From: Naegleria lovaniensis
Lineage: Eukaryota > Heterolobosea > Eutetramitea > Acrasida > Naegleriidae
Assembly (NCBI RefSeq): GCF_003324165.1
Contig: NW_025407823.1
Coordinates: forward strand, 1,019,214-1,083,213
Direction of reading: 5' to 3'
Length of the DNA: 64,000 bases
Shown here: positions 1 through 64,000 of the stretch, one piece after another
How positions within the stretch are numbered: the stretch's first letter is position 1
Layout: the number at the start of each line of letters is the position of its first letter
Program-made: the position numbers and the translations under genes
Notes under the pieces: generated by a model
Database searches by the model: none
What the model was told of the DNA's origin: nothing
What the model saw: only the letters and a program-made list of their open reading frames with translations

Positions 1-2653
1 AATATTCAAAACAAACGTGTACATTTTCTTATTCAATCTTTCTGTTAAAATCTGAGTGGCAGCGTCGCTATGAATGGTGAAATTGAGAAATGCATGGTTA
101 TGTGTTGGAGAAAGGTTCACCCAATACTGATCATAGGTTTGGAATGGATTGTCAGCGAGAGAGGCCAACGCTGCTTTGACGTTTGCTGAAATAGGATCCG
201 ATCCATTACTCTTTAACTGCACTCTAACGATATTGGTGAAGAAGAGAGAGGAATTTCGTGTGAAATCTGGTTTGACTAATTCCACATTCTCCACAAAGAC
301 AAAAGGTTCATAGTATCGTGCTTGACATCGAGGAATAAAATATCCATGATCTATGGTAATATTTTGTTGCACGGTAACGGATTTGTCCGAGTAGCTCCAT
401 AATTCTTCTCTGTTAATTTGAATGCTAACTGAGCAAGGAACGTACTGCAGGGAATTAATAATGGCACTAGTGACAGGTATTAATACGGAAGATGTGGCTT
501 TTTCAGAAATGGTGAGAACTCGGTGACCTCCTTGAGCATCCACAATGGAAATTGGATCCATACATGTTAAATCAAAGACAAATGTTCCTTCGACATCCCC
601 ACTGTTGGTGATATTGATGGCGATGGTAGCATTTGTTTCAAAGAATGGAGTAGTGTCAGGAATAACACTAAATGAAACATCAGTGCTTGTTATTCTTGGT
701 TCCATGAATTGGATCTTTGTCATGTCTATCTCAATAGCAAAATCTTGGAAATAACCTAAATTGGAGTATGACATTTCTAGAGAATTGTGATCAGTTCCTA
801 GCGAAACGCTATTGGTTGAAAAATTGAGTCTTGGGCTGTATTCTGGCAATTTGGTAATTGTGTGGTCATAGGATTCAAAGAAATATTTCAATTGATATCC
901 AATATCCGTATTGAAATCTTGGTTACAAAAAGCAGTTGGGTCCATTTGATATTTCATTTGAAAATCTTCTTGCGTTATGAGAATTCCAGCCTCCATATCA
1001 GTTGAATCCAAAATTGTGAACTCTAACGGAGAGGTTGCTAGTGCTTCTTTATGATGAGGAATGGACACCAAATAATTTTGCGAGTAAAAAGAGGCGTCAT
1101 AATCTGTGGCAGCACTCTCCATTAAGGTTACTTTGATTCCGTCTTGAGTTTTGGTATTGGTATTGACAAAGTCTGAAACTATAACTGTGCTTTGTGAAAA
1201 CATTTGGGAAGTGGTATTAATTGCAGCTCCAAGATCATACCATTTGTTTGTTATATCGAAAGATAACATTCTATGATGAGAAGAATATCCAATAAAATGG
1301 TACACAGTTGGTGCATAGTATTGATACATATTTCTACGTCTCTTCAAACCACACGAGAACAAGGTTGCGTATTGTGTTAATAAAAAATTAGTTAATATAC
1401 CGTCGCTCACAGTAAATTGGTATGTTGGATTGCTGTCTACATCGTAAAATGTGGCTTGATAATAATTATATGTCAGTAAGACATTTACATCCGTAACAGC
1501 TGCTGCTCCAGTGGCATCCGCAATGGATACTGGTGCAGTGTTTGGGTCTATGGTAACTTGAATATCTGAAACAGATCCATCCACAAAATAATTGTTAAAT
1601 AAAAGTTCTAACTCGGAGGGATCTGCTGCTCTTCTTGGTAACACTTCGAATGAGTCCAATGTCACCCATTCAGAAGCTGCACTAATATGTCGTTTAAATT
1701 TTAGAGGAATTTTTAGAAGTGTGACATTGGGTTTTCGCATCTCAATATGAATACCTTTTAAGAATTTGTAATTGTATCCATGATAGATGACATCATTTAG
1801 AAGGACATCCAAATTTTCTGCATTCCACGTTCCTCCCAGGATTAGCTTGCCATGAGTTCCCAAAGTCATATCTATTGTTGGATCATTCACAATATTGGAT
1901 GGAGTAATTACAGAACCAATCATTGATTGATAGCTTAACACTTTGTTTGGAATATTGGCCATGCATGTCGATGCAAAAAGGGTGTCAGCTGAAATACTTG
2001 GAGAATAGGTGAGGGCCACTTTCGTTCCTGTTGAATATCCATGAATCACAGTAACTGGAAGTGGAATAAACTCAATCACACTATCCATGACTCGTCGTGT
2101 ATATGCAAAGCAAGTACCAATTCGAAGACTATCACGTCGTGTCACCAAACAAGTTACCCATTTCTCTATTTCCAATCCTTTTAAGCATTTGATGAACTTA
2201 CCTATATTGTTTGTTCGTTCCTACTGTATTAAACACGACTGACATGATTTTACTGCTCGTTGCCCTCACATCCGATGCGCTTAGTGCATCATATTGACTC
2301 GCTGTATTCACAAGGTAGAAACAATTTTTAGCAGAAGAAGCAAAGGAGGTGGCATCCAATTGTGAAATTGAGCTCGTCGCGGAGAGAGTGGGCATGTACA
2401 AATCATTGGCATGAGAAACAGTAAGGGTGAGCGAGGAGCCACTCGGAATGACTACATTGTTAGGAGAGACGGAAAAAACGGAGCAATAAGGGAGAGTTAT
2501 GATGATGGAAGGATCCTGACCCAGTACAAAAAGTCCAACCCGTATGTGGGACAAGCTCGGAGTGGTGATGAGAAGAATGAATAACAGTAAAGTTGAGGAT
2601 AAGTATGGAGAAGAGTACATTCCGCTGCTTGGATGATGTAGAGACTTGGTCAT
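1..2653 (-). CDS. Large secreted/extracellular protein, C-terminus beyond window edge
   Basis: Two exons are visible: 2653-2202 and 2128-1, the second still open at the window edge. The intron (2201-2129, 73 nt) has a GTAAGT donor and a TAG acceptor; this acceptor is the one that keeps frame (phase 2). The start at 2653 gives MTKSLHHPSSGMYSS followed by a strong hydrophobic stretch (about residues 12-32), so I infer a signal peptide or anchor. An open frame continues upstream of this ATG, so a longer start is possible. The remaining 800 or so residues are rich in Thr, Ser, Asn and beta-type sequence with many N-glycosylation sequons, for example in ITNSGDVEGTF. One segment (FYDVDSNPTYQFTVSDG) is loosely cadherin-like. 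No catalytic motif was seen and the family is not recognised. Likely a surface or secreted protein. Confidence 0.6.
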
Positions 2654-2973
2654 TCGAATGATGGTGGTTGTTCTGTATTTGTTTTTTGATCTGAAATTGC
2701 TTAGAATAGTAATTTCTTTTTTTGATCCAATAAAACTTTCATTATTGGATTTCTCGAGAACAATCATCATCCAACGACTCAAAAAAAATGATCATTATGA
2801 ATGGACACATTTTCATAGATTAAACTACACCATTCAACGATTCCGAGCAATAACCTGTTCAATCATCATCATCGTGAAAGGAATCATGAAATGATTTTCG
2901 CATTTTTTCGAATTAAGCCTCCAAAACCAAAATCAAACGATGAACATTTACATTTGACAGCAATCAAAAAAAA
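2654..2973. other. Divergent intergenic region
   Basis: About 320 bp separate the starts of the secreted-protein gene (-) and the EndoU gene (+). The stretch is AT-rich, with A-runs directly before the 2974 ATG. It must contain both promoters, but no specific site is recognisable. Confidence 0.4.
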
Positions 2974-4047
2974 ATGTCATCATCCGCACCCTCTTCCAAC
3001 AACATTTTTGACAAGATCTGGCAAGCAGATGAGAATCGTCTCACTCCCTTCTCATCAAAACCCACTTCTGTCTCGACTCCATTCATCACACTCGTGTGCA
3101 GTACTCAAAAGAAAAAACAAAATCCCAATTTCAATTTATTTCGTCTCTATAAATTCGATTCCTCTAAAAAACAATATGTTGTATCGAGTGTGCGTGAATT
3201 TATTGACACAGCTGCCCATTCGGAATCATCCTACAAGACCTATGGATTGATCTATAAATTATTTGACAATTATAATTTGGATCAACTCAAAAGAGAACAA
3301 AATACTCCTCAGGAAGAAGGTGAAATTTCAAACTTTTTAGATGCCATTATTGAAACCAAATGTATGAAAGTGTTGGCTCAGGACTATTTGAAAATGACGA
3401 ATAAGAGTGAAATCAAGAAAAAATTGTATTCAATTTGGTTCACTCAATATGATATGGGAAGAAATAGAGATTTGAGTGGATTTGAACATTGTGTGGTTGG
3501 TGAGAAGAATGCATCGACTGTGAGTGGATATCATTTTTGGTTTAAGGTGAGTGAAGGTGAAATTTTCATAATGATGCGTATTCCTAACAATATGTTTTGA
3601 CAATTGGCGAAAATGTATGCATGATCTCTGTGAAAAAATAATAATAATATATATATTATGGTGTGAAAATTTATGGACACGACAACACTGAAATAGTATT
3701 TGGTGGACGATTCCAATGACAACTTTTTAGGTCAAGATATGATTAATTTTGCTGGTCGATTGGACAAGGAAACTACTGCTGATTATGTTTGCATTCGTTT
3801 CAAACAAGATGAAGATGTCACCAATGACCACGGTGAGAATGATCAATTATTCAAATCTTGTGGTAGTTTTTGGGTTGGTATTTCACCCGAATGTTTCATG
3901 GCTTTGTGTACAGTTGCTCATTTGGAACATTTGAAAGGTCACAAGAAGGCCTTATCCAATGTGGTTGTAAATGGACATGCCTATACGGTTAATGTGTTTT
4001 CTGAGGGTGACTATCCACGATCAGTCTATCCTTCATTGAATGAATGA
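2974..4047 (+). CDS. EndoU/XendoU-family endoribonuclease
   Basis: Exons 2974-3546 and 3697-4047 (150-nt intron, GTGAGT...TAG, phase 0) give 306-307 residues. EndoU enzymes cleave RNA at uridylates, leaving 2',3'-cyclic phosphates, in a metal-stimulated reaction. The first exon ends in the diagnostic core GFEHCVVGE...GYHFWFK, supplying Glu171, His172, Glu177 and the second catalytic His187. The second exon carries an LFKSCGSFWVGISPEC segment with the probable catalytic Lys and the conserved G-x-SPE box, and ends near the family's YP motif. The length matches a single EndoU domain. No signal peptide is visible, so a cytosolic or nuclear role is inferred. The start was chosen because A-runs directly precede the ATG and it opens the conserved frame. 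Confidence 0.85.
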
Positions 4048-4157
4048 AACAAGTGACACGTACCAATAAGATCTTCCACTGGTTCAATAAAATTCCATGG
4101 ATGTTGAAATTGGTTGAAATTGCCACAAAGTCAACAGTGGAAATTTAACCCAATGAT

Positions 4158-5288
4158 TCATTGAAAAATTTGAATTCGATGATTTTCCGTGTCGCATACC
4201 ATTAATTCACCATGTTGTTCATTCAAAGTCATTCCACATGGATTCTTAAATTCTCTCCAATTTGTTCCAAAACTTCCAAAAACTCTCAACAACTGCCCAT
4301 CCTCTGATAAAATTTGTATTCGATTATTATCTGTATCGCTTACAATAAAATTCTTTGCAGTCTTGTCATAAACAACGGAATAGGGCGTTTTAAATATTGT
4401 TGAATGCTCTCCTCCATGTCCACATTGTTTCATGGATTTCCAGTCGTTTAAGGCTGAACTTTCTCCATGTTGAAACATGTTCACACAATGCAAGGGATCT
4501 CCTTGTCCAATCAATAAGAGCCCTTTCGATGTAAAATCAACGCCAGTCGGACTCTGAATACTCATCGAGCAAAGCAGTTGACCATTCACAGAGTCCAAAA
4601 TTTTCACTAAATTCTCATACATATCGCTGACATAAACTTTGCAATTTGTGACTGTAATTCCGCGAGGACAATTGAATTTTTCATGTTTCCAAATGTATGG
4701 AAGAGGCTCATTAGGACGTTCTTTTGCTTGTTCAATTAATTCTCCCAAATCAAACTTGTACATGGCATCGGCAACTCCTGCAAAGATGATTGCGTCTTCG
4801 TAACATCCTTTGTAACTTTGTTCGACAATTTGAGTGATGGGATGAGTCAGGGTTAGAGTATGTGAAATACTTGTCATAAATTTCTTTGTATTTAAATGGA
4901 ATAATTGAAGTCTTCCATTCATATGATCACAAACAATGATGCATGAATGATTATATGATACTTTGACATCTGAAGGATAAGAAAAGTGATTGTCATCGGT
5001 GCCACTCTCATCTGTTGTTCCCAATGAATGAATCAATGTGAAACGCATTTGAAAAGGTTTCGGATACTGTCGCATGCGATGTTTGAATTTTTTGACAAGT
5101 ATTTGAATTTGTGAGGATGAACGGGAATGAATGTGTTCTCTCCAATACAAATTAAAAAGATGCAACGTGACTGGAAGGTTTTCGAATGAGAAGTGTACAT
5201 TTGAATGATCAAGATCTTTCATTGGATGGGAAGGACGTAGTGACGAGTTTTCATGGATGGAACCTGGGTCTACTTGTAGTGGTTGCAT
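4158..5288 (-). CDS. NHL-repeat beta-propeller protein
   Basis: A single-exon reading frame of 376 residues. The start at 5288 (MQPLQVDPG) is preceded by AAAACAAAAA, the usual context here; the same frame is open upstream to a TTG near 5384 without an earlier ATG. The C-terminal two thirds hold NHL-type blades: NCPRGITVTNCKVYVSD, KTPYSVVYDKTAKNFIVSDT and NPCGMTLNEQHGELMVCDT, each with the P-x-G/S...VSD pattern followed by N-R-I-Q-I-F/L. It probably folds as a six-bladed propeller used for protein or RNA binding. No RING, B-box or membrane segment is present, so the molecular role is unknown. Confidence 0.75.
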   Translation of the reverse strand: MQPLQVDPGSIHENSSLRPSHPMKDLDHSNVHFSFENLPVTLHLFNLYWREHIHSRSSSQIQILVKKFKHRMRQYPKPFQMRFTLIHSLGTTDESGTDDNHFSYPSDVKVSYNHSCIIVCDHMNGRLQLFHLNTKKFMTSISHTLTLTHPITQIVEQSYKGCYEDAIIFAGVADAMYKFDLGELIEQAKERPNEPLPYIWKHEKFNCPRGITVTNCKVYVSDMYENLVKILDSVNGQLLCSMSIQSPTGVDFTSKGLLLIGQGDPLHCVNMFQHGESSALNDWKSMKQCGHGGEHSTIFKTPYSVVYDKTAKNFIVSDTDNNRIQILSEDGQLLRVFGSFGTNWREFKNPCGMTLNEQHGELMVCDTENHRIQIFQ

Positions 5289-5517
5289 TTTTTGTTTTCC
5301 TTGCTTTTTAATTCCATGATAAACACTCTTCTTGAATAGCCCCAATTTTAGACAAGGGAATAAAAAGGGTTTGTGACATTTCAAGTTTTGCCATTGTTAG
5401 TATCAGTATATCATTGTTGAAGAAATAACAAATTTTAAACGGATGTCTTTGACAGTGGTGTTGTTTTCGTGAGTTTGAAACAGCAAAAGGATTAGTGAGT
5501 TTCAAGTTCAAAAAAAA

Positions 5518-6794
5518 ATGGGAAAAAAGTCAAAAGGCTTTGATGATGACGGTTATTACAATAACAACAATTCAGGACGAGGAAACAAGTCATCAGCATC
5601 TGCAAAAGGCGGTGGCGGATTCAATAAAAGAGGAGGTTATCATCGAGGATATAAAGCTGGCGGATATGGTGGATATTATAAAGCAGCTACCATGTTGGAC
5701 TCTGAATCGGGATCTCTGGGCTTGAATGATGAGAGTGATACAAGCTCTTTATCGGCTATTAATTATAGTAAAAAGAAATTATATAGAGAGGATGATGATG
5801 AGGAGGAGGAGGAAACAAGTGAAGAAGAAGAAGGCTCCGAGCAACATGATGCGAAGAAAATAATTCAAAAGATGCCGAAAATAATTCGGAGGAAGAAAAC
5901 CAAGAGGAACACAATGAAGAAGAAGAAGAGCAAGACGAAGAACACATTGAAGACGAGAACAAGGAAAAACCAAAGAGAGAGAAAAAAACAAAAAAACAAA
6001 TTCGTTTGGAACGATTGGCAGAGAAAAAACTGAGAAAGCAGCAACAACAAGAATCTTCGTCGTCATCTTCTCACCAACAAGCAGCATTATCGGAACAGCC
6101 CAAGAAAAAACTGACCAAATTTCCAATTGACCTTGCCATGTGGGATTTCCAACAATGTGACTCGAAAAGATGCACAGGCAAAAAATTAGAAAGAATGAGA
6201 TTATTGAGAAGTTTACCAGTTTCGTGTCATTTCAGAGGAGTCGTGTTGACACCACAAGGAAAACAGTCAGTTTCAAAGGCTGATAGAGACGTTGTACTCG
6301 AGCATGGAGCATGTGTGGTGGACTGTTCATGGAATCAGCTTGATCAGGTACCATTTCACAAGCTCAAATCACCGAATAATCGATTATTACCATATCTAGT
6401 AGCTGCAAACCCTGTCAATTACGGAAGACCACTTAAATTGAGTTGTGCTGAGGCATTAGCTGCTACCATGTACATTTGTGGATTGAAAGAGGAGGCAAAG
6501 CAATTACTTGGCAAATTTAAATGGGGTCACTCGTTCATTGAATTGAATTATGATCTATTGGAAGCTTATTCAAATTGCAATAACAGCCTTGAAGTTGTCA
6601 AGGTGCAGCAAGACTATTTAAAAAAGTTGGAAGAGGAAGCACATTCTAGAGAAAAAGGAGATGCTTCTGGAAAGGTGGTTTCTGCCGATGATTTATATGG
6701 AGAATATTTCACACAAAACCAAGAAGAAGAAGAGGAAGGAGTGGTGGATGATTTGGTCGAGGACTTGGATGATTCCTGCTCTGATCATGAATGA
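5518..6794 (+). CDS. TSR3: 18S rRNA aminocarboxypropyltransferase (TSR3), with frame break
   Basis: TSR3 transfers the 3-amino-3-carboxypropyl group of S-adenosylmethionine to a hypermodified pseudouridine of 18S rRNA late in 40S maturation. The conserved domain (about nt 6118-6600) shows LAMWDFQQCDSKRCTGKK, GKQSVSKADR, GACVVDCSWNQLD, PYLVAANPVNYGRP, LSCAEALAATMYICG and KFKWGHSF, all TSR3 signatures. It is preceded by a Gly/Tyr-rich leader (MGKKSKGFDDDG from 5518) and an acidic Glu/Asp tract. The leader and the domain are in different frames: the acidic tract continues from frame 1 (ends ...EQHDAKK) into frame 0 (...NNSKDAENNSEEE) near 5855-5860. One extra A in the AAGAAAATAA run joins them and yields 425 residues. 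A purine-rich 89-nt intron (5768-5856) is a weaker alternative. The function call is firm; the 5' structure is not. Confidence 0.85.
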
Positions 6795-6994
6795 ACAGAA
6801 TAAACTTTTCAACTTTTCAATCATAATTATTACCGCCTCAACACGTTCAAATATTCTTGACCCAAGGTCATAATCATGGCAGATTGAATTTGGGTCTACC
6901 CCCCAATGAGTTTCCAGTACTCTTTCGATTATCTACTCTGATTTTGAATCTAATTTTGAATTTGTCTTTATCAACCTTTTTTTACATGCTATTA

Positions 6995-7977
6995 TTACTC
7001 ATTCCCAAGGTCAAGCTCAATAACATTAAGATCCCGAACATCATTGTCATTATGATTCGCCACAGAGGCGCCGTTCGAATAAATTAATGGAACTGTTGCA
7101 TTAGACTGCTTTTCCAACTCCAAACCATGATATTCGTGTACATGCCCAAACAAGTGTGCTTTCAATTTTGCTTGTTCATTGAGTTGAATAGATCTTTTTC
7201 GTAGAGCTTCATTGCCCCAATGTCTCTTATAACAATGATTCTTTTTACAATAGTCACAATAATGTTGAGGTTCAGTGCCACTAGCCAAATCCATGATTCC
7301 AAATGGAGGCAAATGTGTGACTAAAACATCAATATCATTGGGGATGTCGTTCCACTTTTGTTCAATATCTTTTCGATTCATACTGAACCCCATATTCCTA
7401 CTTGACGTCCAAGGTGTTCCATATATTTTAAGTAATTGCTTTCCCTTGTATTTAATAATGACTGATTGATCTTGAAGATAGATGGCATTAGTTAATACAT
7501 TGTTTTGAACAAATTCAGGAGAAATTCCGTTGAATCCAATATCATGATTTCCAAATATTACAATTTTCACCTTATACGGCAATTTTTCAATCCACTTATT
7601 GAATGAAATCACACTTGGAGCACATTTAAAATTTGATTCTGAATGGTGATTTTCATACACGTGTTGCCATTCACTCTTATGAGAAATATCGCCGAATGAA
7701 TAAAAATATCTCCTTCAGGAAAATTTTTCAAATGCTCATGAAATTGATGACTATCACTCATATGAACAAGTTTTAATTTTCTTTTTCCCACTTGTTGTTC
7801 CATCACTGGCAAATGATCAATTTCAATTATTTTTTCATTCTTGTTAGAATCAGAACAAGATTGTTTTTTCAACGTTTTTTCACGATCGGCGGTTGGAAGC
7901 TTCTCTTCTCGTGGATCCTCAGAGTGATGTTTCCGATTCTTGGATGAGGAGGAGCTAAAGATGTTCCATGAAGGCAT
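6995..7977 (-). CDS. Calcineurin-like metallophosphoesterase, with frame break
   Basis: A metallophosphoesterase of the MPPED/UPF0046-like group. The start at 7977 (MPSWNIFSSSSS) follows an A8 run. The metal-binding set is present in order: MSDSHQ (D-x-H), IHS[G]D, FGNHD, VTHLPPFG and FGHVHEYHG. The frame breaks at about 7693: the first half reads ...DIFIHS and then runs out of frame, and the second half resumes as GDISHKSEWQHVYENH. Adding one G to the TCGGCG run restores the conserved HSGD box and a 327-residue protein, so a missing base is much likelier than a real mutation in the active site. The substrate is unknown; some relatives act on cyclic nucleotides. It shares a gap of only about 94 bp with the divergent D123-family gene. 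Confidence 0.8.
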
Positions 7978-8071
7978 TTTTTTTTGGATTTTTGTAAACA
8001 CAAGTTCCCAGTTCATGATTCCAAACGTTAAATCCAAGTTCCTTGTTACCTGTTTCAAAACAAGAAAAAAA

Positions 8072-9232
8072 ATGTCCTTCTTAGAAACGAGTTTTGATCG
8101 TTACTATCAAGCCATAGAACCCTATACATTCAAATCAGTGAGTGTCGAGTTGAGTAGAGAAGAAGCTCAAGCATTGTTGGATGAACACTCGGAATTTGTT
8201 TCAACATTTAAAGAAAGTTCTAAAATTCAGGAATTGATGAATTCGTGTGAGATGGATCTGTTGATGGAATATCAAGATTGGAAGAGTGAAGATACAATGC
8301 AGCAAGCTTATCAGAATGATGAATCGATTCAAATTCATCAACGAAGAAAAATTCTTCACTTGATTGCTGAGAAAATTGATCGTGCAGTGACAAAATTACC
8401 TAATTGGGAACAACATGGATTTTTCTGTCGATTAGCAACCATGTCTCCAAAAGATGCTTGTATCTATCGTGTTGGATTTATTCAGAGAGTATATGAACAT
8501 TACAAGGAAATTTGTAAAATGGAAAAACAATTACATATTGATTTTGAAACGGAGAGTAATCGAAAATTGTATGCCTTGTACAGAGCGAGTACATCCATTC
8601 TTCGATTGAAACGTGGACACGAAGCAGTTCAATTGTTGATTGAATCGGAACGAGCTCGTCAGGAGTTAGTGAAAATTGCAAGTGGACAATATAATGAGAG
8701 CACTAAAACAAATGAAATTATTTTAAGAGAGGTGAGTATAAGCGCTTGTTTCAAATTGTGAAACGATAACATGTTCATGAATTATGAACGCATGGGTTAG
8801 TTTAATGAGTTTGATGTTGCAATGGAATTTAGATCTTTTGTTTTCAATCGAAAACTCACTGGTATTACACAATATAATCCTTATGTGTATTTTCCTCATA
8901 TTGAAAAGAATAAGCAAGAAATTCATGAGCAGATTTCAACATTTTTGAATGAGCAAGTCATTGGCAACTCTGTGATTGATATTCCAAATTTCATTGTGGA
9001 TCTTGTCATTACATTGGATGGAAAAGTGAAAATTGTTGAAATTAATCCACTTGCAGAATTTGCTGGAACATGTTTATTCACTTGGGAAAAGGATCGACAT
9101 GTTATTACAGGAGATGGCAGCAAGGTGGAATTTCGAATTGTTACTGACGTGAATGACATGGCAGAAAAAGAAATGTCTTCAGAATGGAAGATTGCATTTG
9201 CCAAGTTGGAAAAGATTTATTTGAACAAGTAA
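8072..9232 (+). CDS. Cdc123/D123-family ATP-grasp protein
   Basis: Exons 8072-8731 and 8801-9232 (69-nt intron, GTGAGT...TAG, phase 0) encode 363 residues. Cdc123 proteins are ATP-grasp-fold factors that assist assembly of the eIF2 complex. Family features are HGFFCRLATMSPKDA, an LIESERARQELVKI helix, IILREFNEFDVAMEFRSFVFN across the splice junction, the ITQYNPYVYFPH segment and VKIVEINPLAEFAGT with the metal-binding E-x-N, followed by LFTW. The start at 8072 follows AAGAAAAAAA. The protein may be a divergent paralogue rather than the Cdc123 orthologue, since the N-terminus (MSFLETSFDRYYQAIEPYTF) is only loosely similar. Confidence 0.75.
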
Positions 9233-9322
9233 TGTCGCGTAAGTGACAAGTACTTTCACAATCTATCCATCCAAAAAAGAACATGATCTCATTACTATTC
9301 CCCAAAATTTTAATTTCACACT

Positions 9323-11489
9323 CTACTGAACATGCCTAACATCTCCTCTCGAATTGTAAATGACACAATCTTCGGCAACAATTTCTCTCTTGATGGTCAC
9401 TGCTTCCAACTTGAGTGATGAATTGAGAGAAACAGTTTTTGGATCAATAATAACCCCACTCAGTGACATGTTCAACAACTTGTACTGCAGTCGAACTAGA
9501 GAATTCTTATTCACAAAAAATGGATCAGAAACATCCTTCACAATGGCCATTGTATCCGATGACGATGTTTGATTAAACGTGAGAGTTCCAGAAAGTGATA
9601 ATTCTTTCGTTTTCCACTTGTTGCCAATCGTCCAAACTAAATTATTTTTCCCTTTTCCTTTTGTTAATTGTCCCTGTACTGCTTGATAGGAAATATCAGT
9701 TACTTCCGTTCTGTTTGGAAATGGTATAATGACATTACAGTACTCGAATTGAGAATCCACTGAATCAATTCCCAATTGCAGTAAAAATTCAACCTTATTA
9801 TCTGCCAATTCTCTCATTTGATAATATCCTCGCACGGGTGGTTTGTTCACATTCTCAATATTGTATTTACACAAAACAAAGGCACCCGAGGGAGGAGAAA
9901 ATGACAAGCTTGCATATTCACATCCAGGATTTGACATTTCATCTGGATGATCTCTACAACAATAATGCACTGAAATGTGCCTTGTATTGCGTAGTTCACT
10001 CAAGCTCACTGTCACATCAGAAAATCCGTCAATTTCTGCACTACACAAAATCGATCCAAAACATGAAATTTCATCTGGAATGTCCTTCTTATCAAATTGA
10101 GCACTTAAAATATTTTCGCGAATAATGAAATGAATTCGTTGCTGATCGAATTTCAGTGAATGAGCTTTCCATGAGGGTCTTCTCAAGGACGACAACTCTG
10201 GGTCATCTATTGGAAATGGCTTAGTGAGTAAGAGATGGACATTGGATGGTGCTGAATCAATGGGCCTTCCAAATGGCGCACATTGACTAATATACATGTT
10301 CATATAATTGGTAACTTCGGAAGATTTTTGATGTTTTTGGTTGGCCAAGAAAAAGTTTGATGAAAGATCTTGCAAGAAACTAAAAGCACCAGATATTGAT
10401 GGATATTCCAGGGTGTTTTCTAATTTTGAAAAGTCAATAAATGATTCAGGTGTTGTTGTCGAAGCATTTGGCACTATTAGTGGGAGTGCAACAAATGTGA
10501 CACCTCCAACGACAATGGAAACAAATGGGAAAATATGAGGAGGAACATTCTTGTCGCTCTCAGCAGTTTGAAGACTTGTCGCGTTACCAGAATTTCCAAA
10601 TAAATTAATATGATTTGGTGAATTATTGTTTGGTTTCGTAGAAAAACCTCGAGCAGATGAGTTATGTTTTTTTCCACTCGGTGATTTCAATCCTTTTTTG
10701 TTGGTTGGTGACTTGATCCTGTCAACAGATTGAGATTTGACAGTGAGAGAATTTTGAGTATTCAAGCTAGTGGATACTTCGAGTGGAAGTAAAATTGCCA
10801 AATCTTCATCCTCCGCTGAAATAGAGTCTGATCCCATCGATGATGATAACATGATCTGCTCTTCCAAATGATACTTTTCAACAAATTTTGTATCCATTGA
10901 AAACATTGCATAATTCTCTTCCATTAATTTCAAGAATACTTTCCATAATGATTCATGATTTTCATTTTCCACAGTTTCCAAAATGGATTGAATTTTTGGT
11001 GGATGAACTGACGAATGTTTAAATAATTGTGCATGCATGGATAGACCACTTCTTGAAGCAGCCAATGTTTCATACTGTTTTTTTGCCAAGCTGAAATATT
11101 CCACTAAAAATCCATCTCCAAAATCGGAAATGGAGGCAGATAAATGGTGAGCCAAAGATTTTACAAATGGTTGAGCTGATGATGAAGAGAGCATGATTGA
11201 TTCTATTCCAGCCATGAATGATGATGTAAATATTGATCATTCATATATATATTTGCACAACCACAATTATTGAAGAATACCTACGATTCTCATCTGTTCC
11301 GATATGTTGTTGTGCTCGGATCAACTCTAATGCCCGTTTTTCTACTGTCGGAAACCTTCTTGAAAATAATATCTTTTGTCGTTGTTCATCCAAGATCCAA
11401 ACTCCGCGAAGAGAGAGTGCTGAATTTAATAAACCATCCATCGGAGAAGCATATTGAATGGATGATGGCAAAATTCCATACTCGGTCAT
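9323..11489 (-). CDS. AP5M1: AP-5 adaptor complex mu subunit
   Basis: Exons 11489-11285 and 11202-9323 (82-nt intron, GTAGGT...TAG, phase 1) encode 694 residues. AP-5 is a late-endosomal, clathrin-independent adaptor involved in retrieval to the Golgi. The N-terminal longin part carries GVWILDEQRQKILFSRRFPTV, matching the family's FSRR-x-PTVEKR signature, then QPFVKSL. A second family signature, ISQCAPFGRPIDS, lies near residue 370. The C-terminal mu-homology domain (about 400-694) begins around RRPSWKAHSLKFDQQRIHF and is beta-rich. A Ser/Lys-rich linker (SPTNKKGLKSPSGKK) separates the halves. The junction phase and the restored QPFVKSL block support the splice model. Only 48 bp separate it from the serpin gene on the same strand. 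Confidence 0.85.
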
Positions 11490-11537
11490 TTTTTTAATTT
11501 TTGTAAAAAAAATATTTTAATAGAATATTATAGAATT

Positions 11538-13003
11538 TCATTGACCAGAAGAAAAAGAATTAATTTTTCCACAAAACAAGACACTTTTGGTTGGAAGATG
11601 ATGCAACACAAAAGCAAAAGGTCGATCCACCACAAATTCATATAATTTTTCTGTTGTTTGGCTTCTACGGGCACCTCCTTTTCCAAGTCCAACCATAGTA
11701 CATGCTGCGGCTTCCGTTCCATCTTCATCGGCCTTAATATACACTTTTTGAATGATTTTGGAAATGAATATTCTTTGACCATTGACATTTTCAGAAATTC
11801 CAGTAAAATTTGCTTGCAAGGGACTGAATGCGTGTTGCATGTTCAGAGGTGAGGATTTCAATACATCCGTTAAATTCTCTTTCACCTCCATGTTAAATTT
11901 AGGAATTTCAACTTTCCTGAATTTCAATCTTGTGGTTGGTGTGATTTGTTTCACATTTGCCAATTTTGAAAGAAACCATTCATCAAACTCTTGTTCACTT
12001 TCAACAGTGAGAGGAATACTTGTTTTGGGAATGATCACAATCATGGCATAGTTGGGATCTCGATAGAATAATTGTAAAATTTTGTACTGATGACGAGTTC
12101 ACCATACGAAAGAATGATTCCACCACTTGAAAACATTGACATGCGTTCACACTTGGTCGTTTCTCCAGTGGGATCCATGAGTGTTCTAAAACTCGCACGA
12201 GGATTAGTTCTGTTGATGTTGAATTTGTGCATCCAAGTACCTAAAAAGTGAATGGCGTTGACGAGGATTAGAGAAGTTGATTCGGATACATCACTTGAAG
12301 ACAACATGTTTGGAATGCGACCATTGGTTTTAGATTCAATCCATGAGTTGATTTTCTGAACTTGCTCCATGGGTTGTTCTTTAAAATTACATAATTCAGG
12401 CTCTGAATTGAAATATTGTTTCAGCTCACTTAAATATTCTAATTTCACATTTAAGGATTGTTCAAGGAATAATCGATTGGCCACTGATAGAGAAACAGAG
12501 ATTGGAGTGGAAGAACTTTCCACATTGGCACTTGTCTCTTCTGAAGAGGTCATTTTGAAATATTTCATACAAGTGTTCATATAACATTCCAAGTGTTCCA
12601 TTTTCCAATATTGCAACGGATTGAGCTCTTGCTCTGAGGAACAACCCTCAGAACATGATACCATCATACTTTCTTTCAATTGAAGAGCATGAACCAATTC
12701 AGAGAGTGTCTCGTCTTTGGATCCCATCAAGATCATCAGCATGACATGAAAAAAAGAAAATGGAGAAAATACCAAGTTACTCAAAGAGGCGCCGTTGGAA
12801 TTTTGTTTCATGAGTTGTGAAAGCATGACAGAACCGACTGCATTTTGTGCTGTTTGAAGTTTGTTTTCATGGCTCTTGTCTATGGCAACGGTAAATTGAG
12901 GAGTTGATTCGGTGTGATTCTTGGAACCTTGTTGAGTTTTAGATTTGGTTGTGGAGATTCTGGGTTGCAATTGCTTGTTTGCGGTGTTTAGTTCTTTTGG
13001 CAT
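11538..13003 (-). CDS. Intracellular serpin, probably inhibitory, with frame break
   Basis: A serine/cysteine protease inhibitor of the serpin fold, 488 residues if one base is restored. The start at 13003 (MPKELNTANKQL) follows an A-run; no signal peptide is seen and a basic, Gln/Thr-rich extension of about 60 residues precedes the fold. Core motifs are NLVFSPFSFFHVMLMILMG, VSLSVANRLFLEQS, INSWIESKTNGRIPNML, LILVNAIHFLGTW and the C-terminal DRPFAFVLHH. The hinge EDGTEAAACT matches inhibitory serpins (small residues P14-P9). The reactive loop after it is unusually long and contains an RR-S pair, so P1 may be Arg. The frame breaks near 12080 at GTACAAAATTTT; one more A gives KILQLFYRDPNYAMIVIIP, the expected strand. 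Confidence 0.85.
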
Positions 13004-13241
13004 TTTTTTACAGTTGGAAAGAATCAAAAGTTTACAACACGTAATTGTAAAAACAAGTGTATCGAAACGAAAATATTGGTTTTTCAAACACGTTAAATAA
13101 ACGAAGTGCAAAAAGACCACAAACTACCGAATGCGGAGCAACGATCACAATAGCTTCAGTATTTCTTATCTAATATTTGAACTCCAAATAAATTTTATAA
13201 GACATCGCTAAAGCAACAAAGCTCTAGATTACAAAAAAAAA
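13004..13241. promoter_or_regulatory. Divergent promoter region, serpin/STK19
   Basis: 238 bp lie between the start of the serpin (-) and STK19 (+). The region is AT-rich and both starts are preceded by A-runs (an A9 run directly before 13242). No individual element can be named. Confidence 0.35.
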
Positions 13242-14690
13242 ATGCCACCAAGAAAGTCCTTGACGCCCACATTGAAAACTAATAAAACTGCCAAGAATTT
13301 AGGTCTGAAGAGATCGGAAGTTGAAGATTTATCGGAAAAGGAATTACAATTAATGGAGATGGGAATGGCTTGTTCGGATGATTTCAGCCCTGCGTCGGAA
13401 AAAACGACCAATTCTTCACAATTAAAAAAGAGAAAAATTAATAAGAGCAATAGCACAACAACAAGTGATGGAAGTACGGATGGGAACCATTCAAAGACGG
13501 ATGATAATAACAAGATATTAAATCCAAAGTTGATTCAATCTCGGAGCGTTCGATCACCACCACAGAAATTGTTGGGGTCTTCAAACGACCAAACACTGGT
13601 ATCTCCATCTAAAACAACAACTAGCCTCAAGTCTCCTTCCAAACGAAGGATATCCACGTCTCCGAAAACTGCTGGCCAGCAATCAAGCGGAAATAATACA
13701 CCACCAACAAGTGCAACTTTTGAATTGAATCATCTTTCTGAAATTAATACTCACAATGACTTTGAAACTCAAAAAGATGTCTCTTCGTCATCAAATTTAG
13801 ATAGTATTGCCGATTATTTAGAAGAGGGAGAATCTTTTCAATTTTCAGATACTCATATTGGATTACTGAAAATTCGGCAAGAAATTCAGAGTGCCATTCT
13901 AAGTTGCAAGCACAAAATGAAATTCTTTTTCCCACCCGTTGTGCTTAAACATTTCCTATTTCATGAAAATATAATACCTAATCAAACACCAACTCAAATC
14001 GAAAAAACCCTAAATGAAATGATACAAAGTCATGAAATTAGAAGATTTTATATTGACAGAAAAATGTATAAGGATATTTTTGGATTTGTATTTACAGAAG
14101 ATTATATATCTAGCATTAAGAAACAATATGAAAGTTATTTGGAACAGTTGGAACGACACGAAAGCTCGCCAGAGGATGATTCTCGTGTTATTTCTGGAAT
14201 ACCATATTTCATTCATAAAAATCAAGAAGAATCAAGAAGGAAACTCAGTGAGCCAATGAAAAAGCAATTGTCACAAGTTATTTCTAATTTCTGTGAAAAC
14301 GTTCTTCTCAACGTGACAGAACCATTCATTGACAGAACAGACTTGGTGGATTGTCTATTTCCAGACTCTACCGAAGAGAGCTCAAGGCAAATTGATGACG
14401 GAATTACATTGCTCATGACCATTGGTGCATTGACAATCAAAGATACAAACTCGTTCTACTTTGCCATTCCCAACCTTTCGCAATTCATGTTCTATATTGA
14501 CAATGGAAGAAAAGAAATCCTTTCAATCTTGAGAAGAAAACAATTTAAGGAAATTATGGTTCACTCTCTCCTCCAACGACCTCTCAAGAATACCATCTTC
14601 AATCCCATGTTTCACATTCGAGACATGATTGGTGATGGTGACGTTTATGTGATTGATATCAATGGCCAGAAAATGATAAGAATAAGATGA
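13242..14690 (+). CDS. STK19: STK19-family winged-helix protein
   Basis: 482 residues in one exon. STK19 was named as a kinase but is a winged-helix DNA-binding protein that works in transcription-coupled nucleotide excision repair. Here residues 1-190 are basic, Ser/Thr/Lys-rich and disordered (SPSKRRISTSPK), followed by the folded part. The C-terminus has the family pattern: LLMTIGALTIKD, FYFAIPNLSQFMFYIDNGRK, EILSILRRKQFKEIM, LLQRPLK and FHIRDMIGDGDVYVIDINGQ. No kinase P-loop, HRD or DFG motif is present, consistent with a non-kinase. The start ATG follows an A9 run. The basic tail suggests nuclear location. Confidence 0.8.
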   Translation: MPPRKSLTPTLKTNKTAKNLGLKRSEVEDLSEKELQLMEMGMACSDDFSPASEKTTNSSQLKKRKINKSNSTTTSDGSTDGNHSKTDDNNKILNPKLIQSRSVRSPPQKLLGSSNDQTLVSPSKTTTSLKSPSKRRISTSPKTAGQQSSGNNTPPTSATFELNHLSEINTHNDFETQKDVSSSSNLDSIADYLEEGESFQFSDTHIGLLKIRQEIQSAILSCKHKMKFFFPPVVLKHFLFHENIIPNQTPTQIEKTLNEMIQSHEIRRFYIDRKMYKDIFGFVFTEDYISSIKKQYESYLEQLERHESSPEDDSRVISGIPYFIHKNQEESRRKLSEPMKKQLSQVISNFCENVLLNVTEPFIDRTDLVDCLFPDSTEESSRQIDDGITLLMTIGALTIKDTNSFYFAIPNLSQFMFYIDNGRKEILSILRRKQFKEIMVHSLLQRPLKNTIFNPMFHIRDMIGDGDVYVIDINGQKMIRIR

Positions 14691-14890
14691 GAGTTACTTT
14701 GGTAGAGAATTCACGTTAATAAGTTTGCACAACAGTAGTCATTTGGTGCAAATCTTCTTGGATTGTGTTTTCTCGTTCCCAGTTGCTCCAGACCTTGCAA
14801 GAACTATTCATGTTTGAATTGATTCAATAACCACTTTGAATTTCAATAGATCGCTTGAGGACATTTTCCTAGAATGCGGAGCGTTTCAAA

Positions 14891-15859
14891 ATGCTCAAAT
14901 TGTCCTCCATGTCTCCATGTGAAAAAAACCGCATTGCCAACAAACACAAAAAACAGTTCAACAAGCTTTCAATACTACTTTCAATGTCTCAATCAACCTT
15001 TGGAGCATCATTACCACAAGCTTCCACTTCTTTCGAGTATTTAAAATTATATGTTTCATTTCCGACAAGATCCATCAAGGTTTTATGGGTACTGAACGAA
15101 TTGAAGCTTCCTTTGAAATTCCAATACAACAGTCAACCAGTCCATGTGGAAACGCATACGACTCGTATTACAGATTCTGAAAACCATCTTCCAACGATCG
15201 AAGTGAATTTTCTGAATTTAGAAAAGGGAGACCATCTCCATCCAGAAATGAATCCTCATCCATTCCTCAAAGTTCCAACTCTTGTTTTCAAATTGAAAGG
15301 AAATCATGAAGAACAAGCTCTATTTGAATCGAATGCAATTATTTTCTTCTTACTAGACCATTTTCAACAACATTCTAAATTGACACAATTACAAGACAGC
15401 CAATCCAATGCCAACCGATACAAGTATGTGTTTTGGACAAATTCTTCCTTTGAAATCGAAGCTCAAGCGCCAATCAAGTTATTCAAAGCACTTGTTCAAA
15501 AAAAGAATTTAAACATGTCGACAAAAAGTCAATTAGTACTTTCACAAGAGGAACAAGAAGAGTTTGATGAAAAGGCAAAAATAATTTCACATCAATACTT
15601 ACCCTATTTAGAAAAGGAACTTTCTCAAAGAGATTCATCATGGAATTATTTATTAGGAAATGAATTCGATGTGGCTGATATTTGTATTGGTTTTTGTTTG
15701 AGCGGAATAGATACGTGCATGTTGTTGAAAGAATCAGTTCATCCCAAATGCTTTGAATATTTTCACAAATACATTCGATCCAGAGAGAGTTTTCAATGGA
15801 CCATGAAACAATTAATGACATTATACAGCAAGAATTTTGAGAGTGAATCAATGAAATAG
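14891..15859 (+). CDS. Glutathione S-transferase-like protein
   Basis: 322 residues in one exon. The N-terminal thioredoxin-like domain starts at LKLYVSFPTRSIKVLWVLNE (about residue 51) and includes the cis-proline segment HPFLKVPTLVF and the glutathione-binding-type LFESNAIIFFLLDHF. The all-helical C-terminal domain includes YLPYLEKELSQRDSSWNYLLG and the N-capping-like FDVADICIGFCLS. The first ATG (14891) gives a Lys/Ser-rich leader of about 50 residues that could be a mitochondrial presequence; an internal ATG at 14984 would remove most of it. The substrate class cannot be assigned. It is unusually long for a cytosolic GST because of the leader and an insertion after the first beta-alpha-beta unit. 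Confidence 0.75.
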   Translation: MLKLSSMSPCEKNRIANKHKKQFNKLSILLSMSQSTFGASLPQASTSFEYLKLYVSFPTRSIKVLWVLNELKLPLKFQYNSQPVHVETHTTRITDSENHLPTIEVNFLNLEKGDHLHPEMNPHPFLKVPTLVFKLKGNHEEQALFESNAIIFFLLDHFQQHSKLTQLQDSQSNANRYKYVFWTNSSFEIEAQAPIKLFKALVQKKNLNMSTKSQLVLSQEEQEEFDEKAKIISHQYLPYLEKELSQRDSSWNYLLGNEFDVADICIGFCLSGIDTCMLLKESVHPKCFEYFHKYIRSRESFQWTMKQLMTLYSKNFESESMK

Positions 15860-15943
15860 ATTATCCATAGTATCAACATTTACTATTAAAATTTAATTTG
15901 AAAATGATCTTACAATTTATAAATTTTTTGTAACGCAAAAAAA

Positions 15944-16876
15944 ATGTTGCCTTCATTCCATCCAGCAAATCCTTCCCTCGAAAATACTCATGATCGGATG
16001 GATTTTACAAAAATTCCTCACGAATTATTGCCATCCATTGCACTATTTCAAATAGACTCTCCCAAGAACATGTTGATGTGGTTTCTGATTCATCCCAAAC
16101 TATTCTATGAAAATATGTATGTTCGGAAACAATTGACGGATCATCTCCAACGCTTATGGTTCAACAAGTATTACCAAGAATATTATTTATGGAATGGCAG
16201 TGGTGGCCATAGTCATGGTCAGGATTGTAATAACGAAAAAAATCGACACCACAATTCCGAATTAAGAAGAAATAATTTACAAGTACATTTAAAAGAATTA
16301 TTTCAATTACGTGTCATTTGTCAAGGAGTAAAAACAGAACATCTTCTTGCATTGCATAGAGGAACCATACTGCAAATTGAAGATAATTGGGAAGCTATGA
16401 ATCGATGGATTGGTGATTACATGTCACTTTCAACATTATTTCAAATGAAATTTACACTCCTCACAGATTTGTGTTCAGTATACAACGAAGACTACAAGTG
16501 TCACTTGTTGAAAATGAGCTATGCCTTTAAACCATGCAATAGCTCGTTGGTAGAGGAGCATTCTGTAAATCTTAATCAAATAACGTCGTACAGGGTTTGC
16601 ATACATATTCATTTTGAAATCAGGACTAGTATGAGCTTGGGGTCGTTACAAGATGCGCCTCGATCTGTGTTGATGGTGACCACAACTAGTCAGAAAATCG
16701 CATGCAAACAGTTCTTGATTCAGGCTGATTCCAACGATTTCAAGAAAGGAATATTGGTTTTCATTGGTGAATTCTCTACCAATGTAATGCTTAATGGTAA
16801 TAGTTTGCCCTTAAAATTCATGTATGGAGTTTCAGGGTATACTTATTCAGAGGAGTTTTATTTGGAATTAAAATGA
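15944..16876 (+). CDS. Hypothetical protein, possible F-box-like N-terminus
   Basis: 310 residues in one exon, start preceded by a run of A. Residues 20-50 (FTKIPHELLPSIALFQIDSP) resemble the first helix of an F-box (IP-x-ELL), but the rest of the box is not convincing. The middle is charged and helical with a His/Asn-rich loop (GSGGHSHGQDCNNEKNRHH). The C-terminal half is beta-rich without recognisable motifs. It lies between the GST (+) and TIM50 (-, tail to tail). Function unknown. Confidence 0.55.
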   Translation: MLPSFHPANPSLENTHDRMDFTKIPHELLPSIALFQIDSPKNMLMWFLIHPKLFYENMYVRKQLTDHLQRLWFNKYYQEYYLWNGSGGHSHGQDCNNEKNRHHNSELRRNNLQVHLKELFQLRVICQGVKTEHLLALHRGTILQIEDNWEAMNRWIGDYMSLSTLFQMKFTLLTDLCSVYNEDYKCHLLKMSYAFKPCNSSLVEEHSVNLNQITSYRVCIHIHFEIRTSMSLGSLQDAPRSVLMVTTTSQKIACKQFLIQADSNDFKKGILVFIGEFSTNVMLNGNSLPLKFMYGVSGYTYSEEFYLELK

Positions 16877-16980
16877 TTTGAGCGTTTTGGCATTCTCATA
16901 TCTGTCCTCACAAAATTATTCGAAAAAGACACCACACCATAGTGTTGATAATTGAAATGTTGAATTCAAGAGATGATTTA

Positions 16981-18228
16981 TTACTTTCTCAAGCCAAACC
17001 AACCTCCGCTTTGTGCTGGAGGCTTTTCATCAGTAGTGGGTTGTGTAGATGCTGTTTGTGGAGATCGTTCCTTTCTTCTCTTTTCCAACATGTTAATAAA
17101 ATCACGAGCAATTTCTGGAGCAAGTTTCTCCTTGTTTCCATATTCTTGTAAAATTGTCCTCACATCAATTCTGCCAGATTTGGTTGCAACCATTTCCAAG
17201 AATGGGATCAAATCAACAAGAGTTCTATCTTGAGTGTCGCCCTTCCAAGGTGTTATTCTAAGAGTATTTTCTGGCTGTTTGCTGTAAGCGTCTGGGCGAT
17301 GTTCAATCATGATAATTCTCTCCAAAGGTCGATTCAAAAGTGAAAGATCTTTGACATTTCTTGTTCCTTCTGTGACGGTAGCATCCTTAAAAAGCTTGTG
17401 AGCCACTTGATACTGATCAATTTTTTCTAACATTTGAGCCAGAGATGGTGTCATGTAATTGTCAGAGAAAAATACAATCTCATAATGTTTGGAAAGAGCT
17501 TGTAAAAATTGATCCACTCCAGGACGTTTTTGAGTCTTCCAACCAGCACGAGAATTATACGAGGAATAAACAAGGAAATTTTCGACTGGTACAACGAGCA
17601 CTGGTTTCATTGGTTGTCCTTGAGGAATATCTGGAAGCAATTTGGATTGTTGTGGCTTTTTCAAAGGAGCAATAAGTTCCTCAAATCTTTCTTGCATATT
17701 TTTCAAGCTAAATCCTTTCTCTGCAAAGGCACTGAAGAGGTTATACAGAGCTATCACCGTAACAATTGGTAATGTATATTTCATACCATAATGATGCCAG
17801 TTTGGCTTGGTGCGAACCTTTTCTTTTGCTTGATTATCTCCCATATCCTCATAATCAGCTGTTTTCTTCTTTTTTTCGTCAGCCTTTGTTTTTTCGGATT
17901 TATCACTTGTTTTCTCCTCTGTTGATTGTTTTGATTCTTCAGAAGTATTTGTTTCTTCACTAGTTTCTTCCTCTTGTGGAGGTGGTTGAGGATTGTTCTT
18001 TCTCTCTTCGGCTTTCATTCTTTTAATCCTCTCGGCCTTTTCTCTCAAACTTTCTGCGGATTCTTCGCTAGGTGGTTTAGGAGAAGAAACACGCAAATGA
18101 TTTTGAAAAGTGGTCGAGAAGGCTCTCGTGTTGTGTTCTTTAGAATTTATAACGTTGCAGAACGATGAAGCATGCTGATTGAAAATTGAGAGGAACAAGT
18201 CTAATTGTAATGGAATGATAATGGCCAT
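16981..18228 (-). CDS. TIM50: Mitochondrial import inner membrane translocase subunit Tim50
   Basis: 415 residues in one exon. Tim50 is the presequence receptor of the TIM23 complex, exposing its C-terminal domain to the intermembrane space. The N-terminus is a plausible presequence (MAIIIPLQLDLFLSIF, then Arg/Ser-rich). An acidic/Lys-rich low-complexity segment (about 50-135) follows, then one membrane span (YTLPIVTVIALYNLFSAF, about 150-168) and an FCP1/HAD-like domain (about 200-345). The domain starts KPVLVVPVENFLVYSSYNS, so the phosphatase DxDx motif is absent, as in other Tim50 proteins. RPGVDQFLQALSKHYEIVFFS and PLERIIMIEHRPDAY are family hallmarks. The C-terminus is Pro/Thr/Lys-rich. 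Confidence 0.88.
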   Translation of the reverse strand: MAIIIPLQLDLFLSIFNQHASSFCNVINSKEHNTRAFSTTFQNHLRVSSPKPPSEESAESLREKAERIKRMKAEERKNNPQPPPQEEETSEETNTSEESKQSTEEKTSDKSEKTKADEKKKKTADYEDMGDNQAKEKVRTKPNWHHYGMKYTLPIVTVIALYNLFSAFAEKGFSLKNMQERFEELIAPLKKPQQSKLLPDIPQGQPMKPVLVVPVENFLVYSSYNSRAGWKTQKRPGVDQFLQALSKHYEIVFFSDNYMTPSLAQMLEKIDQYQVAHKLFKDATVTEGTRNVKDLSLLNRPLERIIMIEHRPDAYSKQPENTLRITPWKGDTQDRTLVDLIPFLEMVATKSGRIDVRTILQEYGNKEKLAPEIARDFINMLEKRRKERSPQTASTQPTTDEKPPAQSGGWFGLRK

Positions 18229-18720
18229 GGATATTCAATTGAATATCATGATGATGATAAATTCAAGATGGAAACATTAACGAACATGATGAGATTAATT
18301 GTACAAATGTATAAATGATGATTAAGAGATAGGGGGAAATCAGCACATTGTTGATGAATTGTTATTATTATTGTTGAATCCATCATCATCATACATTTAA
18401 TCCGAATTCAAATATCCGATTAGATAAATTCATTGTTGATAAATTCATAATTGCGTCATGAATTGCAACACTTACTCTTTTCCTTCTGACTAAGACTGGA
18501 CTTTTTTCCAGCTCGCAACAAGATTGGCAACCACTGCTTTAACATGCTATTGTTGATGATGAAAATCAATATTTTTTTCAAAAACACAACAAAAAAACAT
18601 TTATTCAATCAAAATTCAGTCTCTGGGTTAAAAGCACAAAACAGAGGAATACATTACACTCTCTGATGTGAATGTTGAGGAGGAGGAAGGTAATTTACTG
18701 ATGGTACTTTAGAGTTACAT
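18229..18720. other. Gene-free spacer
   Basis: 492 bp between TIM50 and the pICln-like gene, both on the minus strand. It is AT-rich with repeated ATCATCATG/ATGATGAT words and short A-runs. No ORF, RNA gene or longer repeat was recognised. Confidence 0.5.
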
Positions 18721-19611
18721 TTAGAGAATTTTCTTCTTTTTATTGTCAAGTTCTTCGTCGTCTACGTCTTCCCATTCATCCTCATCATCCAGGTCATTAT
18801 CAGCAGAGTTCAATTCACCATCATGTTCCTCTCGTTCTGTTCGATCTCTGACGAGGACAGCTCTTCTCATTTCTTCAATATTGTATACCCAGCCATCCGA
18901 ATTCATGCACAATTTATCGTCAAGATTAATGTCATTCATCATTGAATTGAGATGTTCATTTTCGGTATGGTTGGCATCGAGAGGTACATTTTCTGCTGCT
19001 ATGGAGAAGGCTCGATACATGTCCTGATACATTTGATTGAGTTGTTGCTCATGTGATGATTCTAGAGATGAATCCTCTTGTTGTTGTTGAGATGCTGTTG
19101 TTGCCACGGTAATAATCATTTCACACACATCATCATCATTGAAATCTTCTTCTTCAGAGGATCCTGCAAGGCCGCTTTGGCCACTTTCCATCGTTGATAA
19201 TTGACAATACATGCACAGAGTTGGAGATTGTTGAACACCATGCATCAAAATGTCTCTGAAATGTATCTTGTAGGCAGTCAACGTATCGGAAAGCAATAAC
19301 AAGTGTTCCGATGAAACAAAAAGCTTTACATGTTCAACCATATGCTGCCTATCATTCTCTTCTGCAAAAACAAATTTTACGTTCACTCGGTGAGGACACG
19401 AGTAGATGATCATGGACGGCGAATTAGGTTGTTGCGCCGACACCCGTATGGAGGAAACTAATTCCTCTCGTGTGCTATTATTTGATAAGGGCTGAGAGTG
19501 GTGAATACTATGATTGGTATCACTGTGATCCAGTAACAATCTTCGGAGGTCATCTTCCTGTGTTGGTTGTCGTGGAAGAGAAATTTGCTGAACGGTTACG
19601 GGAAGAGTCAT
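18721..19611 (-). CDS. pICln-like methylosome subunit (candidate)
   Basis: 296 residues if translation starts at 19611 (MTLPVTVQQ), which follows an A-run; the frame is open further upstream through a CTG-repeat Ala tract (19687-19708) with ATGs at 19677/19674. The folded part shows a PH-like strand pattern: HVKLFVSSEHLLLLS, YKIHFRDILMHGV, a CMYCQL strand, a Glu/Asp-rich loop, then CEMIITVATT and a helix ending YRAFSIAAE. The tail is strongly acidic (DLDDEDEWEDVDDEELD). This order (PH fold with an acidic insert and acidic C-terminus) is that of pICln, the PRMT5-associated chaperone that loads Sm proteins. Similarity is moderate, so the call is tentative; another PH-domain protein is possible. 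Confidence 0.5.
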   Translation of the reverse strand: MTLPVTVQQISLPRQPTQEDDLRRLLLDHSDTNHSIHHSQPLSNNSTREELVSSIRVSAQQPNSPSMIIYSCPHRVNVKFVFAEENDRQHMVEHVKLFVSSEHLLLLSDTLTAYKIHFRDILMHGVQQSPTLCMYCQLSTMESGQSGLAGSSEEEDFNDDDVCEMIITVATTASQQQQEDSSLESSHEQQLNQMYQDMYRAFSIAAENVPLDANHTENEHLNSMMNDINLDDKLCMNSDGWVYNIEEMRRAVLVRDRTEREEHDGELNSADNDLDDEDEWEDVDDEELDNKKKKIL

Positions 19612-20056
19612 TGTTAATTTTTTTTTCCTTATTGTATTGGTTGAGAGTCTCCCGTCACCAATAATTGACCTCATCATACTGTTGTAACATGCTGCTGCTG
19701 CTGCTGCTGTTGTAACAGAGCCAAAACGATCCAAATCAAAGAAGGAGCTCCCTGGTGGTGGTTCATTGTGGATTGCTGCAACAACCAAAAAAATCCGCGC
19801 AAGCCAATCCCGCGAACATATTTACGACAAATTTTCTCACTAAGCCTTACACGCGATTGTATCTACGCGGATATCTCAATAGCAACAACGCCAAGAGCAA
19901 CAACAACACCAACAACCACAAAATAACGAATCGCTGTGCCATCCTAGTCTTCAACCCCACCCACTCTACTCGAGCAAGTCAGTCTGTAAATCTATTATCC
20001 ACTACCTTGTACAAAATCATAACCATTATTGCTCGAACGATCATCACTACCCTTAT
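19612..20056. promoter_or_regulatory. Divergent intergenic region, pICln-like/receptor cyclase
   Basis: About 445 bp. The left part contains a (CTG)n tract that could be coding if the pICln-like gene starts further upstream. The right part (19790-20056) is rich in AACAACAACACC-type words. It must hold both promoters, but no distinct element is recognisable. Confidence 0.35.
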
Positions 20057-23000
20057 ATGGCGTTATTAAGAATTATATTTATTTTCTTGGCTAGTAGTTT
20101 ACTACTTTGTAGTACTCACGTTGCTAAGGCTCAATCATCTTTTACTTTTAATCAAACATTATACGACAAGAAGTGGAATGATGAGTCCGAAATTGTGTTT
20201 GGACAGTCCACTGCCCTTACAGGTCAAACCAGGGAGTAAGTTGAAAGCATTTATATCACGTCCGGACAGATATCTGACATTCATGATTGCTATGGTCATT
20301 TCTCTCGTGTTCATTTCCCAACATGTATGTTGCATCTTCGCGACATATTCCTTGTTCGTGAATGATTTCAAACCACCCTCCTCTTATCGAAATGGCATGC
20401 CCACCACGATAGACTTGGATACCCGCTAATGGTCGGAATACAGGCAGCCTTTAAGGAAATTAACGAATTGGGAGGTGTGTGGGGAGGTAAAAAGCTCCGT
20501 CTCTACTCATTGGACGACGGCTATGAACCTCCTCGATGCATCAATAATACTCTCGTTTTGCTGAATAATCAGACAATATTTGGCCTATTGGGTTACATGG
20601 GTAAGTAGTCGACATGCACGGAATAACATGATATCATATTCATGCAACGTTATTCGAATGGTATTGAACATTCAACATTTTGCTGACGGTATCGAATTGT
20701 GTGAACCATTTTCAAACCATGTTTTCACACAATTCGAACACGTAAGGAACGGGTACAAGTCAAGCCATTCTCAATCTACTCATAGAATCAAAAATGCCTT
20801 ATATTGGGGCCTTAACTGGAGGATTGTTTCTACGTACGCCCTTCTATCCAAATATTATCAATGTGAGAGCCAGTTATCAAGACGAAACTGCAGCCATGGT
20901 TGAATATTTGGTCAACATTAAAATGTTGCGAAGGATTGCCATTTTTTATCAGAATGATGCTTTTGGAGTTTCAGGATTGGGTATGTGTTCATTTGTATTC
21001 GATTCATCGTATGTGTTCACGTTTACCCAATATGCTGCATTTACTGATTTTTATTATGGTGATGAATTCATGTGCTTTTTTGTGGAATGATTCATTCAAA
21101 ATGGACGGTCACAAAATTGGTGGATTTTTAACTTTTTATTTGACAACAATTTTTTAACATCTCTCTTAAAAAGACGGATCCACTCTTGCTCTGACCGCTC
21201 TTGGCATGAGCCTTGTTTCTAAGGGAACGTACGAAAGAAATACGATCGAAGTTTCGAACGCACTCGAATCTATTGTGAAAGGAAAACCACAGGCAATTAT
21301 TTGCATGTCAACTTACAAACCTACTGTAGAATTCATTAATCGAGTCATGGCCAGAACAGATTATGATCCTGCAATTTTATTCGTGACAGGCTCTTTCATT
21401 GGGTCAAATATTCTTCCATATAGAGATCGTGTTGTAATCACTCAAGTGTTTCCAGCTCCTACCAACACGAAATATCCAATCGTATTGTCATACCAACGAG
21501 CAATGAAAGCATACGACCCTACTTTCATTCCATCATTGGTTGAATTGGAAGGTTATATGGCTGCAAAGCTTACTATTAACATTCTCACACAACGAGTATC
21601 TGGAGATTTGACACGATCCAATTTCATTGATTTGCTCTATTCGTCAGGAACGTACGTGATGGATAATACAGTGGTTGGCCCCTATACCAAATGCTCCACA
21701 ACAAGCTCTTCTCGAAGATCCACATTTGTATTTGAGGACACATCTTCTTCCAATAATCCTATATTAACAGAAATTACTCCACCAAATCATGAGTCCTCTT
21801 CACACAGAAGGTACAAATCAGACCAAATTACAAGTCATCGCCTTAGGAGTGATTGGACCTCTAGAAGAGTATTGTCCACTTCCTCTTCTGCATGCTCTTG
21901 TAATCAAGGGCTTCGATCAGTGTGGAAGACCATACAAAACGCTGATGCTTCGTTCACAGAAATTGGAGATCCAGTTGTTTGGGATTTACCTGGCTCTTCA
22001 AGTTTCTCATGCTTTTTTGACCCTACCAAAATTTCTCTGCCCATTGTGTTTGGTCACATTTCAGACGGTAGCGCATACGACTCTGATTTCATTTCGGGAG
22101 TGTCTGCTGTGTTTAAAGACAGAAACGACAAGCAATCAGGTGTGAGAGGAAAGAGATTGGAAATTTTACCTATTGTCATCAATGGTACTGCTGTCTCTGT
22201 GGAGTCCCTAGTTAACGCCAGCAGAAAATTTGTGGTGGACAATAACGCCATAGGCCTTGTGGGAAGTAAGATTAATAGCATCCCAACAGCCACTTCGTTT
22301 TTAGAACAATTTGCATCACAGTTCAGTAGCATGGTGTTTATAAATCCAGAGACATCATTCGACACACCACAGTTGCGAGACACTTTTTCTCGTAACATTA
22401 TTCATTTAACCACATCTATTAGAGAGAGGTTGTTATCAGTCCTAGATTACAGTATGAATACTTTGGGATTGTCTCGCTTCTCGTTCATTAGTACAGGCGA
22501 CACCGATGGAAAATATATTCGCTCAGAGTTTATGAGAATGCTGGAAGAGTATGAGCTTTATTTGGACAGCGAGATTATGTTTTCCTCTTCGAATATCCTT
22601 TCTTCCTCTCAAGTCAAAGAGTATCTTACGGTTGATAATGCCAACGCTCAAGCGTTTGTAATATCAATACCAAAGGATGACATTGACTTTAGGGTTTTGC
22701 AGGAAATTCTTACTGGCATTGCATCTATCAAGCTCAGAAAAGAAATTGTCATATTTTGTCTGTATTTTAGGAATTTGCAGTGGGAACCAAGGATTGCTGA
22801 TTTATTGAACAACTCCTCGTTTTCGTCTATTAGTTTTTATTTGGTGGAGCCATTCCCCTACGTTCGTACAAAGCATTCGTTTATTGATACCTTTCAATCA
22901 GTCGTCAACAAGTATCTAACCACCCCCACCAAAAACACAACAGGTGTTGTTCAAGGTTTTTTAGTTGGAAGTTTTATAATTGAGATTCTTGACAATATTT

Positions 23001-25817
23001 CTCCACAATCCTCAATCTCTGGCTCCAGTTTTATGGACACTGTGTTTTCTGACTCTGAATTTATCAAGTACCAGATACCGTTCGGCCAATTCTCAACCAC
23101 AAAGAAGTGCAGTTTGGGAATGAGAACAAATTACATTGTTAAATTTGCGACCACTCAATTTGTTCCTGTAACAACAATGACTTTTGACAAATCTAAGTGT
23201 GGAGTTGATATGAATGCATTGAAAGCTAGTGTTCAAGCTCCAATCATTTTTGGTAGATTATATCCACTTACAGATACTAATGGCCAAAATTCATCTCAAC
23301 AATTGGACGATTTTTCAGCTGGCGCATTGTCCTTAATTCAAGCCATGAATGATTATCACGAACTGCCAAGAACCATACATCTCAAAACTGAATACTATAC
23401 CAGCGAAATAGATATGATACAAAAGGCAACAGATCTAATTGAAAGAACCAAAATTTTTGGATTTTTAGGTTCAAAAATCATTGGAAATGCCTCTGGGTTA
23501 AGTACCCTTATTGATGCACGCGGCACACCTCTAATCGGACCAGTATCCGGTCATACAAGTTTGCGTTCACCTTTTTCTAGATTTATAATCAACCTACGAC
23601 CATCCATTGTTGAAGAAGTAGTTGCAGTTGCTCGTTATGCACGCACCTTATTTTTTCAAGTTTCAGACCAATTGTCATTAACCATTCTTGTCGCAAATCA
23701 AGAATACTGGACTTCTGTATCACGAAGCGTAGAAGATTTCTTTGAAAAGAGTGCTGAAAATGTAAAGATCACCACCGTGCTAATGCCATCAAATACCAAA
23801 CGAACCATCAAAACTGACACGGTTGATTATGGAAATTTTGTTTTTGTTTTGGCCAATGAATATGACACATGTTCATTCGTAGCACGTGCAGGAGCTTCAT
23901 TAATTGGAATTCCTTCTGAAATCTCATGTCCAACTCTATCAGGTTTAAGAACAAATGTTGTTACCGCATCTTTTTTAGAAGCATTTTATTCGACGTCTTT
24001 CACCAATATTATGGCCAAAGAATTTATTCAATATTTTTCCCTATATTATCCTCAAAGGAACAAGACAATGCTTTCCTACGAAGGATTTGCTGTATGTACA
24101 ATGGTTAGCAACATTCTCAAGTATATGAAGAGTGTTAACTTGGACGTGACAAAGCAGTCATTTGTCTCAACTCTCTTCTACAGATCCACATTTGAACTTG
24201 GTGTCAATAATTTTGGACCATACGGAGATACTTGTGACACAAATAGCGGAACGACGTCAGGCACTAGTTTTACCAGATCCGTTTCCTCTACAAGCTCTTC
24301 CACATGCTCTTCCACAGCAGCTTTCTGTAGCTGTAATCAAGGAGCAAAGGAAATTTATCTCAACTTTTTGCAAGATTCCTTTGTCATGAAAAAAATTCAA
24401 AATTATTCACTACGTTTTCAAACTTGTGGAATTGAATATATTATTCCTGGTATATCAGCGGGAGGTATTGCAGGTATTGTGATTGGAGGAACTCTATTTT
24501 TTGTCATTACCTTGATTATTTGCATTGTAGCTGTAGTGATTGCAAAAAGAGATCCAACTGCCAAACATGCACCCAAATCAGGAAAAATAACTTGTGCATT
24601 TACCGACGTACAAAACAGTACTAAACTTTGGCAAAGCAATGAGAAGGCAATGAGGACAGCTTTAGAAATTCATAACACCATCATGAGATCAACATTGATG
24701 CAATTTAGAGGATATGAGGTCAAGACAAACGGTGATTCGTTTTATGTAAGTTTCAGTGATTTAGTGATTGGAGGTGGAATTATTTTTCACTATTTTGTTC
24801 TTTTTCTCAACAACATTAGGTCGTATTCAAAGACCCGCTAGATGCTGTCACATGGGCCATGGAGGTTCAACTTGCATTACTAAATGCTAAATGGCCAAGC
24901 GATCTTTATCATGAGTGGGATTGTCGTCAAGAATGGGATCCAAAAACTCGAAAAGCTTTCTGGAGTGGCTTACGAGTGCGTATTGGTTTGCATTATGGAA
25001 AGGTAAGTGTTAATCAATTGATTTATTGAGTTGAATAGATTACAACATGCACAACAGGGAGATTGTGTTTGGGACAAGGTAAGGATTATTTCACATGAAA
25101 AGTTCATTTTCTCAATATATTGTAAATGTTAACATTGTGATGATAGACCATGAAACGCTTTGACTACTTTGGAAATGTTGTGAACAAATCGGCAAGAATT
25201 GAGGCATTAGCACATGGTGGACAAATTTTAGTGAGCGAAGAATTGTTTTACAAAACTCGAGAATTGTATTCGAGCGTTGAATTTATGAGTGAGACGTCAG
25301 ATGGAAAAATGTACCTCAGTGTCGATGGTGCTCGTCATCACCCACTAAGCGAAACACATGACACTCCCTCAAGTGGTAGTTTCACATCAAGCTCCAAAAC
25401 AACTAACAGCTTTAAATCGAAACGACAGAGGGTTGCCATTGAAAGAACATTCACTGCTCGTGATTTAGGAGTTTATCCACTCAAAGGACTCTCTGAGTCG
25501 AGTCGAGTATTCGAAATTAAGTGCTCAGAGATTGAAAGCAGGACATATCCTCCATTAAGGTAAGTGTGTGAATATTATTTTTCTCTTTTCTGTCAATATA
25601 CAAATTTTCAAATAGGGTTGCTGTCGAAGATTTGGATCGTTCCGAGTCGTCTGTACAACGAGAATATCAAGAGTTCAAAAAACGACTGGATTCAGCTCGT
25701 CGCAGTAATGCCACTGCTTCAGAAGCTTCTCCCTATGACCAAACGAACTTTGACGCCATTGATGTTGACCAGGGTCAGCAGCAGTTGACGGAACGAAGCC
25801 CTGAGGAACACCCCTAG
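20057..25817 (+). CDS. Receptor-type adenylyl cyclase with triple periplasmic-binding-like ectodomain
   Basis: Eight exons: 20057-20235, 20413-20600, 20747-20980, 21174-24745, 24820-25002, 25058-25078 (only 21 nt), 25147-25559, 25616-25817. All phases agree and give 1,663 residues. Order: signal peptide (MALLRIIFIFLASSLLLCS), three successive periplasmic-binding-type ligand domains, one membrane span (about 1295-1325, GISAGGIAGIVIGGTLFFV), then a class III cyclase domain. The first and third ectodomain units each end in a Cys-rich CSCNQG motif. Catalytic residues are present: FTDVQNS (first metal Asp, about 1344), VKTNGDSFYV (substrate Lys and second metal Asp), DYFGNVVNKSARIEA (adenine-selecting Asp and transition-state Arg). 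The FWSGLRVRIGLHYGK and ALAHGGQILVS segments and the whole layout recall trypanosomatid GRESAG4-type receptors. The ligand is unknown. Confidence 0.88.
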
Positions 25818-26161
25818 GCACTGCCCTTTCCTTTTGTTCATGTGTAACCCCTTCTTCTAAATTATGGAGCTATTTTTGAATTCCATGCATTCACGAAGCA
25901 AATAAAGTAACATTAAAAAATAGCTCCAAAAGTAGGTTTCTCATCCACGCTATAATTGTGTACTCAACGATCGTTTCACATGTTGCCTCTCGTATTATGG
26001 TGGTCGTTTCTTCAACGTGATCACGACATGGTACAATGTCTTTTTGTACAATTCATGATTGGATATTGTGTTTGTTGATGATCATCATCACGGTGATTCT
26101 ATTCCTATTTGCCTTCCTCCTTCAACAAGGAATAACCAGAACAACCAACAATAGAATCATC
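25818..26161. other. Intergenic region before EF-hand gene
   Basis: 344 bp. An AATAAA lies at about 25900 and may serve as the cyclase poly(A) signal. From 26036 an ATG opens a frame that runs into the EF-hand exon 1 and would add a hydrophobic segment (WILCLLMIIITVILFLFAFLL); this could be an N-terminal anchor or merely chance. Confidence 0.4.
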
Positions 26162-27024
26162 ATGTACGGATATAACCCAGGAATGTATGTGCAACCAGGT
26201 ACCACAACTACCACAGTTACTACTTATTGGCAAGGTCCACAACCAGCATGGATGCCTGCTGGATTCGTAGTCGTAAGTATCATCAAAAATCTGTGATTAT
26301 CATATAGATCATGGACGTTATTAATTCCAATGATGAACATGGTAATATTACCATCCTCTCATCACGACGATCATGATGATGATTGTCCATCATCGTTCAT
26401 TGAAAAATGTCAAAATAATAATCATCTCATTCCGTGCCTGATATTCAACCATGAACAAACAACCCACTCATTGTTGCACATCAGCCTCCTCATGTCATGG
26501 CCAACCGATTCAACTATGTTCAAGCAGCTCAACAACTCTTTTGGCAATACGATCTTAACCGCAGTGGAACTCTCTCCAAGAAGGAATTCAAGTTTTGTGC
26601 TGCTACTCATTTCGGTATTCCACCAGTCAATGCCAAATATTTGTTTAGAATGATGGTAAGTGTACACTAGTGAAAGTTGTTGTTGTTGTTAGATCATTGA
26701 TGTATCTTGTTTTAACATTGTTTTCATGATGGATATATTTGGCAATTCATTTGCATTCCCATTGAACCACCCATGATGACACATATGCTCTGAACACAAC
26801 ATTTTCAGGATCGTGATGGTAACGGCGTGATTACTATGGATGAATTCATCAATGCTTACTTGTTCATCATGGCTGGAGGTGCCAGTTACATTACTCCAAT
26901 TCCATCATTCAGACATCGTATGGGAATGATGGGTGGTATGTATGGAGTTCCTCAACCAATGCCATACGGTGGTATGCCTTATGGTGGAATGCCATATGGT
27001 TATCCACCACAACCATTCAATTAA
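26162..27024 (+). CDS. EF-hand calcium-binding protein (paralogue 1)
   Basis: Exons 26162-26272, 26485-26655 and 26809-27024 (introns 212 and 153 nt, both phase 0) encode 165 residues. Two EF-hands are visible: DLNRSGTLSKKE and [12 protein letters not shown], both with loop positions 1, 3, 5 and 12 suitable for Ca2+. The N-terminus is Thr-rich (PGTTTTTVTTYW) and the C-terminus is Gly/Met/Pro/Tyr-rich (YGGMPYGGMPYGYPPQ). It is homologous to the inverted gene at 35529-36578: the first-exon end (WMPAGFVV versus WIPSGFQV) and the second EF-hand helix ([19 protein letters not shown]) match. Likely a cytosolic calcium sensor. An upstream in-frame ATG at 26036 would add a hydrophobic segment. Confidence 0.8.
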
Positions 27025-27525
27025 AAGTAATTTCAGTTGAATGGAATTGTATGCCCATCCATCATTGAACAATTTAATACACATGCTTATTTATTGTAAA
27101 TTCAACTATCTTAATTTTTGTAAAGTGTTCAGAAAGGTAGTGATTGAATGTGTTTGGAGATGAATTGAAAATTAAACGACGGCAAGAAAATTTCCAAAGA
27201 ACGTTGACCAGAAATATTATACCCTTGTTGTGATCGTATGATAAATTCCTTGCTGATTGAATTACCATGTATTGACAAGTTGCCATCTCGTGTGGTATGT
27301 ACAAGCCCATCGATATGTCAAAGCTTCCAAATTTATTTCAATTACCATTTTTAAAAGAATTGAAATTCCAAGTACCAGGACCAAATTTTCAAACTTGCAT
27401 TCACCCCAATACATGCTCACACCAACCTTCAAAAGTACGGATGGACGGTCCACACCTTGCTCGTTCTTTTTAGAAAAAAACAACTTGAAACATTTCATCG
27501 ACACACACTCCTTTCGACCACCTTA
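27025..27525. other. Gene-free spacer
   Basis: 501 bp between the EF-hand gene and the propeller-like gene. AT-rich with scattered short ORFs that lack A-rich start contexts. No RNA gene or repeat recognised. Confidence 0.45.
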
Positions 27526-29046
27526 ATGAAAGTAATTACACCTCTTCTTGTTCTGTTATGGATTGTAACATTGTCATGGTATGTCAACATATCGGAAGCA
27601 GCGCTTTCGATTCTCCGACTCGACTCATCTTCCTCACAAATAAGAACGCCTTCTGCCTCTGTTCATGGTATGAAAAGTTTGAAAGGAAATAGAATACCGA
27701 AGCCAATAATTTCAACAATAGAGAAATTGCAAGGTTGGAATCAAGTGAATGTCAACAGTCAACAATCAAGACTTGCATGGTTTTCAAATGAAAATCGTCA
27801 GTCTTCTGATTTTTCAATTTCCTTATCGAATGTTGCAACTCAAATCGAAGAATCTTCGTTTTTATTGGATACAGCTCGTTCGCGATTACTTTTTCTTCAT
27901 ACTACAATTCCATCATCTCAAGAGGATGAACAGAATGAGAGTTTATCGAATACCATATTAGGAATTTTCAATTTGCAAACTTTACGTTACGTGTCAAATT
28001 TTGAGAATGACGTTCTTCCCTCCGAATTACAAATGCTTGACCACGACGTCGTGATGCCTCTTCCTGTATTGGATCAATTTGGAAATTTCTACATTATTCG
28101 AAAAAACATTTTGAATGGAAGAAATTATTTATTGAAACTTGACACTTCTTCCAACTTTCCAGAAAAGCATTCCAAATGGACCATTCTCTACGAAAGTGAT
28201 GGTTTAATGGAAGTCATGCATAGTTTGTTATTAATCCAAGATGACGAAAACCAAGATTCGAAAATTCTTCTCTCAACAAGTCGAAAAATTCTTTGTCTCT
28301 TGTCAACTAGTGAAAACAAAATCTTGTATGAAATTACCAATGAATCGAATAAGGGTTATTTTGGTCAATTGATTCGAGACGGTAAAAGTCCATACGTCTA
28401 TGCCACGGTTTATGGAGGATTGGTTCAATTTGAAGTTGCCACTGGACAAGTAATTTCTGAAACAAGTTTTGACTCTTCTTTGGTTCCTTATCATGTGAGT
28501 TCGATGGAGGATTTTTTGATAACCTTATCTCAATTTCGAACACTGGATGGATCAATGATTTTTGCTACTGCCTTTTTGAAAAGAAATCTGTCCCAGTCGA
28601 CCCAATCAATTACCTTGACAAGTGACAGACCTGGCGAATGTTCCAATGCCATTTCCATGTCGAATAATCATGTGGTCATTTTGTGTCGAACCAAACACGA
28701 ACAAGATATCAGTAAGAATCAATATACCTTGTTAGGAATGCAAGTCAACTCTGAAACTTTACAGATTGAAAAGAAATGGACATTGGACGTTTCGAAACAA
28801 GCATCTATTTCCGTTTGTTCTTTACAAATTGCTCAAATTCATGAGAATGATCAATCCGTGGATGGAATTGGTGTGGCATGTGACAGTTCTTGGTTAACAA
28901 TTGATCCTTTCAGTGGAACAGTGTTGAACATGAAAAATGGAAAGTTTGTGGACAGTGAACAAACTCAAATCATTTCTACCCTTAATGGAATGATTTACGC
29001 GTTACAACCTCATGTCCAACGAATCGATGGAGTGTCTCTGAAGTAA
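27526..29046 (+). CDS. Secreted beta-propeller-like protein
   Basis: 506 residues in one exon. The start at 27526 gives MKVITPLLVLLWIVTLSWYVN, a clear signal peptide with likely cleavage near SEAA. The mature part is a series of short beta-strand units with Gly/Asp turns (LDQFGNFYIIRKN, SPYVYATVYGGLVQFEVATG, DPFSGTVLNMKNGKFV, STLNGMIYALQPH), in the style of PQQ-type propeller blades. No enzymatic motif or membrane anchor is seen. Probably secreted or lysosomal; the family is not recognised. Confidence 0.6.
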   Translation: MKVITPLLVLLWIVTLSWYVNISEAALSILRLDSSSSQIRTPSASVHGMKSLKGNRIPKPIISTIEKLQGWNQVNVNSQQSRLAWFSNENRQSSDFSISLSNVATQIEESSFLLDTARSRLLFLHTTIPSSQEDEQNESLSNTILGIFNLQTLRYVSNFENDVLPSELQMLDHDVVMPLPVLDQFGNFYIIRKNILNGRNYLLKLDTSSNFPEKHSKWTILYESDGLMEVMHSLLLIQDDENQDSKILLSTSRKILCLLSTSENKILYEITNESNKGYFGQLIRDGKSPYVYATVYGGLVQFEVATGQVISETSFDSSLVPYHVSSMEDFLITLSQFRTLDGSMIFATAFLKRNLSQSTQSITLTSDRPGECSNAISMSNNHVVILCRTKHEQDISKNQYTLLGMQVNSETLQIEKKWTLDVSKQASISVCSLQIAQIHENDQSVDGIGVACDSSWLTIDPFSGTVLNMKNGKFVDSEQTQIISTLNGMIYALQPHVQRIDGVSLK

Positions 29047-29223
29047 TTGGAACAAGGTTGACAAGTTAAATGGCATTTGACAGAAATGAATGATGGCCCA
29101 GAGAAATGGAGTTCGAGTTTCTTGAATGGTTGAGAAAGAGGTATCATTGGAAGGTTATCCTTCCATCCTTTTAGCAAATTAAAGTACTCAACAATGATTT
29201 TCATACATTTCAATTACAAAAAA

Positions 29224-30488
29224 ATGTCTTCAACTACTCGACCCATAGCCATTCTCTATCAATCCATTCAACCTCCGATCGTGGACGGAGTCATCAAGCC
29301 TTTCAAACCTGGCGGTTATAAAGATTCTGGAGCAGATATTGCTTTTAATTTATTAGCTCAACACTATTCCATTGTAACACCCAACAGAGGAATATTGAAC
29401 CATAATGATGATGAATTAAAATCTATTCCTGATTTGGAATGGGTATTTCCTGATTCGAAGGAAGGAATTGAGGATTGTTTGAGAAAGGGAGCAATGGTAA
29501 TTTGGGCCAATACTGTACTCTTTGATGATCATCCTTTGCATGATTTGATAAAATTGCAACAAGCTCAAATTGAGAATGATAGTGAATGGAGTGATAATGG
29601 ATTGGATTTGAGACAAGTGACATTTATTGGACAGCATCCAAAACTAGTGCAACAATTCGATGACAAGTTTGAAACGAATCAAATGTTGAGAAGGGAAAAT
29701 CTTTCAGTAGCAAATTCTATTCTAGTTTCAACACGAGAAAAATTAGAGGAAATGCAATTAATTGGAATTTACAAGGAAAATATCAAAATTCTTGAGGAGT
29801 TATCGGTAGAGTCGTTACACGATTTTGGTATTCAATTTCCACTCATTATCAAACCTGTCAGAGGACGTGGCAGTGAAGGTGTGGAAAAAGTTGACACATT
29901 CGAACAGTTGATTGAAAAATCACTTGAATTATTGAATCAAAAAATTCAAGTGAATGACAATTTGAATGTTCTCAAATATGGATATTATTTCATTGTGGAG
30001 GAATTTTTAAACGGTGATGAATTGACACTTACAGTCATGCCACCAGGAACTTACTCGATCGATCATCAACAAGTCGAATTTTCAAAACATTGGGCTCTTC
30101 CTCCTGTCAAGAGATTCAATCACATGAATGGAGTGGCTCCCTATAATGGAATTGTAGCAGTCATCCATAACAGTGTTGCTTTAAAACGAATGGAATTTAC
30201 TATGGATGAGGCCATTCAAAAGATTATGAGAGACTGTGAAAAAGCTGCTGAATGGGTCAAAGCGAAAGCACCTATTCGAATCGACTGTCGATCTCATCAC
30301 ACGGAGGATTCTGTTCAACATTTTAAAATGTTTGATTTAAATATGAAGCCAACATGACAGGTGGAGGCAGAGTTGGTCGAGAAAATCAAGATAGTTTGTC
30401 AGCAATTGCTGCCAGAGAAATAGGATGGACTTATCGAGACTTGTTACAAAATATTCTGAATCAATCGTGGAGTTCCATCCAAAGGTGA
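29224..30488 (+). CDS. ATP-grasp (D-Ala-D-Ala ligase-like) enzyme, with frame break
   Basis: 421 residues after restoring one base. The start at 29224 (MSSTTRPIAILYQ) follows an A7 run. The enzyme has an N-terminal Rossmann-like part and an ATP-grasp fold: FPLIIKPVRGRGSEGVEKVD (ATP-binding Lys and Gly loop), FIVEEFLNGDELTLTV, APIRIDCRS and MFDLNMKP, the metal-binding D-x-N segment. The frame stops at 30357 directly after NMKPT; adding one A to CCAAC continues it as NMKPNMTGGGRVGRENQ, then AIAAREIGWTYRDLLQNI, ending at 30488. The N-M-K-P-N-M-T-G box is characteristic of a family of unassigned ATP-grasp ligases. The substrate is unknown. Confidence 0.75.
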
Positions 30489-30635
30489 AATTATACATAT
30501 TGAAAATATTCCAACTTGTAAGAAAATAATATCAATAGGGAAGGATTATTTAATAATATTTCATGTGAAATGGTTTGGTTGTCGTCTTTCCAAAGAATTG
30601 ATTTTGACATTTTTCAAAGAACAAGTTGACAATGA

Positions 30636-31229
30636 TCATTGAGACAAACCCTTTGATTGTTGTTGTTGTTGATTCAAAGCATTCAAAACCAATGAAGAAG
30701 CCACCGAAGTTGCTGGCGAGGGAAAACCTGAAGATGCTCCGTTTGTGCCAAAACCTCCAGGAAATAGTTCTGGAAAATTCGCTGAAATGATACTTGCACG
30801 TCTCATGACATTCATGACTGGCAAAGTCGAAACTGAAGAATTCATGACAGGTGACTGAGCTCTGGAACTTGCATTCGAATTGACCGAATTCTTCTTCGAC
30901 TCCATTTCGACACAAAGGTCATACACTCTTTTACCTCGTTCTCTCATTTCCTCACGTTGTCGATAGCTCTGTAAATACACTCGTTCCATATCGGAAGCAC
31001 AACGTTTACAATAAATATTGTCTCCGAAAGTAAATAACAATTTTTTCGAACGCTCGCCACAGGATCGACAAGATGCGGGACCATTCATTCGAGAAAAGTA
31101 TGCAGCAATGTTGAGTTGAAGAGGAGAGGTAGTTTCCTGTGACAACAATTGAACGGTGACGTCTTGAAAGTGAGTACTGGCAGCAGGCAATTGATTCGTA
31201 GAAAGCACAGTGGGAGCACGTTTACGCAT
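30636..31229 (-). CDS. Zinc-finger (C-x2-C-x16-C-x2-C) protein
   Basis: 197 residues from the ATG at 31229 (MRKRAPTVLST), which has an A-rich context; an upstream ATG at 31283 would add 18 residues. A single four-cysteine zinc site, SCRSCGERSKKLLFTFGDN then IYCKRC, sits near residues 75-100 and resembles a LIM-half or treble-clef finger. It is followed by a charged helix (YLQSYRQREEMRERGKRVYD). The remainder is Ser/Asn-rich and ends in a Gln tract. No other domain is recognised; a protein- or ubiquitin-binding adaptor role is conceivable but not shown. Confidence 0.55.
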   Translation of the reverse strand: MRKRAPTVLSTNQLPAASTHFQDVTVQLLSQETTSPLQLNIAAYFSRMNGPASCRSCGERSKKLLFTFGDNIYCKRCASDMERVYLQSYRQREEMRERGKRVYDLCVEMESKKNSVNSNASSRAQSPVMNSSVSTLPVMNVMRRASIISANFPELFPGGFGTNGASSGFPSPATSVASSLVLNALNQQQQQSKGLSQ

Positions 31230-31420
31230 TTTGTTTATGAGGGTATTAATTGAGGTGGTGATGTTATTATCAATGCATGTCATGACCCAATAGAATAGTG
31301 CTATGGAGATATCTCTTTGTAAACGAGATGCAAAATTTCCTCAATAAAAAATTGCAAAAAAAATTCAATTGTGTTGGAATGAATCATATATATTATGTTC
31401 ATTATTATTGAGGAAGAATC

Positions 31421-34400
31421 TCAAAGCTCGATTGGAACATAATTTTCAGTCAATGCCACATTCACATAACTCGACGTCAATGTTGTACCATGTACATTCG
31501 ATACTACCTTCTTACTTTCATCCAATCTTCCAATCCATAATTTACACAAATTCAGAATTTTAAAAATAGTTGGTCTCTGTTCGACATTCTGACTCAAACA
31601 ATCTTTCATGACTTTACAATATTCCCACACAATTTCTGAATGTGCTTCAATTTGTTTAAAACATTCATCTTCATTGCTTTCATCCTTGTATTGAATTCCA
31701 ACTAACGGATTGTCACTAATCCATGTAAAACAAGAAACTGCAGAATTGAACGGAATGGGAGCTTCATGCGAACTTGATGCTTGTTCCAGTGATCGTTCGA
31801 ACAGTAATTCCCACATGACTTTTCCAAATGCATAGACGTCGACTTTGGTACTTGGTTTTTTACTCGTGACACCATCGAGAGGTAAATACGCTGGAGTTCC
31901 AAGTGTCGTTTCTTCCTGCAGATTTGCACTTGTTTTTAAAGTCGTTCCAAAATCACAGATTTTTGCAATTTGATGTCTTTCATCGAGTAAAATATTATCA
32001 GGTTTTAAATCTCGATGCGTAATGTTGTTTTCATGAAGGTATTTCAATCCAATGAGAACTCCTTTCAATAAACATAACTTGTCAACAAAGGTACACTTTT
32101 CAGTTCCTTTCGAAAGAGAATAAATATATTTTCGAAGAGATCCTCCTCCCATATATTCCATAATGAGATACATGCTTCCTTCACGTCCATTCGTATTCGT
32201 GGAGATACTATCATCGTCAACATAGTCTTCATTTCCTCTTCTTTCACTCCATACAATGTGACAATATGTGGATTTCGCAATTTCTTTCAAATTGTAATTT
32301 GTACGAACATGGTACGAACATTGTATTTCTAAAACTACTAACCTTATAAAATTCAACTTCTCGTTCTGTTAAGGTTGATTTTTCAACTTTTTTTGCTGCT
32401 ACTAAAACTTCATCCCAATATCCCAAATAAACAGTTCCACTACTACCACTTCCTAATTTTTTGGTCTTGTTAATGGTGACATTACTAATGGGTAATAAAC
32501 GTTCTTCGAGTTGATAAACGAGAGGTTCCCGTAATCGATGGAATGATTTTCGTTTTTTCATGTTGTAATAACATTGAACAGCCACAATGGTAATCACACA
32601 ACAAATGGCAAGTGCAACAGTTGCAGCAATGACTGAAATAAATATTACAATTTTTTGATCCATCTGAGGTTCACACAACACTCCATAGAGACCTTGTGTA
32701 CATGAAAGTTTCTTAATCTTGTTGTTACTATTTTCACAAAATATAATGTCATTATTTTTTGTGACAATGACTGAGAATGGATTGTTGAGTGTTGCATTTT
32801 CGAAGGAATTACTGTCTCCTCGTAATCCAGTTCCAATAATCGTTGAAATTAAAGAATCTTTTTTTGTGACAATTCGAATGAGATGATGTCTTGTATCGGC
32901 AATCAAGACATCTCCATTGTTGGTGACAAATAGACCTCTATGGAATGTTTTGAATTTGGTTTTCAAAAATTGTACATTTCATGAATATTTTGTAAAATAA
33001 TCCAACTTGTCAAACTTACCTTGGAGAAAAGAGAGATGCAGAGGTAGCAGTAATTCCCGAGTCTCTGACATATTCAGTGAGCCCATTTCCTGCAATAATA
33101 TATACTGTGGTCAAATCAGGGCTTGCTTTTCGAATCATGTGATGACCAACATCACTCAAATAGAGATATCCTTCGTTGTCAAATTGTAGCGATGTTGGAT
33201 GAATGACACATGCTGTGGTGACGGGCATTTGAATGTATTGACTGGATCGAGGACATGGATTTTTTGGATCACCAATTCCAATCACAGTAGAAATGATACC
33301 GTCCTTGTCAATTTTTCGAATTCTATTGTTATCTATTGAGAATTTCATGTTTAAAAGGATTGTTTCACAAGAATGATATCATTTTAAGAAACAAGTTGTG
33401 ATTTAAAATTGACATCTTTGGTGAAAAGTAACTTACCTGAATCAGCAATAAATATTTCTCCCAACTTGTTAAGGGCAATACTCGTTGGAGTATAGAGCTT
33501 GGCGTCCTTTGCATAATATCCATCGCCACTATATCCTGAACTGCCAATAATTCCAGCAATTGTTTCTTCCGTTCCATTTTCATATTTCACTAATACTCGA
33601 TGATTGTAAGTGTCACAAATATATAATTCTCGATTGGGTCCTCGCACTGCACATTGAGGTCGAATAATGTTCGATGAGTTGACACGACCTGGATTGTAGT
33701 TTCCTGCCACAGTTTGTAAATTGTTGGTGGTCAAATCAAGAGATCGAATGACATTACTGTTTGTGTCAGCAATTAATACCTCATTTGGAAATTGAGGATT
33801 ATAACTCAGAGAGGTGGGATCATTTAAAACAACAGAAGTTCCAATTCCTGATTCAGAATATTCATAATTTCCTGCAAAGGTTTCAATAATATTCGAATCG
33901 AAAGAGACTTTTCTAATTCTCGAATTGAACGTATCAGCAATATATAAATTTCCGTCACAATAATTTAAATCGTCTGCAGAGTTAATTCTTGCATCTTTGG
34001 CTCGTCCTCCGTCGCCATCAAATCCAGGTCTTGAACCCATATATAAAAGTAATTCGTTTTTCTTTGAAATTTCATAAAGTCTACTCGTTCCTCGTCCACT
34101 AATGAGTATCGTTCCATTTCTCGTAAATGACATTCCACCTGGTGCTGAAATTGGAAATTGATGATTCAACGTTAATGTCGTTCCAGAAAGAATGGATGAA
34201 AATTGATAAACAACTCCAGCGTCTAAATCTGTCACATATAATCGATCATTGTTCACATCTGCAAACACTTTCTCAGGTCGTACAAATCCAGTAAATGCTT
34301 TTGAACTTGAACCAGCAAAATTGAGAGTCAGTCGTGTGGGAACAATCTCTGGTCCAGAAAATTCATAATAATTTTTTGTAATGATTGCATTGTAGGAATC

Positions 34401-35415
34401 GACAAAAAGCCATTCAGTTCGATACTTTTGTTTGGGATTTCTGTAGGCAGTGACAGAGGCAGCATTACGGAAATTGATAGGTACCTCAATTTCTCGAAGA
34501 TCTATTTTCGATTTGCACGTTGTACCTGGAGAACATGACACGAGTTCACTCCAACTTGCCTTAATAATCTGTGAATATAATAATAATTGTTTAACAATAG
34601 ACATCAAAAGATGATATTCAATAATGAATATTCAATTAAAATTATACAAAAATGAAATACTAAAACGGAATGGCAAAATGACCTACCTTTGTTCCATCGC
34701 TCACAAATGCAGTAGTTTTCACCATGCTCACATTTCCTTCAGTGATATTTTCACTCGATAATGCTAAACTTGTTGGAAATGCCAAATTCGATAATCTTCC
34801 ATCGTTGACTGAAGGCAACACATTGTCACGATCACTAATAACGGTTTCAATAATTCCATTTTGTAAATTAATTTTTCGAATTCTAATATTATTCGTATCA
34901 CAAAAATATAACTCATAATTATTCGAAATCATGTTGTAATGACAGAATAAACCACGGGGATGATTGAGCTGAGCATTCACGCTAGGGCCTCCATCACCAC
35001 TGACATTTGACATACCAGCCAATGTCGTGAGTGTGTACGGTGATGGTGTTGCAGGTTTCGAAGGAAGCGTTGGATTTTGAAGAGGTCCTTGTTCGTCCGT
35101 CGAATAATTCCAAAATATTTTCGGAGAGAAGGCTTCTATTGCGAACATTTGAATTAAACTTGCTGTGATTGTTGATGAAGCTATTATGGGCGTAATCGAA
35201 TCGAGGATTTGAAAAATGTAAAATTTTATAATACATGCTGACACGACTAGGATGATGATGGATAGTGAGAGTAGTAGTAATAGCACAGAATAAAAGGAAG
35301 AGGTGGTCATCTTGGACACCTCCACGCAGAGTGACTTGTTCTTTTTGGAAAGGTGCGCGAAGTGACCACGGAGCATTTTTTTCAAGAGCGTAAAAACACT
35401 AATCAACAGGTCCAT
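31421..35415 (-). CDS. NHL-repeat receptor-like protein kinase, with frame break
   Basis: Five exons: 35415-34687, 34568-33437, 33332-33020, 32937-32343, 32283-31421 (phases agree), about 1,210 residues with one base restored. A signal anchor (SVLLLLLSLSIIILVVSACII) precedes a long extracellular series of NHL blades such as YIADTFNSRIRKV, LIADTNSNVIRSL, YLSDVGHHMIRKA and LIADTRHHLIRIV. One membrane span (IVIFISVIAATVALAICCV) leads to a TKL-like kinase with GSGSSGTVYLG (P-loop), VAAKKVE, HRDLKPDN and CDFGTT. The APE motif is replaced by AYLPLDG. In exon 5 the frame shifts after GVKEE; adding one A to GGAAATG continues it as NEDYVDDDS, then YLIMEYM. An alternative start lies at 35310. Confidence 0.82.
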
Positions 35416-35528
35416 AAAATTATAATAATTTTAATGTTCATTCGTCGATTCAATAAACCAGTGGTCAAATAAATTACAGAGCGACCAGTGGTCAAATAAA
35501 TTACAGAACTCTGCTGGTTCACTGAAAA

Positions 35529-36578
35529 TTATTGATAAGGTTGTGGAGGATAGCCACCTTGTTGTGGTGGGTAACCAGTTTGAGGAGGATAACCTGTTTG
35601 TTGTGGCATGTAACCAGTGGTAGTGGTAGAAGTTTGAGGAACATAAGGATTAGTTCCGTAAGGTTGTGGTTGTGGCATGTAACCTGTTTGTTGTGGAGGG
35701 TAGCCAGTTTGAGGTGGGTAACCTGTTTGAGGAGGATATCCAGTTTGTTGTGGCATGTAGCCTGTTTGAGGTGGGTAACCCGTTTGGGGTGGATAACCAG
35801 TTTGTGGAGGATACATGGGTTGAGTGTGTCCACCCATGACAGTTGTTGTGGTAGTGGTTGTGGAATGTCCAAGACTTGAATAGGTACCACTGTAACCAGT
35901 TCCACTGTAACGCATACCACCTGTGTGTCAATCACATGAACAAAAGGTTAGTTATTTCATTCGGCCGAATATAATGATATCATTCCAATTCAATGAACAT
36001 TTATGAATCCATAATTTGTGGACATAATATTGTGTGGTCACAATCTCTTATCAACCAGATGATAAAACTTACCTGCCATGATGAACAAGTAGGCATTAAT
36101 AAATTCATCCATTGTAATGACACCATTTCTATCACGATCCATCATTTTGAAAAGATGTTTAGCCTCATGCTTATGAACACCCATATGAGTCAAAGCCTTC
36201 TTAAATTCCTTCTTCTTTAAAACTCCGTTACGATCCTTATCAAACATGTAATAGGTTTGAGTGGCTTGATTTTGCCACATGGGTCCGTTTTGCATTAAAT
36301 TTGGAGACTGTTTGAATCGGAATCATATGGGAGAATATCCACAAGTTCATGGATTTCATAATAGATGTAAACACGATCAGTTACGAGAATCCGATCGGAT
36401 GGTTATACGATCATTTCATCAAAAATATTTTCAAAGATCAACATGACCCAAAGGAAGATCCGAGATCAATACGATGGTTCAATGTCCGTTGAAAATTAGC
36501 CATTACAATTAATATTTCCAAACCTACCACTTGAAAACCTGAAGGGATCCATCTTGGGGTACCATACCAGAAAGACAT
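35529..36578 (-). CDS. EF-hand protein with Pro-Gln-Thr-Gly-Tyr repeat tail (paralogue 2)
   Basis: Exons 36578-36528, 36307-36073 and 35920-35529 (introns 220 and 152 nt, phases 0 and 1) encode 225 residues. The 17-residue first exon ([17 protein letters not shown]) was found by its similarity to the end of exon 1 in the paralogue at 26162. EF-hand loops [12 protein letters not shown] and [12 protein letters not shown] follow. The tail holds about ten units of the type [12 protein letters not shown], a Pro/Gln/Tyr-rich sequence seen in phase-separating or membrane-adhering calcium sensors. The second intron lies after the second EF-hand, whereas the paralogue has it before that EF-hand. Confidence 0.82.
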
Positions 36579-36953
36579 TTTGTGTTATTATGAGGGTGCG
36601 ATTCGAAATACTTGTGAAATATTTTTTTTCTTGGTTGTTTTTTTAGTTTAAAGTTTTTTAAACCTGCCCCAAAATGAACTTATTGCAACAACCTCGCCCT
36701 TGATGAATGAGCGACAAATAAAGAAAGCAATCCTTCATTGAATCTCCTTGTTCCTTTGTAACTAAAATCATCATGATTTGAGGAGGATGATAGTGAGCTC
36801 AAGAGTTGGCATTCCAGAACGAATACTAGTACAAAGTTGTTGATTTTCACACAAGGAATCGAATCTTCGCGCAAGATGATTTTTCGCTTTTTTTGTAATT
36901 TCTAGTTCCAACGACACTTCAAAAAAATTCAAAGCTCGTTCGTTCACAGCATC
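36579..36953. promoter_or_regulatory. Divergent intergenic region, EF-hand/PHB-depolymerase-like
   Basis: 375 bp between the starts of the EF-hand gene (-) and the esterase gene (+). AT-rich with T-runs at about 36625-36660. No specific site recognised. Confidence 0.35.
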
Positions 36954-38382
36954 ATGTCGTTTTCCTCTCTCTCTCCGAAGGCAGAGATGGTTCTCACCAC
37001 TGTGTGTTTGCTGCTGGTAGCCACTCTCTCCTCTCTCCATGCCTTGGATATTCGTATGGTTCATTCCTCATCATCATCATTAATGAGAGGAAGTACTACT
37101 ACAACTGGTTCAACAACTCCAAAGAAGGCTTCTGGTCGTCCGAATATTTCCATCAAGAAATTAAATATTATTCCTCATTCCTTGTCTGTGAGTGGATTGA
37201 GCTCGGGAGGTTTTATGGCCGTTCAATTTCAATTTGCGTACAGTTCAAGTATTGTAGGAGCAGGAATCTTTGCAGGTAGGTTGATGTCTTTGGAATTTGC
37301 CAATCATGTGGAATTTTGTGATGATGGAATTAATGGCTTTGTGATTAACATTGCTTCTTTGTGAAATGATGATGACATGGACATGTGAACTTTTTGAAAA
37401 TCGGATTTTCTTTTACCATATTTAAAAATCGCGAAGGTGGACCATACTATTGTTCCCAAGGACAACTTGCCAATGCTTTTGACCAATGCATGTATGCTGC
37501 TCTTCCCATTGATTTGAACGCTTTGCAACAAGTATTACAAGATTATGAGAGTTCAGGAAAAGTCGATCGTCTTTCCAATGTCAAAACGCACAAAGTGTTC
37601 TTGTTCAGTGGTACTGCAGACAATACTGTGAACACTGCTGTCATGAAGGCACTCTATCAACAATATCAACAATTTGGAGTGCCATCTTCAAATATTAACG
37701 TAACATTTAATGTTCCTGCTGGTCATGCATGGATTACCAATGGTATGTTGACAAGAGTAATTTTTCTCCAATGACTGAATCCGCAACAAACTCTTTATGC
37801 TCACGAATATCCTTTTGTGAAATGAATTGTCAATGAAATGTAAATTGTGACGTCCTTTTGTGCAACCCACTCACCGCACCTGCAGACTATGGAAATGATT
37901 GTTCTGCCACTCAAAGTCCTTGGATTAACAATTGCAACCTTCGTGGAGCCTTACGTGTATTACAAACCATTTATTCCAACAATATTACCGATAGTACCCA
38001 AGCTGTCGATCGAAATTTATTCACCTATGATCAATCTGGATCCTTCGCAGGCACCGATATGGATGAGCATGGATACATATATATTCCAACAGCTTGTCAA
38101 CAAAATGCTGCATGCAAGATTCATGTTGCATTCCATGGCTGCGAACAAGGCGTTTCCTATGTACAAGAACAATTTGTTCAATACACTGGATTGAACGCCA
38201 TTGCTGAAAAGAATAATATTATTGTGGTTTATCCTCAAGTAACTTCTGGTGGATTTGAGAATATTAATGGTTGTTGGGATTGGTTTGGTTATAGTGGCCC
38301 TCAATACGCAAACAAAAGAGGATCTCAGATGAATGCAGTTGCCAATGTTATTCAAGCTCTTGGCTCAGATATTGTTGTTTAA
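36954..38382 (+). CDS. Secreted PHB-depolymerase-like esterase
   Basis: Exons 36954-37275, 37437-37742 and 37886-38382 (both introns phase 1) encode 374 residues. An N-terminal hydrophobic segment (MVLTTVCLLLVATLSSLHAL) indicates secretion. The alpha/beta-hydrolase core has the nucleophile elbow VSGLSSGGFMA (Ser near residue 83), AGGPYYCSQGQL, FSGTADNTVN (probable acid) and VPAGHAWITN (probable His). The C-terminal part carries KIHVAFHGCEQG, VVYPQVTSGGFENINGCWDWFGY, typical of extracellular polyhydroxybutyrate depolymerases (ester hydrolysis of poly-3-hydroxyalkanoate). An amoeba grazing on bacteria could use it to digest storage granules; that role is inferred. Introns show it is a resident eukaryotic gene even if its ancestry is bacterial. 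Confidence 0.85.
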
Positions 38383-38497
38383 GAAAAAATAAACGTTACT
38401 AAGCAGTTTTGACAAAGTTGAACTCGGGGAAACATCAAAGAAATGTATTCTTTCTTCATTCCTTTTATTGGGAATCACAACCTCAAGAATTTTAACC

Positions 38498-41400
38498 TCA
38501 CACCATGGTCAAGAATGATAATCCAGATCGAGTATTTTGTTTCACACTATATGAAAGGTCATTCGTAAATTGTGAAAGTCTTCTCGAAAAGTTTTGAAAT
38601 GATTTCCAATCATGTTCATCGTACGAATCTGGCTTCATCACCAATCTCACAAGTAACTGTTGTTTTTGTTCATTGGTCAATTTTTGAACCAACTTGTTGT
38701 CACTACTCAAAAATTCTTGAATATAATTTGCAAAATGGTTCCAATTTCCTGCATTGACCATATTAAAAATAGTGAGCAACAAGTCATTCTTGTACAAGTT
38801 GTGACTTTTGGCAATAAGAATATTCAAAAAGGCATTCATAAAACTATCCATGATCGAATGGTTGCCAAAATTTGGGATACGCTGCTTGAAAATTGGTCTT
38901 TCATAGAATTTGTGATGATCGTTCAAGCTTTCCAAATGGGCCAAATTGGTCTTGAAAATAGTAATATCAGTAGAAAAGAAGGAATTCAAAAAGCATTCCA
39001 TAATGAAACAAAATTCTTCAAACGCCTCATTACTGGTACATTGCATTTCCTGGAACGCATTATTGACCATTTGTGCTGAAAAGAAATGCTTCCAATTGTA
39101 GTGAAGAATTCCAAACAGCATGTCATAATAATAGGGCAACACTTCAATGGCGCCAACGTTGCCAGATAATTTTCCTTCTCCAACATTTTTCAATTCAGGA
39201 TAAATTAAAGTTCTGCTAATATAAATAATTTTTGCAATATTGCCTGCATATTTTCCTGAACCATCAGACACAAGTGCTTTTAACAGTTTTAAAAATTGAA
39301 TCAACACATTTCTACCAATAGGTTCTTTCATGAAAACGCTCACAGAAGAAGATCTGGTCAGAATATCCATGAATGTGTTGATAATTCCGTTTACATAATC
39401 GTGGCCAACTTCTGCCTTCCAATCATCAAACAAGTTAATTTGTAAATCAATAATTATTTCCAAGAGTGCAAGGTATGCCTTATCAGAGCTATGATTGAGC
39501 GTAAAATTCATCAAATTTACAATGAGATCGGGAGCGGTTACCTTCTTCATTACCTCAAAGCCAACTTGTTTGCATTGTTTAAGTTGATGTTTGATATTTC
39601 TCAAAACGCTTTGAGAAATTTTGAATAATAGAGAAATGAATTGAACCAAATCGCTGCTATGTTGAGTGTTGAGCATTTGAATTGCTTGTTCGAATGGAGT
39701 GATGAGCTGTGATCCCAATACATTATTATACATCTCATACACAACAGTTTGGGCTTTTTTAGTATCCATATTTTCCACAGTCAATGGAATTATTCTTATT
39801 CTGTTCAAAATGCTCACGGACACGGAGACATATAGTTTTGAGAGTATACTTTCTGCGTTTTCCAATAATGGCGGATAACGTGCAGATAGAGAGGAGAGCA
39901 TTGAATGCATATTTGGAATAATAATTTCATTGAAGGATTTAATCTCTTCAATGGAAGTAGAAGTAACATGTTTGTAGGCAATAGCGTTCCAAGATGGTGG
40001 TGTTTGAAGTGTGTAATCTAATTGTGAAAGTGCAGACGTCATAAAGAGCAAGAGGTTTACCGAAGAGGACACAATCTCGTACGGAATGGTGAAATCCGTA
40101 GCTGAGCTCGATATAATTAAGGACTGTATAATATTCTCGATAATGCTTGTGACCAACGCCCCATATTGAGATTGCATCTCAGCAAGATCAGCTGGTACGT
40201 TATTGGCTGAATTTTGTTTTGTAAATGCATCCAGAATACCTTGGGAAATATTCGATCCAAATAAAGAGATCCATCTTGTGTATTGTTGCAGGAATGAAAA
40301 TGTTTCACCGGTTAATCTGAATAATCCAAGAGTGCTCGAGTGAGGATGGGAACTCCTCAACAAGAGAGCAATTTGAGAATTATTGTCTGAGAAAATATTG
40401 CGAATAGCCATGTTTTGAATGGTTAGTACTTTGGAAATGACAGTAGTGGCAATGGAAAACATGGTCTCAAAGTGACAAACCAATACGTTGGATAGTCGAG
40501 TGAGGGTAATTATTAAAGATCGAACATCCTTGCAAACTGTTTTCGTGTAATCAACTTCTTCGGAGCTGAGAAGTTGTTGCTGTTGAATTTTGGATAGAAA
40601 TAGCTTTCCAAATAAATTTTGAGAAAACTCAACATCAACTAACATGTTGAACTTTTCAATGACCAACTGGACCGTTTCATTTGGAAAAATCTCAGCAATA
40701 TTTCCAACCACGTCAATGCAAATTTCCAAATAATTGTCAAGCTCTGTGGCGTTATGAACATCTTTCTTTTCATCATCCAATTCGTTTAAATATTCAAGGT
40801 CAACATTTGCAGAGAGTTTGGTGTTAAAATAATTTTTCATGTCTCTAAAATTGGTTCTTCTTAACACATCATCAACCAAACTTAGTAGAGCTCTTTTGAA
40901 AAAATCGAAATGTGCAAATGCTGCCATATCATCAAAAGAGTTCATCATTGAATCTATGAATTGGTTCCAAATCGTGATTGCTGTTTGATAGTTATCAGTT
41001 GTAAATTGCAATGTAGTGTACGAGAAGAGAATTTCAATAAATGTGGTGACTGGAAAGTTGAGTCCAAGCCAGGCAAGATCTGAAGAAACGTTCTCTGGAC
41101 TTTCACATAATAAAATTCTAGAAAGATGATTCTCTGAAAAGCCTTGCAGAATGAGATTCATTTTATGAACAAATTCTTCATGTTGCCCTTGTGAAAATTT
41201 TTCAACTAAATCTTCCTTTTTTGAAGCTATGGATATTCGAAATGTTACATACAAATTGATAGGGTGTTAGTTACGTATCTGTGGATGACACTTACTGTCG
41301 TTAATGTTGAACAAATTGATATAATTTTGAAGTAGTTGAAGCATGGTGGCATACATTGTGTTCAGGAGTGTTCCTAATAATTGAGCATTTTGTTGGCCTA

Positions 41401-42765
41401 ACCCTGTAGTTCTCATTGGCTTGGAGATGATTTCATTAAAACAGTTTAAGGCCTTAATACTGATTTCTGAAACTACGCTTTCAATGTTCTCTTTTGCTTT
41501 TTCTGTTTGGTATAATCCAGTCACACGGCAGAATGGTTTCAATTTGATAGCTGACAACACTTGTTAACAATACTTACCCAATGACGAGTTACAATTATGA
41601 ATATTAAAGTAGAGAGAGGAGTATTGCACAATGTTTGAAAAGAGAGAAGAGTGTGCTAATAAATACTTTTCAATAGGACTGACCCATGACAATACATGAG
41701 TCAAACAATCCAAGGAAGAAATGGTAATTTCAGAGACGGATTTAAATTGTTGGAAAAATTGTTCTAATGATTGTGCATTGTTTTCTGTAATAAATTTTCA
41801 AATTTTCCAATTTGTTAATGTACAATCCTTCAATGGATGAAAAGAGATCTATTGATACTTACCAATGAAAGCTTGTAACATGGCTCCATAATATCCTGGA
41901 TATAATGAGGATAGAATGCTTTCTAAAAACTTTAACAAGTCGTCAACAACTTGTAACATTGAATTATACAGAGTTTCTTTTCTATCTTCAGGAATGTCAT
42001 CTTTATCTTGTTTACTCTCTCCACTCATATTTGAAATTTCTTCAGACAACATTTGTAAAATTGTTAGAGCAACCACAGCTGTTTCCGAATTATTTCCAAT
42101 TTGAAATATTTGTGGTAATAAATTTGGCCAACTTTGTGGCCATTCCATTTTGGCAATTTCGACCACAACTTTACAAGCTTTTCTCCAGATGGGTGTCGCA
42201 AAGTGCTGAATACAATCATGTTATTATTTGGTTATATACAGTGTAATATTCAACAACGGAAAGTCAAAGCATGTGATTCATTCAAATATTTTGTGGGTTT
42301 AATCCACAAATCCAATAATATTTAATTATTATTACTTACTCTAAAATTTGGTAATATGTTTGTCATTAAAACATTTCCAACTTGTTGCCTCTCCTCAATA
42401 GTCATTTGATTTTGCCAATAAGATACATGATGAACACTCTCTTCCAATAAAGTCAAGGCAAACCATTGAACGTGTTGTAAAGATGATGCATTGGTGGATG
42501 ATGCTGAAGACAGCAGCAACAGAATACCTTTCTTCCAGCAATCTCTATCGGAACCGAAAGAACGCTGAAGCATGGTTTCAATGTTTGTCTGTTGCTGTTG
42601 ATTTTGTTGATTCATTCCTCCCGATGGAGTCGAAATGTACAAAGTTCCAGAATAATATAAATCCAACAAGGATTGAAGCTTTTCCAAAGAGAGGGTAGTT
42701 CCTGTGGCAGGATCGATGGGTCCCTCTTGGAATGGTCCTCCAATCATTGGTGAAGAGTGTTCCAT
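38498..42765 (-). CDS. XPO6: Exportin-6-like importin-beta family nuclear export receptor
   Basis: Five exons: 42765-42340, 42205-41863, 41784-41578, 41502-41296, 41226-38498; about 1,303 residues, consistent with the roughly 1,100-residue exportins. Exportin-6 carries profilin-actin out of the nucleus with Ran-GTP. The N-terminal part has NIETMLQRSFGS, QHVQWFALTLLEESV and VVVEIAKMEWPQSWPNLLPQ, then ILQMLSEEISNMSG with RKETL and SLDCLTHVLSWVSP, in the same order as exportin-6. The rest is a chain of helical HEAT-like repeats with no other domain. The third intron is taken as 41577-41503 (75 nt); a nearer AG would give an implausible 27-nt intron. Assignment to exportin-6 rather than another exportin rests on the N-terminal third. 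Confidence 0.75.
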
Positions 42766-42846
42766 TGAGAATGTGAAGACCAAAGATGATGATGTTGAAG
42801 TTATTTTTTATAAACAACTTTGAATTCCATGAAACGGAATTGCCCC

Positions 42847-45390
42847 TCATTCAAACGTTGGAGGATGGAATTCAAACATCTGATTATGCTCAAAGTTAAA
42901 CACCTCAGTGGTTGAGGAAGAGTCTTCATTCTCAATGGCAATATACATGGCTTCCTCTGCAGAAGATGAAGATCCACCAGAATGAATTTCTGCTGCTTTT
43001 TGACCAATATAAGTTTCACCTTCGTTGGAAAACATGTCAGCTTCTTCACTGTCGCTGCTCAATAAATAATTGACGTCTTGGTGATTGGTGACTGTTGTTG
43101 TTCCAAAATGATGGTTATTATTGTGAAGAAAATGATTTGTATGGCAATGGGTTGGATGAAGCAAAGGTTGATACTTGATTGCATCGTTATGATTTTCTTC
43201 TTCACCACTGCTATTTGATTCTTCATTGTCACTACTTTCAGGTACTCGTTCGTCACCAGAAGACGGCTCATCCTCATTATTGTTGTTGGATTTTGAATGA
43301 ATTGCATGATGACGATTAAGGGCTTCATTGGCACGTGTTGAGTGTGCAGATATTGTGTGCAGTGTTGAATTTTGACTTGGTTGTGACAACTGGCTGCCGT
43401 CATGGTAGGTCTCATCATCTTCATCATCTTCAGAGCTTTCGTCAGAGTTCGTAGTTGCTGTTGAGAGTTTTTGCTGTTGCATTAATCTTCTACCGTGATT
43501 GATAATTCTTGTCAAACTCTTTGGTATGGCCGATTTGTTTTTCTTATTGAGAAAGAAATGACAAACTAGTGTTGAATATGGAACTTCTGGTATCACTTGA
43601 CGATGCAATTCTCGTAGACAACCATTGTAGAGATGAAATTGGGAAAGAGCATTGAAAACTTTCAATGACTGTTCCGAAGTGAGTAGAGGTTGAGTGGTGA
43701 TTTGCATGGGATGTTCCTTAATAAATCTCTTTGCTTGATGTATATCCAAGTTAAATGTGTGTAATATTTCTAAGGCTTTGTCTTGTCGATAATCGTCAGG
43801 ATTTTTCACAATTTTCAAACAAAACTTTTCAAATGCTTCCAACTTTTCGAGAGTGTCACAAATTACATTCCTTGAGCATGTTTCAGCGACTGAGGGCACC
43901 ATCAATTCTAGAGGAGTCCACACACATTGCCCAATTCTTTGTGAATACGTTATGGGAAATTGCTTAGGTTTTGGACAAAGTGTTGGAAGTGTAGCTTGAT
44001 GCATGGGTCCAATTTTACACGAATGAGGTTGGTCACCATTTTCAGTCTGGCAAGGTTGTTGTTGATTTAGAGATGAGTCCAATGACGACGATGGAGGAGT
44101 TGATTTAATCATAGGATCTCTTGGAGAGGATAGGTAAAGTCTGGCATGGGGCGAAATTTGGTTACTAAGAGGCGGGGTGTGAAATGGAAAAGATTTGGAT
44201 GTTGGGTGTGAGCTTGTTGGTGAATGTTGATATGAACATGATGGGGTTTGGTGAAGACTAGTTGTGGTGTTAGTGGAAGAGGGAGTGAATGGTGAGGTGT
44301 CGGAGCAATGGTTGTTGTTCCTTAATGGAGTTGTTTTGGTTGGCAAGGCACAAGAAGGTGTTGGAGCATTGGAGGATTTGAATGATGGTGTGGGAATGGT
44401 GCCGGCTGGAGAAATTCCTTTAGGAGGTTTTGTAGTGGGAGTTTTAGTGCTTGGTAGTAAGGGAGAAGAAGGAGGCATTTGTTGTTGTTCTGGTCTTGCA
44501 CCATGAGAGGCGGCAGTGACACTTCTCACTCGAGAAGATAAAGTTTTGTGAGAAGTACTGGGTAATTCATCGCTGTCATCTTGTTCAACGAATGTCTTCT
44601 TCTTCTTGGTGGAGTCTCGTATGATTCATTTGGTGTGATAGTGGATTTAGTAATATTGGTGTGGATTGAGTCAACATTGGTGCTATTAAGGGAAGAGGAG
44701 TGAAGGCTGGTTGACTTTGGGTTGGTGGATGGAGGCGACGCTGCTGATATAGTGGTCAAACTACTTCTGAACGTTCTGTTGTGTATGGGTGTCGTTTGTA
44801 CTATTGCTTCGTCACTGGAAGAAGAAGAGCTTGTGTACACTCCCCCAGCATGATTTGGAGATGCTTGGTGCCTTGAAGAGTCATTGCTATTGCCATGATG
44901 CATCATGAACATGGAGTGATGCTGTCCAGCACCTTCTGAGGATGGTGATGAGGAGGAAAGAATCTCTATCACCTCTGTTTTCATTCATAGATAAGGGAAT
45001 CATTGATGGGTTGTTTTTTGAATATTAACCAGCACGTTTCATTGTAAACTTTGGTGGTTGCGAAATTTTTTGGAGGCCATACTTACCGTTGTGCTGCTGA
45101 TGCGAGGTTGCTTGTGGTGTTGACGGTTTGTTGTTGTTGGTGTATTCTTGTCGAAGGTTTTTATAATTTGCCGTTGTTATTGTTGTTATGCTTTTGTTGT
45201 TGGATGATCCTCTCCTTCGTAGTGAAGAGGATGGAGAAAAGGCAAGTGTTCTCTCGTTCTTGTGGTCCTCATAATAAAGTTCGTCCAATTTTCGTTTCAA
45301 TGCTTGCTCCGGCACGCTACTCGATGAAAAATCTTCAACGGAGGTTTTTACAGTCGTTCCACGATTGTTGTTCTTACTTCGTACCGTCAT
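42847..45390 (-). CDS. ELM2/SANT-like chromatin protein, with frame break
   Basis: Exons 45390-45087 and 44974-42847 (112-nt intron, GTAAGT...CAG, phase 1); 810 residues if one base is restored. Low-complexity Ser/Thr/Pro/His/Asn sequence surrounds one folded region (about nt 43520-43970): QRIGQCVWTPLELMVP (ELM2-like start), DKALEILHTFNLDIHQAK (ELM2 end) and LTSEQSLKVFNALSQFHLY...VPYSTLVCHFFLNKK (SANT-like helices). This pair is typical of MTA/CoREST/MIDEAS-type corepressors that recruit deacetylases. VIEILSSSSPSSE near the exon 2 start resembles a SUMO-interaction motif. The frame shifts near 44605 at the AAGAAGAAGAAG tract. An upstream ATG at 45557 would extend the protein but needs one more base at about 45420. 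Confidence 0.55.
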
Positions 45391-45841
45391 GTTGTAGGGT
45401 GTTGTATGTCCACCTATGATGATGATGTTTGGTGTTTATTCTCGGATGATGTTGAGTAATGTGATGATGTGGCGCCTCGAAAATCGTCAAGCAATCCGTT
45501 ATTTAAAAATTTTTCTTTGTCGTTACTCTCTGGAAGAAAGGAGCCAAGCAAAGTCATAATTTTGACAACTCGAAATTTATTGTGCCGATAACACAAAATT
45601 TGGTTGAAGACAAGATTTCTCCAATTTCTACACTCTACTTGTGTGAATTGGTTCTATGGTTGTTGTTGAATACCTGTGATGGTCATATTGTCTTATTGTC
45701 ACTTGCCAAAGTACCCTGATTTAACTTTGAATTCAGTTTTTCATTAAGCATGATGCCTGACAAGCATGTTTTACATGCAGTTGCATGATCTTCTCTGCAA
45801 ATGCCTCAATTAGTACTAGCAACCATACAATTACCTTCCTA

Positions 45842-46753
45842 TTATTGCTTTTCCAATGTTTCGAAGTCTTTCTCAGCCCTCCTCAATAATTCACGATCGC
45901 TCACACTTGTCACATTATTGCGTTGCCATCTTTCATAAAATTCGTGCATAATTCCAGAACAATATTTTGGTTTTTGTTTTGGACATCCAGCCAAGTGCAT
46001 GATATAAGTAGTGCCTTCTGAATAGTCTTTCAAATAGGCGTTCAATACTCTCTTATAGGTCACCCGAACATGTTCATCGAGTCCATATTTAATTTCCATG
46101 GCAAATGGAGTTTGTTCGGCATACCAATGCAACGAGTATGGTATATATTTCCATGAAGTTTGAACCTGTTTCAATACATTTCGTGACCATTCTGTATTTC
46201 TCATGAAGAAAATTCCACTATTAATACCTGCATTAATGTCATAGGAAATTATCAAATCAATTTCGTGATCTTTCTTTCTCCAATCTGCTTTTTTGGAAAT
46301 TTCAATGATATCTTCCAGAGTTAATTCATGTCTCATGATAATGGCATCAGAGTCAATCCAAATTATCCATTCGTAATTTTCAAGTTGTGCTTCAACCATT
46401 GGAATCTTATTCCAAGCAGGTTTGATCCAAATTGATTTTTTGTAAAATGGTTTTTGATAGACAATCATGTCATAGCCATGTTTGTAGGCATAAAATAATT
46501 TGTTAATTGTGGATATGGATCCAATATCATGATAGTCACTTGTATAGAAAGAAACAAGAGCAACATTTGACTTGATTGTTCCTTTCCGAAAAATTACAGG
46601 TGTATTATTAGATAATTCCAAAGTGTTCCGAAATCGTTTCAACGTTAAATACAATGTGCTGAATAGTATTGAGAAGAAAAAGAAAAGAATCAGCGTCATC
46701 AGGAAGCACCGAAAGTGTGACCATCGTTTGAAGGGTGTAACTTTGATAGACAT
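45842..46753 (-). CDS. GT34-family glycosyltransferase (GMA12/MNN10-like)
   Basis: 303 residues from the ATG at 46753 (MSIKVTPFKRW), which follows GCAAAAAA; the frame is open upstream to an ATG at 46789. It is a type II Golgi protein: a short cytosolic tail, one membrane span (FLMTLILFFFFSILFSTLYL), then the catalytic domain. The domain shows NYEWIIWIDSDAIIM with the metal-binding D-x-D, INSGIFFMRNTEWS and WYAEQTPFAME, all GMA12/MNN10 features. Such enzymes add alpha-linked galactose or mannose to glycoproteins in the Golgi. The donor specificity cannot be read from the sequence. Confidence 0.85.
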   Translation of the reverse strand: MSIKVTPFKRWSHFRCFLMTLILFFFFSILFSTLYLTLKRFRNTLELSNNTPVIFRKGTIKSNVALVSFYTSDYHDIGSISTINKLFYAYKHGYDMIVYQKPFYKKSIWIKPAWNKIPMVEAQLENYEWIIWIDSDAIIMRHELTLEDIIEISKKADWRKKDHEIDLIISYDINAGINSGIFFMRNTEWSRNVLKQVQTSWKYIPYSLHWYAEQTPFAMEIKYGLDEHVRVTYKRVLNAYLKDYSEGTTYIMHLAGCPKQKPKYCSGIMHEFYERWQRNNVTSVSDRELLRRAEKDFETLEKQ

Positions 46754-46861
46754 TTTTTTGCAAGTGTTGACAACGCAACCTTGTGACATGAGACTTTGAT
46801 TGTCCGTAACATTGTTATTTAATGCAACTTTGATTTCCAACTGGAAACCATTAAATGTTCA

Positions 46862-49609
46862 TTACAAATTAATTTTTAAAGAGCATCTTTGAATCATGGA
46901 TTCTGTAGGTTTGTCTTTGGGATGCTGTGACAAAAATTCTAACCACAATGCGTTTGCTTGTACATACTGTTCATCAAAGAACAATTGACACGCTTGATTG
47001 TATTTGGTCCATTTACCTTTTTCCTCTTGCTGAGCAACTTCATAGAGCCATTCATCACTTGAATTTGTGAACTTGGACCCAATTCATAGATGTGAACAGA
47101 TTCTGTGCTTGGCTTGTGGTTGCAGGTTCCATATGAGGAGATGAATAGGAATGATCGGTCTGTAATTCCTTGGTGTCAATATAACGCAACAGATAGGATG
47201 ATTCGAGAGAGTCAAACACCTTTTCAGTGACCACTGTGGACACTTCCAACCTCTTCGCAGTCTCAATGAGTTGATCCAAATTGAATCTTGCACTAGAAAT
47301 GACTGTAAAGTTCTTGCTCTCGTTCGAACCAACATTTCCACACAAACTGTCTTGGGTACAAACTGCCATGATGAATTTCACTTCATCCAATAAATATGGT
47401 TTCTTTTTGAGATGATGTGAGTTGGACCATTTCTTTTCCTTAATGGTTTGCAATTTCTCTTTCAATACAGTACAAATCAAAGCAGCCTTTTCTTGATGCT
47501 TTTGTTGACAAGTACTTGCGTTAAAAGCTATGGAAATGCAATCATTTTCAAAATTACCCAAATGACCTCCCAATGCTCTACTCTGACCATTCAAATGATC
47601 GAAACAATCTTTGAGAAGCTCGACGCATTCCGTTGGAGAAATTTCTCGCAATAAATTATCAAAGCCTTGAATATGTACCGACACAAGAGTAATCGTCTTT
47701 CTTTCCAAATACAAGGAGAACATATCCACTCCGTTATTGTACTTTTTCTTGTGTGAATGGTGATGATTTTGATGACTCTTCCTTGAATTAGCCGATGAGA
47801 GGTGTGAGAGATTTCTTTCAGTTCCATTCATTAGTGAACGACCACTTTCGTGCATGAATGAGCTCTTGCTTCCATGTCGATCTGAAGATGCTGAATCATC
47901 TCCTCCTTCAGTATGATTCCTGTTCATATCTTGATTACCATTATTATTATTATTATTATTATCCAATTGTTGCAGCAAGTGAGCAGGTATGAAAGCTCGA
48001 TAAAGCTTAATGCGGGCAATCATGTTCAAGAAATGTTTTTGCAATAATTTCACTTCACTGAATTTGCTTTCAGAAATGTTTAAATGATCCAAATCCATAT
48101 GTGCTACACTTTCAAAATACTCAATTAATTGATGAAAAGGCTTTGTCATCTTTACAGAAATGAGAGCTGCAACACTGAATCCAAGGACGGTGAGTAGAAC
48201 CACTCCAACTAAAGCAACCATTGCACCAATGACGAATGAGCCAATGTAATTCCATTTAGGTACAGATAATACCATTAACCAATCAATGGAAGTGTTTGTG
48301 CAGAGTCGATAAACTGAAATGGTTTCTCCAGAGAATGAGTACGAGTCCCCTGTATTGCAAGGAATTTGTTTGATATTGGTTCCTAAAACAGAATAAAGGT
48401 TGGAGGCCACTTGAGCTGCAACAGGATCATTGTCAATCTTTTGATATGTCTGACGAATCAGAGACCCATCAGGGTTGAATTTTGCAACTTTGGCCTCTGG
48501 ATTGTCATCTATTTTAATGACAAAGGAAACGTGGTTATTGACATTAGGACGACCCTAAACATTTCGAGTACTTACTGCCAATAATGTATAATGTCTCTGT
48601 TTCAATAATCATACTTTTAGAACCTGCAATACGTTTAGTAACTGCAGCCAAATAATTTGAAAAACTCTCAGAAGACATGTCTGTTCCTAAATAATATTTG
48701 AATTTGTTTCCCTTAGAATCTGGAGAGGGCAAGGCAATAGAATTGACCATCGTAATGAAAGTATACTGAGGTGTGGTTGCATCAATAAAACTCAAAGTAA
48801 TTGAAGGTTTTCCGGGATGAGTATTTCCCTGATTGATTAAAATGGTTAAATCAAAGAAGCCCAATTCAAAGTTGGGAGTTGAATTTCTTTTGCAGTAATC
48901 CAAAGTGTAAAAATCTTGGCAATAATACATTTTCTGATCGACTGTAGTAATGTTGAATAGAGTTGGCTTGCCTCCCCAGTCCATGTAACCATATTGTCTT
49001 GATGTGCAGTGATCGAGAGATTGATAGGTTGTAAATGAGAGAAGTATGCAGTGTTCCAAATATGGGAACGAATACATAATGTCATTAACCATCTTGTTAT
49101 ACTATTCAACGTTAATACAACACCTACCTTCCCATATTATCACCAATATGCACAGTCACGACCAATCCTTTATGAAACTGCCAAACAGTTTTAATGTACG
49201 GAAACATAATCTTTTCAATATAATCATAGTTTGACAAGTCAGCAGTGACCATTAATTGATGTTTCATGGTCTCGGAAATCATCTCCACTTCTCTCAATGC
49301 TTGCTTGGTGTAGGAAATGATTCCTTCAAATTCCAACTCTCTAGTTTTGTCACTATATTCGAACACTGATGGAAGCAAACTTCCTAACCAAATTCCTGAT
49401 AAACCAATGATACTGATAAACAAGATGGATGAAACTATGGTAATTAACCAAAATTTGATGGACCCAAAGAATTGAATCTTGTCTGGCGAATCCATTTCTG
49501 TTGAGGCAAGATCGCTCGTGTCATTGTCATTCTCTTCTTTTCCTCTTTTATTGCCAGTGACAGGGACTATCTTGCTAGAGTCGTGAGGATTGGATGATAG
49601 GATTGTCAT
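46862..49609 (-). CDS. dCACHE-type receptor with degenerate class III cyclase domain, frame breaks at C-terminus
   Basis: Exons 49609-49128, 48997-48576 and 48508-46862; 850 residues if two single bases are restored. Membrane span 1 (FWLITIVSSILFISIIGLSG), an extracellular double-CACHE-like sensor, span 2 (GAMVALVGVVLLTVLGFSV), a HAMP-like linker with an Asn tract, then a cyclase-like domain. That domain has lost key residues: the first metal site reads VSVHIQGF (no Asp) and the second reads LGNFENDCIS. A regulatory pseudocyclase is therefore inferred. The frame runs out at 47055; restoring bases near 47094 and 47067 gives YELGPSSQIQ and a helical tail (DEWLYEVAQQEEKGKW, QANALWLEFLSQHP) ending at 46862, like the TPR-type tails of related cyclases. 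The splice sites avoid 26-35-nt introns. Confidence 0.7.
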
Positions 49610-49883
49610 GACGATGAAATCTTTTTTTTGTGGTTGAGAGACATATTGGATTTGCCTGTCAGGGTATTTGTTTTAATGGAGATACAACGGCAGTGCTGGA
49701 ATTCTTAACATGGGTGATGTTTTTTAAGAGAGATGTATGTCTAAAAATGTACATTAACAGTGTTGCATCTTCTTCATCATCAGTTGACGCTTTGTTTGAT
49801 TGTCTCTGACAAACTCTTCACTTTACTCCTTTCAATGTCTCTTTGATTTGCTTAGGCGCATTTCAAAGAACGCAATCAAAAAA

Positions 49884-50612
49884 ATGCGAACAGACTTACA
49901 GGCATCATCAAGTCAAAAACCAACATTCGAAGAATATGTAAACGTTACCGAAGAGGAAACAGAAAAATTTAAATTGCCTCTTGCAACATGTTTACAAAAT
50001 CATGGCTTTTTCAAAACATTTTACATTCTCGATCAGTACTTTGAAAATTACTCTGATGATCCGAGTACACTTTACAATATGTTTTATTCGCATTCGAAAT
50101 GTTTATATTCACTCGTCAAGGATAAAGTTATGGACGAGCATAGTAGTGATCATCATTTAACAACAAATACATCACCACCCCAAGACCAAATCAACTTGGA
50201 AAGAATTGAACAATTCCTTCAGTTCATGTATAGAGCTGATGTTGAATGCGAGAGCACGCGCGAAACTTTGGAAAGATTGAGAATTGAACAGAATATTGAC
50301 CCTTTTGAATCGGATGACGAAATGATTGAATTTGTTTTTGAGCATGGACCGTATTTTGATAGGGAGCGAAACAAATTCAAGCAAGTATTATTGGATACGA
50401 TTCAATACTATACTGTTACGAATAGATCAAAGAATTATCGATTTGATTTTGAGATCCTGTTGGGATTTTACAGGTTATTGTTTGAGAGACATAACTATTT
50501 TGCTCCACCGCGATCAGATCCATGTAAGGCAGTTCAAGATTCGATGGGGGAAACTGACTTGTACACTGAATTGATGGAAGAATGTGGATTGACTGTGCCA
50601 CAGCAGCAGTAA
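49884..50612 (+). CDS. Hypothetical protein
   Basis: 242 residues in one exon from the ATG at 49884, which follows AATCAAAAAA. The sequence is charged and largely helical (FEEYVNVTEEETEKFKLPL, LATCLQNHGFFKTFYILDQY, FEILLGFYRLLFERHNYF) with an Asp/Glu-rich middle. The start FEEYVN and the alternating helices are faintly reminiscent of small helical regulatory domains, but I do not recognise a family. It is divergent from the pseudocyclase gene (274-bp gap). Confidence 0.55.
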   Translation: MRTDLQASSSQKPTFEEYVNVTEEETEKFKLPLATCLQNHGFFKTFYILDQYFENYSDDPSTLYNMFYSHSKCLYSLVKDKVMDEHSSDHHLTTNTSPPQDQINLERIEQFLQFMYRADVECESTRETLERLRIEQNIDPFESDDEMIEFVFEHGPYFDRERNKFKQVLLDTIQYYTVTNRSKNYRFDFEILLGFYRLLFERHNYFAPPRSDPCKAVQDSMGETDLYTELMEECGLTVPQQQ

Positions 50613-51176
50613 AAGAATGGAAATAATTTTAAGGACAAAATGGCAACAAATTTATATAATAGTCTACATTTTGTATCACTGGCGCACAGCGTTCCAGAAT
50701 TGAAACAACATTTGCTGACATGGGAAATTTATCTTTGTTGAATATGCGGATTTTGAATAGAGTAGGACTTCAAAAGACCTCTAAAGAGGCCATAAAGAAG
50801 ACTTTATGCTGAAGATGAAGGAAATGTCAATGAGGAAGGCAGCCACGAACACCAAAAAACTTCACCAAAGCTCGCAAGGTTGAGAAAAGAGAAAACATAC
50901 TATCAACTGTCACTGCAGCTCCACTATAGCCATTATGTTTGCAATAGCCTGAACCTTTTGTGGCTTCGCCTATCTTGACACTGTGTAAACTGTTCGGGTC
51001 CAGATATACTTCATCCACGATCGTGGAATCTTCAAAAGTTCAGAATGTTTTAGCCCAAATTTCAATATGATATTTGCTGCTTTTGTAAAATTATTGACAT
51101 TCTCTAAAATTGTTGATAATGAATACTGGCCGACAACGAAACATGAGGTCGAAAGGTATAAGTGCAAGAGCTTGTT
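50613..51176. other. Spacer with short ORF fragments
   Basis: 564 bp between the hypothetical gene (+) and the truncated cyclase (-). Several ORFs of 33-65 codons occur on both strands, in shifting frames, and none has a recognisable domain. A short near-perfect inverted repeat (GACCTCTAAAGAGGCC) lies at about 50776-50791. It may hold decayed coding sequence. Confidence 0.4.
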
Positions 51177-52661
51177 TCACTTTTCTGTCATGTTCAGAGA
51201 AATTTCTCCCACATCTTGCTGTGAAATCAAACCCTCCGATCTATGCAACAGGTCAGACACAAATTTCATATCGGAAAACAAACCTTCTTCCAGGCCCATC
51301 TTTTCTCTGCTTGCAATTGGTCGAGCTTTTGGTAAATTCCACACCAGTAACTCTTGCAACAAGTCCCCCACCAATTGATTCATCTGTTTAACATCTTTTA
51401 GATGCATCACGTCACGAATCATCGCCAATTGGTCATGAATTAGCCTCTTCCTTTCCGTTGCACACTCCCACATCGTTTCAATGGTGTAGATATCTATTGA
51501 TGTTACTTTTCCTTTCAAACGAACTGTATCCACAAAGAAACACATGATACTGTCTTTCACTCTCTTAAATGTTTCCTCTCCAATCAATATTGGCAATTCG
51601 TAATGCTTGCCCAGCGTCTCCAGTCGACTAGCCGTGTTAACGCAATCACCAATTGCTGTATAGTTGAAACGTTCCACCCAACCTATATTTCCAATCATAG
51701 CTTCTCCAGTATTGATGCCAATACGAATGTCAATGAGAGGCCAATTCATCATCAGTGATTTTTCTTTGAATTTTTCAATTTCGAACAAAGCTGTAAGTGC
51801 TGCATCACAGGCACACTTTGCATGACAGTTCAGAACTCGGTGCGGAATCGAAAATAAACTCATGGTTCCATCTCCAATGAACTTATCAATGACTCCACCA
51901 TGATTTTCCACCGCTTGTGAAACAATGGAAAAATACGTGGACAGAACCTCAATCAAAACGGAAATGGAAGTGGTTTCAGAAATGGTTGTGAAATTTGCAA
52001 TATCTGTAAACATGACACTTGTGTGTATATTAACCATTCCCAAGTGAGCAAATTGACCTGTCCTTACAATATCACAAACAAGATCCCTAGGAATGTAGTG
52101 CATGAATGTGGTTAGACCTCTCTTGATGGCTTCCGTCGATTTCTGCAGCAGTGACAATTCATAAATGATGTTCAACAATTTGCTCGAAGTCACATTTCTA
52201 ATTTCCATCTTTGACAACTTGATATTGTTATTGACGACCTTATAGATGGATCTGGCCACCAATTGTGTTAACACAATCATGCAAACGGTTCCGAGAACGA
52301 TCAAGACAATACTGATAGTGAGTAACGCTGGACTACCAGAAAATATTGTATAAATGTATCCATTTTCAGCAGTAGAGACAACTAGAACCCAATCCAAACC
52401 GTTGTCTCGTATGGACCACACACTTATTCTCCTATCGTCGTGATAAAATACCGATTCTGTAATGCTCAAGTGTTTGTCCAAACGTTGGTTACTGGCACCA
52501 GAGGCCAACTGAGATGATGATGTGTGCAAAATGGTACGTTCGGTGAGTGCTGTTGCGAGTCGTTTGTATCGTTCGTTGGTATGAGCAAGATGCAATCGAG
52601 AACCATTCGATACGGTTGGCGCCGAAAAGGAAGTGGACACTAACAGGCCATTTCGTTCCAT
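51177..52661 (-). CDS. Class III adenylyl/guanylyl cyclase, 5'-truncated at a repeat boundary
   Basis: 494 residues in one exon. Only the end of a sensor ectodomain remains (WSIRDNGLDWVLVVSTAENG), followed by a membrane span (LLTISIVLIVLGTVCMIVLT), a HAMP-like helix and an intact cyclase domain. Catalytic residues: MFTDIANFT (first metal Asp), DKFIGDGTM (Lys and second metal Asp), YTAIGDCVNTASRLE (Asn and Arg of the transition state). A helical tail follows. Related receptors in this window have about 250 more residues and a first membrane span. Here the coding sequence stops exactly where repeat A begins (ATG at 52661-52659; repeat from 52662). The ORF itself is unbroken, so it could be a functional truncated form or a decaying copy. 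Confidence 0.8.
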   Translation of the reverse strand: MERNGLLVSTSFSAPTVSNGSRLHLAHTNERYKRLATALTERTILHTSSSQLASGASNQRLDKHLSITESVFYHDDRRISVWSIRDNGLDWVLVVSTAENGYIYTIFSGSPALLTISIVLIVLGTVCMIVLTQLVARSIYKVVNNNIKLSKMEIRNVTSSKLLNIIYELSLLQKSTEAIKRGLTTFMHYIPRDLVCDIVRTGQFAHLGMVNIHTSVMFTDIANFTTISETTSISVLIEVLSTYFSIVSQAVENHGGVIDKFIGDGTMSLFSIPHRVLNCHAKCACDAALTALFEIEKFKEKSLMMNWPLIDIRIGINTGEAMIGNIGWVERFNYTAIGDCVNTASRLETLGKHYELPILIGEETFKRVKDSIMCFFVDTVRLKGKVTSIDIYTIETMWECATERKRLIHDQLAMIRDVMHLKDVKQMNQLVGDLLQELLVWNLPKARPIASREKMGLEEGLFSDMKFVSDLLHRSEGLISQQDVGEISLNMTEK

Positions 52662-53046
52662 GGGTTTGGCTCCACCTACTCTTTTTTTTGAGCCATTTTA
52701 ACGACTTTACTATCAAAAAAAAATTTTGATTTCAATAAGTCCTGTCCACGGTCCGAAGTTAACTGGTGAGGACGAGATATACTCAAATCCTAGGCTAATT
52801 TTCATTTGCTTTCTAATGGTGTTGAAATTTCTAAGAGATGTGAAGTGGTTGTTGAGTTATTTCACTCTGAATTTTGAAGGTAAATTGGCCCAAAAAAAAA
52901 TTTAATGTTGTAAATGAAGAGGGGATGATTATTTATTATCGGACTGGTATTTCAAACTGTAAAACCAGAGAGAAGCAATGAAATTGGAACACAAGGTTTT
53001 TGAGGACTTGTAATTTTTTGTAAAAATATTTTGGACTCAAAAATTC

Positions 53047-53545
53047 CAAGTTCAAAATGATAGAGAGGTCCAGCGAAAATATGAAATATAGCTCTTTTTC
53101 AATAAATACTGATCAGCTGTATCTCAAATTGATATATGAAGTGTTACTCACCATGTAGAACACTAATATTATGGTTGTGTGCTGATGACTGACTCCTGAC
53201 GCGGAAATATGGTACTCCTAACCTCAGAGTGTGTCCGTGAGGGTGATGTTGCTTGACATGATATTCTCCTGATAATTAAACGAAGAGTGTAGTGTGTATG
53301 AGAGCTTTGTAGAGTGTTTGTATTGTTTGTGACATGAACAACGACGTACCTGTTGAATGAATCAGCTCCAGTGTTGGAGAGTCGGTTTTTCGCTGGAGGT
53401 GGAATATTTTTAAAAAATTTCAAAGTTCAAAATGATAGAAAAGTCAAGCCAAAACTTGAAGTGAGGCTCTATTTCGATAAATACTGATTGATATCATCTC
53501 TAATTTGAATATATTGTGTAACTTACTGGGTGAAATATTGTTATT
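53047..53545. repeat. Internal degenerate duplication within repeat A
   Basis: Two segments about 360 bp apart (53047-53164 and 53406-53545) share a pattern: TTCAAAATGATAGA, then GTC-AGC-AAAA, then AATAAATACTGAT and TCT-AATT-ATAT. The same pair occurs in copy 2 at about 56228-56350 and 56598-56740. It indicates that the A unit itself grew by an older duplication. Confidence 0.6.
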
Positions 53546-54120
53546 AGATTTAAATTGAAGAAACAGAAACTGACTTGTGAGGAAGTGCACGTTTCTCTCC
53601 AGAGGCTTTTTTCATGATGATCTTTGATTTCTAGGTTACATACTATATATCAACAATTAGGTATTGATGTTATCTAGATGTACGTTTTGAAAATTTTAAT
53701 ATTTGTGAAGTAGTTGTTGAGATATTAAGGATCAAAATGAGCTTTCCCGGTCAGATCACGTCAAATGTCCCTCTTGACCAAAATATCTAAAATAACGATT
53801 CCATTTCTTGGACAGATATTTGGGTTTGGATTCCTCTCAGTAGGATTTTTAAAAAGATTCAATATAACAATATATAATTTGTTTTTAATATCAATTAGTC
53901 CCACGCAGAGAGGAAGGAGGTATTAAGCGAAAGATTTCTTGTTGTTATAGTGGATATCGAGATGACCCCTATTTTTGTACTAAAAAATCAGGTCCTGTGG
54001 TGATTGACCATCCTCAAAAATTTTCGTTTAATGATCAAAACTTGAATATTTCCATCAATTAAGATATAAGGAAGTAAGGCGCTGCTGTTTCGTTCGAGCT
54101 GAATGTGAAAATAAGCAAAT

Positions 54121-54225
54121 ATTTTGTGCGTCCAAGTTGGTGATATGTAACTCTTGAAGTTGGTCATGATTCAAATATGGATGAGCAAAAGTCGGTATTC
54201 CCTCGAAATTGGATACCGTTAACGT
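54121..54225. repeat. Motif M, copy 1
   Basis: A roughly 100-bp motif: TTTTGTGCGTCCAAGT, GGTGAT, AACTCTTG-AGTT, then ATGGA-GAGCAAAA, ATTCCCTC and GGATACCGTTAA. Lies in the right part of repeat A copy 1. Confidence 0.7.
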
Positions 54226-54901
54226 TGATTGAAGAGTCGTTTCGTGATATGTTGGTCTTGAACAGCTTCCATGATGGATCTCCAAAGTAATTGTTGCTGT
54301 GAACCACACTTTTGATGATTATACACCCTCAATAAAATCAGCCATAATTCATTGATGCTGTTTTCATCATGGATGGAATATTGAATTATCGTTGTTGAGT
54401 CCTATCCCGAAACATTGTTATGGAATCTTAATGCGAGTGAGTCTTTTTGATGACTGAATCATTGAAATTGAGTTGAGTTTCTATTGTAGTTGTGAGTGAT
54501 GAAAGTTGCTACTGTTCTACATTATCATCATAAAATGTATACCAGACACAAATGAACATTGAATTCATTTAAGACGATAGAGGGAGGTGTGTTCTTGTTT
54601 TTCTGTGTTTAGCTTCATTCAATGAAAAGGGTTGTATTGATCATGATGAGATTGGATCTAAACAATGCTTTGAATTCGACAACGCTTCATCAAGGGTGGT
54701 GATTTATTCACTAAATGTCATGAGTACAAACCAGGAATTGAACAGAATCACCTCTGGTTCATACCTGATTGAAATTTGAACAGTTCCTTTTTCATGTATT
54801 GATTATTGAGTGACTCCGATTGTTTGGTAGTTGTTGTTATTGTTGAACATTGAGTGCCCTCATCTTAATAGTGGTATGAATAGCCGGTGAACATGTCCTG
54901 T

Positions 54902-54999
54902 AATTTTGCGCGTCCAAGTAGTTGATGTTAACTCTTGGAGTTTGTTACGATTTTTAAATGGACGAGCAAAAATTCGTTAATACATTCCCTCCAAAACGA
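54902..54999. repeat. Motif M, copy 2
   Basis: Same motif (GCGTCCAAGT, TTAACTCTTGGAGTTTGTTA-like, TTTTTAAATGGACGAGCAAA, CATTCCCTCCAAAACG). It marks the right end of repeat A copy 1; sequence similarity to copy 3 of A ends within it. Confidence 0.7.
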
Positions 55000-55852
55000 T
55001 TACGGATGAACCATTCACAAACAACAGCAGGAATGGTTCAGTGTTATACTGTTCAGCAAGTAAGTGATGGAATCATGATCGATACAATTTCACAATTTGA
55101 ACTTGTATTCGTCCTGGTCTGCAACTATTTTGGATCTTTCATCGAATGAATTCAATGTTTAATGATACATTCATCAGTATGTCATGAGATTCTAACTATG
55201 ATAGATGTACTTGATCACTGAGTGTTTATTGTTGTGTCATCTGTATCGAGTTGGTGGAGCGCTCTCATCTGTTGTATGATTCATTGCAAGAAGTTACCTT
55301 GTTGTATTTTGCATTTGTTTGCTGTGATTTATTGTTGGAAACAAATGTTCAATATGATGATTTTCATGATTTGTGCATGTACTACATGGATGGTGTGCAA
55401 GGTGTGTTCATGTTTGTGGTCGTCATCTCATTTATTGAATTTCGTTCAGCAAGTGATCATGTTTATAGTTGATGGATTGTATCCTTTTGAATAAATCATG
55501 ATGAACTACATTGATAGCGATCATCTTTATGTGTGTTTCAAGTGTGTTGTTTGATTCATTTGACTAATCTCTACAGACTGTACTGACCATAACATTTGGC
55601 GGATGAAACATAAGATGAAAATGTGTGTGGTAGATTTCATGTTTTCCAAATTCTGATATTCATTGGAGTACATGTTGACCATGATGATGTCATGATATGG
55701 GATTGATTTCGGGGATCCATCTTTTATGTTCATTGTGAAGTATGCAATAAAATGTTAAATAGTTGATGGAGTTGTGCACCACAGAGATGACATGAATTTT
55801 GATTATTCTGTCATCATCATGAAGTAATCATGGTATATTATATGTTACATCT
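54975..55852. other. Gene-free spacer between repeats A1 and A2
   Basis: About 880 bp rich in TGTTG/TCATGA words, with short ORFs on both strands and no recognisable product. Sequence style resembles repeat B, but I did not find a clear long match. Confidence 0.4.
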
Positions 55853-57010
55853 GGGTTTGGCTCCACCTACTCTTTTTTTTGAGCCATTTTAACGACTTTA
55901 CTATCAAAAAAAAATTTTGTTTTCAATAAGTCCTGTCCACGGTCCGAAGTTAACTGCTGAGGACGAGATATACTCAAATCCTAGGCTAATTTTCATTTGC
56001 TTTCTAATGGTGTTGAAATTTCTAAGAGATGTGAAGTGGTTGTTGAGTTATTTCACTCTGAATTTTGAAGGTAAATTGGCCCAAAAAAAAATTTAATGTT
56101 GTAAATGAAGAGAGGAAGATTATTTATTATCGGACTGGTGTTTCAAACTGTAAAACCAGAGAGAAGCAAGGACATTGGAACACAAGGTTTTTGGGGACTT
56201 GGAAATTTTTTTTTGAAATGTTTTGGACTCAAAAATTCCAAGTTCAAAATGATAGAGAGGTCTAGCGAAAATATGAAATATAGCTCTTTTTCAATAAATA
56301 CTGATCAGCTGTATCTCAAATTGATATATGAAGTGTTACTCACCATGTAGAACACTAATATTATGGTTGTGTGCTGATGACTGACTCCTGACGCCGAAAT
56401 GTGGTACTCCTAACTGCTGAATGTGTCCGTGAGGGTGATGTTGCTTGACATGATATTCTCCTGATAATTAAACGTAGAGTGTAGTGTGTATGAGAGCTTT
56501 GTAGAGTATTTGTATTGTTTGTGACATGAACAATGACGTACCTGTTGAATGAATCAGCTCCTATGTTGGAGAGTCGGTTTTTCGCTGGAGGTGGAATATT
56601 TTTAAAAAATTTCAAAGTTCAAAATGATAGAAAAGTCAAGCAAAAACTTGAAGTGAGGCTCTATTTCGATAAATACTGATTGATATCATCTCTTATTTGA
56701 ATATGTTGTATAACTAACTGTGTGGAATATTGTTATTAGATTTAAATTGAAGAAACTGACTTGTGAGGAAGTGAACGTTTCTCTCCAGAGGCTTTTTTCA
56801 TGATGATCTTTGATTTCTAGGTTACATACTATATATCAACAATTAGGTAATTATGTTATCTAGATGTACGTTTTGAAAATTTTAGTATTTGTGAAGTAGT
56901 TGTTGAGATATTAAGGATCAAAATGAGCTTTCCCGGTCAGATCACGTCCAATGTCCCTCTCGACCAAAATATATAAAATAACGATTCCATTTCTTGGACA
57001 TATATTAGGT
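55853..57010. repeat. Repeat A, copy 2 (left + middle parts)
   Basis: Starts with the same GGGTTTGGCTCCACCTACTC and follows copy 1 collinearly through its middle part, to CCATTTCTTGGACA. It then diverges, lacking the right part. Many point differences separate it from copy 1, including in short open frames, so those frames are not under coding selection. Confidence 0.85.
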
Positions 57011-57339
57011 TTTAATCCATAGAATATTGAGAGAGTTGAATTTTTGGTAGTTACTAAGTAGTTATTGAATTACGCTTTAATACTTCTCACCAGTCCGAGA
57101 GTTGTTATAACAAAGTAACCATTACGATTTAAGGATTACTTTTTTCACGTATTGATAGAGTCTGACCTTTAGAACGTAATCCACATCTCTGTTGAGGAAA
57201 CTATGAAGTAAGTTTTTATCATGGTCGAGTTAAATCAGGACAGACGATTTTGAGGGCTAAGGCTTCTTCAAAACAAAAAAATAAAAAAATGCTCAAAATG
57301 CATCGGAAGAAGAAATAATCGGATACGACTCTTCTGTTC
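57011..57339. other. Unique spacer between repeats A2 and B1
   Basis: About 330 bp, AT-rich, no ORF of note and no match seen elsewhere in the window. Confidence 0.4.
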
Positions 57340-58868
57340 TTTGGAGATTGACTGATTCAGCCAGTGATTTCTATGTTGTATAATACATTGTGTAGAGTAT
57401 TTCTATGACAATTGATGATGGATGTGATCATTATTGGTGGAGTATCATGATGAACGTTGTGGTGGTGTGATACCATGTCCTTCCGAGAGTGAGTTTGTCA
57501 TGAACAATACACATCAACATGTTCGTCATGATGAATGTGACACATCCATGTTGTTTTTACTCACTGATTCAACAAGTTGTGGAAGTGGTGTTTCACTCTT
57601 TCAGCTAATTTTTCTTTTTCACATGATATTACGATACTGAACAATTACAAGAATATCACAGTGACTGTATATGATAGTATATAGTATGATATTTTTATTT
57701 TGAAATTTGTGGAATTTATCTATATGAGTTTATTTTGTTATGAGACACCTGAGAAGTGAAGAAAATGATTATTAATTAATTTTTGAAGAGTTGTCAGGAG
57801 AGTGATGCAGATAGTTTTTTATGGTAGATGAGATGATGTACAACACATTGACATTAATTCTTGTATTTGTTCATGTCTAGAATGTATTGTTGTTGAGCAC
57901 CTGAGAAGATTTCGTCATGAAGTGCATTACAATGTGAGACATGGTTCTTTCCTTGAGTTGTAGCAATCATTCATGTGTTGATCTTGTTCTATTGTGTTAT
58001 TATTGATGTTGTGGAGTGTTGTGATTCATTGTGTGATGGAAGGATTCACTCATGTCACGTTTGACACTTTTTCATGGAGATTCTGTGTTGATTCATGATG
58101 GCTAGGTTTATAATAAAGAGTTAATTCATTGATTTTCATGATCAGTGCATGTGAAATGTATGGTATATGTGGTTGGTATGCGTCAGTGTTCATGTCACCT
58201 TGATTTTGAATTTTGTCTGGATTTACTGACCCTATACTTCCGCATTTAGAATTTTTCCAAAAAAATGTTGTTGTTACTGATCAGTGTTGTTTGGTGTTGT
58301 GATGACGGAATCATGATCGAAACCATATGTAGTGATTGTAGATGTGTCCTTCAACAGTATTGGATACGTCTACCATGTTCGTTGTTATCACCAAAGGTTT
58401 GAGTGTTCAAAGTTGTTCATGAAGAGTGATGAGACGAAACATGGTTGTTTGAATGTTCATTCAAGTTGATAAACATGCTTGTCATGATGGTGTGATCACT
58501 TGATAGTGATTGTGTTGATCCATCAATTGTATGTGTTGAGCAATGTTTCAGTCATTACAATAAAGTTTGATGTTGTGGTGGATGATATCTTTGTTTTGTG
58601 TATTAAATATTCTTTCATGATCATGAAGTACTCATGTCATGGTGAGAGTCCTATCATTTTGAAGTGTTGTATATTGTTGTGTGCTTGGTGTGATATGAAA
58701 CTTTAAAAAAACTGTAACATTTTCTTTATATGTTGTGATGATGTTCACTACTCTTTGTGAAATTGATATATCATGTTTGCCGTGTATGTAATAACATATC
58801 TATGAAGTATTATTGAATGTGCATTGATACTTGCTGAGATAATTGATAAATGTTAACTTTGGAGTAAA
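57340..58868. repeat. Repeat B, copy 1
   Basis: About 1.5 kb, strongly biased to G and T on the plus strand, matching 62490-64000 collinearly (for example ATAATACATTGTG-AGAGTATTTCTATGA, GAACAATACACATCAACATG, ATGTATTGTTGTTGAGCACC, CTGACCCTATACTTCCGCAT). It ends exactly where repeat A copy 3 begins. No conserved ORF; the open frames shared by the copies accumulate replacement changes. Confidence 0.82.
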
Positions 58869-60168
58869 GGGTTTGGCTCCACCTACTCTTTTTTTTGAGC
58901 CATTTTAACGACTTTACTATCAAAAAAAAATTTTGATTTCAATAAGTCCTGTCCACGGTCCGAAGTTAACTGGTGAGGACGAGATATACTCAAATCCTAG
59001 GCTAATTTTCATTTGCTTTCTAATGGTGTTGAAATTTCTAAGAGATGTGAAGTGGGTTTGGATTCCTCTCAGTAGGATTTTTAGAAAGATTCAATATAAC
59101 AATATATAATTTGTTTTTAATATCAATTAGTCCCACGCAGAGAGGAAGGAGATATTAAGCGAAAGATTTCTTGTTGTTATAGTGGATATCGAGATAGCCT
59201 CTATATTTGTACCAAAAAAATCAGGTCCTGTGGTGGTTGACCATCCTCTAAAATTATCGTTGAATGATCAAAACTTGAATATTTCCATCAATAAAGATAT
59301 AAGGAAGTAAGGAGCTGCTGTTTCGTTCAAGTTGAACTTGAAAGAAGTCATATATTTTGTGCGTCCAAGTTGGTGATATGTAACTCTTGAAGTTGGTCAT
59401 AACTCAAACATGGACTAGCAAAAGTCGGTATTCCCTCGAAATTGGATACCGTTAACGTTGATTGAAGAGTCGTTCAGTGATATGTTGGCCTTGAACAGCT
59501 TCCATGATTGATCTCCAAAGTAATTGTTGCTGTGAATCACTATAGATGATTATACACCCTCAATAAAATCAGCCATAATTCATTGATACTGTTTTTATCA
59601 TGGATGGAATATTGGAATTATCGTTGTTGAGTCCTATCCCGAAACACTGTTATGGAATCTTAATGCAAGTGAGTCTTTTTGATGACTGAATTATTGATAT
59701 TGAGTTCATGTTGGTAGTTGTGAGTGATGAGAGTTGCTACTGTTCTACATTATCATCGTAAAATGTTTACCATGATAGAGGGAGGTGTGTTCTTGTTTTT
59801 CTGTGTTTAGTTTCATTCAATGAAAAGACATGTTGAGGTGATCATGATATGATTGGATCCAAACAATGCCTTGAATTCGACAACGCTTCATCAAGGGTGG
59901 TGATTTATTCAGTAAATGTTATGAGTACAAACCAGGAATTGAACAGACTCACCTATGGATCATACTTGATTGAAATTTGAACAGCTCTTTTATCATGTAT
60001 TAGTGAATTCGATTGTTTGGTCGTTGTTATTATTGTTGAACATTTCGTGCTCTCATCTTTATAGTGGTATGAATAGCCAGTGTACACATGCTGCAATTTT
60101 GTGCGTCCAAGTGGGTGATGTCAGCTCTTGGAGTTTGTTATGATTTTTAAATGGACGAGCAAAAATTC
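58869..60168. repeat. Repeat A, copy 3 (left + right parts)
   Basis: Begins with GGGTTTGGCTCCACCTACTC and matches copy 1 to GATGTGAAGTGG, then jumps to the copy 1 sequence starting GGGTTTGGATTCC at 53822. This equals a roughly 975-bp internal deletion at a TGG microhomology. The right part then runs collinearly to the M motif at its end. Confidence 0.85.
59354..59460. repeat. Motif M, copy 3
   Basis: TTTTGTGCGTCCAAGTTGGT, AACTCTTGAAGTTGGTCATA, GCAAAAGTCGGTATTCCCTC and GGATACCGTTAACG; equivalent to copy 1 within repeat A copy 3. Confidence 0.7.
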
Positions 60169-60180
60169 ACCCCTCCAAAA
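60095..60180. repeat. Motif M, copy 4
   Basis: TTTTGTGCGTCCAAGTGGGT, TCTTGGAGTTTGTTATGATT, AATGGACGAGCAAAAATTCA, CCCTCCAAAAT; the right end of repeat A copy 3. Confidence 0.7.
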
Positions 60181-60523
60181 TAGAAAACAATCAATACACA
60201 TCCACACAACCATCAACAATCGTCAATATCAACTTGCAAGTGAACATCAACAACACCTACAACACGTTCAACACATTAATATCAAAAAAATGCCTTGACC
60301 TGTCAAACAACAACCCATACTCCAATCATCATGAACCAAAAACTCCGAATTGAATACTGCACATCTCATCGACTAACAATCATCTGTTGTATTATATTCG
60401 AAAAGTTGTAATATTGAATAGCTCTTATTGATGTTCGGATTATAGAGCGAATTTTGGTTGTTGTTGTTATTGTTAAAACCAAATAGTCTCGTCTGTAGAG
60501 TGGTATGAGTTAAAAATTTTCCG

Positions 60524-60631
60524 TAATTTTGTACGTCCAAGTAGGTGATGTTAACTCTTGGAGTTTGTTATGATTTTTAAATGGACGAACAAAATTCGTT
60601 CCCTCCAAAATGGATACCGTTAAAAACTGTT
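60524..60631. repeat. Motif M, copy 5, outside repeat A, upstream of orphan gene
   Basis: TTTTGTACGTCCAAGTAGGT, TTAACTCTTGGAGTTTGTTA, AATGGACGAACAAAATTCGT, CCCTCCAAAATGGATACCGT. It lies 56 bp before the ATG at 60687 and is not part of an A copy. It is the most complete copy, combining the features of the other four. Confidence 0.65.
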
Positions 60632-60686
60632 TATTTAAGGCCAACAATTTAAAAAAAAAAGCCGAAAATCGTTCTATCGTGGTAAC

Positions 60687-61343
60687 ATGTTGAGCAATAA
60701 TACCCCTAATAAGAGAAAAAACACATTTGATGACACAATCATCAATATTTCATCCGATTCCAATTCTGATAATTATGATTATCAAACTGATATTCCAACA
60801 ATTGAAATTTCATCTCTGCAGAGAAATAACGCAACTGAAGAACAAGGAATGATTCACGAGAAAGCTATGAATGTTGGAAGCAGTACTCCTAAAAGAAAGA
60901 GCAATATTACTGCACAACAAGACACTCCATCAAAACATGGCTTCAACGGAGAGAATAATGGTGTCTTTGGAAGAGAATTAAGAGGAAATAAGACTCCTAA
61001 TAAGAAAGTTGGGGGATTTAAGGAAAGTAGACAAGAGGAAAAGAGTACTGTTCAACAAAAAGGATTGTTAACCCCAGAGAAGAAGCGGATGAAGAAATCA
61101 CCTGTTCCTCTTATTAATCTTAGCAGTACTGATGACGATATTGAAGAAGAAACATCGTATGAGGAACCACAAAGAGTAATTCGGGGAGGAATGTCAGCTG
61201 AGATGAAATTAGAAAATTATGGGGACTATTTGAAATCTCTTGCTATGATGATTGTCCATCAAAAATTGCTTCCAAAAGGATGGATGAAAGGGCCTGAGAA
61301 GAATTCAATTTGGGTTTGGATAGGTGACCGCCTTGACTTGTAA
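60687..61343 (+). CDS. Orphan Ser/Lys-rich protein with SUMO-interaction-like motifs
   Basis: 218 residues in one exon (start MLSNNTPNKRKN). The N-terminal 170 residues are disordered and basic/acidic mixed, with TIINISSDSNSDN and VPLINLSSTDDDIEEE, each a hydrophobic core followed by Ser/Asp/Glu as in SUMO-interacting motifs. KRKN, PKRKS and KKRMKK look like nuclear localisation signals, and TPNKR/TPKRK/TPEKK elements recur. The C-terminal 50 residues (MSAEMKLENYGDYLKSLAMM to WVWIGDRLDL) look folded. No known family is recognised. It sits alone between repeats, with motif M directly upstream. A nuclear protein is inferred. Confidence 0.6.
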   Translation: MLSNNTPNKRKNTFDDTIINISSDSNSDNYDYQTDIPTIEISSLQRNNATEEQGMIHEKAMNVGSSTPKRKSNITAQQDTPSKHGFNGENNGVFGRELRGNKTPNKKVGGFKESRQEEKSTVQQKGLLTPEKKRMKKSPVPLINLSSTDDDIEEETSYEEPQRVIRGGMSAEMKLENYGDYLKSLAMMIVHQKLLPKGWMKGPEKNSIWVWIGDRLDL

Positions 61344-62489
61344 TCTTAATTTTTCGACATGCTTAATCATGGGATTTTTAATTTTTATGAAATCGTCGGG
61401 GATGGAGGTATATCTATGTGTTGATATGACTTTCATCCGTTAATTATGGGTAATTATTGAACTGTACTCGCTTAAAGTAGACCTCTCGTGCATGGTCGGG
61501 GTTTTCGTCATCTTTGATGTTGAGCTTGATCCAAGCACATCATTCGATAGATTTTGAAGAGTAGTACATTCGTGCTAGCGACATCATTGGATAGTGAGCT
61601 AAGTTGGTTGAGTAGTTCAACAAATGGTGACAGGTGTCAAATTTTTGATAGAATTTAAGCGACACCTTTTTTGTAGATCTCACGAAAATAATGGGGGTCA
61701 TGATAGAGCATTCGATCAGGTTTAGGGTAGTTTTCGAGAAAATCAAGTTTAAAGGAGTTTCATCGAGGTCAAAAATGAAATGAAAATTTTTCAAAAAAAA
61801 ATTAAAAAAAAATGAAGCCAAAACTCCCTGCATTTTTGACAGGATCATCATCAACATCGGGTCATGTTTCCATTCATCATCATGTCATATTTATATTGAT
61901 CACATCGAATGTGTACATCATGGTCAACATTCATCAGGAATATTTTGTGTGTATGAATACACATGGAAATGATAATCATCAAATAGTAGCGGTTAGAATT
62001 GTAGTGAACTGGTTCCGTTGGATGTGATGATCATGGAATGAATCTGATGATCGGAATGTTGTTACAGTGATCAGAAACCATGGAATTGATCGTTGGTTCA
62101 GTTCAAAGTGATGGTCATGTCATGAATGGTATTCAAGTGAAGTGTGCTGATGGCTCTATGGTAGAGCTGAAAAGTACGATCGAGACAAGCACTTCACAGA
62201 ACTTCATGAAATTGATATGGATGGATGTTCTGATCATTCAAACAACAGATCATCAGTTTTATTCATTGGCATGATTGTTTCATGGAATGGGAGCACTTCG
62301 CTTTTCTCGGAAATGATCATTTCTTGAGGAAGGGTACAACTCTCCTCTCTTGTTCATGTCATTCATTCTATCATCATGACACGTTGTGGTCATCATTGTG
62401 GAAGTGTTTCATGTGATTGTGAGTGGTTGAAAGTGATCATGATGAATTGTTGTTGGTATGTATTGTTGTATGATTGAATGATTATTTTA
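61344..62489. other. Gene-free spacer with TCATGA-rich sequence
   Basis: About 1.15 kb. An ATG after an A9 run at 61812 opens a 71-codon frame (MKPKLPAFLTGSSSTSG) and another ORF starts at 62080, but neither is recognised and both could be gene relics. ATCATCATG/TCATGATGA words are very frequent at 61840-62480. Confidence 0.4.
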
Positions 62490-64000
62490 TAACAGTTGAT
62501 TGATTCAGTTTTTCGATAAACCAATGATTGCAATGTTATATAATACATTGTGGAGAGTATTTCTATGACTATTGATGATGGATATGATCATTATTAGTGG
62601 AGTATCATGATGAATGTTGTAGAGGTGTGATACCATATCCTTCCAAGAGTGATTGTGTCATGAACAATACACATCAACATGTTCATCATGATGAGTATGA
62701 CACATCCATCTTGGTTGTACTCACTGATTCATCAATTTGTGGAAGTGGTGTCTCACTCTTTCAATTCATTTTTATTTTTCACATGATATTACGATATTGA
62801 ACAATTACAAGAATATCACAGTGACTTTATTTGATTATACACACTAGGATATTGTTATTTTGAAATTTGTGGAATTTATCTATATGAGTTGATTTTGTTA
62901 TGAGACACCTGAGAAGTGAAGAAAATGATTATTAATTAATTTTTGAAGAGTTGTCAGGAGAGTGATACAGACAGTTTTTTACGGTTGCTGGGATGGAGTT
63001 CAACACATTGACATTAATTGTTGTATTTGTTCATGTCTAGAATGTATTGTTGTTGAGCACCTGAGAATATTTCGTTATGAAGTGGATTACTGTATGAGAC
63101 ATGGTTTTTTCCTAGAGTTGTTGCAATCATACATGTGTTGATCTTGTTCCATTGTGTTATTATTGATGTTGTGAAATGTTGTGATGTATTGTGTGATGGA
63201 AGGATTCTGTCAGGTCATGTTTGACATTTTTCGTGGAGAGCCTGTGTTGATTTATGAAGGCTGCATTGAAAATAAAGAATTAATTCAGTGATTTTCATGA
63301 TCAGTGCATGTGAAATGTATGGTGTATGTGGTTGGTATGCGTCAACGTTCATGTCATCTTGATTTTGAATTTTGTGTGAATTTACTGACCCTATACTTCC
63401 GCATTTAGAATTTTTCCAAAAAAATCTTGTTGTGATTGATCAGTGTTGTTTGGTGTTGTGATGACGGAATCATGATTGAAATCATTTGTAGTGATCGTAG
63501 ATGTGTCCTTCAACCGTATTGGATACGTCTATCATGTTCGATGCGATCACTCAACCGATGAGCGTTCAAAGTTGTTTATGAAGAGTGAAGAAATGAAACA
63601 TAGTTGTTTGAATGTTCATTCAAGTTGATAAACATGCTTGTCATGATGGTGTGATCACGTGATAGTGATTGTGTTGATCCATCAGTTGTATTTGTTGAGC
63701 AATGTTTCAGTCATTACAATAAAGTTTGATGTTGTGGTGGATGACATCTTTGTTTTGTATATTAAATATTCTTTCATGATCATGAAGTAATCATGTCATA
63801 GTGTGAGTCCTATCATTTTGAAGTGTTGTATATTGTTGTGTGCTTGGTGTGATATGAAACGTTGAAAAAATTGTGACATTCTCTTTATATGTTGTGATGA
63901 TGTTCACTACTCTTTATGAAATTGATATTTCATGTTTACTATGTCAATGATAACATATCTATGAAGTATTATTGAATGTGTTTTGATACTTGCTGAGATA
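62490..64000. repeat. Repeat B, copy 2 (runs to window edge)
   Basis: Collinear with 57340-58840 over its whole length, with scattered substitutions and small indels. In copy 1 this sequence is followed within about 35 bp by repeat A, so another A copy may lie just beyond the window. Confidence 0.82.

Follow-up and report, generated by a model that had tools for sequence, protein, structure and literature searches.

Receptor-type adenylyl cyclases are described, in a 2018 review, as a trypanosomatid hallmark with natural ligands unknown (PMC6027212), and the question raised by this locus is whether a heterolobosean gene of the same general layout is related to them as a receptor or merely resembles them. 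The gene lies at positions 20057–25817 of the 64-kb stretch of DNA analysed here (the window), and we call its product HetRAC, a label of our own. Our preferred reading, to which we give a probability of roughly 0.6, is that HetRAC is a single-pass receptor adenylyl cyclase sharing a PBP-TM-cyclase ancestor with the kinetoplastid receptor cyclases.

Gene model and layout

Unspliced, the HetRAC frame is interrupted by stops, and joining eight exons of the forward strand, on which all features given below also lie (20057–20235, 20413–20600, 20747–20980, 21174–24745, 24820–25002, 25058–25078, 25147–25559 and 25616–25817), yields one protein of 1,663 aa, with its ATG at 20057 and its stop codon, which is counted in the coding region, at 25815–25817. 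All seven introns are GT-AG and the spliced product is a single open frame; the model includes an exon of 21 nt (25058–25078), and its main exon stays open for about 1,190 codons, an event with a chance of about 1e-37 at the base composition of the window. Searched whole against Pfam, the protein matches Peripla_BP_6 with 157 bits and Guanylate_cyc with an E-value of 2.3e-25. A predicted signal peptide occupies about aa 1–25 (20057–20131; hydropathy 2.26 over aa 1–19, cleavage point placed by eye), and a single predicted membrane span about aa 1304–1326 (24482–24550; ends by eye), where a strong hydropathy window peaks at 2.99 over aa 1306–1324 and is overlapped by a weaker one at aa 1290–1308. 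Spliced model, Pfam and hydropathy agree, and at the level of sequence analysis the layout is confirmed as a signal peptide followed by three tandem PBP (Venus flytrap, VFT) units, a single membrane span and a single class III cyclase domain; the preliminary description, which had proposed a signal peptide, a PBP ectodomain, one span and one intracellular class III domain, was right in this respect. Neither Rfam models nor tRNA genes were detected in the window, and a protein encoded in it that was compared with PDB gave nothing beyond three weak GST matches. A second cyclase is encoded in the same window and served as a row in the first cyclase tree described below.

Three ectodomain units of unequal divergence

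Unit 1 (aa 44–484, spliced over exons 1–4, 20186–22024) is, judged by its sequence, an orthodox bacterial-type PBP, matching Peripla_BP_6 at 134.5 bits (E 8.9e-39; cut-off 31.7 bits) and PDB 4kv7 with an E-value of 2.9e-45. Its closest counterparts are the bacterial "DDGYEP" proteins of the Peripla_BP_6 family (PDB 4kv7 and 3lop, and the 80 relatives kept, L001–L080), with which it shares 36–42% identity, 64 of 78 family-conserved positions and an (H/N)QG C-terminal strand. Unlike HetRAC, these are stand-alone proteins, 377–491 aa long from the first ATG at the 12 loci examined. Their genes stand immediately upstream of a chemotaxis-receptor or histidine-kinase gene in 15 of the 80 cases, while for 62 of the 80 the examined flanks contain no signalling gene; a signalling gene that follows directly is of one of these two kinds and not a cyclase.

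The other two units have diverged much further, with identities to bacterial PBPs of 15–22% and only 21 of the 78 conserved positions kept in each, so that structural roles would fit them as well as the new ligands implied by the earlier suggestion of multi-ligand sensing. Unit 2 (aa 485–888, 22025–23236) has no Peripla_BP_6 match when searched alone against Pfam, and unit 3 (aa 889–1293, 23237–24451) reaches 21.7 bits (E 1.9e-4), below the cut-off; in NCBIfam neither has a match, and unit 1 has one that falls far under its cut-off. Folds predicted by AF2 for units 2 and 3 (pTM 0.78 and 0.74) find 4m88 (E 2.3e-16) and 4kv7 (E 4.5e-13), respectively, in Foldseek, and GABA-B, NPR1 and GluK2 are among the matches of unit 3; the input alignments consisted of 17 bacterial PBPs, plus unit 3 in the case of unit 2, and bias the models toward a PBP fold. 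The units are homologous to one another by shuffling, with z-values of 20 (units 1 and 3), 9 (units 1 and 2) and 5 (units 2 and 3); in the last comparison the real score was equalled by the top one of 300 shuffles. Units 2 and 3 are diverged homologues with predicted PBP folds, and it is the predicted fold that places them, taken singly, among the type-I PBPs. The earlier proposal of a three-unit ectodomain finds support in this mutual homology and in the structure prediction, which returned PBP folds for the two diverged units rather than unrelated ones. The proposal had also pointed to a CSCNQG terminus in two units. The motif is indeed present in units 1 and 3 (aa 441, preceded by a Ser/Thr-rich insert, and aa 1252, in a unit that also carries a Cys/Ser-rich loop), with CSLG near the equivalent position of unit 2 by eye, but the "terminus" is nothing special, since proteins of this PBP family normally end in such a strand, with a bacterial consensus of HQGS..V.LT.

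Alignment scores against unit 1 are 92 for unit 2 and 172 for unit 3, compared with 45–58 and 70–81 against the three bacterial relatives tried, a difference that fits duplication of a unit-1-like ancestor; against it, a tree unites the three units to the exclusion of others with support of 38/24. One link to kinetoplastids comes from PF25493, an ectodomain family that we take to have been built from kinetoplastid proteins. On the whole of HetRAC the profile scores 44.0 bits (cut-off 27.2) over three stretches, one per unit, while single units all remain under the cut-off (E 0.0063, 2.8e-5 and 1.1e-4 for units 1, 2 and 3). Among bacteria, it exceeded the cut-off in none of 398 genomes and gave no match at E ≤ 0.1 in 17 representatives drawn from the 80 PBP relatives.

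The cyclase domain and its relatives

The class III domain (aa 1335–1493, spliced over exons 4–7, 24575–25248) matches Guanylate_cyc at E 2e-26 and the GRESAG4.3 structure 1fx4 at E 2.2e-31. All six catalytic residues are present and, in the alignment, invariant relative to GRESAG4.1 and 4.3: D1345 and D1388, presumably binding metal, K1384 and D1465, which we take to contact adenine, and N1472 and R1476, assumed to act on the transition state. The domain is accordingly predicted to be an adenylyl cyclase making cAMP. That HetRAC is catalytically silent or acts otherwise, as a pseudo-cyclase or a guanylyl cyclase, seems highly improbable given the complete residue set, which includes the Lys/Asp pair of adenylyl cyclases.

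Less can be made of the catalytic motifs as a sign of descent. The preliminary description had read them as a kinetoplastid pattern, and this part must be given up: identity to HetRAC is 39% for GRESAG4.1 and 4.3, 37–43% for planctomycete-phylum cyclases at six loci (L089–L094, used out of 17 genomes with matches; 42.3% and 135 bits for L091, 42.6% for L090) and 44% for a fragment of fungal CYR1. The CYR1 sequence is provisional, and a full-text literature search with peptide strings of this yeast sequence gave no match. Because the planctomycete-phylum cyclases and the provisional CYR1 are about as close as GRESAG4, the motifs are not diagnostic of kinetoplastids; EVKT.GD, VR.G.H, DY.G and GGQ are shared across this catalytic subfamily. 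More distant relatives include cyclases on bacterial plasmids (30–33% identical, best 10 of 110 records) and ANP receptor 1, with a weak match of E 0.08; scans of viral contigs with cyclase and PBP queries found no relatives.

The C-terminal region (25249–25817), aligned with GRESAG4 and planctomycete-phylum cyclases, consists of a low-complexity insert, an LG..PLKG...SR.YPPLR segment and a charged tail. We considered the post-catalytic "SR..LR" as a kinetoplastid signature and rejected it, as 144 and 72 of 1,000 shuffles reach the tail score and a similar segment occurs in the planctomycete-phylum cyclases; these have a related R.F.P segment, the exact SR.FPP occurring only in L091. L091 differs from HetRAC in having no PBP match, and its AAA-type ATPase matches, under their cut-offs, come after the cyclase. 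CYR1 is a leucine-rich-repeat protein. At the delta position, between the conserved Trp and GL, HetRAC has 24 residues, the provisional CYR1 23 and GRESAG4.3 40, so that HetRAC carries a shorter insert in place of the extra 36-aa delta-subdomain that the review gives for trypanosomatid catalytic domains (PMC6027212). The same review reports 83–87% identity among trypanosomatid catalytic domains, far above the 39% between HetRAC and GRESAG4.1/4.3 (PMC6027212).

Common ancestry and its alternatives

The cyclase trees, in which GRESAG4 provided the kinetoplastid rows, give a mixed picture, the later ones leaning toward kinship. In the first tree, of 12 rows, HetRAC grouped weakly with the provisional CYR1 (70/71), and neither HetRAC+GRESAG4 (p-AU 0.397) nor GRESAG4+CYR1 (0.291) was rejected. 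Once six planctomycete-phylum rows and the flanking segments were included, the pairing became HetRAC+GRESAG4 (87/84), and across the four related later trees, this one and three post hoc row removals, it has bootstrap values of 87–89; HetRAC+CYR1 (p-AU 0.12–0.13) and, in the row-removal trees, GRESAG4+CYR1 (0.12) were again not rejected, and the HetRAC+GRESAG4 branch earned the tool's star in no tree. The later trees omit L081, L082 and the second cyclase of the window, all present in the first, and L087, having no tblastn match, is in none. The kinetoplastid kinship proposed earlier gains from the later pairing and from the 44.0 bits of PF25493, and is held back by the first tree, by the p-AU values that CYR1 retains, by the short delta loop and by catalytic identities that give kinetoplastids no advantage.

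The same data could reflect convergence, the HetRAC lineage and the kinetoplastids having independently coupled PBPs of bacterial type to a widely distributed cyclase subfamily, the fungal CYR1/planctomycete type, and so arrived at matching layout and function with no common receptor ancestor. The breadth of the subfamily, the early grouping with CYR1 and the much closer match of unit 1 to Peripla_BP_6 than to adenylate-cyclase PBP profiles (16–18 bits) speak for this; we nevertheless think it unlikely, as PF25493 extends across all three units and exceeds its cut-off in none of the bacterial genomes searched, and the later trees pair HetRAC with GRESAG4. Less probable still is a domain replacement, in which the units nearest the membrane are those of an old receptor cyclase and unit 1 was acquired later by lateral transfer from a bacterium. 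The gap in bacterial identity between unit 1 and the others, and the better single-unit PF25493 matches of units 2 and 3, could be explained in this way, but units 2 and 3 score higher against unit 1 than against the bacterial relatives, unit 1 itself matches PF25493, if weakly, and three introns lie inside it.

Under common ancestry, a PBP-TM-cyclase protein would most likely have preceded both HetRAC and the kinetoplastid receptors, its ectodomain coming from a bacterial PBP family whose sequence unit 1 largely retains, and units 2 and 3 arising by internal duplication. HetRAC would form a dimer in the plasma membrane. Its outermost unit, unit 1, may close on a small solute that could come from bacterial prey; units 2 and 3, having diverged, may hold the dimer together and relay the signal, or else bind further ligands; and the movement would bring two cyclase domains into a head-to-tail active dimer, raising cAMP. 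For trypanosome cyclases, the review states that dimerisation of the catalytic domain is required and that the N-terminal domain has been proposed to contribute to it (PMC6027212).

Signalling across the membrane by a type-I PBP ectodomain is also found in the natriuretic-peptide receptor guanylyl cyclases and in GABA-B and iGluR flytraps; the natriuretic-peptide receptors have a kinase-homology domain and one flytrap, as opposed to three in HetRAC. The kinetoplastid enzymes (ESAG4/GRESAG4, TcAC) are nearer, sharing the PBP/VFT ectodomain, single span, single class III domain and C-terminal tail, as well as PF25493 and the conserved catalytic residues. The layout is thus already known from kinetoplastids, and what appears new is the still bacterial-like unit 1 and the three units, an arrangement that, as had been suggested, differs from the two VFT domains of most T. 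brucei receptor cyclases (PMC6027212) and the one to two of T. cruzi (PMC10470820). Among the literature matches listed, titles and opening lines of abstracts mention no receptor cyclase with a PBP ectodomain from Naegleria or any other heterolobosean.

If a protist that is not a euglenozoan has a homologue, this receptor cyclase class would seem to predate parasitism. More tentatively, the trypanosomatid-hallmark cyclases may descend from an older discoban solute sensor, formed by fusion of a bacterial PBP, from the family encoded in part next to chemotaxis receptors and histidine kinases, to a cyclase of the fungal/planctomycete type. Of this sensor HetRAC would keep the bacterial unit outermost and well preserved, and the bacterial relatives could then reveal which class of ligand the founding receptor bound. 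With 64 of 78 bacterial PBP positions intact, unit 1 would offer a practical route to a ligand search and a handle for testing how a flytrap activates a single-pass adenylyl cyclase.

Gene structure and surroundings

The raw frame of the receptor cyclase gene at 20057-25817 (+) is interrupted by stops, and splicing of eight exons, separated by seven GT...AG introns, yields a single protein of 1,663 residues (HetRAC) whose start and stop are exactly those proposed in the preliminary description. The large exon alone holds about 1,190 open codons, a run with a chance of about 1e-37 at the composition of the window. Exon 6 is a microexon of 21 nt (25058-25078, +) within the cyclase domain, supported by the gap-free alignment, judged by eye, of the stretch containing its seven residues with the trypanosome enzymes. 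The three introns of the ectodomain part (20057-24745) all lie in unit 1, and units 2 and 3 form one intronless exon of 3.6 kb.

Hydropathy places a signal segment at residues 1-19 and a single membrane region that peaks at 1306-1324 and overlaps a second, weaker window at 1290-1308. There are 12 N-glycosylation sequons in the ectodomain. Among whole-protein Pfam matches are Peripla_BP_6 (157 bits), ANF_receptor (51 bits) and Guanylate_cyc (E 2.3e-25). The cyclase domain retains D1345, D1388, K1384, D1465, N1472 and R1476, which we take to fill their usual catalytic roles.

The gene lies head to head with a Voldacs (volume-decrease regulator) gene (18721-19821, -), and a small EF-hand-like gene follows it (about 26164-27024, +; matches below cut-off). 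Genes for serpin, XendoU endoribonuclease and NHL/teneurin-type repeat proteins are found at 12041-13120 (-), 2974-3597 (+), 4161-5384 (-) and 33387-35415 (-). A second class III cyclase (51180-52661, -; Guanylate_cyc E 8e-21), as read in this one open frame, has by eye a hydrophobic segment ahead of the cyclase domain, and was placed far from HetRAC in the first cyclase tree. The right end of the window (52661-63526) has few long open frames and contains long direct repeats, dispersed at intervals of about 3.0-3.2 and 5.2 kb as blocks of 167-300 nt that are 76-98% identical.

A three-unit ectodomain and its bacterial relatives

The reading of the ectodomain as three tandem periplasmic-binding-protein (PBP) units (residues 44-484, 485-888 and 889-1293) was borne out by alignment and by predicted folds. 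In local alignment against shuffled sequences, units 1 and 3 reached z = 20, units 1 and 2 z = 9, and units 2 and 3 z = 5; for the last pair the top score among 300 shuffles equalled the real one. AlphaFold2 gave type-I PBP folds for unit 2 (pLDDT 75, pTM 0.78; best PDB match 4m88, E 2.3e-16) and unit 3 (pLDDT 68, pTM 0.74; 4kv7, E 4.5e-13), models biased towards that fold as their input alignments included 17 bacterial PBPs; unit 1 is counted as a PBP from its sequence match to 4kv7 over residues 44-361 (E 2.9e-45). The CSCNQG motif, at residues 441 and 1252 and with CSLG near the equivalent place of unit 2, had been read as a unit terminus; since the bacterial consensus there is HQGS..V.LT, it is the family's ordinary last strand plus cysteines.

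Relatives of unit 1 were sought in one genome scan whose seeds were a pair of short patterns, centred on DDGYEP and on RASY.xET. Related stretches were found at 493 of 591 candidates, and the best 80 of the 493, with 36-42% identity to unit 1, were retained; at the 12 loci examined, the bacterial protein measures 377-491 residues from the first ATG. At 15 of the 80 loci the PBP gene is followed directly by a signalling gene, for a histidine kinase at 7 and for a methyl-accepting chemotaxis protein at 8, a gene order which suggests that part of this bacterial family is sensory. At 62 of the 80, flanks of up to 4 kb, some shorter, lacked any match to kinase, chemotaxis or receiver domains, and a signalling partner was present at 8 of the 10 top-ranked loci, the same loci from which the seeds of the flank search were drawn.

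The bacterial proteins have 78 positions that are conserved in 90% of them or more; 64 of these are retained in unit 1 and 21 in each of the other two units. Alignment of units 2 and 3 to unit 1 gives scores of 92 and 172, higher than the 45-58 and 70-81 obtained with the three bacterial relatives that were compared, and these scores favour an origin of both by internal duplication. In a tree of PBP units, with long branches, a clade of the three HetRAC units gets low support (38/24).

Possible kinship with kinetoplastid receptors

The Pfam family PF25493 'Peripla_BP_A-cyclase', presumably built from kinetoplastid proteins, to judge from its name, matches three stretches of HetRAC (44.0 bits, cut-off 27.2). 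Scanned alone, unit 2 matched this family only (E 2.8e-5), unit 3 matched it and Peripla_BP_6 (E 1.1e-4 and 1.9e-4), and unit 1 matched Peripla_BP_6 (E 8.9e-39). No match to PF25493 was found among 17 bacterial representatives at E<=0.1 or in 14 control genomes at E<=0.001; at the latter threshold, 398 genomes of the phylum of one Burkholderiales record gave a single match, to a different part of the profile and below cut-off (18.4 bits). The related short family PF25495, under its cut-off on whole HetRAC (17 bits), is uninformative on kinship because unit 1 and one bacterial protein both match it (E 0.0034 and 0.0037).

For the cyclase domain, the best PDB matches are the kinetoplastid receptor cyclases GRESAG4.3 (E 2.2e-31) and GRESAG4.1 (E 3.3e-30), at 39% identity, with no fungal member of the subfamily among the PDB matches; identity to a fragment of fungal S. 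cerevisiae CYR1, in what we take to be its sequence, is 44%. Relatives at E<=1e-10 were found in 17 of 294 genomes of the phylum of a record titled Planctomycetota, in 2 of 398 of the Burkholderiales record's phylum and in 0 of 58 of the phylum of the bacterial PBP locus L001. Over the aligned stretch, the six planctomycete-phylum loci used are 37.4-42.6% identical to HetRAC, and L091 gives the strongest match (42.3%, 135 bits). Their motifs resemble those cited in the preliminary description, which therefore cannot be read as specific to kinetoplastids. Their open frames span about 500-1,100 residues with a cyclase domain of the CYR1/GRESAG4 subfamily, followed in L091 by AAA-type ATPase matches below cut-offs.

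The proposed tree position fared unevenly. The first tree paired HetRAC with CYR1 (70/71) and did not reject its pairing with GRESAG4; the second, with the six planctomycete-phylum rows and flanking segments added, paired it with GRESAG4 (87/84), with p-AU 0.0115 for L091 as partner and 0.13, not rejected, for CYR1. Three row-removal variants kept the GRESAG4 pairing (89/83, 87/97 and 89/86; the branch starred in none), and the HetRAC–CYR1 and GRESAG4–CYR1 pairings were not rejected where tested (p 0.12-0.13). The delta insert is much shorter in HetRAC (24 residues) than in the trypanosome enzyme (40); PMC6027212 describes 36 extra residues there as conserved in trypanosomatids.

A variant of a known receptor class

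Trypanosome receptor cyclases whose ectodomains contain one or two PBP domains have already been described (PMC6027212, PMC10470820), and the literature matches listed, from a search that did not extend to the N. gruberi genome paper, held no report of a PBP-receptor cyclase in heteroloboseans. HetRAC differs in having three ectodomain units, the outermost of them bacterial-like, which makes it a variant of the known class. PMC6027212 states that the trypanosome enzymes require catalytic-domain dimerisation, possibly driven by the N-terminal domain, and that their natural ligands were unknown as of 2018. Because of this requirement and its possible driver, HetRAC would be a dimeric receptor, in which a ligand may close unit 1 and units 2 and 3 may pass the signal to the cyclase dimer. 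Naegleria has at least 81 cyclases, according to PMC9928731, and PMC4399386 reports that two members of the pathway for encystation in amoebozoans, PkaR and RegA, are conserved in N. gruberi. Sensing of solutes from bacterial prey and control of encystation would be plausible contexts for HetRAC.
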